Assembly (NCBI GenBank): GCA_030789695.1
Contig: CM061139.1
Location: 102,284,037 to 102,348,036 of the forward strand
Reading direction: 5' to 3'
DNA: 64,000 bases
DNA from: Scilla litardierei
Taxonomy: Eukaryota > Streptophyta > Magnoliopsida > Asparagales > Asparagaceae
Shown here: positions 1 through 64,000 of the stretch, one piece after another
Layout: every line of letters begins with the position of its first letter
How positions within the stretch are numbered: position 1 is the stretch's first letter
The notes under the pieces: model-generated
What the model was told of the DNA's origin: nothing
Seen by the model: the letters and a program-made list of their open reading frames with translations, nothing else
Database searches by the model: none
Program-made: the position numbers and the translations under genes

Positions 1-386
1 CCCGTGGCAGCGAGATAATTGTTGAGAAGGAACATGTTTGGTTATGACATTAACAAGAACGGGACTTCTCGCGGTTCAATCAAGTGCCTGAATCACTGGT
101 TATTGTTGTAGGAATCATTTACTTGGTCATCGCCATATTTTTCAGCTTTTCAACTTCACATCAGACTCGAACTGGCTTGTTGAATATTATGCAGCTTTAG
201 CATCTATCTGCTTCAGGATTCTTCTTGGATTCGTTGATGATGTTCTTGACATCCCATGGCGAGTAAAATTTGGTGTTACCATCGTTTGCTGCCCTTCCCT
301 TATTGATGGCATATGCTGGGCATACTACAATTATCATACCAAAGCCGCTAGTTCAGTATGTCGGGGTAGCCGTTCTGGATTTAGGT
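1..386 (+). pseudogene. ALG7/GPT (DPAGT1-type) gene fragment inside the LTR
   Basis: Broken frames match plant UDP-GlcNAc:dolichyl-phosphate GlcNAc-1-phosphotransferase, the ER membrane enzyme that starts N-glycan assembly. Visible pieces are NMFGYDINKNGT near 30, the catalytic-region motif GFVDDVLDIPWRVK near 229, and VLPSFAALPLLMAYAGHTT followed by IIIPKPLVQYVGVAVLDLG from about 272. There is a stop just after PVAAR and at least three frame changes. The homology ends at a GATTTAG/GTAGAC boundary, which looks like an exon end with its splice donor. Family identity comes from memory of plant ALG7 proteins. The piece is non-functional and part of the LTR. Confidence 0.85.
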
Positions 387-1218
387 AGACTCATCCTCGT
401 TCGATCACCGGAACACCCCGACGACCTCTTCCAGTTACGCTACTCGCAGTCACACACCGATCATCTGCCACTTCGCTGCGCTACCCGCAGTCGCTACGAT
501 CCTGAGGCGATCCCGAGACGACCTTTACTACGCTACCTGCAGTCGGGGACACGAGCACCGCCACTGTTTCCAGACCCGACGCCAGATTAAATGCGCGTTC
601 CTCACACCAGGTTGGTCCCCCTAACTCGTAGCACAACCCACACCGTAACGAAACCGAAAACCTAAACTAAAATTGGACAACTATAACTAAATTTACTTTC
701 AGTACTTGTAAAACATTGCTCATCGAAGAAAGATCGAAAATCGGACAATTTTTTGTACACATAGGATAGTAGTCGATCTAGGTTGAACGAAACACCAAAG
801 AAAATGTGACTTTGACGAATAGGGTAGTCCCGACAATCTAGAAACAAACCCTAAATAGGACTTATTGAAAAACGCGATTTGACACCATCGTCGTGACCCT
901 TTTCAGACGGACTACCGCGGACGCGACGACAGGGCGAGACGCCCCGGACAGACGACACACTCGCCATCACAGGCAAGTGTATCCCACTTGCACTTTCGGC
1001 CGTGCTTAGGCCTTAGTTGGTTAGAACTGATAACTGTGAACAAATAGAACCGGACGTGAAATGATAGCGTCCGGGACGACCCCTGACGGCTCAGACTTGA
1101 CGACGAAGTCTGAGCCTGACAATAACAACTTTTGACATCGTATGGCTATCATGAGTGTGCGTGTGTGTGGACACCCTAGAATAACCCTTCTCGTCTTGTC
1201 ACGTCCCGTCCCGTCTTG

Positions 1219-1395
1219 CACAGCCTGCGGGCAATAAGGCACTCTCCAAGCTAGAGAGAGTGATCCCTTGTACTGATACACAGCCTGCGGGCAATAGGGC
1301 ACTCTCCAAGCTAGAGAGAGTGATCACTTGTACTGATACACAGCCCAGAGGTCAATAGGGCACTCGCCAAGCTAGAGCGAGTGATCTCTTGTCGT
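1219..1395 (+). repeat. 60-bp minisatellite in LARD-A LTR, about three units
   Basis: Units begin with ACACAGCC at 1219, 1279 and 1339. Each contains CACTCTC followed about nine bases later by GAGAGTG, a short hairpin. The 3' LTR copy at 19900-20060 has the same three-unit array, and the SIRE-like element inserted at the edge of one unit. LARD-B carries a different but structurally similar array at the same place in its LTR. Confidence 0.85.
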
Positions 1396-2175
1396 GTTTG
1401 TCTTGTCTTGTCATATTTGGGGTTGGGATTGGGTTGAGCGTGTGCACGGCAAGAGGGTCCGATCCCCCTCGAACCGTAAGGCATGAACCCTTTCGTGTCT
1501 CACTTGTCTTGTCTTGTCTTGTCTTGTCCCGTCACGTCCCGACTTGTCTTGACACCTGTAGGTTAGTCCCGTACTTGGTAGCACACTCTACGACTACTAC
1601 TTGCTACGCCTTACTTTCCTGCTGTGTTACTTCTTTTTGTTAATCATTTATAACCCCAGCATGCTAATCAACCAGAAAATCGTTGTCTAAAAGTTGATAC
1701 ACTTTCAGTAGAGTCTGACCACTTTTTGTAGACTTTACCTGACGTACAGTTTCCTTCTTTGGTGCTGTACGTCATGTGTTGAGCCAGAGTACGTCGACGA
1801 GGCGGACTTGCCAGCAGACGGGGAGCCGGAGGACGTTGATCCGGAGGACGTACCTGATGAGGACCAGACTTAGAGGTCTCTTCTAATGCGGACGTTCAGA
1901 GGTTACTACTTTTAGCTTTTCTCTTTCAGTAGTTGTTGCCATGCTTAGGCTTCCCTCTTTTTTTAGACCTTGTACTCACTGGATATTAATTCTTTATTTT
2001 AATGAATGCAACATCCTTTCTGTACTTCCTGTTGTTTCGAACTTTATAAATGCAAGAACCTGAAACTTTAAAATGGTACCCCTACAGACGCTTATTGGGT
2101 CCAAGCTTCTCAGCTCCTGCCTAAGCGGGACTTGTCACGTTTCGCTTCCGTCTTTTTGGGAAGCGGGGCGTGACA

Positions 2176-4818
2176 GGTTTTAGTGGTGACCCATGCAGGT
2201 CCGCAAAAGTTCGGAACAATAAGAGTACCGCATTCATTTAATGTCCATGTACATGTCTAAATTAGGTTTACCCAGTCTTAGATGGTAGGAAGACTTAGGT
2301 AGACGTCCCAGTGGATAGTCAGACACCTTGGTTAAGATTTAGTCATCCTCGTCCTAGGATACCTTAGTGGCCCGCACTTGACCCTGACCGTGTTAGATTT
2401 CTAGAGCCCTTCTTTTGGTCTTTCGCTCGAGCCCACCGATTTCGGGCCCAGCAGAACTAACCTTGAATCTCTTAGGAACCTTCCCATTAGATCCTGGTTA
2501 CAGTCTAGCTCATTAGGAAATCTTAGTGCCGAGCTCTCCTGATCTTTAGACGACACGATAATTAGAATCCCTGACTTCTAGCGTCTACCTGATCATTACC
2601 CTTTCTGTGATCGACCGTAGAATTCCATCGTAGCTTCGTAAATCATATCCTAAGTGTATCCATCATGCAATCATTTTCTTTCTCCCGATTCACGTAATCG
2701 TTCCTGACGAGTGTCGTTGATCCATCGAGTCTTTTCTTTTGCCAAGTCTGCTTCCTCTAAAAGTATTTTCAAAATTCTTTATTAAGTCCTTCGCTCAGCT
2801 TAATTTCCTTGAAACCCTCTTGGAATTTTCGTTGTTACTATCTCGTACTTATTTTCGAAATGGTATCTCTCATATTTTCAGTTTTAAAACCTTGTTAACA
2901 TTTTGATAATTCAATTTATACTTTTTCTGGAATACAAGATCTATTGCTAACCACTTACCGTACATACTTTTAAAATATTTTCTAAACTAGAGGGAACTCC
3001 AATTATTATTTTTTATTATTGTTATTATATCAGTTCTATGTTCTTCGTGACCACATTTCAAAATCTTTGTGTAAACTTATTTTCATTTGCAAAACAATCG
3101 GTTCTCACCCTACCCTTCTTCCTTCATCTCATTTTTTTCAGAATTGTAATTTTCTACCATATGCTCGTTTTTCTCTACCTAATTTTTTAAGTATAAAAAT
3201 ATAAGATACCATGTTTCACACGTGATCTTTCTTTATTTTGAGCAATATCTTAGTTCCACCCAACCAGTCATCTCCCTATCCTCGCCTTATCCAAACTCGC
3301 ATCTTCCGATCTTGTTTCATTTCGCGTTTGGTTCCGGTCCCTTTCTATCATGTAGACATGGTGCTTGTAGTTGTCAGTGCCATCTAGTTAGTAGTGGGCC
3401 CTTGTTTTTTTTTTGTAATGTCGTCGTGGTGTATGTACATAGGTATAGTGTGTAGACCTGTATAAGTGTTTTACTTTTAGGATCTTGATGTTTGTCACTT
3501 GTGCCCTGTATGCATACTCAATGTGGTCCATGACATACATATGGAGTTGTCTGAATGACGGTATTCATACTTATATGAATAGTGTCATAGCAGGCAGTTC
3601 CTTAGACTTAGTTTTAGTTTTAATGAATGGTTTATCTGGGCTGTATGTGACTGTATCAAAACGTTGTTTTCTTTTAAACCAAATCTTTAAAGTTTTGAGA
3701 CTAGCTCACGAGATCACAAATCACATATCCTCCCTCATCCTTGCCACAACTCTACACGTTTTCCAAATGTTTTGAAATGTGTCCTTGGTCTTAAGTTTCC
3801 CTTCTCTTCTTTTCCTTCTCCCTTAGAAATCTTTTTTTTGTGTGTTTATGGTTGTTATACTATTTGGACTAGCTATTATCGTTATAGGATTTTGTTTGCA
3901 GGTAGGCTTGGGGTGAGATGAGTTTTATTATGGCAATGATTAATTGATCTCGGGAACACAAGGATGATGGATTAGAATATCTTTTGGATGAAAAGAATGA
4001 GCTGTCCAAGACTTATTTATAATACCGATGTGAGACGGACTCAATGGGAAATTCTGGTCGGATGAAATTATATGCGAGGAGATGATAACTTATCAGACTT
4101 GAGGCTTAGACGGGTGGTAGATAGGAGTAACTGCGGAGTATAGTATAAGTTAGGATGATCATGAGAATGAGTAGAACATTGTAAGCATCAAGACTTGGTT
4201 GTCGAGTTGACGTGAGAAGGCTTTGAGAATGACACGACATGTTGAGATAAATGGATGGTTAAGTAGTCGGACTGAATATTGGTTGTGATTAGTTATAGTG
4301 AGTAGGATAAGATGTGATTTTGATAGTTCAATCTTTTAGTGGATAAATTTATGGGAAGATATGACAAGGAATGTATTGAGGACACGACGATTGTTGATAT
4401 GAGAAAGGTGTTATAAGATAGACAAAGTTTTGTCTTGGATTGGTGATTGACTAGAACATCATTTTAGCGATTGATTACTATTGGGAAGAGATTGAGAAAT
4501 TAAAGATGTTATTAAGGGATGATGTTTAGTGGAGTGGTATGGTATGAAAAGATGATTATTCTTTCATGAGAACTTGGAGTTGGAAATTTGAACAGTAGTG
4601 ATGGGTCTATAGTTAAGTATTAGGAGGTGAGTCTAGTCGTGGCATTGTCCAGTGAAAAGAAGGGTCATGAGGGATTATTTGAGGAACGACGTTGAAGTTA
4701 TAGGGTTAGAGATCATTGTGGGGAAGATGGGAGTTATAGGCTTAAGTATTTATGGATTTTATAATTAGTCTTAGTATGAGTGATTCCGAGGACCGAATCA
4801 TTTCTAAGGTGGGTAGAA
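2176..4818 (+). other. LARD-A interior, non-coding
   Basis: This 2.6 kb stretch is AT-rich and has no frame with gag, protease, polymerase or integrase motifs. Its reverse complement matches the interior of LARD-B (31264-34022), for example around 4740-4818 against 31264-31340, so it is a conserved part of the family. No initiator-Met primer site follows the 5' LTR. TGGTGACCC at 2185 is a possible alternative site but is unproven. The 60-98 codon open frames here have no recognisable content. Confidence 0.75.
4803..4818 (+). other. Polypurine-tract-like run before LARD-A 3' LTR
   Basis: The sequence TCTAAGGTGGGTAGAA lies directly before the TGTAACG start of the 3' LTR. It resembles the plus-strand primer of Tekay/Del gypsy elements and sets the orientation of the element. 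The same sequence, reversed, borders the LARD-B LTR at 31264-31280. Confidence 0.65.
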
Positions 4819-5373
4819 TGTAACGTTCGCATTCCGACCTTATGATTTTTCTGCGTGCACGTGCTTTATCGTGCACGTATTTTATTTTGGCTATTTCTGA
4901 GCTCCGGCATATGCGATGCGATATGTCGTTGCGATCTTTTTGGGGTGTTGAATTTTATAGTAATTTTTGGGAACGTCGTTTCACGGCTCGTTTTCTCGCA
5001 AAACGACTTTGAACGATAAGGGCGTTTTAGTCATTTGACTCAAAACACCGTTTCCAATTTTACGTAAATTCTGGATAGGTGTTACACATGATCAGGCTCC
5101 ATAGATCTGTGCGTCTCGTCTCCACGATCGTCTCGGTATTTTCGGATTATTTTTCTGACGCCTGGATTGCGAGTTATCACCCGGATTAACATCGACCGTC
5201 GATTTTTCCCCAATCAGGTTCAAATTTCGAAATTGTTAGCCAAATCTGGCTAAATCTCTTATTTAAGCTGTTTTAAATATTTCCTAAGCTGTTTCGCTAC
5301 TCTCCCCTAGTCTTACCCCAACCTATACACCCTCTTACCCCATATCTCCCCTCCCTTAACATTAAACCCAGTG

Positions 5374-5382
5374 TTATATAGC
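5374..5382 (+). promoter_or_regulatory. TATA-like box in LARD-A LTR
   Basis: TTATATAGC lies about 555 bp into the LTR, upstream of the GC-rich part and the ALG7 fragment. If used, transcripts would start just downstream and include the captured fragment. LARD-B has a similar AT-rich motif near 30683-30697 (minus strand). No transcript data. Confidence 0.35.
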
Positions 5383-6282
5383 TTTTTACCTATTATTATA
5401 ATAACCCTAATCTTAACCCTAGCTACAAAACCCTAACCCAAATTCTTTTCCCAATCCCGCAGCAACTAGGGCTACTTCCCACCTCAGCCGCACGTTTTAT
5501 CACCTCTCCCAAATATTTCAAAACATCTAGGGTATTTTTGTGCTCAGCCGCCGCAAGCTTAGACTCTCTGAACGATTTTCACCCTCTCCCTTCAGCCTCG
5601 CCGTCGGCACATCCCGCCGCCGTGACTACTGCATCTCCCCTCATAGCTGCACCTCGCTTCTCCCGCCGTCGCTGCGCTAACCGAGAGCACCGCCGCGATT
5701 CTCAGCCGCCCCCGCGAACCCAGCGCCTCGCATGTGCTCCGATCCACGGTGAGGCCCCCACCGTGCTCCGCCACGCCCACGATCCACAGCCACGCGCCTC
5801 CCCTCGCTGATCCACCGCCACGATCCACCACCGCAAACCGCCTTCAGCGCCGTCGCCCCTCTCTTTTGCTCTCCACCCCGCGACAACTCAAAACCCCGTG
5901 ACTCCGACCTCCCCTCTCTTCATCCCGACGACAGCTCGCCGCCTAGCTTACTCCGGTGAGCTCCTCTATAACGATGGCCCTCGCCTCAAGGGCCACCGAC
6001 CTCCCTTGCTTTCCTCCGCCGCTGACCCCGATTCCGGCCACCATCGCTGCCCGCCACCGCAGATTTCTCAGTCGCCCGATCCGCAACCAGTGTCGTCGCC
6101 TTGTCCTCGCCCGCTAACCCGAATCCTGACTCGACGCCAACTTACCGATGTTCCCACCGTTGACGGTCACTCGAAACACGCGGCTAATTCTCAGGCCACC
6201 TCCCAGATTTCCGGCGAGATTCAATCCCGGGTCCGAAATCCGCTTCAGATCCGGATCCGCCGCTCGCATCCTCGAAGCTAGG

Positions 6283-6812
6283 GTTCATTCTGCCCTTCTT
6301 GGCTCTCTTGTTCTCCCTTTCTTTTATCTGGTCTTCTGGTATTATGAGATTGATGAAGATCTGCGGCGATCAATCTCTATCAATGCGGCTGTGAGCCTCG
6401 CCGGTTTCGTCACGACCGTCTGATTGATCCCCGTGGCAGCGAGATAATTGTTGAGAAGGAACATGTTTGGTTATGACGTTAACAAGAACGGGACTTCTCG
6501 CGGTTCAATCAAGTGCCTGAATCACTGGGTATTGTTGTAGGAATTATCTACGTGGTCATCGCCATATTTTCAGCTTTTCAACTTCACATCAGACTCGAAC
6601 TGGCTTGTTGAATATTATGCAGCTTTAGCATCTATCTGCTTCATGATTCTGCTTGGATTCGTTGATGATGTTCTTGACATCCCATGGCGAGTAAAATGTG
6701 GTGTTACCATCGTTTGCTGCCCTTCCCTTATTGATGGCATATGCTGGGCATACTACAATTATCATACCAAAGCCGCTAGTTCAGTATGTCGGGGTAGCCG
6801 TTCTGGATTTAG
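6283..6812 (+). pseudogene. ALG7/GPT gene fragment (longer copy) inside LARD-A 3' LTR
   Basis: About 175 codons of the ALG7/GPT N-terminal half. The first membrane segment reads FFYLVFWYYEIDEDLRRSI (6319 onward). After a stop at 6421 comes LIPVAAR, another stop, then NMFGYDVNKNGT. After a frame change come PESLGIVVGI and, in another frame, FTSDSNWLVEY, LASICFMILLGFVDDVLD and PWRVK, the metal-binding Asp region. After a further shift comes VLPSFAALPLLMAYAGHTT. Most of the breaks are shared with the 5' LTR copy, so capture and decay preceded the last transposition. Homology stops at an exon-like end followed by GT. No intron is visible within the piece. LARD-B lacks it. Confidence 0.88.
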
Positions 6813-7660
6813 GTAGACTCATCCTCGTTCGATCACCGGAACACCCCGACGACCTCTTCCAGCTACGCTACTCGCAGTCACGCACCGATCATCAGCCACT
6901 TCGCTGCGCTACCTGCAGCCGTTACGATCCTGAGTCGATCCCGAGATGACCTTTACTGTGCTACCCGCAGTCGGGGACACGAGCACCGCCACCGTTTCCA
7001 GACCCGATAACAGATTAAATGCGCGTTCCTCACACCAGGTTGGTCCTCCTAACTCGTAGCACAATCCACACCGTAACGAAACCGAAAACCTAAACTAAAA
7101 TTGGACAACTATAACTAAATTTACTTTCAGTACTTGTAAAACGCTGCTCACCGTAGAAAGATCGACAATCGGACAATTTTCTGTACACATAGGATAGTAG
7201 TCGATCTAGGTTGAACGAAACACCAAAGAGATTGTGACTTTGACGAATAGGGTAGTCCCGACAATCTAGAAACAAACCCTAAATAGGACTTATTGAAAGA
7301 CGTGATTTGACACCGTCGTCGTGACCCTTTTCAGACGGACTACCGCGGACGCGACGACAGGGCGAGACGCCCCGGACAGACGACACACTCGCCATCACAG
7401 GCAAGTGTATCCCACTTGCACTTTCGGCCATGCTTAGGCCTTAGTTGGTTAGAACTGATAACTGTGAACAAATAGAACCGGACGTGAAATGATAGCGTCC
7501 GGGACAACCCCTGACGACTCAGACTTGATGACGAAGTCTGAGCCTGACAATAACAACTTTTGACATCGTAGAGCTATCATGTGTGTGCGTGTGTGTGGAC
7601 ACCCTAGAATAACCCTTCCCGTCTTGTCACGTCTCGTCCCGTCTTGCATAGCCTGCGGGC

Positions 7661-7665
7661 AATAG
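7661..7665. repeat. Target site duplication of SIRE-like element (left)
   Basis: AATAG before the LTR at 7666 is repeated as AATAG at 19900-19904 after the right LTR. A 5-bp duplication is normal for copia integrases and shows that the element inserted into LARD-A. Confidence 0.9.
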
Positions 7666-8403
7666 TGTAATGCCCTACGAAGCTACTGCACAAGTAGTAG
7701 AGGGGGGTGAATAGTACTTTAAAATAATTAAGAGGATAATTCCTAATTATCTTGCAATCTCTACCAATAATGCGAAAATGCGGAAATGTAAATATTAGAC
7801 AACAAATAAGAGCAATCGCAAACAAACGATATTACTGGGTTCGGATCCACCCAAGTCTCCCCGACTTGTTCCCGATGATCCTACGTCCCAAACACTCGGA
7901 TCCCCTCCGGATACTAGAGTTAGAAACATCTAACCCTAGAAATGCACTATGAAATACTTGTGAAAAACCTTCACCAAGTCAAATCATACACAAAGTAATT
8001 GTGACTCCCACAACCCGTGATCACAAATAATCTCTCACAACCGAGAGACAAACACTTACAATATGAAAGTAAATGAAATAGAAATTCTTACCGACAAAAT
8101 CCTATGCCTTGAGTAAAACTTACGATTTAGGGCAAAACGGATTTTGGGGAAGATGAAGAGGCACCAAACCCTAGCTCCAAGATGTAGATCAGCGATGGAG
8201 AGCTATGAGGTTGTTGGTGACCTAGAATCAAGCACAAGGCTTGGAAGGCTCACAATCAATGAATCTCTCTTTTGAAATAAGAGTGAGAGAGAGATTCTTG
8301 AATGGAAATGAATGAGCTTTGAATGAGATTGAATGCTTTCTCTTTGATCTCTAAACTTCACTTAATATCAGCCTTGAGTACAATGAATGCAGCACTCCAA
8401 GTA

Positions 8404-8412
8404 TATATATAG
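8404..8412 (-). promoter_or_regulatory. TATA-like box in SIRE-like LTR
   Basis: The minus strand reads TATATATAC about 1 kb into the LTR and about 65 bp downstream of the repeat module. The same motif is kept in the other LTR near 18888-18896. Its position fits the U3/R border of the element promoter. Confidence 0.5.
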
Positions 8413-8469
8413 GTAAGAGAAGAGAGAGAGAGAAAATCGTGGCATTTAATGCTCCAATGGCTCTATTCT

Positions 8470-9010
8470 GAACCCAACTAGTCGGTCAAAGAAGGTTGAC
8501 TGACCGACTAGTTCATCAACTAGTCGGTCGGTCAAACAGCATGAACCGACTAATGGTAGAACAGCCAAGAAGAGAAGTTCAGACTGAAGAGAACTAGTCG
8601 GTCAAAGAAGAGTTGCTGACCGACTAGTTTCATAACTAGTCGTCGGTGACTCAACTGAGACCGACTAAGAGATAAAACAAATAGTCTGAGCACAAATTGG
8701 TTTAGTCGGTCCAAGAACAAATGTTGACCGACTAGTTCATCAACTAGTCGGTCGACAAAAGTTCTTTGACCGACTAACGATAAACAGTAAGTTGGCATGT
8801 ACAGTATAAGCTCAACTAGTGGGTCTAAGAAGAAACACTGACCGACTAGTTCACAAACTAGTTGGTCGGTGAACCTTCTTTGACCGACTAACTGTAAACA
8901 GTAAGTGAGCTAGAATTGAAGGAGGCAAACTAGTCGGTCCAAGAAGCTTTTCCGACCGACTAGATCACCATCTAGTCGGTTGGTTCTTCTTCTTGAACCA
9001 ACTAACATGC
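8470..9010 (-). repeat. TCGGTC/GACCGA repeat module in SIRE-like U3 region
   Basis: Five to six units of roughly 80-100 bp. Each has AGTCGGTC, a short spacer, GACCGACTAG, a few bases, CTAGTCGGTCGG and a final ACCGACTAA, several followed by TAAACAGTAA. The units can form nested hairpins. The same module is in the other LTR (18967-19500), a shorter version lies at 12288-12475, and a close relative is in the Tekay-like LTR at 44110-44530. Its place upstream of the TATA-like box suggests an enhancer role, which is an inference. Confidence 0.88.
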
Positions 9011-9407
9011 ACAAGAAGTCGCGAATCGAAGCGCGAAGCTTCGGGAAAGTTCGTATGGACTTCTACTAAGATCCTATCTCTAAGATATGAGCGTTATGAA
9101 GATTTAAAACGTATGAGCTACTCAAGGCTTAACAATCTACGAAGGAAGCTAAAAGACTATAAATAAAACTTGACGAACCGTCTTTAAAAGCTTCAATCGA
9201 ATCTTCATGACTTCAATAATGGTCCTTGAGCTTCAACGAAGCTTTAGGCATACGATCACGTGCTTTGAGAAGTCTTGAGACGTCGCTATAGATGTTCTTA
9301 TGAATTTGGCGACGATCTCCATAACTGTGCTCACACAGAGTTAGTTCACGATATATTTATGTTTGTTCATCATCCAAAACCAAATCCGGGGAGTCCAATA
9401 CTCAACA

Positions 9408-9425
9408 TTCTCCCCCTTTTTGGTG
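9408..9425 (-). other. Polypurine tract next to SIRE-like 3' LTR
   Basis: The minus strand reads CCAAAAAGGGGGAGAA directly before the LTR start TGTTGAG. It would prime plus-strand DNA synthesis. Similar GGGGGAG runs recur at 9481-9490, 9611-9621 and 9695-9712, a feature known from SIRE elements. Confidence 0.85.
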
Positions 9426-10352
9426 ATGACAAACCAACATAAATAATAATCAAAAATAATGATTCAAATGTAATTTACTTACTCCCCCTGCATTGATGAC
9501 ACGTTAGTTCCAAAATATATATTAATCATACGCATCAAGCAGACGAGTAAAGTATAAAAATGTGAATCGATTGTTGAAATATCGGATTTGAAAATCCATT
9601 TATATATCTTAACTCCCCCTGAATCTAACATATCAAATTAGATTCTTGGAAAAATGCTCTAAATTATCATTTAGCTCATCGTCATTATTATATCTCTCCC
9701 CCTTTGGCATTAGCAAAAAGAGAGGGAGGAGATCAACGACAACAACAATGGCTTCAAATAAAAGCACGGGAGTCGTAGAATACGACCACGGTCCAAATGA
9801 CACCAAAGTAAAATACGTAATGAATCAAAGCGTGTCAATGAGACCAAAGTCGAAAAACGATAAAATAAAATCATCAAAAATCAAATCAATTTTACGGATT
9901 GAGTTATGGAATATACTCTCCAATATCAACATTCTTGGTTAATTTAGTGCATGAAAAACAATTCTAGGTTTCCATAGAAATAATTTCTATTTAACCAAGT
10001 TATTATCGTCGAGCGACGAAATCAAACATCAGAGACATATAAAAAATATAATGTGCACAAGAGAATGAAATGTCAACATCGATGTATATATATATGTGTG
10101 AAACATAAGTACATCAAAATCATACATCGCCGACATACATAAACGATCCTCAGATCGAAGCACAAAATACAACATCACTATTACACAACATATATCAGAG
10201 TATCACAAAACATACAAAAGTCTCAAAACATCATATGAGATACATCAAGATACATAAAAATATCAAAAATCATAACCATCCACACTATCCTACCCAACTC
10301 TCTCAAACTAGATCTATCATCCAAAGTGCACTAAGAGAGTCCTCAAAGAAGC
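9426..10352 (-). other. Spacer between env-like ORF and 3' LTR, with extra polypurine runs
   Basis: AT-rich, with no supported gene. On the minus strand it holds three more GGGGGAG tracts (9695-9712, 9611-9621, 9481-9490). The 98-codon plus-strand open frame at 9646-9942 has no recognisable domain and lies antisense in the element, so I do not call it. Confidence 0.6.
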
Positions 10353-11954
10353 TCAGGAGTCAGCAGGAGGATCTGCAGCAGCAGCAGGCTCTGCAACAGG
10401 AGTGGTCACGGGAATGGAAGGAGTGTCAACAGGAGTGACGGGAGTGGAAAACTCTGGTACGACAGGTGTGGTCTCGGGAGCAGCAACAGAAGAAGCATCC
10501 ACCGGAGGAATGGTGGCAGCAGGTGTGCTCTCGGGATCAACGGCAGTCGAAGCAGCAGCACCAGAAGTACCCTCAGGGGCACGAGTAGCAGCAGCACGAG
10601 CAAGCTCTAGAATCTCATCATCATCCAACTCATCCTCGTCAGAAACTGACGGAGGGATCTCAATCCCCAAATGAGAAGCGATACGAGACAGAATCTCCTC
10701 GGTACGAGCATAACGAGACTCCACATGTTTGATCGAATGTGTGAGGTCAGCAAGAGTAGGAGAGGGAGCAACTGAGGCTGAAGCAGAGGCTAAAACAGCA
10801 GGGGTCGTCCTCTGAACATGACGAAGCACCGTAAGAGACTTCTTGACGGTCGTCGCGTTCAGAGGGGGACCGAGGGGACGCTCATCGTTGGGAGGGAGAG
10901 TGACACAAAAGTGGTGAAAGACAAGTGTCAACAAGCATGGATATAGTATATGAGCAGACTTCGTGGACTTTCGGATACACTCGAAAGTATCCATCTTATC
11001 GAGTATGATCCTAGCCCAGTTAATCTCGCTCCCCATGAAGATGGCATAAATGAGCTTCAGGAATGGCTGGGATGGCAAAGAGGATGAGCCGTACTTAGGA
11101 AGTAAGCACGACTTCAGAATCAAATTAAGCACCCAAGCATTCGGCTTGAAGGACTTAGAGGGCACGCCAATCATGGCAGGAGGAATCTCGTGGAAGATCT
11201 CGGCGAGCATCACCTGATCAAGCTCAGAGATGTCGTCGACAGAAATATCAGACTGAAGAAGGCCGGACGAGGAGACACCTAACAACTCTCCTAAGATTTC
11301 TGTCGTGAGGACTATCGGAGTCCCCAAGACAGTAGTCTCAATCGAGTGGGTCTCGTCGTACTGACCGCGAACCCTATTGGCATAGAAGAGTTTCACAAGG
11401 CGAGGGTATGGATGTGGATTCGCCTTAGGGTCATACTGAAGATAATCGACAAGACCGCTAGATGAAAGAAGATCAGCTAGGCCTGGGAAGTCTGAAAACT
11501 GTACGAAATGCTCCAACAGCAGCGGACAGTGTTGGATACGATTATATGCCGCGAGACACAATGGGTCGTCGTGACATAAAGAGATATCGACACCGCCAAC
11601 CGGCATCGGACCCTTTCCCTTAGGCTGACGTGTGGAATAACGGGGTCTAGAGCTAGACGTAGGTACCCTAGGAGGGCGTGTAGGATCCCTATGGACCTCG
11701 GTCTCGGGTATGTATTCCGTGTCGGAATCGGAAGGAGGTGTAGGGGCACAGAACGAAGCTGGTGAAATGGGTTGCTTCCTAGGCTGAGAACGGGGCTTCG
11801 TTGTCGTCGTCCTCTTACGCTTAAGAGGAGGCAAAGACGAAGAGGGATGGGTTGATTTCGATCGGCGTTTGGGTTGCGAGGGTTCCCTAGGAGGTGACTC
11901 TACGGTCATATGGGACAGGCTCGAGGGTTGGATCGGAATACGTGTTCTCGCCAT
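10353..11954 (-). CDS. env-like ORF of SIRE-like element, intact, 533 codons
   Basis: I take the start at MARTRIPIQ (11954) because the earlier in-frame Met lies in sequence with no similarity to the body. The N-terminal 130 residues are rich in Pro, Ser, Lys and Arg, with nuclear-localisation-like KRRSK and LKRKR. Residues 150-400 form a folded-looking domain with YPRLVKLFYANRVRGQYDE and TEILGELLGVSSSGLL. It resembles the putative plant transposon protein domain seen in third ORFs of plant retroelements; that match is from memory. The C-terminal 130 residues are Ala/Pro/Thr-rich. No clear signal peptide or membrane span is visible, so a membrane envelope role is unsupported. It is uninterrupted although gag-pol of the same copy is broken. 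Confidence 0.75.
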   Translation of the reverse strand: MARTRIPIQPSSLSHMTVESPPREPSQPKRRSKSTHPSSSLPPLKRKRTTTTKPRSQPRKQPISPASFCAPTPPSDSDTEYIPETEVHRDPTRPPRVPTSSSRPRYSTRQPKGKGPMPVGGVDISLCHDDPLCLAAYNRIQHCPLLLEHFVQFSDFPGLADLLSSSGLVDYLQYDPKANPHPYPRLVKLFYANRVRGQYDETHSIETTVLGTPIVLTTEILGELLGVSSSGLLQSDISVDDISELDQVMLAEIFHEIPPAMIGVPSKSFKPNAWVLNLILKSCLLPKYGSSSLPSQPFLKLIYAIFMGSEINWARIILDKMDTFECIRKSTKSAHILYPCLLTLVFHHFCVTLPPNDERPLGPPLNATTVKKSLTVLRHVQRTTPAVLASASASVAPSPTLADLTHSIKHVESRYARTEEILSRIASHLGIEIPPSVSDEDELDDDEILELARAAATRAPEGTSGAAASTAVDPESTPAATIPPVDASSVAAPETTPVVPEFSTPVTPVDTPSIPVTTPVAEPAAAADPPADS

Positions 11955-12287
11955 AAGCGCGACGAGACACGTGCAATCAACCGAGAAATCTACGCTCAAA
12001 CCCTAGCCGAAACCCTAAGAAGAGAAATCGATTGGAAATCGAGAAACCCTAACCCTAGAAGCTGGAGAGAGGGTTCACCTAGGTCGGAAGGAGGAGAGGG
12101 TTGATCGGCGGCCGGAGTAGGTCGGAAAGATGGCCGGAAATCGACGGAGGAGGGAGTGGAAGTCAAAGGGGCACGGGGGTTTTTGAGCTGGAGAGGAGAA
12201 AACGATCGACTAGAATGAAAAAGAGTCGGTTCGGGGAGCTTTTAGTCGATTGGAAGTCGAAAAGACGCAACTGTCCCCGTTGCAATT

Positions 12288-12475
12288 AGTCGGTCACCGT
12301 TCAAGCACTGACCGACTAGATGATGATCTAGTCGGTCGGTCAATGAGCTTGAACCAACTAGTTGCAAACAGTAACTGAAGCCAAAAATACTGAGCAGAAT
12401 TAGTCGGTCTGCGTTCATTTACTGACCGACTAGATCGCAATCTAGTCGGTCGGTCAATGAACATGAACCGACTAA
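12288..12475 (-). repeat. Short TCGGTC/GACCGA module upstream of the env-like ORF
   Basis: Two units of the same TAGTCGGTC...GACCGACTAG pattern that fills the U3 region of this element's LTRs. It lies in the non-coding gap between RNase H (ending at 12726) and the env-like start (11954), about 330 bp upstream of that start. No TATA-like box was seen between module and ORF. Confidence 0.8.
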
Positions 12476-12725
12476 AGAAGTTCAAAAATTTTAGAATTTG
12501 AAATTTTGAGTTCTTTCCTAATCGCACTTCGACGAAACATCGTAATACTCTCATTAATCATTATACTACCCCATTAAACATCGAAAATTTGAAATTTGAC
12601 GTTCACGAACAAATCGAGCATAAATTCCGAAAATTCAACGAAAAATCCAGAAAATTCCAATACATCAAGCATGTGCAAATATAATGAAATTGAATAGCAT
12701 GTAAGATTATTGAATAAAATGAATC
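12476..12725 (-). other. Spacer downstream of SIRE-like RNase H
   Basis: AT-rich 250 bp with no motif. It separates the pol stop from the repeat module and the env-like ORF. Confidence 0.5.
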
Positions 12726-14156
12726 CTAAATCTTGGATTCACCCATAATCCCCAATTCTCGACGTAACTGCACAAAGGAGTCTTCCTTTAGGGGTTTCGT
12801 GAAAATATCGGCGATTTGCTTCTGGGTTTCAACGTACACTAATATGATGTCCTTTTTAGCAACATGATCATCTAAGAAATGGTGTCGGACATCTATGTGT
12901 TTAGAACGGGAATGGTGTACCGGATTCTTAGAGAGACATATTGCACTTTGGTTGTCCACCATGATAGGGCAAGTATCACAGTTTATACCAAAGTCTTTAA
13001 GAGTGTGTCTCATCCAAAGAACCTGAGCACACACGGCACCGGCGACAATATATTCCGCCTCAGTGGTTGAAAGTGATACGGAATTCTGCTTCTTGGAAAA
13101 CCAAGAGATAAGAGAATTTCCTATAAAATGGCAAGTGCCACTAGTACTTTTTCTGTCGGATTTGTATCCCGCATAATCTGCGTCACTATATGAGATTAAC
13201 TCATATGTGCTAGATTTTGGATAAAGTAATCCAAAATCAAGTGTGTAACTTAAATAACGAAAAATACGTTTTACCGCTACTAAGTGAGACTCCTTAGGTT
13301 GAGACTGATAACAAGCACATATACATACGGTAAACATAATATCGGGCCTACTTGCGGTCAGATATAGTAAACTACCTATCATACCTCGATATAGACGAAT
13401 GTCTACATCTTTACCGCCCGTATCCTTATCAAGATGCGTAGTCGTGCTCATTGGAGTCTTCTTCCCGGATGCATTCTCCATTCCAAATCGCTTAAGCAAC
13501 TCCACCGTGTACTTCGTTTGGTGGATGAAGATTGCATCGTTCATTTGGCTAATTTGGAGACCTAAGAAATATTTGAGCTCACACATGTGGCTCATCTCAA
13601 ATTGATCCTTCATGACATTAGAAAACTCTTCACAAAGAGCAAAGTTAGTAGCACCGAAAATGATATCATCAACATAAATTTGAACTAAAATTATATCATT
13701 ATTCGAATACTTAATAAATAATTTCGAATCAACTTCTCCCATTTTAAATCCTAAATCCAAAAGAAAATTCTTTAAACGGTCATACCAAGCTCGAGGAGCT
13801 TGTCTCAAACCGTAAAGTGCTTTCTTAAGTTTGAAAACATGATTTGGTAATTTTTCATTTATAAAACCAGGAGGTTGAGAAACGTAAACTTCCTCAACAA
13901 CATCTCCGTTTAAAAACGCACTTTTTGCATCCATTTGAAATAGTTTGAAATATTTATGGCATGCAAAAGACAATAATAATCTAATAGATTCTAATCTAGC
14001 TACCGGAGCAAAGGATTCTTCGAAATCAATACCTTCCTCTTGCCTATAGCCTTGAGCAACTAACCGAGCTTTGTTCCGGACGACGATTTGGTTTTCGTCG
14101 GTCTTGTTCTTGAAAATCCACTTCGTTCCTATGACGATGTGGTTCTTCGAAGGCAA
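12726..14156 (-). pseudogene. pol: SIRE-like reverse transcriptase and RNase H
   Basis: An open stretch of 476 codons covering the copia reverse transcriptase from GTKWIFKNK through [12 protein letters not shown] and [15 protein letters not shown] to YVDDIIFGA. The two catalytic Asp residues of YVDD are kept. RNase H follows with [23 protein letters not shown] and the typical end IADIFTKPL. These domains copy RNA to DNA and remove the template. In an active element they are part of one polyprotein; here the frame breaks between 14157 and 14300 (stop near 14191), so this copy cannot make it whole. Frames on the opposite strand are shadows. Confidence 0.93.
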
Positions 14157-14296
14157 CGGAACAAGCTCCCAAACCTCATTCCTTTCGAATTAAATGAGTT
14201 CCTCTTCCATGACGAGGATTCAAGCGCTATCTTCGCATGCCTCATTAATATTCTTTGGTTCAATCGAGGAGGCAAAGGCACAATGAGCGAAGTAGT

Positions 14297-15499
14297 TCAC
14301 TTGCGATCTCGTCTTGACACTATCATGAATATTGCCAATGACTTGCTCATGAGGATGGTCACGAACGGTATGAAGCCATTTGGGAATTCCCTGATAACTA
14401 GGAACATTCTCAAAAACTTTATTAGTTGGGTTAGTCTCAATAGAATCAATAGAATTAGAATTAGAATTACCAATAGAATCACATAAGACATCCATGGAGT
14501 CATCATCATTAGTAATTCTAGTTGGGACAAATCCTTCATTAAATGAGACATGAAGTGATTCCTCGATCGTTGAGGTTCGTTTGTTGTATATCCGGTAGGC
14601 TTGCTACGCGAGGAATATCCAACAAAAATCCCATCATCAGATCTCGGATTAAATTTGTCCAAACTACCATACGTGTTTTTAATAACCCATTTTGCGCCGA
14701 AAACACGAAAATGTTTAACTTGAGGCAACCTACCAAACAACAATTCATAACAAGTTTGTTTAGTGCTGGGCCTCAAAAGTATTCTATTAAACACATAGCA
14801 AGCGGTATGTATCGCTTCCGCCCAAAATTGATGGCCAAGTTGGCTATCATCAAGCATAGTGCGAGCACATTCCACTAGCGTCCTATTCTTTCTCTCAACA
14901 ACACCATTTTGAGGAGGTGCGCGAGGGAATGAAAATGTGTGTGTAATACCAACTTCATCACAAAAAGTTGAGAAAGACTCATTCTCAAATTCCCCTCCAT
15001 GATCACTACGAATAGTGACAAAGGTGGTTCCAATGAGATTTTGTACTTTCTTAACGAAAATTGTGAATTTTTCAAAAGCATCATTTTTATTACACAATGA
15101 AAATACCCAAGTAAACCTAGAAAAGTCATCAACGATGACAAGTCCATATCTAGCATTACCTAATGAAGCAACTCTAGTTGGCCCAAATAAATCTAGATGT
15201 AATAGCTCTAGTGGCCGCTTAGATGAAATGCTTTTCTTAGGTTTAAATGAAGATTTTGGAAGCTTGCTTCGTTGACACGAGTCACAAAAGCTTTTCTTTT
15301 GAAAGACAAGCTTAGGGAAGCCTCTAATAGAATTTAACTTGGAAAGCTTAAAAAGTGTTCCAAAGTTCACAGGACCAAAATGTCGATGCCATAAGTGTTG
15401 TTCACTTGTGTTGGCAATGAGACATTGTTCATGTGATCTTGGAAGATCTAGGATATATATATATATCCTTATGGCGTGTGCCGGAAAACAATACATCAT
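14297..15499 (-). pseudogene. pol: SIRE-like integrase region
   Basis: About 400 open codons. The zinc-binding start has HRHFGPVNF and CDSCQ. The catalytic core keeps the first Asp (HLDLFGPT), the second Asp (RSDHGGEFEN) and the Glu (NGVVERKNRT). The C-terminal GKLP-like segment DDGIFVGYSSRSKPTG follows. The last 70 codons are out of frame with the family, so a frameshift lies near 14560. It joins the element DNA to the host chromosome. It overlaps the protease frame by about 70 bp at its upstream end, which also indicates a frame change. Confidence 0.92.
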
Positions 15500-15800
15500 T
15501 AGTATTCTTATTCAAAATATGGCACATTCCTTTCGCAAAGCTAACTTTGTAACCTTTGTCACAAAGTTGGCTTATTGAAATGAGATTGTGGTTTAATCCT
15601 TTAATAAGGTAAACATCACATATAAGTGGTTTAGAAGGATTACCCACTTTACCAACACCAACGATGGTTCCGCTCTCGTTGCCTCCAAAGACGACGTGAT
15701 TCCCATTTGCAATGGGCACCACTTCGGAGAGCAATTGAGCGTCACCCTTCATGTGTTTTGAACACCCGCTATCGAGTATCCAATTATTCTTGGAGCCAAA
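15429..15800 (-). pseudogene. pol: SIRE-like aspartic protease region
   Basis: The minus strand encodes NNWILDSGCSKHMKGD near 15745-15790, with the DSG active site, followed by FGGNESGTIVGVGKVG and LNHNLISISQLCDKGYKV, the usual link toward the pre-integrase domain. Stops lie between this frame and the end of gag at 16024. The protease would process Gag and Pol. Confidence 0.88.
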
Positions 15801-16023
15801 TTTGGATTTGTTGCTCCGTTTCTTTCTCTTAAGTACCTATAGATAGAAACTATCGTATCATGGTACCCAAGGTCATTGGGTCCAAAAGATTAGACCTTTG
15901 GAAGCCAAGTCCAATTGGACTTAGACTTCCCCACATAATTATCACTATGCACGACATTCATGAAATACGAATTCTTGTAAATTTGTTTTTCATTCATGCT
16001 TGTGTCCTTTGGGCTCCAAATAG

Positions 16024-18129
16024 TCAAAATTTTGGAGCCCTCATCCTATTGGGAGCATGCATGCGTTGTTGATTTCTACATGATGCATGTCGTGGATAGG
16101 CATAAGGAACATGATGAAATGGTGCATGATGATATTTATTCATATGATGATGTGGGTGAACATATGCATGTGGAGGAACATGTACGTGAGGGTGTCTCAC
16201 ATGGTGTGCACGTGCCCGTGTTTGCGGTGCATAGAAATCATTATATGTGTGAGCCGATGGAGTAGGATGTGTTTTCCTACGTGGCATGGTATTTGTGTAC
16301 ATATAGGCATGACCCTTCTTTGGAGGTCCACCCAAAGTGGGTTTCTTTCCAAAAGAGGGTGTGTACGAGGAGGAAGCACCATTAGTAGATGAGCTACCAA
16401 TAGAGTGTTTTCTCCCACTCGTAGAAGCATCGGAAGTTGGCCTAACAAAGGTAGTGGCCGACTTGGATGAATTTCCCAACTTATACCCCAAGCCAATGTG
16501 GTGATTGGCCGGAAGTAAGTCAATTAGGATATTATCCAAATGGTCCTTACCTTTATTGAATTTGTTAATTCGGCCTAATGTGCACTCATACTTATCGGTG
16601 AGAGAATGCATCGAAGCATCCAAAGTGGATACTTGCGATGTGAGTACACAAACACGAGATTTGAGATTCTCATTCTCAATACTCAAAGTTGAGTTTCGAG
16701 AAATCAAATCCGCCATCTCATGTTCATCCGATTCCTCAACATGAACATGTTCAAGTTGAGACTTGAGATTTACAATCTCATTTCTCAACTCTTCAACAAC
16801 GGTGTCGTTGTTGGTGATGATAGTTTTAGGCGAGGTTTGGATGCTAGCTAAATCATCTTTTACTTTAGTATACCTATTTACTAATTTAGTGTATTTAGAC
16901 CATAATTGCTCATTAGCATTTCTAAGGTCATCCATAGTTACCTCATCGCCTTCATTGTCGCTATCATCGGAGGAGGAATCTTTATCTTGCTCCTCTCTAG
17001 CCATGAAGCACATGTGTGCTTGCTCCACTTGCTCATCGTCCGACTCTCCACTTGAGGAATCCTCGGAGTCGGTGAATGTCCCGACAAGCCCCTTTTTGTA
17101 CCCCTTTTTGTACTTCTTGGACTTGTCGAACTTCGGCACCTTCCACTTCTCCTTTTGCTTATTTAGAGGACACTCCGCTTTCATGTGTCCTGGCTTATTG
17201 CATTTAAAGCACAAAGAAGAGGAGGCGTTAGTAGAACTAAACTTAGGTTTGTTCTTATAGTTACCTTTCCGGAAGAACCTGTTGAACTTCTTTGCCATGA
17301 GTGACATGGACTCCAAGTCCAACTCGTCTTCCGAGTCTTCATCATCGGTTGAGGTAGTTGTTGATGGAGTGGCCTTGAAAGAAATAGCCTTTTTCTTTGG
17401 CTCGTCTTGCTTCAAGTAGGACTTCATCTTGTCCTGCAACTTAAGCTTGATATCCTTGCGTACCTCATATGACATTAAGTTACCCATTAGTTGAACAACC
17501 GTATAAGTTTTCATATCATTACCTTCCTCGATGGCGAAGGTACGTTTCTCCCAACAAGAAGGAAGTCCATCGATGATCTTCGAGACTTTCTCCTTTTGGG
17601 TGTAGGTTTTACCGAGAGCCTCCAACTCGTTTGTGATGTCGACGAAGCAAGCATAATACTCCTTCATTTTCTCACCCTGTAGCATATAAAATAACTCGTA
17701 ATCTTTATTAACTATTACGAGTTTGGAGTCTCTTACCCTACTCGTCCCTTCATGCAAGATGAGGAGGGAGTTCCATATTTGATATGCACTCTTACATGTG
17801 CATATCTTATTGAAGTCCTCGGGCTCCAAAGCGCATTGCAAGGCGTTCATTGCCTTGGCATTGCTTACCTCCGCGGCGACCTTCGCGGTAGTCCACTTCT
17901 CGAAATCTTCTTTGGCGGGCTCGACATACTCCTTCATCGTGGCCCTCCATAGTGAAGCACTCTGGAGGAAAGTTTCCATCCGGCATTTCCAGTACCTGTA
18001 GTTGGTACAGTTGAAGAAAGGAGGCCTCGTCGAGGAATGTCCTTCAATCACCGAAGAAGCTCCTTCACGGTTCCTGAAGGTGCTGTAGTCGGAAGGTGGA
18101 CGAACGGTCTTGTTGTCGTTGGCAGACAT
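16024..18129 (-). CDS. gag: SIRE-like Gag, open frame of about 700 codons
   Basis: I choose the start at MSANDNK (18129), just inside the primer site; the longer frame runs back into the LTR. Residues 30-250 carry the copia Gag fold (FNCTNYRYWKCRMETFLQS, then EYYACFVDITNELEALGKT). A zinc knuckle CFKCNKPGHMKAEC lies near residue 320. An acidic Ser/Asp/Glu stretch (about 370-430) and a coiled-coil-like segment (about 430-560) follow. The C-terminal 80 residues are His/Pro-rich. Gag forms the particle and binds RNA. In intact SIRE elements it continues into pol; here it ends at a stop at 16024. Confidence 0.88.
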   Translation of the reverse strand: MSANDNKTVRPPSDYSTFRNREGASSVIEGHSSTRPPFFNCTNYRYWKCRMETFLQSASLWRATMKEYVEPAKEDFEKWTTAKVAAEVSNAKAMNALQCALEPEDFNKICTCKSAYQIWNSLLILHEGTSRVRDSKLVIVNKDYELFYMLQGEKMKEYYACFVDITNELEALGKTYTQKEKVSKIIDGLPSCWEKRTFAIEEGNDMKTYTVVQLMGNLMSYEVRKDIKLKLQDKMKSYLKQDEPKKKAISFKATPSTTTSTDDEDSEDELDLESMSLMAKKFNRFFRKGNYKNKPKFSSTNASSSLCFKCNKPGHMKAECPLNKQKEKWKVPKFDKSKKYKKGYKKGLVGTFTDSEDSSSGESDDEQVEQAHMCFMAREEQDKDSSSDDSDNEGDEVTMDDLRNANEQLWSKYTKLVNRYTKVKDDLASIQTSPKTIITNNDTVVEELRNEIVNLKSQLEHVHVEESDEHEMADLISRNSTLSIENENLKSRVCVLTSQVSTLDASMHSLTDKYECTLGRINKFNKGKDHLDNILIDLLPANHHIGLGYKLGNSSKSATTFVRPTSDASTSGRKHSIGSSSTNGASSSYTPSFGKKPTLGGPPKKGHAYMYTNTMPRRKTHPTPSAHTYNDFYAPQTRARAHHVRHPHVHVPPHAYVHPHHHMNKYHHAPFHHVPYAYPRHASCRNQQRMHAPNRMRAPKF

Positions 18130-18137
18130 AGCTAGGT

Positions 18138-18155
18138 ACTTGGCTCTGATCCAAA
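18138..18155 (-). other. Primer binding site of SIRE-like element
   Basis: The minus strand reads TTTGGATCAGAGCCAAG directly inside the 5' LTR. This is a slightly degraded form of the initiator-Met tRNA site TGGTATCAGAGC used by most copia elements. Confidence 0.75.
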
Positions 18156-19899
18156 TGTAATGCCCTACGAAGCTATTGCACAAGTACTAGAGGGGGTGAA
18201 TAGTACTTTAAAATAATTAAGAGGATAATTCTTAATTATCTTGCAATCTCTACCAATAATGCGGAAATACGGAAATGTAAATATTAGACAACAAATAACA
18301 GCAATCGCAAACAAACGATATTACTGGGTTCGGATACCCAAGTCTCCCCGACTTGTTCCCGGTGATCCTACGTCCCAAACACCCGGATTCCCTCCGGATA
18401 CTAGAGTTAGAAACATCTAACCCTAGAAATGCACTATGAAATACTTGTGAAAAACCTTCACCAAGTCAAATCATACACAAAGTAATTGTGACTCCCACAA
18501 CCCGGGATCACAAATAATCTCTCACAACCGAGAGACAAACACTTACAATATGAAAGTAAATGAAATAGAAATTCTTACCGACAAAATCCTATGCCTTGAG
18601 TAAAACTTACGATTTAGGGCAAAACGGATTTTGGGGAAGATGAAGAGGCACCAAACCCTAGCTCCAAGATGTAGATCAGCGATGGAGAGCTATGAGGTTG
18701 TTGGTACCTAGAATTAAGCACAAGGCTTGGAAGGCTCACAATCAATGAATCTCTCTTTTGAAATAAGAGTGAGAGAGAGATTCTTGAATGGAAATGAATG
18801 AGCTTTGAATGAGATTGAATGCTTTCTCTTTGATCTCTAAACTTCACTTAATATCAGCCTTGAGTGCAATGAATGCAGCACTCCAAGTATATATAGGTTA
18901 GAGAAGAGAGAGAGAGAGGGAGAAAATCGTGGCATTTAATGCTCCAACGGCTCTATTCTAAACCCAACTAGTCGGTCAAAGAAGGTTGACTGACTGACTA
19001 GTTCATCAACTAGTCGGTCGGTCAAACAGCATGAACCGACTAATGGTAGAACAACCAAGAAGAGAAGTTCAGACTGAAGAGAACTAGTCAGTCAAAGAAG
19101 AGTTGCTGACCGACTAGTTTTACAACTAGTCGATCGGTGACTCAACTGAGACCGACTAAGAGATAAAACAAATAGTCTGAGCACAAATTGATTTAGTCGG
19201 TCCAAGAACAAATGTTGACCGACTAGTTCATCAACTAGTCGGTCGACAAACGTTCTTTGACCGACTAACGATAAACAGTAAGTTGGCATGTACAGTATAA
19301 GCTCAACTAGTTGGTCTAAGAAGAAACACTGACCGACTAGTTCATAAACTAGTCGGTCGGTGAAACCATCTTTGACCGACTAACTGTAAACAGTAAGTGA
19401 GCTAGAATTGAAGGAGGCAAACTAGTCGGCCCAAGAAGCTTTTCCGACCGACTAGATCACCATCTAGTCGGTTGGTTCTTCTTCTTGAACCAACTAACAT
19501 GCACAAGAAGTCGCGAATCGAAGCGCGAAGCTTCGGGAAAGTTCGTATGGACTTCTACTAAGATCCTATCTCTAAGATATGAGCGTTATGAAGATTTAAA
19601 ACGTAAGACCTACTCAAGGCTTAACATTCTACGAAGGAAGCTAAAAGACTATAAATAAAACTTGACGAACCGTCTTTAAAAGCTTCAATCGAATTTTCAT
19701 GACTTCAATAATGGTCCTTGAGCTTCAACGAAGCTTTAGGCATACGATCACGTGCTTTGAGAAGTATTAAGACGTCGCTATAGATGTTCTTATGAATTTG
19801 ACGACGATCTCCATAACTGCGCTCACACAGAGTTAGTTCACGATATATTTATGTTTGTTCATCATCCAAAACTAAATCCGGGGTGTCCAATGCTCAATA
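18156..19899 (-). repeat. SIRE-like 5' LTR
   Basis: Direct repeat of 7666-9407, with the same TCGGTC module (18967-19500) and TATA-like box (18888-18896). The outer end reads TCAATA on the plus strand where the partner LTR has TCAACA, so one terminal base has changed. The AATAG target duplication follows at 19900-19904. Confidence 0.92.
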
Positions 19900-19904
19900 A
19901 ATAG

Positions 19905-20635
19905 GGCACTCTCTAAGCTAGATAGAGTGATCCCTTGTACTGATACACAGCCTACGGGCAATAGGGCACTCTCCAAGCTAGAGAGAGTGATCCCTTGTAC
20001 TGATACACAGCCCAGAGGGCAATAGGGCACTCGCCAAGCTAGAGCAAGTGATCCCTTGTCGTGTTTGTCTTGTCTTGTCATACTTGGGGTTGGGGTTGGG
20101 TTAAGCGTGCGCACGGATCGAGGGTCTGATCCCCCTCGAACCGTAAGGCGTGAACCCTTTAGTGTCTCACTTGTCTTGTCGTGTCTTGTCCCATCACGTC
20201 CCGACTTGTCTTGACACCTGTAGGTTAGTCCAGTAGTTGGTAGCACACGCTACGACTACTACTTGCTATGCCTTACTTTCCTTATGCGTTACTTCTTTTT
20301 GTTACTCAGTTATAACCCCAGCATGCTAATCAACCAGAAAATCGTTGTCTAAAAGTTGATACACTTTCAGTAGAGTCTGACCACTTTTTGTAGACTTTAC
20401 CTGACGTACAGTTTCCTTCTTTGGTGCTGTACGTCATGTGTTGAGCCAGAGTACGTCGACGAGGCGGACTTGCCAGCAGACAGAGAGCCGGAGGACGTTG
20501 ATCCGAAGGACGTACCTGACGAGGACCAGACTTAGAGGTCTCTTCTAACACGGACGTTCAGAGGTTACTACTTTTAGCTTTTCTCTTTCGGTAGTTGTTG
20601 CCATGCTTAGGCTTCCCTCTTTTTTTAGACCTTGT
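19905..20635 (+). repeat. LARD-A 3' LTR, continuation after SIRE-like insertion
   Basis: Matches the 5' LTR from about 1240 to 1974, including the 60-bp minisatellite and the CTTGTC-rich part. The match stops at CTTGTAC (about 20636), where the partner LTR continues with TCACTGGATATT but this copy changes to the Athila-like LTR. The missing LTR end was lost in a deletion or recombination. Confidence 0.85.
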
Positions 20636-21662
20636 ACAATATATCCCCCTCACCAAAAAGCCCACACAAAACCACGGATCCGGATGCAACTTACGTTTCG
20701 GGCCCACGGCGACTCGGTCCGAGTAGGTAGCTGCTCGGTCGACTCGTCAGAAAATATCAATCCGCTGTCCAAAACGTCGCTCTGCCTGCTTGGACCGAGT
20801 AGGGTCTGCTTGGTCGAGTAGGTGGCTGCTCGGTCGAGTAGGCGGTAGGTTGGAGCTCTCCCCCAAAATCACGCTCTGCCTGCTCGGACCGAGTAGGGTC
20901 TGCTCAGTCAAGTTGTCACTCTGCTCGGTCGAGTAGGTGGATGCTCGGTCGAGTAGTGGTTAAAAATAGATTTCAGCAGCATTTATCACTTTGCTCGGTC
21001 GAGCAGGTGGTTGCTCGGTCGAGTAGGTGGTTGCTCGGTCGAGTAGGAGGTTGCTCGATCGAGTAGGAGGTTGCTCGGTCGAGTAGGAGGCCAAAAACAG
21101 ATTTCAGCACTGTAGCATCAGCTTGCAGAAATTCCCCAGGGCTCATCCGACCTCCGATTGGCGCGTTCGTGGTGGCGTTGGAACCATCTGGAAGTCTACT
21201 ATCTGAGTAAAATATCAGAAATATACTAAAAAATCCCAGGTGATAAAAATTTTGGAAATAGTGCACGGCTGTCCTGTTTCCAGTACTTTGGGTCGCTCGA
21301 TTCCTTCGTCGTATCATAGTGTCGCATCATAGTGTGATCGAGCGACCTGGAATCCATGAGTCATGGTATTATAGAACCATGCTTTCTTCATTCTCCTCTT
21401 CTTCACTCCTTCTTTCTTGCCCCTTCCTTGCTCCCCGGAAGCTTTAAGTCACCGAACGCGGTGCCTCAGGAGTTCCGGTGTCGAAGCACGCGCTTTCTCC
21501 TCCAATATACTCCAAATCGCTCGATATTCCCTAAAATGCAATCAAACACTCTTAAAGTACAATGGTTCCAATCATGAGCATAAAAGCGTATGAAATATGT
21601 AATTAAGCAATCATTTTGACGTGTAATCATATAAATAAAATGTGGAATATAATGACACATCA
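20636..21662 (-). repeat. Athila-like 3' LTR, truncated at its TATA-like box
   Basis: Read on the minus strand it starts TGATGTGTCATTATATTCC at 21662 and ends abruptly at GGGGGATATATTGT (about 20637), a TATA-like motif. The other half, present in the right LTR (about 24310-25407), is gone. It contains the CTCGGTCGAG array at 20700-21095. Confidence 0.82.
20700..21095. repeat. CTCGGTCGAGTAGG array in Athila-like LTR
   Basis: Many copies of GCTCGGTCGAGTAGGTGG-like units of 18-20 bp, partly in tandem (20992-21085), mixed with inverted forms such as CTCGGACCGAGTAGGG. The right LTR has a shorter version at 25480-25840, with fewer tandem units. The array lies immediately upstream (minus strand) of the TATA-like GATATATTGT. 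Its TCGGTC core is shared with the SIRE- and Tekay-like modules, but the surrounding unit differs. Confidence 0.85.
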
Positions 21663-21700
21663 AAATCCTCCAAACTTACCTCTTACTCGTCCTCGAGGAA
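21663..21700 (-). other. Polypurine tract of Athila-like element
   Basis: The minus strand reads CGAGGACGAGTAAGAGG then TAAGTTTGGAGGATTT directly before TGATGTGTC. The pattern of a GAGGACGAG stretch followed by AAGTTTGGAGG is usual before the 3' LTR of Athila- and Tat-type plant elements, as I recall them. Confidence 0.75.
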
Positions 21701-23261
21701 GACTAGTAAGAAGCTAACACGGGAGAGGGATACAATGGTGATGTGAGGCGGTGGCGTGTAATGGAGACAATGGATTCAATCTTAAATTCAAAAAATACAA
21801 GAACCCAATGTATGCAAGATCTCGTGAACACACGTCAATATGAAATTAGAACACATATACACAACAAATAATTAAATCTCGCTCAAATTAAAATAACGTG
21901 GATTTCAATAAATGTAATGAACTTGATAAGTGATAAAATGAGAGTAGAGTTATACCATATCATAGTTTATCATGCAATATACTAAGTTCACAGAAATGAA
22001 ACCAATGTCCACAACTCATTCTCTAAGCATTATAATATGTCATGATCAAACGTTTTCAAGCATGCGTGGTATTTTGTTATACTTCATGGAATGAATTTAG
22101 CAAATTCAATCAAGGTAAGGCATCACCACACTATGACCATTTCAAGACTCCTAGAACCCATCAACTTTGACATGTCTCTGTTCTATATAGAAATAGAGAT
22201 AAGGATATGGGATTTTTTTTACTTTATATATTTTTTTTGGCTATACAAATATTTCGTATACATTTTCCTTTTTTCATATACACGAGATAAATCAATATAT
22301 ACAAAAGGCGGCCTATGCATCCCAGACCAGACGGTCTTAGGGCATTGGGTTACGAAGAACCCATAGGGCCTTTTATTTAGGATATTTGTTTGATTTTTGT
22401 ATTTTTTGGATTTTTGCAAACTCACGTAAACGCGATGGAATGCAAAACATGATCAAAGATCATTTATTGGCTATTCAGAAAAGAAAACGAAAAAGCATAG
22501 AATCTAGACATGGCTCAGTTTCAGGAATCCTAATCATCACTACTTTGGTTGTCGTGGAGTTATCCTATCTCTTTTGAATCAGTAAACATCCATGAAGCAA
22601 TAGAATTATTAATCAAATCACGAAGGAGTCAAATGATTTTCAAATTTGATTGATTCATTTTTAGCTTAACTGTTTCGAGAATATGGTTGTGAAACTATGG
22701 ATTCTACTATGAAAAAGCATATTAGCAAAGATACACTAATCAAGGAATCGAACTCTAATCTAACAGGTATCAGAGTTCATAAAAAAATAAATCCACGATA
22801 TTTCATAGAAAATGAAGCATATGAGACATAAATATAGAAGTGAACATGGTTCATATGGAAATATTGAAGTGTGTTTCACAATGAAGCAAAGTGCATGCAC
22901 TATGCACTCCCCCAAGCTTAAACATCACATTGTCCTCAATGTGTGTATGATATAAATAGAGGACAACGACAAGATATGGGGGCCACTCAACAAAATAGTT
23001 TCTCTCCCCCAAGCTTAAACATCACATAAAAATTGGGGAGAGAGGCGAAATAAGCGCTAAATATAAGAGTGCAAAAGATAATTGAGCCATCATATGGGGT
23101 GAATTTATTAAACTAAGAAAGCATATAAAATCCTATACGATCCTCTCGTTGTCGAGAGGATTCGTATTTATTGAAAGCATAAAACGCTACACTACTGGGT
23201 TGGTACCACCTGTAGTAAAAGACGGGTCCAATATCTTTACCAGTGCAGGCAGCTGCTCTAT
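21701..23261 (-). other. Athila-like interior, non-coding part
   Basis: AT-rich, with no open frame showing a domain. Two CTCCCCCAAGCTTAAAC runs near 22907 and 23003 are purine-rich on the minus strand and resemble extra polypurine tracts. The 91-codon plus-strand frame at 22091-22366 has no recognisable content. Confidence 0.6.
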
Positions 23262-23999
23262 CTACACTTTCTGTGGCTCCGCCAGGTGCATATCTCCACG
23301 GGCTCCATCAGATTCTAGCAATGCGGCTCCCAGCATCTCTCCAAGGACTCCACCTGTACCCTGCAAGAGATAAGCCGCATCAATTTGATGTGTATAATTC
23401 TTCCCCAAAATAAAAGTATTCCAAAGAAGGTCATCAAAAGAAATATTCAAGATAAAGATCGGTTGACGACACTTCCTTGAAAATGTATCTCCGCTTTCAT
23501 GTACCACTACAGGAAACTCTCCATCGTTTGTCTCAGGCTTTTCAGGCAACTCTGGCGTATGAGTGTGGGTCTCATCAGGCCACTCCTCATCATCGTCAGA
23601 CTCATCCCAGCACACCTCCTGATCGTTTTCAATATCATCCATGGGTGCTAACTCCTCGCTCTCCTCCTCGTATATGTCACATCGCACCTCTTGATCATAA
23701 GTATGTGTATCTTGCAAAAGGCATGATGAGTCATCAAAATCTGAATCATAAAAAACATCATAAACAGGAGGGAAATCAAAAGAAAAGGGCGATGGAGCAA
23801 AAGATTCTCCCTGAATGGGAGCAATAAGCTCTGTGGGATAGTCCTTGGCGTCAGTGGAAGGATGAGGTGGCTGCGGAAGCTCTAGGACCGTTGTCTCCTC
23901 ACAGGTTGTAGCGTTAAGGTCCTCAGCCTGCCGTGCAAGAATCTTATCAAGGTACGCATAAAAATATGTGGACCATATAATCTCAGCCATCTCTGCCAT
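23262..23999 (-). CDS. Acidic hypothetical protein of Athila-like element, 245 codons
   Basis: The only substantial open frame in the element, starting MAEMAEIIWSTYFYAYLDKI. Residues 75-160 are strongly acidic (for example DFDDSSCLL and WDESDDDEEWPDE). A hydrophobic C-terminal part with IFILNISFDDLLWNTFILG and YLLQGTGGVLGEMLG follows. No gag, protease or polymerase motif is seen and I do not recognise the family. It lies about 200 bp downstream of the primer site, where gag would be, so it may be a reduced or replaced gag region. It is intact, which suggests either recent insertion or selection, but this is uncertain. Confidence 0.5.
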   Translation of the reverse strand: MAEMAEIIWSTYFYAYLDKILARQAEDLNATTCEETTVLELPQPPHPSTDAKDYPTELIAPIQGESFAPSPFSFDFPPVYDVFYDSDFDDSSCLLQDTHTYDQEVRCDIYEEESEELAPMDDIENDQEVCWDESDDDEEWPDETHTHTPELPEKPETNDGEFPVVVHESGDTFSRKCRQPIFILNISFDDLLWNTFILGKNYTHQIDAAYLLQGTGGVLGEMLGAALLESDGARGDMHLAEPQKV

Positions 24000-24199
24000 A
24001 ACACCTGACCAACAAAGACAAATAGCTGGAGAAAAATATCAGGGGCACAAGAAGATAGAAATAATGATAAAGCAGGTGGCGGGAAAAAATTTCACTCTCT
24101 GTTTTATTATTATTATTATTATTATTTTGTTTTTTGTTTTGTTGTTTAACGCAATTTAATCAACCTAATTGTGGTAAATAGATAATATGGTGGAACGCC

Positions 24200-24308
24200 T
24201 CCCCGACAACGGCGCCATAAACTTGATGCGCCCGAAATGTAACTCTAGAGCGAATTAGTAATGGCGTGAATTATACGGAGATAAATCCCCGACAACTGCG
24301 CCATAAAC
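24200..24308 (-). other. Tandemly duplicated primer-site and LTR-end segment
   Basis: CCCCGACAACGGCGCCATAA at 24201-24220 recurs as CCCCGACAACTGCGCCATAA at 24287-24306, 86 bp apart. Each is followed by ACTTGAT and an LTR-end-like stretch. On the minus strand each is a GGCGCCGTTGTCGGGG primer site next to an LTR end. One copy has a G to T change in its core. Confidence 0.75.
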
Positions 24309-24309
24309 T

Positions 24310-26400
24310 TGATCGACCCGGAATTAACTCCGAAACGATGTCGTTTACCGCAAGCGCACGGTATAGTGGCAAGCATGTATCGAACACGGGAAAACGGTGC
24401 TATACTACCTATCTACTCCTAGGTTGAGTTAGACTTGCGAGTTTATTGGTGGATGTGGAATATGGAATGTTGTAATGGTGATGGATGCGAAGGTCGTGTC
24501 ACTCGATATCGCAAATAAGGAATTCTACACAATATAAAAGAATAAAATATAAAAAGACTAAGGCCTCAGGAATCGACACTAGGATCGTCGGATGTCGACG
24601 CTAGGCTAGGACTCTTATGTTGCATTGGTTTTATTGGGGGATTGTAGCATCTAGAAAGTGAATTCATGCATCTGGGCATCATGAATCTAACATATCGCAT
24701 TAACCCCGCTCTCGCGATAGGCGCATATGATACATGCATTAAGGATCTATAAAGTTCTCACCACTCTCGTGGTTCGAACGCTCTCAACTCGTACCACTCT
24801 CGTGTGTTAGAGATTCGAGGTATTTTGGTGGCTCTTATTGACCCAATGGTGGTAGCCGTCAATCAGTGATATAGTTTGTCGATGGATCCCATCAAGGCAC
24901 GAGCCAGACACGGTCACGTACATCGGTTGAATCCACTAACTCCCTAATTAAATTCGTAGGATACTCCTTAAGCTAATCGATTCCACCGACCGTGGGCACG
25001 ATCTCAGTATGAGTTCTCCTAAGGATTTTGCTAGATCAACCAAAATACAACCCCATTTATATCCAACGCATCATAAAAATCCCAACTTTACATCTAAATC
25101 CTAAAATCCTTGGGCTAATCCATTAGCCCTATATAGAACTACGCATGCATCATAGGAAAAACAATAGAAGATTCAATAATAGCAAGAGAATTCATCATAG
25201 CATGCATCAAAGAGATATTCAATAATCAATAAATGAGAAGAACTAAAATAGAAGTAAAGAAGAATAGAATACTTATCTTGATACAAGGGAGGGGCCTAGG
25301 GCATAGCCTAACTCCCAAAAGATCGTCCCCCAAAACTTGATAGATCTCACTAAAAAACTCTCCAAAAAAGTCCTCCCAGCCGTCCCCTCTAAATGACGGC
25401 CACAAAACAATATATCCCCCTCACCAAAACCCCACACAAAACCACGGATCCGGACGCAACTTACGTTTCGGGCCCACGACGACTCGGTCCGAGTAGGTAG
25501 CTGCTCGGTCGAGTCGTCAGAAAATATCAATCCGCTGTCCAAAACATTGCTCTGCCTGCTGGGACGGAGTAGGGTCTGCTCGGTCGAGTAGGCGGCTGCT
25601 CGGTCGAGCTGTCAGTAGGTTGGAGCTCTCCTCCAAAATCACGCTCTGCTTGCTCGGACCGAGTAGGGTCTGCTCGGTCGAGTTGTCACTCTGCTCGGTC
25701 GAGTAGGTGGATGCTCGGTCGAGTAGTGGTTGAAAATAGATTTCAGCAGCATTTAACAGCATTTGTCACTCTGCTCGGTCGAGTAGGTGGTTGCTCGGTC
25801 GAGTAGGTGGTTGCTCAGTCGAGTAAGAGGCCAAAAACAGATTTCAGCACTGTAGCATCAGCTTGCAGAAATTCCTCAGGGCTCATCCAACCTCAGATTG
25901 GCGCGTTCTTGGTGGCGTTGGAACTATCTTGAAGTCTACTATCTGGATAAAATATCAGAAAAATACTAAAAAATCCCAGTTGATAGCAGATTTGGAAATA
26001 GTACACGACTATCCTATTTCCAGCACTTTGGGTCGCTCGATTCTTTCGTCGCATCATAGTGTCGCATCATAGTGATTGAGCGACCTGGAATCCATGAGTC
26101 ATGGTATTATAGAAACATGTTTTCTTCATTCTCCTCTTCTTTACTCCTTCTCTCTTGCCCCTTCCTTGCTCCCCGGAAGCTTTAAGTCACCGAACGTGGT
26201 GCCTCAGGTGTCCCTGTGTCGAAGCACGTGCTTTCTCCTCCAATATACTCTAAATCGCTCGATATTCCCTGAAATGCAATCAAACACTCTTAAAGTACAA
26301 TAGTTCCAATTATGAGCGTAAAAGCGTATGAAATATGTAATTGAGCAATCATTTTGACTTGTAATCATATAGATAAAATGTGGAATATAATGACACATCA
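24310..26400 (-). repeat. Athila-like 5' LTR, complete, about 2.1 kb
   Basis: Starts TGATGTGTC at 26400 on the minus strand and ends near 24310 (or 24224, because the junction is duplicated). The first 0.99 kb match the truncated left LTR. It contains the TCGGTC array at 25480-25840, a TATA-like GGATATATTG at 25409-25418, and further down the 5' leader-like sequence with TACCGCAAGCGCACGG near 24350. Confidence 0.75.
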
Positions 26401-27070
<670 letters not shown>

Positions 27071-27243
27071 TGTTATGAATGAGGGAGGCCTTTGGCCTCC
27101 CCTCATCTTTATTCCCCCATTACTCCCCATCAATCTCACTAATGGGACCTTTGGTATCTCATGTCCCTTGGCATTCTACTATTATGAATAAATAGAGAAC
27201 CATGGCTTTGTGCTATGGTTACTCATTCTCTTGATTTCCAACA
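27071..27243 (+). repeat. Ale-like 5' LTR, 173 bp
   Basis: Starts TGTTATGAATGAGGGAGGCC, with the palindrome GAGGCCTTTGGCCTC, and ends TTCCAACA. The start and the short length fit Ale/Retrofit elements. The 3' partner is absent, so the boundaries come from the end motifs alone. CGTTATCAGCACTTT follows as the likely primer site. Confidence 0.65.
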
Positions 27244-27761
27244 CGTTATCAGCACTTTAGCTCTCAATTTTCTTGAGCTTCTCCTAATAATCCCCTCAAA
27301 TTATCCTCGCCGTGCGTTGGAATCTTTTGTTGCAGTGAATCGTTGTGGCGTTTTCCACGGGGCATCGGAAGCAGTGGATTCATTCTAATATTTTTCGACG
27401 ATCGTCGCTAGATTTATCGGATCTAAAGGTAAAATTATTTTTCCCCAAGATCATCATTTTAGCATGCTAAATACGAATTTGAATTTGATCTAGGGGATTT
27501 TTAAAATTGATTCGATTGCTTCCTCTCCCCGCTGACTAACAATATTTTGGGCAATAATCATCGAATAAATTGCTCAAAATTTGGGCATAAATTAACATAT
27601 GCAAAATTCACATTCGAATTGGGGAAAATCACTGCAAATTGAAATTGAATTTGTATTGGACGAATCAAAATTGAAATCGAAGGAGAAATTCCATTCGCCT
27701 GAAGGGGGGCCTATCCACGATCGGAAAATGTGAAAGGAGGGTCGATGTTGTTGTTCCTCCC
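27244..27761 (+). other. Ale-like leader, part before LARD-B
   Basis: The primer-site-like CGTTATCAGCAC is followed by about 500 bp of non-coding sequence with no start-to-stop frame of interest. It continues at 37619 after LARD-B. The last five bases, CTCCC (27757-27761), are the LARD-B target duplication. Confidence 0.6.
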
Positions 27762-30700
27762 TGTCACACCCCGCTTCCCAAAATGGACGGAAGCGAAACG
27801 TGACGAGGCCCGCTTAGGCCAGAGCTTTAGAAGCTCGGACCCAATAAGCGTCTGTAGAGGTACCATTATAAAAATTTTTCAGTTTCTTGCATTTATAAAG
27901 TTTAGGAACAACAAAAGTACGGAAAGGAAATTTGCATTCATTTACACGGAGAAATAATATCCAACTGGTACAAAGTCTAAAAGAAGCCTAAGCATGGCAA
28001 CACAAGTTTAAAGACAAACCGAAAGGTAGTACCCTCGGGAAGTGGCGAATAAAAGACCTCAAGGTCCGGTCTTCGTCAGGCACGAACTCTGGATCAACGT
28101 CCTCGGCTCCTCATACTCCAGTGAGTCTGCCTCGTCCACGAACTCTGGCTGAGCACCTGACGTACAGCACCCAAGAAAAAGGAACTGTACGTCAGGTAAA
28201 GTCTACAAGAAGGGTTAGACTTTACTGCAAGTGTATCAACTTTTGGACAACGTTTTACTGGTTGATTAGCATGATGGGGTTACAACAAGTACAAGAGAAG
28301 TAACGTAGCAGGAAAGTAAAACGTAGCAGGCAGTAGTCGTAGCGTGTGCTACCGACTACGGGGACTAACCTACAGGTGTCAAGACAAGTCAGGACGTGGC
28401 GGGACAAGACAGGACAAACAGGACGGGACAAGACAAGACAAGTGTGACACGAAGGGTTCACACCTTACGGTTCGAGGGGGATCAGACCCTCTTGCCGTGC
28501 ACACGCTCAACCCTACCCCAACCCAGGAACTCAGGACAAGAAGTACAGGGATCATTTCCGCTAGGGAAACATCCGAAACGCCCGAAGGCTTTTTGTGTAA
28601 CAGGGATCACTTCCGCAAGGAAAGCATCCGAAACGCCCGAGGGCTTTTTGGTAACAGGGATCACTTCCGCGGAGGGAAGCATCCGAAACGCCCGAAGGCT
28701 TTTTGTATCACGGGGATCACTTCCGCTAGGAAAGCATCCGAAACGCCCGAAGGCTTTTTGTATCACGGGGATCACTTCCGCGGAGGGAAGCATCCGAAAC
28801 GCCCGAAGGCTTTTTGTGTAACAGGACACGACATGACAAGTGTAGGGAAAGTTATTCTAGGGTGTCCACACGCACGCACACACAAGAGAGTCCTATGTTG
28901 TCAGCAGTTCATTGTTGTCAGGCTCAGACTTCGTCGTCAAGTCGGAGCCGTCACGGTCGTCCCGGACGCTATCATTTCACGCCCGGTTCTCAACACACAC
29001 AATCTAACAGTTCTACAAACTAGAACTAAGCACAGTCAAATCGCAAGTGGGTACACTTGCCTGGAATGGCGAGTGCGTCGTCCGTCCGGAGCGTCCCGTC
29101 CAGTCGTCACGTCCGCGGTAGTCCGTCTGAAATAGTGTCACGGTGACGATGTCAGGACGCGTTTTTCAATAATCCTATTTAGGTTCATTTCTAGGTTGTC
29201 GGGGCTACCCTAATTGTCAAAGTCACAATTTGATGTTTTATCAGCCTAGATCGACCACTACCCTATATGCACAGAAAGTTTGTCCGATGGTCTATTTCTA
29301 CAGTGAGCAGCGTTTTACTGGCGCAGAAAATAAATTTAGTTACAGTTGTCCGATTTTTAGTTAAGGTTCAGTTCGCTACAGTGTGGGTTTCGCTACGAGT
29401 TAAGGGGGACCAACCTGGTGTGAGGAAACGCGCATATAATCTGGCGTCGGGTCTGAAAACGGTGGCGGCGCTCGTGTCCCCGACTGCGGGTAGCGCAGTG
29501 GAGGTCGTCTCGGGATCATAACGGCTGCGGGTAGCACAGCCGAGATGTCACGGCTACGGGACGTCGTCGCGTGGCATCTCGGCTATGGGTAGCGTAGCCG
29601 GGAGCGTTCTGGTACCGAATTGGAAGGGCGGTAATAAGCGGTGATGGCGAACAGTGAAGGCGGGCCCGATAGTGGTCCGCAAGCGGGTACGGTCAGTCTG
29701 TCGGCAAGAGCCGGGATCAACAGAACAACCGTGCCTCGGGAAGACGTCGGAACAAGGTAGTCGCGACGGCTCGAAGGAACAACAGCAGACCTCGGGCTGT
29801 TGCTCTCGCTGATCTTCACGTGGAGCGGCCACCAGCGGTCAGGGCTCTATGCGGTGGCCATAGGCGGCACAGTGGTGACGGGAGAGCGCCGGGAGGGCGT
29901 TGCGTGACCAGCGGGGTCATGGCGACAAGGGAACCGCGAGAGCGGCGCTCGGGGTCGCTGTACGAGGATCGGGGCAGCGGCTGAGCGCGGGGTGCCAGGT
30001 GGTGCAAGGGCAAGTGTGGATCGGAGACGGGTCTGCGGCGGCGACGACTTCGCTCGCCGGAAAGCTTGAGAGATGGGAGGTGCCGGTCGCTCGGCTCAGA
30101 GTCGGGGTTCAGCGCTTTGAACGGAGGGGGGGCGACGACTGTGTCGACTGGGCTCGTCAGAGCGCCGGCGGCACGGGCAACTCGAGGGCAGAGGGTGGCG
30201 ATGGGGTCGTGAGGTGGCCGTGGATCACGGCAGCGGCCTCGGGCTCGGAGACGCCGGAGCGGCCTCGGATCGCAGCGGCGGTGCTCTGCGGAGTGGCGGC
30301 GGGATCATGCGACTGAGAGGGGAGGGGAGCGGCGCGGGATGCTCAGGCGGCCACGGCAGAGATTGCTGCGGTGGCGAGGATCGCGGCGGGGCGAGCAGCG
30401 AGGGGAGGCAGAAAAAATGGCGGCGGGGAGATCTGTACGGCGGCGGAGCCGGGGAAGCTGCGGCGGCCGAGAGTAGCGCGCGCGGCGGTGCGCGCATTGT
30501 GAAGAGGGCGGCGCTGTGATAGGCGAGGGGCGAAGGGCTCCGGTGGCGCGGATGGGGATCGGCGGCCGTGGAGAGAGATAGGAGAGGGAGAGAGATAGGG
30601 ATTAGGAGGGGTTGAGATGGCGACGGCTGGGAGAGCCCTAGGGCTGCTGCGGGAATTGGAAAGGGTTAGGGTTTATTATTTGGGGTTATATAATAAGAAT

Positions 30701-31263
30701 AATTTGATATATATCTATGAGATTTATAGCTAGAAGGGGATTGACAAGGAGGTGAAGGGTGTACAAGTATGGGTGAATCTAGGGGAGACTAGAGAGGAAG
30801 ATTAGGAAGGGTTTAAAACGATTTAGGAGAGAGATTTAGCCAGATTTGGCTAACAAATTTCGAAATTGACCAGGGCAAATCAACGGTCCAGATTTATCTG
30901 GACGATAACTCTCAAACCGGGCGTCAGAAAAAATAATCCGAAAATACCGGGGTGATCGTGGAGACGAGACGCACAGATCTACGGAGCCCGATCATGCATA
31001 ACGCCTACCAAGAATTTACGTAAAATTGGAAACGGCGTTTCGAGTCAGATGATTAAAACGCCCCTATCTTTCAAAGTCGTTTCACGCGAAAACAAGCAGT
31101 GAAACGTCGTTCCCAGAAATTACAATAAAATCCAATGCCCCAAAACGATCGCAACGGCACGTCACATCGTTAAATTCGGAATCCAGAAATAATCAAATAA
31201 AGCACGTGCACGACAAAGCACGTGCACGCAGAAAATACAAACGGTCGGAAAGCGGCCGTTACA
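27762..31263 (-). repeat. LARD-B 3' LTR
   Basis: Contains a five-unit minisatellite at 28549-28826, a GC-rich part (29440-30560) and an AT-rich TATA-like stretch near 30683-30697. Open frames such as 28344-29135, 29900-30316 and 30214-30519 are translations of the minisatellite and the GC-rich part. They show no known domain and are not called as genes. Confidence 0.9.
28549..28826 (-). repeat. Minisatellite with five units in LARD-B 3' LTR
   Basis: Units of about 54-56 bp with GGGATCACTTCC, GGAAGCATCCGAAACGCCC and GAAGGCTTTTTG. Each can form a CTTCC...GGAAG hairpin and a GCCCGAAGGC stem. The partner LTR has six units at 34819-35150. Confidence 0.92.
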
Positions 31264-34022
31264 TTCTACCCACCTTAGAAATGATTCCGTCCTCGGAATC
31301 ACTCACGCTAAGACTAATCATAAAATCTATAAATACCTAAGCCTATAATTCACATCCTCCACACAATGGTCTCTAGTCCTATACTTTTAACATCGTTCCT
31401 CAAATAATCCGTCATAATCCTTCTTTTCACTGGATAATGCCACGACTAATCTCACATTCTAACACTTAACTCTAGACCCATCACTGCTGATCAAATTTTC
31501 AACTCCAAGTCCTCACAAAAGAATAATAATTATCTTCTCATACCATACCTACTCTGGCAAACATCACCGCTCAATAATATCTTCTAAATTCCTCGATATC
31601 TTCCCAATATAAATCAATCTCCGAAATTAGATTCTAGTCAACCGCCAATCTAAAAACAAAAAAAAAACTTTGTCCAATCCTTTAATACCTTCACCAATCA
31701 ACAATCGTCGTGTCTTCATTACATTCTTGTCATATCTTCCCATAAATTTATCCACCAATTAATTTGGACTATCAAGATCACATCTCCTCCTAGTTATTAT
31801 AATTATTTTCAGCCAATATTAAATCCGTCAACCTAACCATCTATTATTTTTTCTCAACACGTCGTGTTACTCCCAATGTCTTCTCACGTCAACTCAACAA
31901 TCAAGTCTCGATGCTAATAAAAACTCTACTCAATCTTATGATCACTCTAACTCCTACCATACTCTATAGCCATCCCTATCTACCATTCGTCTAAGCCTCA
32001 AATCTGATAAGTTATCATCTCCTCGCACATATAATTTCATCCGACCAAAGTTTCCCATTGAGTCCGTCACACTCCGGTTTTATAAATAAGTCTTGGACAG
32101 TCCATTCTTTTCATCCAAAAGATATTCTAATCCATCATCCTTGTGTTCCCAAAATCGATTAATCATTGCCATAGTAAAACTCATTTCACTCCAAGCCTAC
32201 CAGCAAACAAAATCCTATAACAATAATAGTCAGGCCCAATTAATATAACAATCATAAACACGAAAATTTTTGTTTAAGGAAGAAGGAAGAGAAGAGAAAG
32301 AGAGACTTAAGGTCAAAGAAATATTTTAAAATATTTGAGAAAAAAAACGTGTGACGTTGAGGTAATGGATGAGGGAGGTTAAGTGATTTGTGATCTCGTG
32401 AGCTAGTTTTAAAACTTTAAAGATTTTGTTTAAAGAAAACAAGCTTTGGTACAGTCACATACAGCCAAGATAAACCATTCATTAAAACTAAGACTAAGTC
32501 TAAGTATCTGCCTGCAATGACGCCATTCATATAAGTATGAATACCGTCATTCAGACAACTCCCATCATACCATGGTTGACACTGAGTACACATTCATGAC
32601 ACAGGAGACAAACATCAGGATCCTAAAGATGACACACTCCTACAGGTCTACACACTCTACCTATACTCAGGCACTGCAACGTCATCACCTACCAAAGGGC
32701 CTACTCCTAAACTGGAGATAGCATGGACAACTACAAGGACTAATGTCTAGATAATAGAAAGAAAAGAAAACTAGATCAAAAGCGAAACGAAACAAGGTCA
32801 GAAAGAACGAGTTCAAACAAGGCGAGGTAAGGAGATGGCTGGTTGGATGGAACAAAAATATCCCTCAGAATAATTAGAGGGATGAACGTGGAATTACGTG
32901 CAAAATATGGTGTCACAAACTTCTATACTTATAAAAATGTGTAGGAAAAATGTGAGCAGCTGGTAAAATTTTTTTTTTTACGATTTTAAAAAAAGTCAGG
33001 TGAAGGAAATAAAAGCAGGGTGAGGTAGCGGTTGTTTTGTAAATGAAAACCATTTTTTTTAAACAAGAATTCTTGAAGTATGAGTCATAGATATATTTAC
33101 GAAAAGAAATTTAAAGTCCCCTTTGGTTTAGAAAGTATTCTAGAGTACGTACATAAGTGGTTAGAAATTTTGATAGTTTAGAAAAGTGATATATATATAT
33201 TGGATTATAGAATTTGATAACAAGGTTTAAAACTGAAACACGAAAGATGCCGATTTGAAAATAGGTACGAGATAGTAACATAATTTTACGACCAGGGAGG
33301 TTTCAAGATTAGTGAAAGAATTTAACCCAACTGAAAAAACAAGAAATTTTTTTTTATTAGATAATATAGGGGTTTTCAAAGAAGTTAAGCTGAGCGAAAG
33401 ACTTAATAATAAATTTCGAAAATACTTTTAGAGGAAACAGAATTGGTCAAGGAAGGGATTCGGAGGATCGACGATAATCATCAGGGAACGATCACGTGAA
33501 TCGAGAGACAGGAAAATGATCGCTTGAAGAATATGTGTATGTTACGAACCGTGAAGAGCTACGATGGAACATTACGGTCGATAACACGAAAATGGTAATG
33601 ATCAGGAAGACGCTAGAAGTCAGGGATTCTATTTTTTTTTTCCGGTTGCCTAAGCTCAGGAGAGCTCGGCACCGAAATTTCCTAATGAGCTAGACTGTAA
33701 CTAGGATTCCAATGGGAATGTTCCTAAGAGAATCCAGGTTAGTTCTACTGGGTTCGAAGTCGATGGACCCGAGCGAACGACTAAAAGAAGGGCTCTGGAA
33801 ATCTAACACGGTCAGAGTCAAGTGGGCTACTAAGGTATTCTAGGACGGGGATGACTAAATCTTAACCAAGGCGTCAGACTATCAAACCGGGACGTCTATC
33901 TAAGTCTCCCTACTATCTAGGTCTGGGAAACCTAATTTAGACTTGTACATGGATATTAAATGAATGCAGTACTCTTATTGTTCCGAACTTTTGCATGACC
34001 TGCATGGGCCACCACTAAAACC
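31264..34022 (-). other. LARD-B interior, non-coding
   Basis: 2.76 kb, reverse complement of the LARD-A interior in many stretches. No frame longer than about 60 codons has any domain. The left end (31264-31345) carries the conserved purine tract on the minus strand. The right end, next to the LTR at 34023, is AACC after TGCATGGGCCACCACTAAA and gives no initiator-Met primer site. Confidence 0.8.
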
Positions 34023-37000
34023 TGTCACACCCCGCTTCCCAAAATGGACGGAAGCGAAACGTGACGAGGCCCGCTTAGGCTAGAGCTTTAGAAGCTCGGA
34101 CCCAATAAGCGTCTGTAGAGGTACCATTATAAAAATTTTTCAGGTTCTTGCATTTATAAAGGTTAGGAACAACAAAAGTACGGAAAGGAAATTTGCATTC
34201 ATTTACACGGAGAAATAATATCCAACTGGTACAAAGTCTAAAAGAAGCCTAAGCATGGCAACACAAGTTTAAAGACAAACCGAAAGGTAGTACCCTCGGG
34301 AAGTGGCGACTAAAAGACCTCAAGGTCCGGTCTTCGTCAGGCACGAACTCTGGATCAACGTCCTCGGCTCCTCGTACTCCAGTGAGTCTGCCTCGTCCAC
34401 GAACTCTGGCTGAGCACCTGACGTACAGCACCCAAGAAAAAGGAACTGTACGTCAGGTAAAGTCTACAAGAAGGGTTAGACTTTACTGCAAGTGTATCAA
34501 CTTTTGGTTCTTTTACACAGCGTTTTACTGGTTGATTAGCATGCTGGGGTTACAACAAGTACAAGAGAAGTAACGTAGCAGGAAAGTAAAACGTAGCAGG
34601 CAGTAGTCGTAGCGTGTGCTACCGACTACGGGGACTAACCTACAGGTGTCAAGACAAGTCAGGACGTGGCGGGACAAGACAGGACAAACAGGACGGGACA
34701 AGACAAGACAAGTGTGACACGAAGGGTTCACGCCTTACGGTTCGAGGGGGATCAGACCCTCTTGCCGTGCGCACGCTCAACCCTACCCCAACCCAGGAAC
34801 TCAGGACAAGAAGTACAGGGATCATTTCCGCTAGGGAAACATCCGAAACGCCCGAAGGCTTTTTGTGTAACAGGGATCACTTCTGCAAGGAAAGCATCCG
34901 AAACGCCCGAGGGCTTTTTGGTAACAGGGATCACTTCCGCGGAGGGAAGCATCCGAAACGCCCGAAGGCTTTTTGTATCACGGGGATCACTTCCGCTAGG
35001 AAAGCATCCGAAACGCCCGAAGGCTTTTTGTATCACGGGGATCACTTCCGCGGAGGGAAGCATCCGAAACGCCCGAAGGCTTTTTGTATCACGGGGATCA
35101 CTTCCGCGGAGGAAAGCATCCGAAACGCCCGAAGGCTTTTTGTGTAACAGGACACGACATGACAAGTGTAGGGAAAGTTATTCTAGGGTGTCCACACGCA
35201 CGCACACACAAGAGAGTCCTATGTTGTCAGCAGTTCATTGTTGTCAGGCTCAGACTTCGTCGTCAAGTCGGAGCCGTCACGGTCGTCCCGGACGCTATCA
35301 TTTCACGCCCGGTTCTCAACACACACAATCTAACAGTTCTACAAACTAGAACTAAGCACAGTCAAATCGCAAGTGGGTACACTTGCCTGGAATGGCGAGT
35401 GCGTCGTCCGTCCGGAGCGTCCCGTCCAGTCGTCGCGTCCGCGGTAGTCCGTCTGAAATAGTGTCACGGTGACGATGTCAGGACGCGTTTTTCAATAATC
35501 CTATTTAGGTTCATTTCTAGGTTGTCGGGGCTACACTAATTGTCAAAGTCACAATTTGATGTTTTATCAGCCTAGATCGACCACTACCCTATATGCACAG
35601 AAAGTTTGTCTGATGGTCGATTTCTACAGTGAGCAGCGTTTTACTGGCGCAGAAAATAAATTTAGTTACAGTTGTCCAATTTTTAGTTAAGGTTCAGTTC
35701 GCTACAGTGTGGGTTTCGCTACGAGTTAAGGGGGACCAACCTGGTGTGAGAAAACGCGCATATAATCTGGCGTCGGGTCTGAAAACGGTGGCGGCGCTCG
35801 TGTCCCCGACTGCGGGTAGCGCAGTGGAGGTCGTCTCGGGATCATAACGGCTGCGGGTAGCACAGCCGAGATGTCACGGCTACGGGACGTCGTCGCGTGG
35901 CATCTCGGCTACGGGTACGGGTAGCGTAGCCGGGAGCGTTCTGGTACCGAATTGGAAGGGCGGTAATAAGCGGTGATGGCGAACAGTGAAGGCGGGCCCG
36001 ATAGTGGTCCGCAAGCGGGTACGGTCAGTCTGTCGGCAAGAGCCGGGGTCAACAGAACAACCGTGCCTTGGGAAGACGTCGGAACAAGGTAGTCGCGACG
36101 GCTCGAAGGAACAACAGCAGACCTCGGGCTGTTGCTCTCGCTGATCTTCACGTGGAGCGGCCACCAGCGGTCAGGGCTCTATGCGGTGGCCATAGGCGGC
36201 ACAGTGGTGACGGGAGAGCGCCGGGAGGGCGTTGCGTGACCAGCGGGGTCATGGCGACAGGGGAACCGCGAGAGCGACGCTCGGGGTCGCTGTACGGGGA
36301 TCGGGGCAGCGGCTGAGCGTGGGGTGCCAGGTGGTGCAAGGGCAAGTGTGGATCGGAGACGGGTCTGCGGCGGCGACGACTTCGCTCGCCGGAAAGCTTG
36401 AGAGATGGGAGGTGCCGGTCGCTCGGCTCAGAGTCGGGGTTCAGCGCTTTGAACGGAGGGGGGGCGACGACTATGTCGACTGGGCTCATCGGAGCGCCGG
36501 CGGCGCGGGCAACTCGAGGGCAGAGGGTGGCGATGGGGTCGTGAGGTGGCCGTGGATCACGGCGGCGGCCTCGGGCTCGGAGACGCCGGAGCGGCCTCGG
36601 ATCGCAGCGGCGGTGCTCTGCGGAGTGGCGGCGGGATCATGCGACTGAGAGGGGAGGGGAGCGGCGCGGGATGTGCTCAGGCGGCCACGGCAGAGATTGT
36701 TGCGGTGGCGAGGATCGCGGCGGGCGAGCGGATCGCGGCGGGCGAGCAGCGAGGGGAGGCGGAAAAAATGGCGGCGGGGAGATCTGTACGGCGGCGGAGC
36801 CGAGGAAGCTGCGGCGGCCGAGAGTAGCGCGCGCGGCGGTGCGCGCATTGTGAAGAGGGCAGCGCTGTGATAGGCGAGGGGCGCAGGGCTCCGGTGGCGC
36901 GGATGGGGATCGGCGGACGTGGAGAGAGATAGGAGAGGGAGAGAGATAGGGATTAGGAGGGGTTGAGATGGCGACGGCTGGGACAGCCCTAGGGCTGCTG

Positions 37001-37613
37001 CGGGAATTGGAAAGGGTTAGGGTTTATTATTTGGGGTTATATAATAAGAATAATTTGATATATATCTATGAGATTTATAGCTAGAAGGGGATTGACAAGG
37101 AGGTGAAGGGTGTACAAGTATGGGTGAATCTAGGGGAGACTAGAGAGGACGATTAGGAAGGGTTTAAAACGATTTAGGAGAGAGATTTAGCCAGATTTGG
37201 CTAACAAATTTCGAAATTGACCAGGGCAAATCAACGGTCCAGATTTATCCGGACGATAACTCTCAAACCGGGCGTCGGAAAAATAATCCGAAAATACCGG
37301 GGTGATCGTGGAGACGAGACGCACAGATCTACGGAGCCCGATCGTGCATAACGCCTACCAAGAATTTACGTAAAATTGGAAACGGCGTTTCGAGTCAGAT
37401 GATTAAAACGCCCCTATCTTTCAAAGTCGTTTCACGCGAAAACAAGCAGTGAAACGTCGTTCCCAGAAATTACAATAAAATCCAATGCCCCAAAACGATC
37501 GCAACGGCACGTCACATCGTTAAATTCGGAATCCAGAAATAATCAAATAAAGCACGTGCACGACAAAGCACGTGCACGCAGAAAATACAAACGGTCGGAA
37601 AGCGGCCGTTACA
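34023..37613 (-). repeat. LARD-B 5' LTR
   Basis: Direct repeat of 27762-31263, about 90 bp longer. The difference is mainly a sixth minisatellite unit, an indel near 34507 and an indel in the GC-rich region near 36720. It starts TGTCACACC and ends GTTACA, followed by the CTCCC target duplication (37614-37618). Confidence 0.92.
34819..35150 (-). repeat. Minisatellite with six units in LARD-B 5' LTR
   Basis: Same unit as at 28549-28826 with one additional copy, the last (about 35094-35150), carrying a CGGAGGAAAGC variant. The copy-number change separates two LTRs that are otherwise almost the same. Confidence 0.92.
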
Positions 37614-37618
37614 CTCCC

Positions 37619-38970
37619 TCCGGCCAGCCCCTTTCGAATTCGCCTCCCCCCTTCTTGTCTGAGGGGGGGGCCAGCCCCTTTTTCGAAATCGCCGCCCCCC
37701 AGGGGCTCCTTGTCACGGCCACCCCACTGACGGGGGGCTCTCTGTCCCCCCCGATCGGGGGGCTCCTCGTCGCCCCCCCCCCCCCCCCCGACGGGGGGGG
37801 CTCCTCGTCGCCCCCCCCCCCCCCCCCGACGGGGGGGCTCGCTGTCGTCATCCCCCTGACAGGGGGGAATCTTTTGTCGCCGCCCCCCTCTGACTGGGGG
37901 GGCAATCCATCACCGCCCCCCTGTTTTCGGGGGGCCCTCGGATTTCACCGCCGCCCTCACCATGTTGGGGGCTCCTCGCGGCGGCCTCTACTATCGATGC
38001 CCCTCCCAGTCGGGGGGCTCCTCGCGACGGCAATCTGAACATCTTCCTCCCCTGTCGGGGGATCTTCATTAGAATTGAGGGTTTATTGACAGAATTTGGG
38101 GATTTAAACCTGCGAAGCAAATTTAGAAGAGATGACAAAATTGTAAATTGGGGGAGATGATGAAATTGTTGTCAATTTCATTTTGGAAGCTAAATAATTA
38201 ATTTGCATTACTATATCATATGGGTTATAAGCCCTTATAACCCATAAATAAAAATAAATAAATTTTCGTTGTTGGTCCTGAAGATCGCATCGAGCCTACG
38301 GGCTTTTATCTTAATACTTGGGTAATGTTATTTGATCTGTTTAATTTCAATTATTTATCTCTTTATTTAATATTGGATAAAACATTATTTTACGTTTAAA
38401 TGATTACAAGGATCCTGAGACTGCTCTGTCGTTAGGTTAGTGATCTAACCTAACGGGTAATGACGTTTCCCTGTGGTTCAAGTAATCTTTTTAACGTAAA
38501 TTTAATATTTTTATCCATTAAATTTCGTTTGATGAATTTTGACATGTCTGTGATGTTGCAAAATTATTATTTGCCTGTAGCATATATAAAACTACGTGGA
38601 TGTTATAAATAATTCAGTCTTGTGGTTTGGGATCGGCCATTTTGATACACCTTTTTATTTTCCTTGCTTTCTTTTTCTGTTTTGGGAGGAATTGTAGCGA
38701 GGTTATAATGTAAAATGCTAAAAGACCGGAGCTCAGCCAAATTGAAGACGAAGATGAAATTTGCAATATGTTGGGACCGAAAATGGGTTTCCAATTTGTA
38801 TTTTTCATTTCTTTTGTATTTTATTTTTATGGACTGTATTCGGATACTTTTGGACATTTTAAAGGGTATCTGGTCGATCCCTACATGACTGCTTATTTAT
38901 TTAAATTTTTTCGTGAATTTATTTTTTGCACAAATAATAATTCATTTATATTTTAATTGCATAGATAAAA
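37619..38970 (+). other. Ale-like leader after LARD-B, including a G/C hairpin array
   Basis: Continues the leader broken at 27761. From 37640 to 38040 it is a serial array of C-run/G-run hairpins. From 38050 to 38970 it is AT-rich non-coding sequence leading to the gag start. The 160-codon frame at 37556-38038 starts within LARD-B, reads the hairpin array as Pro/Gly repeats and is not a gene. Confidence 0.65.
37640..38040. repeat. Array of C-run/G-run inverted repeats
   Basis: About ten units in which five to sixteen C are followed by a short spacer (GACG, CGAT, TGTTTTC and similar) and five to eight G, usually then CTCCTCGTCG or CTCCTCGCGG. Each unit can fold into a G/C hairpin, and the strand with clustered G runs could form quadruplexes. 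Unit spacing is irregular, 30-60 bp. Confidence 0.85.
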
Positions 38971-39990
38971 ATGGCAAAATTGGCTAGCGTCGATTTCGAG
39001 GTTCTTGACGCAGCAGGAAAGATTATCTTAGCTGGTGAGTGGACCTGAAGTTCCACTTGCGTTCTATGGCACTTCTCCACTCAATCATGGCCCCTGCAGC
39101 GGCCGTGACAACTGCTAGCAATGCCCCTGAAGCGGCACAGCCATCTAGCAGTTCTACTATCGTAGTCTTCGACATGGATAAGGCGAAAGCCATTATCTAT
39201 ATCAGGAGACACATAGATCGGACCTTAAAGGCCGAATACTTAATGGTAGAAGTCCCTCTTGAGCTATGGACAACACTTGAGGCACGTTATAGACATCAGA
39301 TAGATGTCATACTACCACGTGCCAGTTATGAGTGGGAAAACCTCCATCTTCAGGACTATAAGTCCGTTGCTGAGTACAACTCAGCACTTCATAATATCAC
39401 CTCACGCCTGAAGTTGTATGGTGAAGAAGTCTTGGAGCATCGCATGTTGGAAAAGACATTTACCTCGTTCCACAAGAAAGATGCAATCCTCATGCAACAG
39501 TACCGTGAAGGCAACTTCACGAAGTTCTCTGATTTGCTCTCTTGCCTTCTTAGGGCAGAGCAGAATAGAGACTTACTACTAGCCACTCATAATCTGCGCC
39601 CTGGTGGTGCTGACCCTCTCCCTGAAGCCCACCATGTTTCTCCCCAGAAGTGGAAAAACAAGAAGAAGGCTAGAAAGAACAAAGGGAAAGTTGCAATGAA
39701 GCCAGCAAGAGTACGACCCTAGAACAACAACAACCCGAGGAAGAAACACTTCACATGGAAGCGTGAGAACACTGGTCCAGTGTCAATTCCTAAGAAGAAT
39801 TGGGAGGATAAATGCCATAGATGTGGCATGACTGGACATTGATCCAGAAACTATCGCACTCCTCGCCACCACTAGGTTCTGTATAAGGCGAGCCAGAAGC
39901 CTCCACCTGAAACAAACTTGGCGGCTATTCAACCGCCAACCAAGTTCACTGCAAAAGACTTCGAGAATGACGATCTGCTCGATTGAGCCC
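38971..39990 (+). pseudogene. gag: Ale-like copia Gag, broken
   Basis: The start MAKLASVDFEVLDAAGK at 38971 is followed by a stop near 39046. The main frame at 39039-39722 carries the UBN2-type Gag domain (YLMVEVPLELWTTLEARY, LHLQDYKSVAEYNSAL, MLEKTFTSFHKK). After a stop at 39720 a damaged zinc knuckle CHRCGMTGH near 39813 runs into another stop in the knuckle (TGA for the usual third residue after His). Gag would form the particle; this copy cannot. Confidence 0.88.
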
Positions 39991-40040
39991 TATCTTTATA
40001 CCTATGCATTTAAAGCTATGTAGCTTCTCTGTAGTTTGCT

Positions 40041-40612
40041 TTGAAAGCACTTTTATTTGTATGGCAGTTTTTCATTTACTTAAATAAACTTTTATTTTGC
40101 TTATATATAGATAAGTATGAGTGCCTAGTGGACAGTGCCTCAACGCACACTATCCTTTGCGATCCATACTATTTTTATAGCTTTAACAAATATGACGGTC
40201 CTGTTATCACAATTTCGGGAATGTCCAACATAATCGAAGGATCTGGGGAAGCAATCATATTGCTCTCGAATACCACAAGACTTAAAATACAAAATGCCAT
40301 ATTCTCTCCAAAATCCAATAGAAATCTCATAAGTTTCAAAGATATTCGTTTTAACGGATATTACTTAGAAACTAGAGATGAAGAAAACATTGAATATATG
40401 TATGTGACTCGTCAAGAAGATGGGCAGAAGACCATCTACGAACGATTTAAGGGACTCCCGTCGGGTCTCTACCACACGTATATTCAACCAATAGAAGCCA
40501 ATATGATTGAGCACCAGAAGTGCCTTTCATTGCCAGAGTTTCAACTCTGGCACAATAGACTTGGTCACCCTGGATCAGCTATGATGCGTCGCATCATCTC
40601 TCAATCCCGTTG
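40041..40612 (+). pseudogene. pol: Ale-like aspartic protease and pre-integrase segment
   Basis: KYECLVDSASTHTILCD near 40110 holds the protease active site (DSAS instead of the more common DSGA/DSAT). FSPKSNRNLISFKDIRFNGY follows, then the GAG-pre-integrase motif LWHNRLGHPGSAMMRRII. The frame ends at a stop at 40611. It is part of the copia polyprotein that processes Gag-Pol. Confidence 0.85.
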
Positions 40613-40657
40613 ACATAATTTGAAGAACCAGAGGATTCTTCAAAAGGGTGAATTTCC

Positions 40658-41760
40658 TTGTCCCCTTGTTTTCAGGGAAAACTAATAACGAGACCATCCC
40701 TTCTGAAAGTGGGATTAGAGTCTCCTGTCTTCCTAGAGAGAATTCATGGCGACATTTGTGGGCATATTCACCCTGCAAGTGGCCCAATTCGATACTTCAT
40801 GGTACTGATTGATGCATCCACAAAATGGTCTTATGTGTGCCTATTGTCCACCCGCAACCTAGCTTTCCCAAAGCTATTGGCACAAATAATTAGATTGCGG
40901 GCTCATTTCCCCGATAGCCATATCAAGAAACTATGTCTTGATAATGCGGGTGAATTCACTTCACAAGTCTTCGATGACTATTGCCCGGCAACGAGTATCG
41001 AAGTTGAACATCCTGTAGCTCATGTTCACACCCAGAATGGATTAGCAGATTCTCTTATAAAGAGACTCCAATGGATTACACGTCCATTGCCCATGTAATC
41101 CCAGTTTCATGTGGATGCTTGGGGCATGCTATATTGCATGCCGCATCGCTCATTAGGATAAGGCCCTCTGGTGGCCATACACTATCCCCGATGCAGCTAG
41201 TATATGGCGCACCACCAGATATCTCCCATTTGAGAGTATTTGGTTGTGCGGTGTATGTCCCAATAGCACCACTTCAGAGGACCAAAATGGGTCCTCAGCG
41301 TCGTCTAGGTATCTATATTGGGTTTGATTCACCCTCTATTATTAGATACCTAGAACCTCTAACGGGGGACGGATTTAAGGCACGTCTTGATGAATGTGAA
41401 TTCGATGAGAAATCATTTCCAAAACTAGGCACACAATCTAAGAAGCCTGACGCTTCTGAGACCATTTCTTGGGACAAGAGGGTTTTGTCCCTTTATGATC
41501 CACATACTAATCTGTGTGAAGATGAGATCCTAAAGATCCTTCACATTCAGAACACAGTACACCTACTACCGGATAAATTTAAGGACAACCAAAAGATTGT
41601 TCGTTCATACGTCCCTGCTGTCAACACGCCAGCTAGGATTGACATCCTTAAAGATGGATGCAATCCACCGGCAGCAGAATTGGTTGTACCTCAATTGGAA
41701 AGAGGACGCCCGCTAGGTTCAAAGATAAAGTTCCTCGAAAGAGGAAGATTCTGGAGATAA
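40658..41760 (+). pseudogene. pol: Ale-like integrase, frameshifted
   Basis: The first frame (40658-41098) contains the catalytic core: ERIHGDICGHIHP (first Asp), LCLDNAGEFTSQVFDDYC (second Asp) and HVHTQNGLADSLIKRLQ, where the usual Glu after NG is lost (LAD in place of LAE-type). The second frame (41071-41760) continues with HLRVFGCAVYVPI, RRLGIYIGFDSPSIIRYLEP and an acidic linker. The frame changes near 41080. The catalytic change and the frameshift show a dead copy. Confidence 0.87.
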
Positions 41761-41764
41761 TAAG

Positions 41765-42168
41765 ATGATCTCTCCACAAGATGCTGAGCTAAGACCAGCG
41801 ACCTCTCCTCTCCTTATTTCCCCTGCAGAGGCAACAATAGGAGAAACATCATTAAATTACGTACGTACTGGAGAGGTACTGGACAGACATAGCACAGTTG
41901 ACGACGACGATTTTACGTTCGCTATTGCTGTTCACGTCGCTGAATACGACGATGACGTCAAACCACGATCTCTAGAGGAATGTAACCGCAGAGATGATTG
42001 GCCAAAGTGGGACGAGGCAATAAGTGTAGAGCTGGACTCACTCTTGAAACGCAAAGTCTTTGGACCAGTAGTCCAAACACCTGTAGGTGTTAAACCTGTG
42101 GGATATAATTGGGTCTTCGAAAAAGATATGAAGAAAATGTGATCGTACGCTACAAGGCACGCCTTGTA
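41765..42168 (+). pseudogene. pol: Ale-like reverse transcriptase, N-terminal stub
   Basis: Contains DWPKWDEAISVELDSLLKRK and VKPVGYNWVF, then after a one-base shift VIVRYKARLV up to 42168, where similarity stops. All catalytic motifs and RNase H are missing, as is the 3' LTR. The break point marks a deletion. Confidence 0.85.
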
Positions 42169-42285
42169 GAAAATGATGATTGAAGAGATAGTAGCGGGGT
42201 TGGATTTGGACTAGTGGTACAACATGCTGGGAGGTGAAGATGGTTGTGAGGTGTAGATGTCATGTTGGCGGAGATTCATTCACAG
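42169..42285. other. Short unassigned stretch between Ale-like and Tekay-like elements
   Basis: 117 bp with no recognised element or gene. It may be host sequence or deletion filler. The last bases before the Tekay-like LTR are CACAG; the matching right-hand duplication is lost with the missing 5' LTR. Confidence 0.4.
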
Positions 42286-42941
42286 TGTCACGACCCGCTT
42301 CCCTTAAATGGAGGCGAGACGTGAGAAGGTCCGCTCAAACGTGGAGCTGTGAAGCTGCACGCCTGATAAGCGTAAATTTAGTATAAGCAGGTCCCTGTAA
42401 TTGCAAACGAAACAACAACAACAATAATAATAATAATATGAGACGGATATGAAATACCAATCCCACAGTTTGTCCACAAAATATTCAACATCACAGAAAA
42501 GCCACCAGGCTAAAAGAAAGAGTCTAGAGGCCCAGAACAAGGCCAAACAAAAGACGAATATAACAGAGTATCAAACTAGGTGCCATGCACCGACAACCCA
42601 AAAGACCCAACAAAACTAGACGTAGACACTAAGACTGATCTCCAGTGTCTACAAAGTCCTCGTCCAACACAGGCGCAAGCTCGGCGTCCGCAAACACCTC
42701 ACCCTCAGCAAGTAACTCGGGCTCAAGGTCTAACATGCGTCACCCAAAAGAGAAAGGGGCACATGTCAGCAAGTCTAAAAGACTTGAGCAAGGAAACGGA
42801 AAGTAACTAACAACCTAGCATTTACAATATTAAGCAATGACATGACAGTTAAGTAAGATGCAATAGTTTAAAGGTAGATACAAGCACTCATGATGTAGCT
42901 AAAGCTACCAAATCACTAATTCACGAATCACTTATAACGAT

Positions 42942-43120
42942 TATCACTGTTAATCACTTAGTGCATAGAGAGTCCACCTGCTGGCCAGCTCGTGGCTCAG
43001 TCCGCTTATCTCGTATCACTATTAATCACTTATCACTGTTTATCACTTAGTGCATAGAGAGTCCACCTGCTGGCCAGCTCGTGGCTCAGTCCGCTTATCT
43101 CGTATCACTATTAATCACTT
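42942..43120. repeat. 89-bp tandem duplication in Tekay-like LTR
   Basis: GTGCATAGAGAGTCCACCTG at 42961 recurs at 43050, within two near-identical 89-bp units. A diverged third piece with CCTGCTGGCC lies near 43138-43200. Confidence 0.88.
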
Positions 43121-44063
43121 GAACACTAGAGATTTTGCCTGCTGGCCGGAGTGGCAGATCAGGCCAACTCGGGGCTCAGGTGGCCGCTTATCTCTTACCC
43201 CACCCATATGTGTCGAGCGTTGGAGTTTCCAACTACAGGGCTCGCTTCTGGAACACGAGCCAGGAAAATAGTAGTATTGTAGCGTGTGCTACGCAATCAC
43301 GATGACAAATCAATATGCAACGCCAGGAACAGATAATTGCTTACCGTAATTGAATTTAAACGTGACAGGCAAGATGCAATGACATGAACATATTCGCGTA
43401 CCGTTAATTTAAAGTAAATGTGACATACAAGCATGATGAGGGTGACGGACCAAGCTTCGTTGTCAAGCTAGGTCAAAGGCGTCTAGACGGATATCCTTTC
43501 ACCGTCTAGTCTCTTTTATGCTAAAGCAAGGGAAATGGCTTAAGACATGGCCCAATTCAAGAGTTGCAAGTTTCACTTGCCTGATACCGGGGTTGACGAG
43601 CAATGAAGATCGTCACAAGCTAACTACGGAATAGATCGCTGTTATGGCAAAACAATCATTAGAACAATGATTCTAAATCGATTTCTTATTAGAATCCTAA
43701 CTTTCTAATAATCCATTTTATTAGGGTTTCACACATGTCAATGGGGGTTATGCTAAAACTAAAGGAATCGAGTATTACCGTGAAGAGGCGGAGGATCGAT
43801 GCCGAGCAACCACGGCAACGGAAGAACGATCCGGCTCAGATCTGGAAATGAGGGAAAAATCTGGAGAAATGGGTTTGGAGGTGGATTTTGGGGGTTTAAT
43901 GAGGGTTTGGGGAAGATGAGAGGTAGAATGAGTGGAGGGAGGGTTTGGATGATGGAGGATAAGCTTGGGATGAAGGATTAATGGTTTGAGGGAGATGGGG
44001 GCTCAATGGGGGAGAAATTAGGGTTTTTGGTCGAGTGGAGGAAGAAGAAAACGTTTGGGGGGG

Positions 44064-44072
44064 TTTAAATAG
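44064..44072 (-). promoter_or_regulatory. TATA-like box in Tekay-like LTR
   Basis: The minus strand reads CTATTTAAA about 730 bp into the LTR, and about 40 bp downstream of the TCGGTC module. This mirrors the module-to-TATA spacing in the SIRE-like LTR. Confidence 0.45.
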
Positions 44073-44109
44073 GATGGGCTGGCGGCTGCCCAGAAATTAG
44101 GGTTTTAAC

Positions 44110-44660
44110 ACAGATTAGTCGGTCAAAGAGCAACCACTGACCGACTAGTTTGACATCTAGTCGGTCGGTCGACCAACGCAGACCGACTAAGTGTAAACAG
44201 TAACTTCTGAACGAAAATAGGATTTAGATTTAGTCGGTCGAAGAACAAATACTGACCGACTAGTTTGACATCTAGTCGGTCGATGAACGTTCTTAGACCG
44301 ACTAAGAGTGAACAGTATTGATACCAAAAATTAGTTGAAGAGTTAGTCGGTTAAAGAAGCATTGCTGACCGACTAGTTTGCAACCTAGTCGGTCAACCAA
44401 CGTTCTTAGACCGACTAACGATAAACAGTAACTTCTGAATAATTTAGAAAGCCAACTAGTCGGTTCAAGAAGGATTGCCGACCGACTGGATCGTCATCTA
44501 GTCGATCAGTGCCCCTTCTTACACCGGCTAATAAGCACCAAAAGTTCTGATACGGAGCGCGGAGCTCTGGGATCGATTCCTAAGACTCCTAGGCTTGATC
44601 TAATAGTAAGATACGACCGTTATGAAGCCCGTCACGAATGACTTACTCCGAAATCGACGA
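44110..44660 (-). repeat. TCGGTC/GACCGA module in Tekay-like U3 region
   Basis: Four units of about 110 bp with AGTCGGTC, GACCGACTAG, CTAGTCGGTC and ACCGACTAA, two of them followed by AAACAGTAACTTCTGAA. One block, ACCGACTAACGATAAACAGT, is also found in the SIRE-like LTR. Similarity continues past the units: GAGCGCGGAGCTCTGGGA here against AAGCGCGAAGCTTCGGGA there, and CGTTATGAAG in both. The module is in the same relative place and orientation in both elements. Confidence 0.88.
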
Positions 44661-44800
44661 TCCTAAGGAAGAAACGAGAAAACACGACGAAACGATCGAA
44701 AATGAAAGTTACGGAGACGAAAACCACACATGAGGAGAAAATCCACCAAAACATATATTATAATATAATAAATCCAGATTCATGAAAACCAGTCGTTACA

Positions 44801-44820
44801 TCCTCCCCAACTTAAGAAAA
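44801..44820 (-). other. Polypurine tract of Tekay-like element
   Basis: The minus strand reads TTCTTAAGTTGGGGAGGA directly before the LTR start TGTAACGAC. This is the usual plus-strand primer of Tekay/Del elements. Confidence 0.85.
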
Positions 44821-44846
44821 ATTCCGTCCTCGGAATTTCCAAACAC

Positions 44847-46283
44847 TCACGTGTCCGGAAACAAAAGTGGGAAACGCTCTCGCATCTCATCTTCTCTCTC
44901 CCAAGTGGACTCTCCCGGCGAACCGTGCCGCCACATCAATCTAACAAGATCGACGACCTTGTTTCGAAGTGACTTCTGACGCCTGTCCAGAATCTGCACT
45001 GGATGCTGGTCATACATCAAATCTGAGCGAACGACGATCTCTGAGAAATCCACGGCATGAGACGGATCGCTGATGTATCGACAAAGCTGCGACACATGGA
45101 AAACATCATGGACCCCTTCCAAAGATGGCGGCAAGGCTAAGCGATAAGCTACTTCGCCGACCCTCTCCAAAACATCAAATGGTCCAATGTATCGCGGGCT
45201 CAACTTCCCTCGCTTCCCAAAACGAATCACTCCACGATTCAGGGAAATCCTCAGAAACACATGGTCGCCCGGCTGAAACTCCAAAGGACGACGTTTAGCA
45301 TCCGCCTAATGCTTAAAACGGTCCTGAGCAATCCTCAACCTCTCCCGAATATTCCTGATGATATCCACGGCCTCCACGATCATCTCAGGTCCCAACAGCT
45401 CCCGATCACCAACGTCATCCCAACTCAATGGCGATCGACATTTCCTCCCATACAAAGCGGCGAAAGGCGCCATGCCAATACTCGCTGGAAGCTGTTGTTG
45501 TAAGATAACTCTACCAGATGTAGATGGTCCTCCCACGAACCCTTGAAATCCAACATGCACGCTCTCAGCATGTCCTCCAAAATCTGAATCGTCCTCTCGG
45601 ACTGGCCATCCATCTGCGGATGGTACGCCGTGTTGAAACTCAGACGCGTACCCAAGCTCTTCTGCAAACTCTGCCAGAACTGAGATGTGAACCTCGTGTC
45701 TCTGTCCGACACGATACTCACGGGGACTCCATGAAGTCGCACGACCTCCTGCACGTTCACGTTACATCACTATCCAAACTAGGAAAAGGACATAAAACGG
45801 GGAGTAAAAGAATTTTACCTCCATATATCTCCTTGCTAGCGCCTCAGTGGACTATCCCACTCGGAACGAAATAAAGTGTGCGGATTTGGTCAATCGATCT
45901 ACGATCACCCAAATCGCGTCATTCTGCTTCGGACTCCGAGGCAGTCCAGTCACGAAATCCATAGTGATGTGTTGCCACTTTCACTCCGGAATCGGAAGCG
46001 GTTGCAGCAACCCGGCCGTACGCTGATGCTCCGCCTTCACTTGCTGGCAAACCAAGCACTTGGCTACACTCCGAGCCACACTCCTCTTCATACCATGCCA
46101 CCAATAATTCAGACGAAGATCCTGGTACATCTTGGTGCCACCAGGATGCACAGAATACGGCGAACTGTGTGCCTCCACCATCAACTCCTCTCTAATATCC
46201 CCAGCTGACACACACAACCTGGCTCCAAACCTCAGCGAGCCGTCCTCATGAATCAAAAAGTCAGTCCGCAGACCGGCTTCCAC
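44847..46283 (-). pseudogene. pol: Tekay-like integrase with chromodomain-like end
   Basis: In minus-strand order: the zinc-binding part (SPYSVHPGGTKMYQDL, CLVCQQVKAEH) at 45981-46283; core with [10 protein letters not shown] and [12 protein letters not shown] near 45880-45970; after a 70-nt intron-like insertion, VSIVSDRDTRFTSQFW and HPQMDGQSERTIQ (second Asp and Glu kept). Then come SIGMAPFAALYGRKCRSPL and, in a further frame, GDHVFLRI, YIGPFDVLERVGEVAYRLAL and a chromodomain-like end with VDLVRLMWRHGSPGESTWE. Stops and frame changes occur near 45300, 45480 and 45854. It would direct integration. Confidence 0.9.
45749..45818 (-). other. 70-nt intron-like insertion in integrase
   Basis: On the minus strand the segment begins GTAAAATTC and ends ACGTGCAG, flanked by GAG on the left and GAGGTCG on the right. 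It is T-rich, 70 nt long (not a multiple of three) and has an in-frame TAA. Either side is the conserved integrase sequence, and without the segment the two sides sit in one frame. It has GT and AG ends, but no transcript evidence. Confidence 0.55.
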
Positions 46284-46289
46284 CTGCCC

Positions 46290-46765
46290 TCAAATCCTTA
46301 CCAACTTCGGATCGCCGGCCTGACTTGCCTTAATCCGATCCACGATCGTCGACTGTACCTGCATGTACATCAACGACGAATCCTTCCCAGGAAGGACAAT
46401 CTCCACTCCGGACTCGCAAAAATCCTGCTGCAATCTCCACTGCGAGGTCAACATCATCACCGCGGGAAGCCTACTCAAAGCATCTGGAACCACATTCACC
46501 TTGCCAGGGTGATACTGCAAATCAATCTCATAATCCGCCATAAGCTCCAACCATCGACGCTATCGCATGTTTAGCTCCTTCTGAGTAAAAATATACTTCA
46601 AGCTTTTGTGATCGGTGAAGATTTTCACTTTCTCACTCAGCAGGAACTGCCTCCAAATCTTAAGAGCAAACACAACGGCAGCCAACTCCAAATCATGCGT
46701 CGGGTAATTCTTCTCATGAACCTTGAGCTGACGAGACGCATATGCCACAACGTGCCTGTGCTGAT
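46290..46765 (-). pseudogene. pol: Tekay-like RNase H and linker, truncated
   Basis: [40 protein letters not shown] and, after a stop near 46560, [19 protein letters not shown] and [10 protein letters not shown] identify gypsy RNase H and the following connection. The reading stops at HRHVVAYAS (about 46765), where the sequence becomes Tat-like gag. No reverse transcriptase remains. Confidence 0.9.
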
Positions 46766-46769
46766 GCCC

Positions 46770-47900
46770 CTATGTCGCAGGCCCTTTTTCAGGGCCGCCT
46801 TCACAACCAGCTCAGGGCAGCTATCCACACTCAATCGCTCCACGTTGAAGCGTTGCATGAAGTGTCTCAGAGATTCGGCCGGTCCCTGTACCACATTGAA
46901 CAAGTGTTCCGAGTCAGGTTTTACCTGCCGCCCGGCCATAAATTGCTTGCAGAACAACTGGGTGAGCTCCTCGAAGCTGTCTATCGACCGACCGGGCAGG
47001 CTGAGGTACCAGGTCCGCGCGGCCCCCCGTAGGGTGGAGTAGAAGCCCCCGCAGAGCAGGGTGTCATCGGCCCCCTGGAACGCCATGACCCCCTCGTAGT
47101 CCATCACATGATCCGCGGGGTTGCTGACGCCGTTGTATTTCTCCAGTGTCGGTACCTTGAAGTTCGAGGGTATCCGCGCCTCGGTTATCCTCCGAGTCAG
47201 GGGGCATCGTTCTCCGCTGATGCACCCGGGTCGCTCTTCTTCGCCCGCCTCCGTGCCGTTCGGCCGCAACAGGGGGGGGGGGGCGACGGAAGCTTGACCT
47301 CCTCTTGGGTCTTCGCCATCTTGGGTGCTGGACTCGATCAGCGCGAACATTCTTTCCGGCTCTTCTGGTGGTGGGTCCTTGCTCGTCGGCTGCCTCCGCT
47401 CTGGTAAGATCGGACGCTCGCTGATCGGCGATCATCCCGCCTACGTTTGTACGATCCTGGACGTGCGGACGAGGCCGTCCTCGAGACGTCGTCCGTCCGC
47501 TCCGAGTCCCCCCCCCATTTCCCTCTCTGAACGAGGTGGGAGTGGGAGACCGCGCCGGGGAAAAACCGGGCATGGTGAACCTCCTCTCCATGTTGTGTAC
47601 TCCTTTCCCTTGGTCGGTAACCACGGCGGAGCGAAGAGGTTGGCGACCCTCTTCCTGGCGGTAGGCCGGTCCCTCCGCACCCTCGGGGGTGCTGCTGACG
47701 AGCTGTTGAATCGTCGCGACTAAAGTTTGGATGTTGGTGTTGGTCTCCTGTGCGTAGGCTCGGAGTTGCCCCTGCGTGGCCAGCCGGGTGTCGTCGGTCT
47801 CTCTGGCGGCGTGGCCGTTTGGGTTCTCGACGGGGGCGTGGTATGCGCCCTCCTCCAGGATGGGTGGCATGCGCCCCAGGCCGTTGCCGATGGGTTCCAT
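46770..47900 (-). pseudogene. gag: Tat-like Gag, frameshifted
   Basis: The start MEPIGNGLGRMPP (47900) is followed by an N-terminal region with Arg/Gly- and Pro-rich sequence. Frames change near 47505 and again at a G-run of about twelve bases near 47272. The second frame (46770-47350) holds the gypsy Gag core: FKVPTLEKYNGVSNPADHV, LCGGFYSTLRGAARTWYLSL, SIDSFEELTQLFCKQFM and ESLRHFMQRFN, ending at KKGLRHRG near the truncation. No zinc knuckle remains. The frameshifts at homopolymer runs could be real decay or sequencing error. Confidence 0.85.
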
Positions 47901-47933
47901 TTTGGTGGTTTGACGTGGGTGTTAGTTCGTTTC

Positions 47934-47950
47934 CCACAGACGGCACCAGA
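47934..47950 (-). other. Primer binding site of Tat-like element
   Basis: The minus strand reads TCTGGTGCCGTCTGTGGG just inside the LTR end GTAAACA. It fits the Tat/Ogre group and sets the LTR boundary at 47951. Confidence 0.8.
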
Positions 47951-48910
47951 TGTTTACGGGTGTTTTCTCACCACAGTTCGTTGACCGTCGGCTGTGTGGT
48001 CAACATGGTCAAGGGGCCGACTTGGGGGTCCCTTGGGATCGCCGAGCCTGCTTGTTCTCGGCTTGAGAGGAAGGAGGGTCGGGCGCAGACGGGGGTGTCC
48101 CCGGGTAGCGTCGATCCTCTGCCTTCGGGGAGCTGAGGAGAAGCCTCAGCTCGGCCGGGTCGGGCTCGGCCTCGGCCGGGTCGGGCTCGGCCTCGGTCGG
48201 ATCCGCGTCGAGGGGTAGCCTCGGCGCCTTGCAAGTAGGTTGGTGCTTGAGCAGCCGTCCACTTGACGACTGCGATGGGGGTAGCCGACCGACGCTGAGG
48301 AGTAGTCTCGGCGCTTCTGGTATCTTCTTCCTGGACAGATGAGGAAACTCGTCAGGGAGGCCGGACCTAGGTTCCGGCCAAATCCCCTCCGATGCTTAAG
48401 TCAGATCAAGGTCTGAAAGGATACTCGGCAGGGGAGATCCGACTTGTAAGGAAGCCAGAACGTCAACCCAGGCGGCGCGAGTTTGGGGGAGGGAGGAAAA
48501 TGTAGTGGCGAATGCCTAGGTCGTTGATGGAGTACCTCTCTGTTGATTACCTGAGTCTCCATCCCTTTTCTCCGTCGTCCTGGCCTTCCCCTTATAGGGT
48601 CCCTCGTGATTGCCCCATGTCCCGCCTCCTCTCACGTCCCCACGATCCGCCTCCGCCTCCTCCCACTCGTGCGTAGTGGAGGGCTGGCCCATTAACGGGT
48701 CCGTTAATGGCCATTATGGGATCGCGGATTCCGAGGGGCGGTTAATCTGGTCGAATGGGGGCTAGTCGGGTGCCCCCGAGGGTGATGTGGCAGGGCCTTC
48801 AGCCCCGTCCGAGGGCCTTTCCGGGTGGGCCCGTCTTCTCTAGTTGGCGTCCCCTTTGAGGCTGGGTCGTGGGCCGTTGTAACTCGGGCTGGTCCAAATT
48901 AGTCGTAACA
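47951..48910 (-). repeat. Tat-like 5' LTR, about 960 bp
   Basis: The inner end at 47951 is fixed by the primer site. The outer end is set at TGTTACGAC (48910 on the minus strand) because the sequence changes there from GC-rich to AT-rich; with no partner LTR this is an estimate. A short tandem repeat of GGGTCGGGCTCGGCCTCGGCC lies near 48150-48200. Confidence 0.65.
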
Positions 48911-49956
48911 AATAATAAAGATATAACACCGAATAAGTGATTGATATTTAAATATGCTTGAATAATTACACATCCAATATTAATATCAAATCCTATTTTT
49001 CTATAACTAGTTGAATAAAGCAATTATTACTCGTCAGCTGAGAGTACATGTGATGATAGCTTGATCTACAAATGCAAATAAAAAATTACAATGTGTATTT
49101 CCATATATTAATAAACAATACGTATAGATTACTAGCACAAAAATCATAAAATTATGTCATCTCCTCTCTTTCTTCGATGTCATTTCTTTTAAATATATAC
49201 ATCTTTACCCATAATATTTTTTCTTCCATTTAAAGAGTCTATGAAAATTATTAGGAACGACCATGAAATATATACTATTATGCTTAAAAATGCCAAACAT
49301 AAGAAGCGAAAGAATAATAAATCAGAAGCAATAATTATACCACTCATATGAAAACAAAATTGTCATATTGTTCAAAATTCACAGTCATCGTGATGGTGCA
49401 ACTATGAAGATATCGAGGCAGTTCATACTTCATGACCCTTTACACTCAATGATGCCTTCTTCAAATGCTTAATTAAGTTGTCATACATAACTTTTGCCCA
49501 TTTTCATTGCGACAAGTACAACAACCCCATATCATCCATATATTAAACAAATGAACCTGTAATGGAGCTATTTGCATTTGAGAATAGGAGGTGCACATTA
49601 TGTATAATGTGAACAGTTTTCCAATAAGTCATTTTTTCTCTATTAGAATTTTTATACTTTTCAAACATATCCATCATCTTTATCTCAACTTGATGCAAAC
49701 TAATTCGTTTATGATTAAATATAGATTCGTTTTTTCGAACATATGTTTATGATTAAACATATCCACTATTCAAAAACATCGATTTTGCAACCACTTGATG
49801 CATGGGCAAAACATGTCCAAATTAGTTGAAATTTTGTTTGGAGCTAGTTTAGACATGTAGAAGACATCCAATGGTCGGATTTTCTATTTACATTGTCTAC
49901 CTTTAAATTCCACTTGGATGGATCCGCATGTTTGATCCATCCGAATGGATCCTAGT

Positions 49957-49960
<4 letters not shown>
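48911..49960. other. AT-rich intergenic sequence
   Basis: About 1 kb, AT-rich. No gene, repeat or known element end is seen apart from the start of the TA tract at its right end. It may be old host sequence or an unrecognised relic. Confidence 0.5.

Positions 49961-50035
<75 letters not shown>
49961..50035. repeat. (TA)n microsatellite, left of foldback element 1
   Basis: About 75 bp of pure AT repeat ending at GGAAAAAGG. Further TA runs follow at 50441-50496 and about 50878-50897, so the two foldback elements appear to sit within one former tract. Confidence 0.95.
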
Positions 50036-50037
<2 letters not shown>

Positions 50038-50437
50038 AAAAAGGGGATCTAAGGTGCCTCCTTAGATGAAAATCTAAGGAGGCGCCCCCATTTCCCCACA
50101 TCTCCTACAATTTTTTTGGAAATATTTTTTCATGTGGTTGTTGTTCACATCATGGATGATCAACATACCAAATTTCAAGGGATTCCAATACTTTTGGGGC
50201 CACCATCTACCCCTTACAACTTCAACGGTCTAAAAACGTGCTGAAAACCCCACGATGTTGCAAGGGGTAGATGGAGACTCATAAAGTATTGGAATCCCTT
50301 GAAATTTGGTATGTTGATCATCCATGAGGTGAACAACAAACCCATGAAAAAAAATTTCAAAAAAAATGTGCGAGATGGGTGGAAATGGGGGCGCCTCCTT
50401 AGATTGAATCTAAGGAGGCACCTTAGGATCCCTTTAC

Positions 50438-50440
<3 letters not shown>
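50036..50440. mobile_element. Foldback/MITE-like element 1 in TA tract
   Basis: Non-coding, about 405 bp. Each end carries its own CCTCCTTAGAT...ATCTAAGGAGG hairpin, and the ends are inverted copies of each other (GGGATC, TAAGGTGCCTCCTTAGA). The inversion continues inward: 50161-50196 CAACATACCAAATTTCAAGG pairs with its reverse complement at 50281-50316. The centre holds AACGGTCTAAAAACGTGC. TA repeats lie on both sides. This resembles Micron-type MITEs of rice, which lie in TA microsatellites; the family assignment is an analogy. Confidence 0.75.
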
Positions 50441-50496
<56 letters not shown>

Positions 50497-50497
<1 letters not shown>

Positions 50498-50877
50498 CAA
50501 TCTTCTATTGCGAAAAAATGGTGCGAAAGCCCGTGCGAAAACATTTTTTTTATTTTTTTGAAATTTTTTTTTTCAAAATTTCTTTTTTTGATGTTTAATC
50601 CATACAAATATATACCCCAGGGAAAATAATGGGTGAACCCGTTGGGCATTAGAGCACCCATCCACCCGTTACAAATTTAACGGTCTCAAAACGTGCGAAT
50701 TTGATGAAATGCCTTGATCGAAGGCCAAATGACATTATTTCTCAACGATTATTTTTTGAGGGGGTATAACAACATATGATGAGGGTGGAAAAAAGAATTT
50801 TTGAAAAAAAAAATTTCAAAAAAAAGATAAAAACATTTTCGCACCGTGCGAAATGTTCTCATTTGAAAATTTTCCTC
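50497..50877. mobile_element. Foldback/MITE-like element 2 in TA tract
   Basis: Non-coding, about 380 bp between TA runs. The left arm has GTGCGAAAACATTTTTTTTA and GAAATTTTTTTTTTCAAAA. The right arm contains their reverse complements near 50800-50860, with GCACCGTGCGAAATG. The centre holds AACGGTCTCAAAACGTGCG, nearly the same as the centre of element 1, so the two look related although their arms differ. The open frames over the arms and TA tract are not genes. Confidence 0.7.
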
Positions 50878-50897
50878 TATATATATATATATATATA

Positions 50898-52378
50898 ATT
50901 TCAAGATTTGACATAAATATCCAAATGGACTTTTTAAAATTTGCAAAATGTGTTCGTTATATCTCACAATTAGAGATTTCGGGCTAAAATATTGGGAAAA
51001 TTAGGGTTTTAGCAGCAAAGGAGAGAAAGGGATTCAAAGAAAGCTAGTTCGAATAATGTAAGGGCGGATGTTTTGGTGAATTCTTGATAAACGTTGTGTT
51101 TGTACCAGATAATGACACCTGCTTGACACGTATCAGACATTCCTATACATAATGAATATGCAGTGTCCAGTTTTATTATTCGTGAAAAATTATGGTTTGA
51201 GCCATGTCACTTAAATTAAAACCTAAATGTCTCGTGTCAGACAGTTTCAAAGACTTGTGCCCTTTAAAAATATATGATAATGATATTCTCAACTAAGTGG
51301 TACCATCTCATAAAAGTCTAAACATCTCATAGATTAGATATCAATGAGATCTTTTTAGATCTTTTTGTTTGATTTTATACTTGATTAGAATGTATGGATT
51401 TTGTCATTGAAATTTAATATTGGTTTTTCTTTTTATTTTTAATAGAACACATTCTAATCATTATGGGGGTTTGATTTGTATAATAGATATGTATATATCT
51501 ATGCCCATATACACTGTTTTTTAAAATTTGCCATGTCCTGATGTGCGTGTCATGTTGTTTCTGTGATGGGTGAGAGTAATGGAATGAGAGAAGGGAAGAG
51601 GAAGATGTGGAATGCTGAGAGAGACACTACTAATTCTTGTTATTATTAGTCAACCCCTCATGGATGATGGGTAGAACTAATTTTAGTTAAAACCATAAGT
51701 AAGATGGTCAATAATTGTCTAATATAAATCAACCAGGATGCACTCTAGACACAAAAAAGACCAACAAAAGAGCTAAACTTACTCCTTTGAAAGTAGTAAA
51801 TATATGGATATGGATATGGATATGGATATGGATATGGATACAAGGGTGATGTATAACATTATTAGAGGATTATCGTTTGACATTTTCCTGTAAAATAAAG
51901 GTTGAGTTTAACTTGACTCACTACTTGGTATAATTCCAGGTCATTTAATAAAAAGTACAAAAAATCGGAGAAATTTAGATGCTTTACATATACCCTTATA
52001 TCACATAGTTTTTATCTAATAATTTTGGTTATAGACTTATAGTATATGATATTATATCATTTTAATAAAATATTATACATTATAGACATGTTATAAATAC
52101 CATATAATATTAACTACTATTCGGAGACAAGATAGTATCACATGTAATATAGTCTCTCCTGTATCAGATTCAGATCAGCTAATAGATATTTTTTGCTAAT
52201 TTCAATGAGCAAAAAGAAAGAGAAAAAAGAAAGTCGTGTATGGAAATTCTGCATTGCACATTTCTACGATCATTATAATCCTAGCAGTTTCCCTTCGAAT
52301 AGCAGTTAGCTGGGGGTGCATCTCGAGTTAAGGAAAAAAAACCACCAGAGGAGAGCGAACTGATTTCCCCCCTCTTTA
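50898..52378. other. AT-rich intergenic sequence, possibly upstream of a host gene
   Basis: No element or gene is recognised. A GGATAT hexamer repeat (about six units) lies at 51802-51840. The final 100 bp, with AAGGAAAAAAAACC and purine-rich sequence before an ATG, could be a 5' untranslated region of the candidate gene at 52379. Confidence 0.45.
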
Positions 52379-52471
52379 ATGGCTACTAACCTGACATCAA
52401 CTCTTTATGTGTGGGTGCCCAATCCAAGCGGAGGTGGTTATGAAAAATGGTTTTCTGTAAAATCTTGGGAG
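52379..52471 (+). CDS. Candidate first exon of an unidentified host gene, split by Reina-like element
   Basis: ATG at 52379 opens a frame reading MATNLTSTLYVWVPNP, then SGGGYEKWFSVKSWE, up to a TGGGAG/GTCTG boundary that would serve as a splice donor. The Reina-like LTR begins five bases later. The peptide does not look like any retroelement protein and I do not recognise it. The frame is short, so chance is possible. If real, the element lies just inside the first intron. Later candidate exons are near 59130, 59300 and 62008. Confidence 0.3.
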
Positions 52472-52476
52472 GTCTG

Positions 52477-52824
52477 TGATGGAACTCGGGTCTACACCTG
52501 GAGGCGCACCTAAGTCCAGGCCGAGGAGCCTTAGCCGCGCGCGCACCCGCACCCCTATGACCTTGTTATTATTATTTTAAGGGTATGATGGTAATTGTGA
52601 TGGGGGGTTTATTCTTAGGCGAGGGCTAGCCGTCGGGAATCTCTTATGCTTATTTTGATAAATTGAGAGAGTTCTTCGAGAGTTCTTCGGAGGATCTTAG
52701 TAGAGTGTGGATGTCCTCGCTTATCAGCGTCTTGGGAGGGTGGTTGCCTTTTTATTGTAGCCAAACTATCGTTTTATTCGCTGTTTTTAACAATTTAATT
52801 TCAGATTTGCTTTGGAACCTATCA
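52477..52824 (+). repeat. Reina-like 5' LTR
   Basis: TGATGGAACTCGGG to GGAACCTATCA, 348 bp, followed by ATTTGGTATCAGAGTACG (52825 onward), the primer site for initiator-Met tRNA. It differs from the 3' LTR at roughly fifteen sites by eye. Confidence 0.93.
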
Positions 52825-52851
52825 ATTTGGTATCAGAGTACGTGACGATTC

Positions 52852-54655
52852 ATGGTGGCTTCAACAAGATCGAAGGACAAGATCGATACTTTGGAGGAGA
52901 AATTTAACGGCGAGATCGAAGGGGTAAAGAGATCGTTGATGGGAAACGAGGAAGCAATAAAGAAATTGACGGTCTCCATCGACCAATTAACGGCGAATCA
53001 GGCGAAGCACGAAGAGCAATTTGCACAATTGATCTTCCAATTGGCGACGAACAACAAAGAGGATGGGAACCCTAAATCGACAACAAAGGCGCCACCTTTG
53101 AATAAGGAGAAGGAAAAAGAAGAGATTTTTGATGCGGATCAGGCCTACGAAGAGGAGGAATTTAACGAAGAGGAGGATGGAGAGCTTTGGATGGAGGATT
53201 ATCGCGAGACGATACTGTAAAAGGCGAAGGAAGCAAGGGGTGAAACTAGCCGCCGCTTCCAAAGATTGGCGGATAGCAGTGGGGCCATGGGACCCCAGGA
53301 GGACATGGGGGGGCACCCCCAACACTTGCAGGGGCCGGCAAAGCCTCCTCGGCCCCCGGCAGGCCCCTCGGCCACCGAGGGGCCACCCTACAGGGCCGTG
53401 GGGGCCCGGAATGCCACGTCAGGGCCCTATGGCCATTGTATAGGGCCGCTGGGGCCCCAGTACGCTCGCCCAGGTCCCGCGGGGCCTCAGCAGGGCCGCG
53501 GGACCCCGCCGAACTCAGACGGTTCTCCTATGACGGCGGGGAAGTGACACAGCAGCATCAGCAGTAGGGGGGCTTCCGCCCTATTTGGAGGGCATGGCTC
53601 GTGGTTTTGAGGGTGGATTTGATCCCAGTGAAGGGCAGGGGCACTATGAAGGCGGAGGGCGTTTTCGGGATCCTCCCGACCCCAGTCACGTCGACGATAT
53701 GGGACGACCACCACTCCACACCTACGAGGGGCACCCCGGGGACTACGGAGGAGGATACATAGACTTCCAGGAGAGGCCAGAGGGCAGGGTTGGAGGCGAC
53801 GAAGGGGGTGGATATGTGGACCGCGGAGGAGCCCCCATGGGGGTTATGAGCGACACCAGGAGAGGTGGCAGCACTACCACCAACCTAGACACGTTGGAGG
53901 ACGCAGGGACTAGGGGGATTCAATATGGACTGACTATGAAAGTTGAAGATGACTATATTCGATGGGGTGGACCCGGTCTCGCGGATCTACAGAGCGGAGA
54001 GATTTTTCAGAGTCTCCCGCATGACTGAGGAGCAGAAGTTGGAGGCAGCAAGCATCTGCCTTGATGGAAAGGCCCTCGCGTGGTTTCAGTGGAAGGACGC
54101 GAGGCGCCCCTTCCGTTCATGGGAGGAGATCAGGGATCAGATGGTAGAGAGGTTCAGAGACCCCCACGTAGGGAACGTGCGGGAGCAGCTGCTATCACTC
54201 AGACAGGAGGACATGGTGAGAGACTACCTAGAGAGGTTCGAGGCCCTTTCAGGACAGGTGCACAGGGTGACCGACGAGACGATGGAGAACATCTTCATGA
54301 AGGGGTTGAGGGCCACTATACGAGTAGCGGTGCGCATGCAGAAACCTCAGAGTCTGATGGAGGCCATGGAGTACGCTCAGATGGCAGAGGACTATCAGTT
54401 GGAGGATAGGAAGGCCAGGAGTGGATGGAGTGGACCGGCAAGTCGCAGCCAGCCAGTGACAGGTGGACAACAGAGAGCCACTACGGGAGTGGATTCAGCG
54501 GCCAAGGAGAAGACTGGGGAGAGGAGTAGTGCACCGCAGGATGGGGGCAGTTCAGGCGGATGACGGATGCGAAGATGAGGGAGAAATGGCAGAAGGGCTA
54601 GTGTTTCAGATGTGATGAGCAATTCACGTCGGGTCACAGATGTGCGGGGCGCAAG
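52852..54655 (+). pseudogene. gag: Reina-like Gag, broken
   Basis: The N-terminal frame (52852-53220) starts MVASTRSKDKIDTLEEKFNG, a coiled-coil-like segment, and ends at a stop. A Gly/Pro-rich linker follows in other frames. The Gag core at 53943-54563 has RIYRAERFFRVSRMTEEQKL, ICLDGKALAWFQWKDARRPF and LEAASICLDG. A zinc knuckle CFRCDEQFTSGHRC lies near 54605, just after a TAG where Leu is usual. Gag would form the particle. Confidence 0.88.
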
Positions 54656-54661
54656 CTTCAG

Positions 54662-55314
54662 GTGCTGCTACTTGAGGACGATGATGACGAGGCGGACATC
54701 GAGGATGAGACAGCCGAGGCAGAGGAGGAGGAGCCTGAGGGCCATCAGTTAGACGTGGCAGAGGTGTCCCTTAACTCCGTGGTAGGGTTCACACTGAACC
54801 ATACCTTGAAGTTGAGGGGAGAGATTGGCGACCAGGAGGTGACCGTGCTGATTAACAGTGGGACGACCCACAACTTCATTTCCAGGAGAGTGGTGGCCCA
54901 GCAGGGGCTCCAGCTGACCGACTGTGGCAGTTTTAGTGTTATGATGGGGACGAGGAAGGAGAGCAGTCGGGAAGTTTGCAGAGGGCTGGTACTGACCATA
55001 TAGAGGATACAGGTGATCACAGATTTTTTGCCTTGAGACCTGGGGAGCACTGACGTCATCTTGGGCTTGACGTGGTTGCAGACGTTGGGGGAGATGCAGT
55101 GAATTGGAAGCTGCTTCGGATGGAGTTTCAGGAAGATGGAAGAGCAGTTACACTACAGGGGGACCCCAGCCTATGCAGAGTTTTGGTCTCGTTGAAGATC
55201 ATGATGAGGACCATACGGACTGAGGGAGGAGGATACCTAGTGGAGCTGTACTCGTTGACGGGGGAGGGAGGCTCCGAGGCCAGTGTTGAGCAGCCCATTA
55301 CAGGAGAGGTGTAG
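54662..55314 (+). pseudogene. pol: Reina-like protease region with lost active-site Asp
   Basis: After an acidic linker (LLLEDDDDEADIEDETAE) the protease reads VTVLINSGTTHNFISRRV. The usual catalytic motif is DSG; here codon 54854-54856 is AAC, giving NSG. A stop follows at 55001. The following stretch (LGLTWLQTLG-type, near 55066) continues the protease fold in another frame. Confidence 0.85.
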
Positions 55315-55320
55315 TAGCTG

Positions 55321-56000
55321 ATGGAGCAGTTTGAGGAGATCTTTCAGGAGCCTCGGGGTCTCCTACCACCGAGGAACCATGAGCACGGCATAGTACTGCG
55401 AGAGGACGTGTCTCTCATTAGTGTCAGGCCCTATCGATACCCCTAGCATCAGAAGGATGAGATTGAGAGGATGGTGGCAGAGATGGTGCATGCGGGAGTG
55501 ATTCAGCCTAGTGTGAGCCCCTTCTCCAGTCCAGTGCTGTTAGTGAAGAAGGATGGGAGTTGTCGCTTCTGTTTAGACTACAGGGCGTTGAGCAAGGAGA
55601 CAGTGCCAGACAAATTTCCTATACCGGTGATAGATGAGCTCCTGGATGAGTTATATGTGGCAACCCTATTCAGCAAGATAGATTTCAAGTCGGGCTACCA
55701 TTAAATCAGGATACGACGGGAGGATGTGCCCAAGACGACGTTCAGGACGCATGAGGGACACTAGGAGTTTCTAGTCATGCCTTTCGGCTTGACGAACGCA
55801 CCGGCTACATTTCAGGCTCTTATGAATAAGGTATTTCGTCCTTACCTGAGGCGATTCGTACTCGTTTTCTTCGATAACATATTGGTGCACAGTCGTACCT
55901 TGGAGGAGCACTTGGACCACCTGCAGGCCGTGTTTCAGGAGCTGCAGTATCTCAGCTGTTTACGAACATGAAGAAGTGTTTATTCGGACAGACACATGTG
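55321..56000 (+). pseudogene. pol: Reina-like reverse transcriptase with FDN in place of FDD/YDD
   Basis: Pieces in order: IVLREDVSLISVRPYRYP, a stop, [64 protein letters not shown], a stop, [20 protein letters not shown] and [18 protein letters not shown]. The second Asp of the catalytic pair is Asn (codon 55876-55878, AAC). A frameshift near 55945 follows. It cannot be an active polymerase. Confidence 0.92.
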
Positions 56001-56700
56001 GAGTATCTGGGACATGTGGTGTCAGCAGAAGGGGTGACATCAGATAAAGCGAAGATTGCGGTGATGCTAGACTGGCCGCGCCTCACCACACTCAGGGGCT
56101 ATGTGATTTCCTGGGTTTGACAGGTTACTACCGCAGTTTTGCGGAGGGGTATGTGACGATCGTCTGGCCACTGACCGAGCTATTGAAGAAGGACCAATTC
56201 CATTGGGGGGAAGAGGCGACGACAACATTTGAGGCCCTGAAGAGGGCCATGACCACCGTGCCAGTTTTGGCGTTGCCAGATTTTTCCAGGCCCTTTGTGG
56301 TAGAGGCAGATGCATCGGGACATGGGCTGGGAGCAGCATTGATGCAGGAGCAGCGGCCCATTGCGTATTTCAGTCAGGTGTTGACCGCTAGAGCCCGATT
56401 GCGGTCTGTCTACGAGAGAGAGAGCTAATGGTCATAGTCTTGTCGATTCAAAAGTGGAGACCGTACTTGTTGGGGCGGAGTTTTCTGGTGTGCACAGATC
56501 AGCGGAGCCTCAAGTACCTATTAGAGCAGCGGATGGTAGCAGAGAAGCATCAGAAGTGGCTGCTGCGAAAGCTGATGGGTACAGGTTTGAGATTGAGTAT
56601 CGCCCGGGGCTGGAAAACAAGGCGGCTGATGCAGTTTTGCGGCGAGAGGAGGAGGCAGAGTTGGTCATGCTAGCAGTTTCCGTGCTCCAGGACTGGGAGC
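56001..56700 (+). pseudogene. pol: Reina-like RNase H region
   Basis: VEYLGHVVSAEGV, FLGLTGYYRSFAEGYVTIVW and FHWGEEATTTFEALKRAM, then PFVVEADASGHGLGAALMQE, PIAYFSQVL, a stop after YERES at 56426, and [17 protein letters not shown]. These are the connection and RNase H parts of gypsy Pol. At least one frame change and one stop interrupt it. Confidence 0.9.
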
Positions 56701-57766
56701 CACTACAGCAGGAGGTTGAGCAGGATCAGGAGTTGGCAGGCATACGTGAGGCTTTATTGCAGGGATCAACTGAGTGTCCGGGGTATTCTCTTCAGGATGG
56801 ACGGCTACTATATTGGGGGAGACTGGTTCTGCCGAGGACTTCGGCATACATACCGGTCATATTCCAGGAGTTTCACAGCAGCGCCGTAGGAGGACATTCT
56901 GGGGTCCTAAAGATCTACCAGAGACTGGCAAAGGAGGTCTACTGGAAGGGGATGAAGGAGGTGGCGGCGAAGAGGGTTGCAGAGTGTGACGTGTGACAGT
57001 GTCACAAGTACCAAGCGATGTCCCCAGGGGGATTACTACAGCCACTGTCATTGCACGATCAAGTGTGGGAGGACCTCTCCATGGATTTCATAGATGGACT
57101 GTCGAAATTGGGTGGATATACAGTCATATTTGTTGTGGTTGACCGCCTCAGCAAGTATGCGCACTTTGTCCCACTTCGGCTTCCTTATAGCGCAGTGTCG
57201 GTGGTGGAAGTATTTGTGAGGGAGGTCATTCGCTTGCACGGACCTCCAAAGTCCATTGTCTCTGATAGAGACAAGGTGTTCTTGAGTAGATTTTGGCAGG
57301 AGCTTTTCAGGCTACATGAGACAGTGTTGAGACGGAGCACGACCTACCATCCTCAGACCGATGGACATACGGAGGTGGTAAACAGGAGTGTGGAGACTTA
57401 TCTGCGATGCTTTATTTCAGAAAATCCCAAAGAGTGGGCTCGTTGGCTAGCATGTGTGGAGTACTAGTACACCACATCTTATCACACTGCAGCTCAGACG
57501 ACCCCGTTTATGATTCTGTACGGCACGGACCCTCCCCATTTACTGCATTATGGGCAAGATTCGACACCAGTATTCGATGTGGAGCAGTATCTGGCGAAGA
57601 GGGATCAAATTTTGGAGGAGTTGAAGCTCCATCTGGTTTGGGCTCAGCAGGTTATGAAGGCGAGGGCAGATCTACACCGCAGAGATGTGCAATTCGTAAT
57701 CAGAGATATGGTATACCTGAAGCTGAGGCCCTACAGATAGCGATCCTTGGCTCACATGCGAAATGA
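56701..57766 (+). pseudogene. pol: Reina-like integrase
   Basis: Zinc-binding part: FHSSAVGGHSGVLKIYQRL and CDV, with a TGA before QCHKYQ near 56995. Core: SMDFIDGLSKLGGYTVIFVV, IVSDRDKVFLSRFWQEL and TYHPQTDGHTEVVNRSVE, which keep Asp, Asp and Glu. After a stop at 57465 the C-terminal part reads FMILYGTDPPHLLHYGQDS and ARADLHRRDVQF. The catalytic residues are kept, but stops prevent a full product. Confidence 0.91.
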
Positions 57767-57929
57767 GAAGCTAGCACCACGTTATTTTGGACTTTTTCGA
57801 GGTTGAGACGAGAGTAGGACCGGTTGTTTACAAGATAAGATTGCCCCCAGAATCGGTTATTCACCCGGTGTTCCATGTTTCACAGCTTCACCAGGTTGTT
57901 GGAGACCACACCCTTCACCCACTGCTCCG

Positions 57930-58138
57930 AAGACGTTGACATTTGATATGGAGGTGAGGTTGGAGTCAGAGGCGCTGAAGGGGGTACGTAGAGGGAGCAC
58001 GGGAGAGCGCGAGGTCTTGCTGCAGTGGAAGGATTTGCCAGAGCACGAGAGCACGTGGGAGTCTATGGACGTGATGGCACAGCAGTTTCCAGACTTCCAC
58101 CTTCATGACAAGGTGGCTCTTTGGGGAGGGGAGTTTTG
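57930..58138 (+). pseudogene. pol: Reina-like chromodomain
   Basis: GEREVLLQWKDLPEHESTWE and FPDFHLHDKVALWGGEF match the chromodomain at the C-terminus of Reina integrases. This domain is thought to guide insertion to particular chromatin. It is directly followed by the purine tract TTTGGGGAGGGGAG and the 3' LTR. Confidence 0.9.
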
Positions 58139-58484
58139 ATGGAACTCGGGTCTACACCCGGAGGCACACCCGAGTCCATGCCGAGGAGCCTTAGCCGTGT
58201 GTGCACCTGCACTCCTATGACCTTGTTATTATTATTTTAAGGGTATGATGGTAATTGTGATGGGGGGTTTATTCTTAGGCGAGGGCTAGCCGTCGCGAAT
58301 CTCTTATGCTTATTTTGATAAATTGAGAGAGTTCTTCGAGAGTTCTTCGGAGGATCTTAGGAGAGTTCGGACGTCCTCGCTTATCGGCGTCTTGGGTGGG
58401 TCGTTGCCCCTTTATTGTAGCCAAACTATCTTTTTATTCGCTGTTTTTAGCAATTTAATTTCAGATTTGCTTTGGAACCTATCA
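58137..58484 (+). repeat. Reina-like 3' LTR
   Basis: 348 bp, same length as the 5' LTR. Preceded by the polypurine run TTTGGGGAGGGGAGTTT and followed by ATCTG (58485-58489), which matches GTCTG before the 5' LTR except at the first base. Confidence 0.93.
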
Positions 58485-59129
58485 ATCTGTTGGGGAATTT
58501 GATTAAGTTCAGGAGAAGCAATCTTGGTGCAACCACAGACCACCTTTTCATAAAGATAAAATATAAATCACGAGAAAATTACAAAAGTTATTTGTGTGCA
58601 TTGCTACCATTTCTGATATTAAGAATACCATTAGCTGTATACTAAGGATTTTGGATTTTTGGTAACCTGGGGGCTACTTCTTATGTTTTGATCTTTCCAC
58701 GGATACATCTATGCACGTACGAAAATTCCTGACCCCGATTTTATAAAGGAATCCTTGACAAATTCTATTTAAAATGATGGATATCTAGGCATGGCACTTC
58801 TTTGAAATTAAAGTTGATGTATGGGTTAGTTATATCATGAGACATTAACCTTGTGAGCGTTGTGTCAGACTCAATAAAAAGTTTAAATATTGCATTTGGA
58901 GCTTCTGTCGATATTTTCTGACATTTCTTTAGAAAAATTTGGTTCGAGTTTCTTTGCGTAAGCTTTTATACAAATGAAACTAGTTTCTTTTGTTTCATAT
59001 TATGGTGCAATCTTGTCAAGTATGAGAACTTTCTGGTTTTTTGAAGTTGAAGTCAAACAGTTCACACTGTGGAAGAACTGATTTTTTTCTTTCTTTTTTC
59101 CCTTTTATATATTTCGAGTGAAACTGCAG
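58485..59129. other. AT-rich sequence between Reina-like and TR-GAG elements
   Basis: No open frame or element is recognised. If the candidate host gene is real, this would be intron. It ends in a pyrimidine-rich stretch (59082-59105) ahead of a CTGCAG acceptor-like site. Confidence 0.4.
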
Positions 59130-59358
59130 TATCATTTGGGAAGAGGCCACATAGGTACTTCAATGAAAGCACAGTTGTACAACCTCTTGGTGCAAAGATC
59201 AATATCCTGGTACCCTTTTACTCTCAATTCGGTTTTGATCATATACAGTACTTTATACAACTTTTTATTTATTTCCATTGTTATTAATGTTACTTGCAGC
59301 CGGCATTTTGTTCTTCCTTTATGGAGGGGGAGCGGCTATACCAATATGTTCATTCAAG
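59130..59358 (+). CDS. Two candidate host exons upstream of TR-GAG
   Basis: 59130-59209 follows a pyrimidine-rich run and CTGCAG and ends CCTG/GTACCC. 59300-59358 follows TTACTTGCAG and ends TTCAAG/GTTTGT. Joined, two of three frames are open: one reads SFGKRPHRYFNESTVVQPLG onward, the other YHLGRGHIGTSMKAQLYNLL onward. I recognise neither. Good splice-like signals are the only support. The TR-GAG element starts ten bases after the second donor. Confidence 0.22.
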
Positions 59359-59363
59359 GTTTG

Positions 59364-59368
59364 TCTTG
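59364..59368. repeat. Target site duplication of TR-GAG (left)
   Basis: TCTTG here is exactly repeated at 61979-61983 after the right LTR. Confidence 0.95.
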
Positions 59369-59665
59369 TGTTGCGGCCGGTAATTGAGTGGAGGGGCAAT
59401 TGGGTAAAATAACATTTAAGGGATGTTTTGGCTATTTAAGGGGGTTGAGTCGGCCCTAATTCTTATGCGAAATTTGAGAGAGTATTTTATTTTATCCCTT
59501 AGATTAATTGTATTAGGATTTCGGCTTTTCCCCCTAGGTTAAGAATCGTCTTCTAGTTATTAGTTAGCGAGTAGATTATTGTATTAGTGTTCCTTTTTAA
59601 TTGTGAGATCTGAAATTCCAATAAAAATCCCATTTTTATCTTCAAATCCCTAGCAAATCGCATCA
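59369..59665 (+). repeat. TR-GAG 5' LTR, 297 bp
   Basis: TGTTGCGGCC to ATCGCATCA. A TATA-like GCTATTTAAGG lies near 59428. Only two differences from the 3' LTR are seen (near 59377 and 59450). Confidence 0.95.
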
Positions 59666-59689
59666 AATTGGTATCAGAGCGGTTGATCC

Positions 59690-61622
59690 ATGGCGAACAC
59701 GCGAGCAACGGAGCGGATTGAAGTCTTGGAAGGGAAGGTTGAGCGGATTGAAGCCCAAATCAGTAAGGGTTTCATCGATCTAAGGAAAGAAGATGCGGAG
59801 ATGGCCGCGGAGATCCGGAAGGAGATGAAGAAAAATCAAGAGAAGACGGAGGCCAAGATGAAAGAGATGAAGGAGATGACGGAGGGAAAATTATCGGAAT
59901 TGACGGAGGCCATAGCGGCGTTGACCGCTCATCTCATCCCAAAGGCGGATCCAAGCAAAAAGGAGCCACCTTTGGCGAAGGACAAAGGTAAAAAGGCAAT
60001 TGTTTTTGAAGATGAACCGGATCTAGACGACGATGGAGGGTTTGACCAAGGAGACAACGCGTGGGGGACCCACCAAGACCCCGCGCCGTCGCGCCGCGAC
60101 GACACAAACCAAGGAGGGGGGGGGGGGTTCCGGCCAACCAGAACACCCCAGGGTGGCCGCCGGCCCCCCAGGTACATCTGGGGGGGCCGGCGAACCCCCT
60201 GGGGGGGCGGCAGGCCGCCAGGGCCTTGGGAGGGGCGGCCGCACCTGCCGCCCCCCTGGCGGCCTCGGCAGACTCTGCCGCCGCCGCCTGGGGCCCGCCG
60301 GCCCACTTCCAGGGCCGACCGGCCCAGGCGGCGGCCTGGGGGGCCTCGGCCGACCCCAGAGGGGGGATCCGAGGCCCGCCCGACCCCTGGGGGGGCCCAC
60401 TGGCCCCCCAGGACGTTCGACAGATGATTTCGCAGGGTCCCCGACCCCCGGGGGCCCCACCCGAGGTTCGTGGAGCGCAATTTGGGGGTTTTCAGACTTT
60501 TGGGGGACCCAGCGGAGGATTGCAGCAGGGCGGAGGGCCCCACCAAATCACAGGAGGCCCGTCGACTCAGCCCCCACCCTTTGGGGGAGTGACGGGAGAT
60601 TGGAGAGCGTACCAGGATCCTCCAGGAGGCCACCAGGTGGAGTTTGGGCATCATCAGGGAGACTGGCAAGGGCACGGAGCAGAGGGAGGCTACCGTGATC
60701 GGACTGAGGCTTATGTTCCAGACAGGCGACAGGGATACCAGCACAGGGGAGGATTCCAGCCGCAGGAGAGAGGTGGATTCGCTGGCGAGAGACGTCTGAG
60801 GAAGCTGGAGGTGCCTGTTTTTGAGGGAGGCGACCCAGACGACTGGCTGTACCGGGTGGAGAGGTACTTGGAGGTGTCCGCTGTCCCAGGGGAGGATTGG
60901 CTACGGGCGATAGGGGTCTGTCTGGAGGGAGAGGCTTTGGGCTGGTTCCGTTGGACCGATCAGCAACGGCCTTTTCAGACCTGGGCTGAGTTTACGACGC
61001 TCTTGACAGAGCGGTTTGGAGGAGGTCCGGCTGGCGGCGTGTTCGAGAGACTGTACTCGCTGAAGCAGGAGGGGAGCGTGTGTGATTACATCAAGAAGTT
61101 CGAGTCGCTCTGCCACCGAGTTCGGGGAGTCTCTGAGGAGTCCCTGGAGGGCTGTTTCATGAAGGGGCTGAAGCCCACGGTGCGGTCGGGGCTGAGACAG
61201 TTTGAGCCCGTTGGTTTGCGGGGGATGATGACACTGGCCAGGAAAGTAGAGGATCATCAGGAGACAGAGCGAAGAGCCCGGGGGACGTGGGGTGGCTCTA
61301 CGTTTCGAGTGCCGGACCCTGGAGGGGGACAAAGGGGGGCCGCAGGAGGGGCAACATCCACTGACAGCACAGTGGCTACCAAGGAGAAGGGAATGGAACC
61401 CCGACCCGGAGGACATACACGACGAATGACAGAGGCAGAGATTCGTGACAAACGGACCAAGGCCTGTGTTTTAAATGCGACGAGAAGTTTACTCCTGGGC
61501 ACCGGTGCGGGAATCGTACTCTTCAGATCCTGATGGTGGATGACGAAGAAGAGGGAGAAGAGAGTGTGATAATGCTGGAAGCCGGCGTGGACGATGAGCA
61601 GGAGCACCTGCACGTGGAGTAG
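59690..61622 (+). pseudogene. gag: TR-GAG Gag region in three frames
   Basis: The first frame (59690-60427) starts MANTRATERIEVLEGKVERI, with a Lys/Glu-rich coiled-coil-like segment to about residue 80, then an acidic linker. Near a run of 12 G (60116-60127) the family reading moves to the second frame, which ends at 61533. It is Gly/Pro-rich to about 60780 and then has the Gag core: GGDPDDWLYRVERYLEVSAV, ICLEGEALGWF-type GVCLEGEALGWFRWTDQQRP, and CHRVRGVSEESLEGCFMKGL. The zinc knuckle CFKCDEKFTPGHRC (61467-61508) is in the third frame, after a one-base loss near 61461, and stops at 61620. The Gag core is long and open, but one continuous product is not encoded. Confidence 0.85.
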
Positions 61623-61681
61623 CTGACCATACACGTCACGCACCACCTTAAGGACAAGGTGGTTGTTTGGGGGCGGAGTAG

Positions 61682-61978
61682 TGTTGCGGTCGGTAATTGA
61701 GTGGAGGGGCAATTGGGTAAAATAACATTTAAGGGATGTTTTGGCTATTTAAGGGGGTTGAGCCGGCCCTAATTCTTATGCGAAATTTGAGAGAGTATTT
61801 TATTTTATCCCTTAGATTAATTGTATTAGGATTTCGGCTTTTCCCCCTAGGTTAAGAATCGTCTTCTAGTTATTAGTTAGCGAGTAGATTATTGTATTAG
61901 TGTTCCTTTTTAATTGTGAGATCTGAAATTCCAATAAAAATCCCATTTTTATCTTCAAATCCCTAGCAAATCGCATCA
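61682..61978 (+). repeat. TR-GAG 3' LTR, 297 bp
   Basis: Directly follows the purine-rich GGTTGTTTGGGGGCGGAGTAG-like tail (split over 61661-61681). It ends ATCGCATCA and is followed by the TCTTG duplication. Confidence 0.95.
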
Positions 61979-62007
61979 TCTTGATTTCCTTTAGTTACTT
62001 TCCTCAG

Positions 62008-62198
62008 CCAACATATGTTCCAATTGGAAACATGCAAGTGCCGAGCAATTTTTGAATACTTCATTATGGAACTTTATTGATAGATCATATAGATATGGCA
62101 GGCCTTCAGACACAACTGCAGTGCATGCATCTAGTAATGTAATAGATCATCTTTTCATTTTTGGAATAACATTGATGGAAAGTTACAGCAGCATGTAG
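62008..62198 (+). CDS. Candidate host exon downstream of TR-GAG
   Basis: A TTTCCTCAG acceptor-like site ends at 62007. Continuing the second open frame of the upstream candidate exons gives an open stretch to TAG at 62196 (NICSNWKHASAEQFLNTSLW near its start). A different frame from the same point reads PTYVPIGNMQVPSNF and stops at 62052. Neither is recognised, and the exon may be an artefact. Confidence 0.18.
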
Positions 62199-64000
62199 TT
62201 CAAAGGACATATTTCATTTTTTTTCCCGTAATGCTATGTCTAGTATCGGTGATGCCATAGCATGTCAGATGACAGTTAATACCGAGACCACTGAGTTGGG
62301 GATGTATTGATCATAGTTCAGTAGTTTGTATTAATTTTTTTCTCCAAAGAAGATAGTGAACCATCTCTTCCTACGCCAAACCTGTCTTCTTTTAACTGTA
62401 GATGTACTGATAGCAAGTTATGTGGGATTGTTATGAATTAGAATAATAGTAGTGATGCAAAACAAATATGAATAGCCCATTGATATGATCTTTATCCGAT
62501 TTTGTTTATATTCTGCGACAAAAGTAGAAATCTGATGTCCGTCGGAGTGAACTGTGGGCAAGAGTGTAATAAAGTATCTTTTCAACAAAAAAAAAATGTA
62601 ATAGAGTAATACTAGTAATCTGCATATTTTTTAAATAACAAGTAAATCCAATTGTACATGTATGATGCATATCCAATAGTACATCATGCAACATTTGGAT
62701 AAAAACAAATGAAACTAATCTGGCCTTGCACATTTTCTTATTCTGATATAATGAAAGACGTAAATAAGAGTCTAGCATATTTCTCTTGAGTTTTCTTATT
62801 GTATTCAATAATATTTGAGGAAGATGTAGCTATTATCTGCATGATATGCAAATTTAAGTTCCAACTTTACCCTTTATTGGCACAAAATTTGGTGTCTAAA
62901 GAACATTTATATTAGAAAATTGTACCCCCTAGTAGAAAAATGTTTGATGTGACAAGAATTGAAAACCTCAAATCTGATCCGTTTCTTTTTTTGTTAATGA
63001 TGTTTAGAAGAGACAGGAGAGACAAATCAAGCCAATGTGTGGTGTTGATATCAGACGAAGAAACAACATAGGTGATGTTGAAATAAAGAAAGTTTGTCAG
63101 CACCCGCTTCGTTTCTCATGGAAATGAAAAATGTGATGCATGTAACATGGTGTACGGAGAATTTCATTTAAAATTTTCTATTGTGGGCAGTACATGTGTG
63201 TAGAATTGAATCAAGAGAATATCTATTAATAGAGGTTAATTGTTCTCTTCATTTGAGTGAGATTTGTTACAGATAAAATATGGAAACAGCAGCATGTCAA
63301 ACTTACTTAAGGAAGAAAACATGAAACCAACCACGTACACAAATTTATATGGTTTGGCACACTGAACTGTCCACATGTAGTAGTGGACTGATGTTTCACT
63401 ATATTAAAACAGGACAATTTATGAATAAAAAAAAGGAGAATTTTAAGTACATAGCACTAATTCGCTATTCTTAGAACTTAAAACCCACAAGTGGAGGTCT
63501 TAAAATAAACATAAAGTTTTCTTATGCTGGAGGGGAAAAACCACGCTCTTACTCTCAAGAGAAGAGACTGGTTAACCTCTATATATACAGGTTCTCTTGA
63601 TTTAATTTTCTGTACATATCCTAATCAAAGAAGAGAATTCTTTGTGGACCATGTAACACATGCAACATGTGTTTTCTTTCTATGTGAAACCAAGCATGAT
63701 GTTGACAAACTGATTTCATGTTAACATAATGCATGTTATTCTTCTCATGTTAACATTGCCCAGTGGCTTGATTTCTTTTCCGTGTCTTCTTCAATCTTCA
63801 TGTCATCATCAAAAAATGAAAACAGGTCTGGTTTTTGGGTCTTCTATTTGAGTCACATACACCAAATCTACATCTTGAATCAGATAGTTAAAGACTCCAC
63901 ATTAGTGCAAACTTTGAGTAAATAATAAATTGTCGTCTCTGCCATCACCAATGACTTGCAAGGCTTAGCTTTTACCATGAGAAATATATAGCAAGCTCAT
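62199..64000. other. AT-rich sequence, nothing recognised
   Basis: About 1.8 kb with no open frame above 100 codons, no element ends and no repeats beyond A and T runs. The frames at 62506-62808 and 63524-63724 show no domain. It may be host intron or intergenic DNA. Confidence 0.5.

Follow-up and report, generated by a model that had tools for sequence, protein, structure and literature searches.

An intron-free, decayed piece of ALG7 inside both long terminal repeats of a non-coding retrotransposon of Scilla litardierei

By sequence comparison, both long terminal repeats (LTRs) of LARD-A, a non-coding LTR retrotransposon on the plus strand, carry a sense-strand, decayed copy of about codons 1-217 of ALG7, the sugar-transfer gene for UDP-GlcNAc:dolichyl-P GlcNAc-1-P transferase. 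We consider it probable that this sequence stems from the 5′ half of a processed host ALG7 transcript without introns, and that it was captured by template switching during copying of the LTR leader. Within the window, the whole stretch of 64,000 nucleotides that was analysed, this was the only ALG7-bearing LARD element (n = 1).

LARDs are large non-autonomous LTR elements with kilobase LTRs, a long interior without coding capacity and a tRNA primer-binding site. The parts of LARD-A, and of a relative in the same window that lacks the piece, LARD-B, were as follows.

1..2175, plus strand: LARD-A 5′ LTR; the start lies beyond the window edge, and the end, TGACA, is followed by GGTTTTAGTGGTGACCCATG
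2176..4818, plus strand: LARD-A non-coding interior, 2643 nt, with four open reading frames (ORFs) of at least 55 aa (55-96 aa)
4819..7664, plus strand: first part of the LARD-A 3′ LTR, starting with TGTAACG and broken by a nested Copia element
19900..20637, plus strand: continuation of the LARD-A 3′ LTR past the nested Copia element, located by blastn
27762..37613, minus strand: LARD-B, with LTRs at 37613-34023 (3591 nt) and 31263-27762 (3502 nt) and the target duplication GGGAG (5 bp)

The LARD-A LTR starts with TGTAACG (4819) and ends with TGACA (2175), and LARD-B has identical termini. Paired direct LTRs bounded by TG...CA, together with the target duplication seen for LARD-B, identify these as LTR retrotransposons, and the LARD-A interior together with the LARD-B LTRs displays the kilobase LTRs and long interior without coding capacity of a LARD. 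None of the four LARD-A interior ORFs (55-96 aa) reached the Pfam cut-off, and an ORF of 150 aa was absent from the interiors of both LARD-A and LARD-B. The LARD-B LTR pair was identical at 3461 of 3500 sites (98.9%), as measured with the ends a few bases off. By blastn, a counterpart of 1976-2175 of the LARD-A 5′ LTR was found within the window only in LARD-B. Tandem units of about 60 nt (CAGCCTGCGGGCAATA...) were present in the LARD-A LTR at 1219-1392 and 19900-20059, and a different tandem unit (ACAAAAAGCCTTCGGGCGTTTCGGATGCTT...) was present near the corresponding place in the LARD-B LTR.

Comparison of the LARD-A and LARD-B LTRs by blastn yielded two firm alignment blocks, at LARD-A 4822-5473 and 6903-7642, and none over the ALG7 piece. 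Weak likeness extended through the GC-rich leader to about 5870, where it stood above shuffles in 100-nt steps with an order that was not uniformly kept; a longer leader alignment to 6076 scored 128 versus at most 100 in 60 shuffles, and weak likeness resumed right of about 6862. Alignment of LARD-A 6156-6812 with the LARD-B LTR middle scored 35, within the range of 60 shuffles, which reached up to 43, and beyond the LARD-A LTRs the ALG7 piece had no further blastn match in the window at E 1e-8. These results bear out the view of the first-pass annotation that the LARD-B LTRs are without the piece. Because the LTR middles of the two elements are too diverged, the exact capture junctions are not placeable. 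Of the eight ORFs listed for the LARD-B LTR middle, the four that lie on the strand of the element had no Pfam match at E 0.1, and they thus gave no sign of another captured gene there.

The ALG7 piece was located in the two LARD-A LTRs at the following positions.

6160..6814, plus strand: captured ALG7 coding sequence in the 3′ LTR; firm from 6233, possible from 6160-6203; 3′ end at 6812-6814
1..384, plus strand: ALG7 piece in the 5′ LTR, the first part of which lies beyond the window

A 177-residue reading of the piece, with five X at lesions, served as the query for protein comparison. Search of the PDB returned chains named UDP-GlcNAc--dolichyl-phosphate GlcNAc-phosphotransferase that matched over query residues 26-177 (five distinct sequences; best E 7.2e-24, a value that rules out chance similarity to ALG7); the solved transferase is one that we take to be human DPAGT1. 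The reading also matched Pfam family PF00953 at 27.3 bits, barely over the cut-off of 27, and 683 of 2447 candidates from a large protein database at E 0.001. Among the best 120 of these 683, the top matches were from Iris (E 3.2e-83) and Asparagus (E 4.4e-83), with identity over aligned residues without X of 154/189 for Iris ALG7 and 150/189 for Asparagus. In a tree of 19 rows, from which Spirodela, Wolffia, Colocasia and Tetracentron were left out of 22 reference proteins, the LTR copy grouped with Asparagus with moderate support (83/80, the mark for strong support being 95 and 80), which makes an Asparagales-like monocot a likely host. Homology to ALG7/DPAGT1, which had been read from the letters of the DNA, was thus confirmed by PDB, Pfam and plant ALG7 proteins. 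An intact catalytic ALG7 protein was not found: the piece covers about half of the protein and contains two stops and at least four frameshifts.

The 5′ extent was set by frameshift-aware alignment with seven reference proteins, all of which ended at 6814. The match began at 6233 with Dendrobium, 6203 with Iris, 6189 with both Canna and Musa, 6180 with Asparagus, 6174 with Typha and 6160 with Dioscorea; firm homology starts at 6233 (PKSASDPDPPLASSKLGF). When the segment before the DPDPPLA motif was aligned alone, it beat all 60 shuffles with one of four references, Asparagus (37 versus a maximum of 33), and did not do so with Iris (28 versus 30), Typha (29 versus 35) or Canna (20 versus 31). 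It is possible that the piece begins near the ALG7 initiation codon. Of the span first given for the piece, 6283-6812, the 3′ end therefore stands (6812-6814) and the start does not, as homology is firm already from 6233 and possible from 6160-6203.

The copies in the two LTRs (1-384 and 6430-6812) agreed at 375 of 383 sites (97.9%), with three transitions and five transversions. Lesions common to both LTRs in the overlap were a stop (PVAAR*) and frameshifts at KVPES, ILFQ and RV|K; at ILFQ the LTRs differed by one base of a T run. Since the lesions are shared, the ALG7 piece was already decaying before this LARD-A insertion, as an old passenger. With LTR sequence on both sides of the piece, inside the terminal TGTAACG at 4819 and TGACA at 2175, and with the stop and frameshifts in common, the earlier claims that the piece lies in sense within the LTR itself, and that the same piece with shared breaks has moved with the element, were both sustained. 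A native ALG7 gene at this locus is ruled out by the presence of the piece in both LTRs and by the LTR sequence that flanks it on both sides.

Beyond the piece, the LTR sequence as far as the nested Copia element (387-1236 versus 6813-7664) differed at 38 of 850 sites. CG/CHG-type transitions made up 23 of these 38 differences beside the piece versus 1 of 8 within it. The excess beside the piece is methylation-like, the pattern expected of a methylated, silenced element, and the lower divergence of the ALG7 piece may come at least partly from fewer methylatable sites.

One further feature bears on whether the piece could be transcribed.

5375..5381, plus strand: TATA-like box TATATAG, in the block alignable with LARD-B

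The LTR transcript is predicted to start shortly downstream of this box. The ALG7 piece occupies LTR positions ~1342-1994, ~785 nt downstream of the box, and probably lies in sense in the transcribed leader (R or U5), a placement taken from the TATA-like box alone. The sense orientation of the piece, and the TATA-like box that precedes it in a block alignable with LARD-B, would suit a piece that has been retained for an effect, either through LTR small RNAs directed at host ALG7 or through a likeness to an essential gene that shields the element from silencing. Both the silencing of donors by small RNAs of captured genes and the shielding idea are described in the available part of a review (PMC13317346). 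However, stops and frameshifts of this kind belong to a sequence that is not maintained for its protein, and the CG/CHG-type differences beside the piece are as in a methylated, silenced element; such retention is therefore very unlikely in our estimate. The evidence shows the ALG7 piece, as read from its sequence, to be a decayed passenger, and silencing of host ALG7 by it would be possible in principle.

The structure of the donor was examined at the exon junctions of ALG7, at which two features of the 3′ LTR are relevant.

6505..6712, plus strand: intron-free stretch over three ALG7 exon junctions (KV|PES, SN|WLVEY, RV|K)
6812..6818, plus strand: exon border GATTTAG|GTAGAC, where the homology ends on its 3′ side

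A search with a 91-residue frameshifted LTR ORF yielded 32 short ORFs, several of which were near duplicates, so that they do not represent 32 independent genes. Judged by reading, each of the 32 was part of an ALG7 gene, in some cases with the sequence carrying on in a different frame, and no LTR-borne ALG7 copy was among them. The ORFs were mapped on Iris ALG7 and recounted at junction motifs, which placed intron marks on the Iris protein at 117/118, 146/147, 177/178 and 217/218 (V|PES, N|WLVEY, RV|K and LDLG|W). At V|PES, P0134 and P0150, the two ORFs reaching this position in frame, enter at PESLG/PEALG from unrelated residues. At N|WLVEY, unrelated residues precede WLVEY in 29 of the 32 ORFs, three of which start two residues (MQ) ahead, and the remaining three (P0123, P0125 and P0150) cross the junction uninterrupted. 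The ALG7 sequence stops at RV|K in 28 of the 32, seven of which are ORFs that simply end there; three (P0123, P0135 and P0151) continue across it, and P0150 is frameshifted earlier. The ORFs that cross N|W or RV|K may come from genes in which these introns are absent, or else be models that were annotated or already spliced. Of the eight ORFs reaching LDLG|W (LNLG in P0123), seven leave or end at this border, and P0151 continues. The database ORF P0123 is joined across N|W and V|K and has unrelated residues after LNLG, a pattern that matches the LTR piece.

The LTR copy is contiguous at the first three of these junctions, and the donor molecule was thus most likely an RNA from which three introns had been spliced, their positions being taken from the genes of other plants. 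Intron-bearing genomic capture is ruled out by this contiguity. The first-pass annotation had noted an exon-like 3′ end followed by GT, which is correct (GATTTAG|GTAGAC at the LDLG|W border), and had proposed from it a capture of genomic DNA or unspliced RNA, which is not supported for genomic DNA or for wholly unspliced RNA. The GT directly after the exon-like end would fit such a donor, and the few ORFs that cross the junctions mean that some plants may be without these introns; with three intron positions cleanly spliced, however, we regard genomic ALG7 DNA or wholly unspliced RNA as very unlikely. A random breakpoint would be unlikely to coincide with an exon border, and together with the GT this end suggests either an RNA with the next intron retained or a junction made by splicing.

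In the mechanism that we favour, ALG7 RNA spliced at no fewer than the three tested junctions would have been packaged together with LARD-A RNA. Reverse transcriptase copying the LTR leader would then have switched onto the ALG7 RNA and back, and normal strand transfers would have placed the ALG7 sequence in both LTRs of the daughter element, strand transfer being the established step of LTR-element replication that duplicates sequence into both LTRs. The exon border and GT suggest that the donor RNA may still have contained the next intron, or that the junction was splice-made. The lesions common to both LTRs show that the piece was already broken at the time of the present insertion, so that the chimera was by then an older passenger in decay. 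The available part of PMC13317346 describes template switching from one packaged RNA to another, unrelated one.

The exon border with its GT would also be accounted for by read-through, in which a LARD lay in sense in the ALG7 intron that follows the exon ending LDLG; a transcript from the ALG7 promoter, spliced upstream but not past the LARD, would have joined ALG7 exons to LTR sequence, and this chimeric RNA would have recombined into the LTR. The joined N|W and V|K junctions and unrelated residues of P0123 are in line with this reading, as is the LTR likeness to LARD-B right of the border. With the alignment anchored at 6902, the likeness of 6813-6902 beat 495 of 500 shuffles (5/500 equalled it) and that of 6826-6902 beat all 500. 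However, this likeness came mainly from right of 6862, as 6813-6862 was equalled by 197/500 shuffles and 6826-6862 by 62/500, and free local alignment of 6813-6910 scored 30 versus a shuffle mean of 30.2. The likeness right of the 6812 border cannot choose between a retained intron and a splice-made junction. We consider read-through unlikely. Its fuller form, in which a partly spliced ALG7 transcript ran from its own promoter into an intronic LARD and was recombined into the LTR, so that each LTR exposes the ALG7 5′ half in its transcribed leader, is to be viewed as distinctly doubtful. If it were true and the whole subfamily had been amplified, the LTR leader would serve as a cassette of captured exons, with RNAs that could affect host ALG7.

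The intron-free sequence could also be that of a processed ALG7 pseudogene made by a LINE, which inserted into a LARD LTR and was later propagated by transposition of the element. LINE copies are usually 5′-cut and end in poly(A), whereas here the 5′ half is the part retained, and its 3′ end falls on an exon border within the gene. No poly(A) follows 6814, and comparison of 6077-6170 with 6806-6870 gave no direct repeat of more than 6 nt, so that neither the 3′ poly(A) nor the flanking duplication of a LINE-type processed pseudogene was present. This origin is highly improbable in our judgement.

Gene capture in the interior of plant LTR elements is well known. In maize, 425 gene-capturing LTR elements from at least 189 captures are reported (PMC2774510), and Bs1 carries only exons of its captured gene (PMC4717578). 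Like LARD-A, Bs1 and other gene-capturing plant LTR elements hold a host coding-gene fragment; the LARD-A piece is in both LTRs, whereas the placement of the maize fragments relative to LTRs is not stated in the available passages of PMC2774510. Soybean and Medicago gene-carrying TRIMs (30 elements in seven subfamilies) resemble LARD-A in being non-coding with intron-free exon pieces, but the homology is reported, in the part of PMC4717578 available, in internal regions rather than in LTRs. The same source describes the Cassandra TRIM, whose LTRs contain 5S rRNA-like sequence. Like LARD-A, it is a non-coding element with sequence resembling a host gene in its LTR; that insert is 5S RNA-like, whereas that of LARD-A derives from a gene that codes for protein and has introns. 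Comparison of the window with Rfam gave no family at its gathering score. In BARE-2, Wis-2 sequence is present in a BARE-1 LTR via abnormal template switching, according to the available part of PMC13317346. This is an LTR remodelled by template switching, as proposed for LARD-A, but the donor was another retrotransposon and not a host gene.

No description of a protein-coding exon piece inside an LTR was found in titles, abstract starts and passages of open-licence literature (including PMC3726574, PMC7264820, PMC2773423 and PMC3544724; supplementary tables excluded), a weak negative. An exact search of GTDB genomes and IMG/VR for a 30-base LTR string gave no match, in keeping with the plant origin of the element. 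The protein-coding, intron-free capture inside an LTR looks like a joining of features known separately, with the placement unusual. An LTR-borne gene piece is doubled by every transposition and would persist in every solo LTR, and LTR capture could multiply more efficiently than interior capture. The absence of introns points to capture by way of RNA, and the position of the 3′ end on an exon border hints at the RNA involved. For annotation, a decayed ALG7 match in such genomes may be an LTR and not a gene.

The remainder of the window contained the nested Copia element and further gag-like ORFs.

7665-19899, minus strand: nested Copia element, interrupting the LARD-A 3′ LTR
16027-18183: gag-like ORF of the nested Copia element, with a zinc knuckle (PF14223, PF00098)
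12726-14156: reverse-transcriptase-like ORF of the nested Copia element, matching named Copia/TNT 1-94 pol
14297-15499: integrase-like ORF of the nested Copia element, judged by eye
39039-39719: gag-like ORF of Copia type, at 26 bits barely under the cut-off of 27
46640-47350, 53943-54560 and 60061-61530: gag-like ORFs of PF03732 type

In a protein search with an ORF of the nested Copia element, identity was at most 69% among the best 120 of 8000 candidates scored. This element also has an extra 548-aa ORF downstream of pol, with a match to PF20167, 'putative plant transposon protein'. Direct repeats at 8475-9022 and 18965-19514 resemble the LTRs of the nested Copia element and contain units about 114 nt apart on ACTAGTCGGTCGGT-like palindromic motifs, and two further units of the ACTAGTCGGTCGGT type were observed at 12283-12492.
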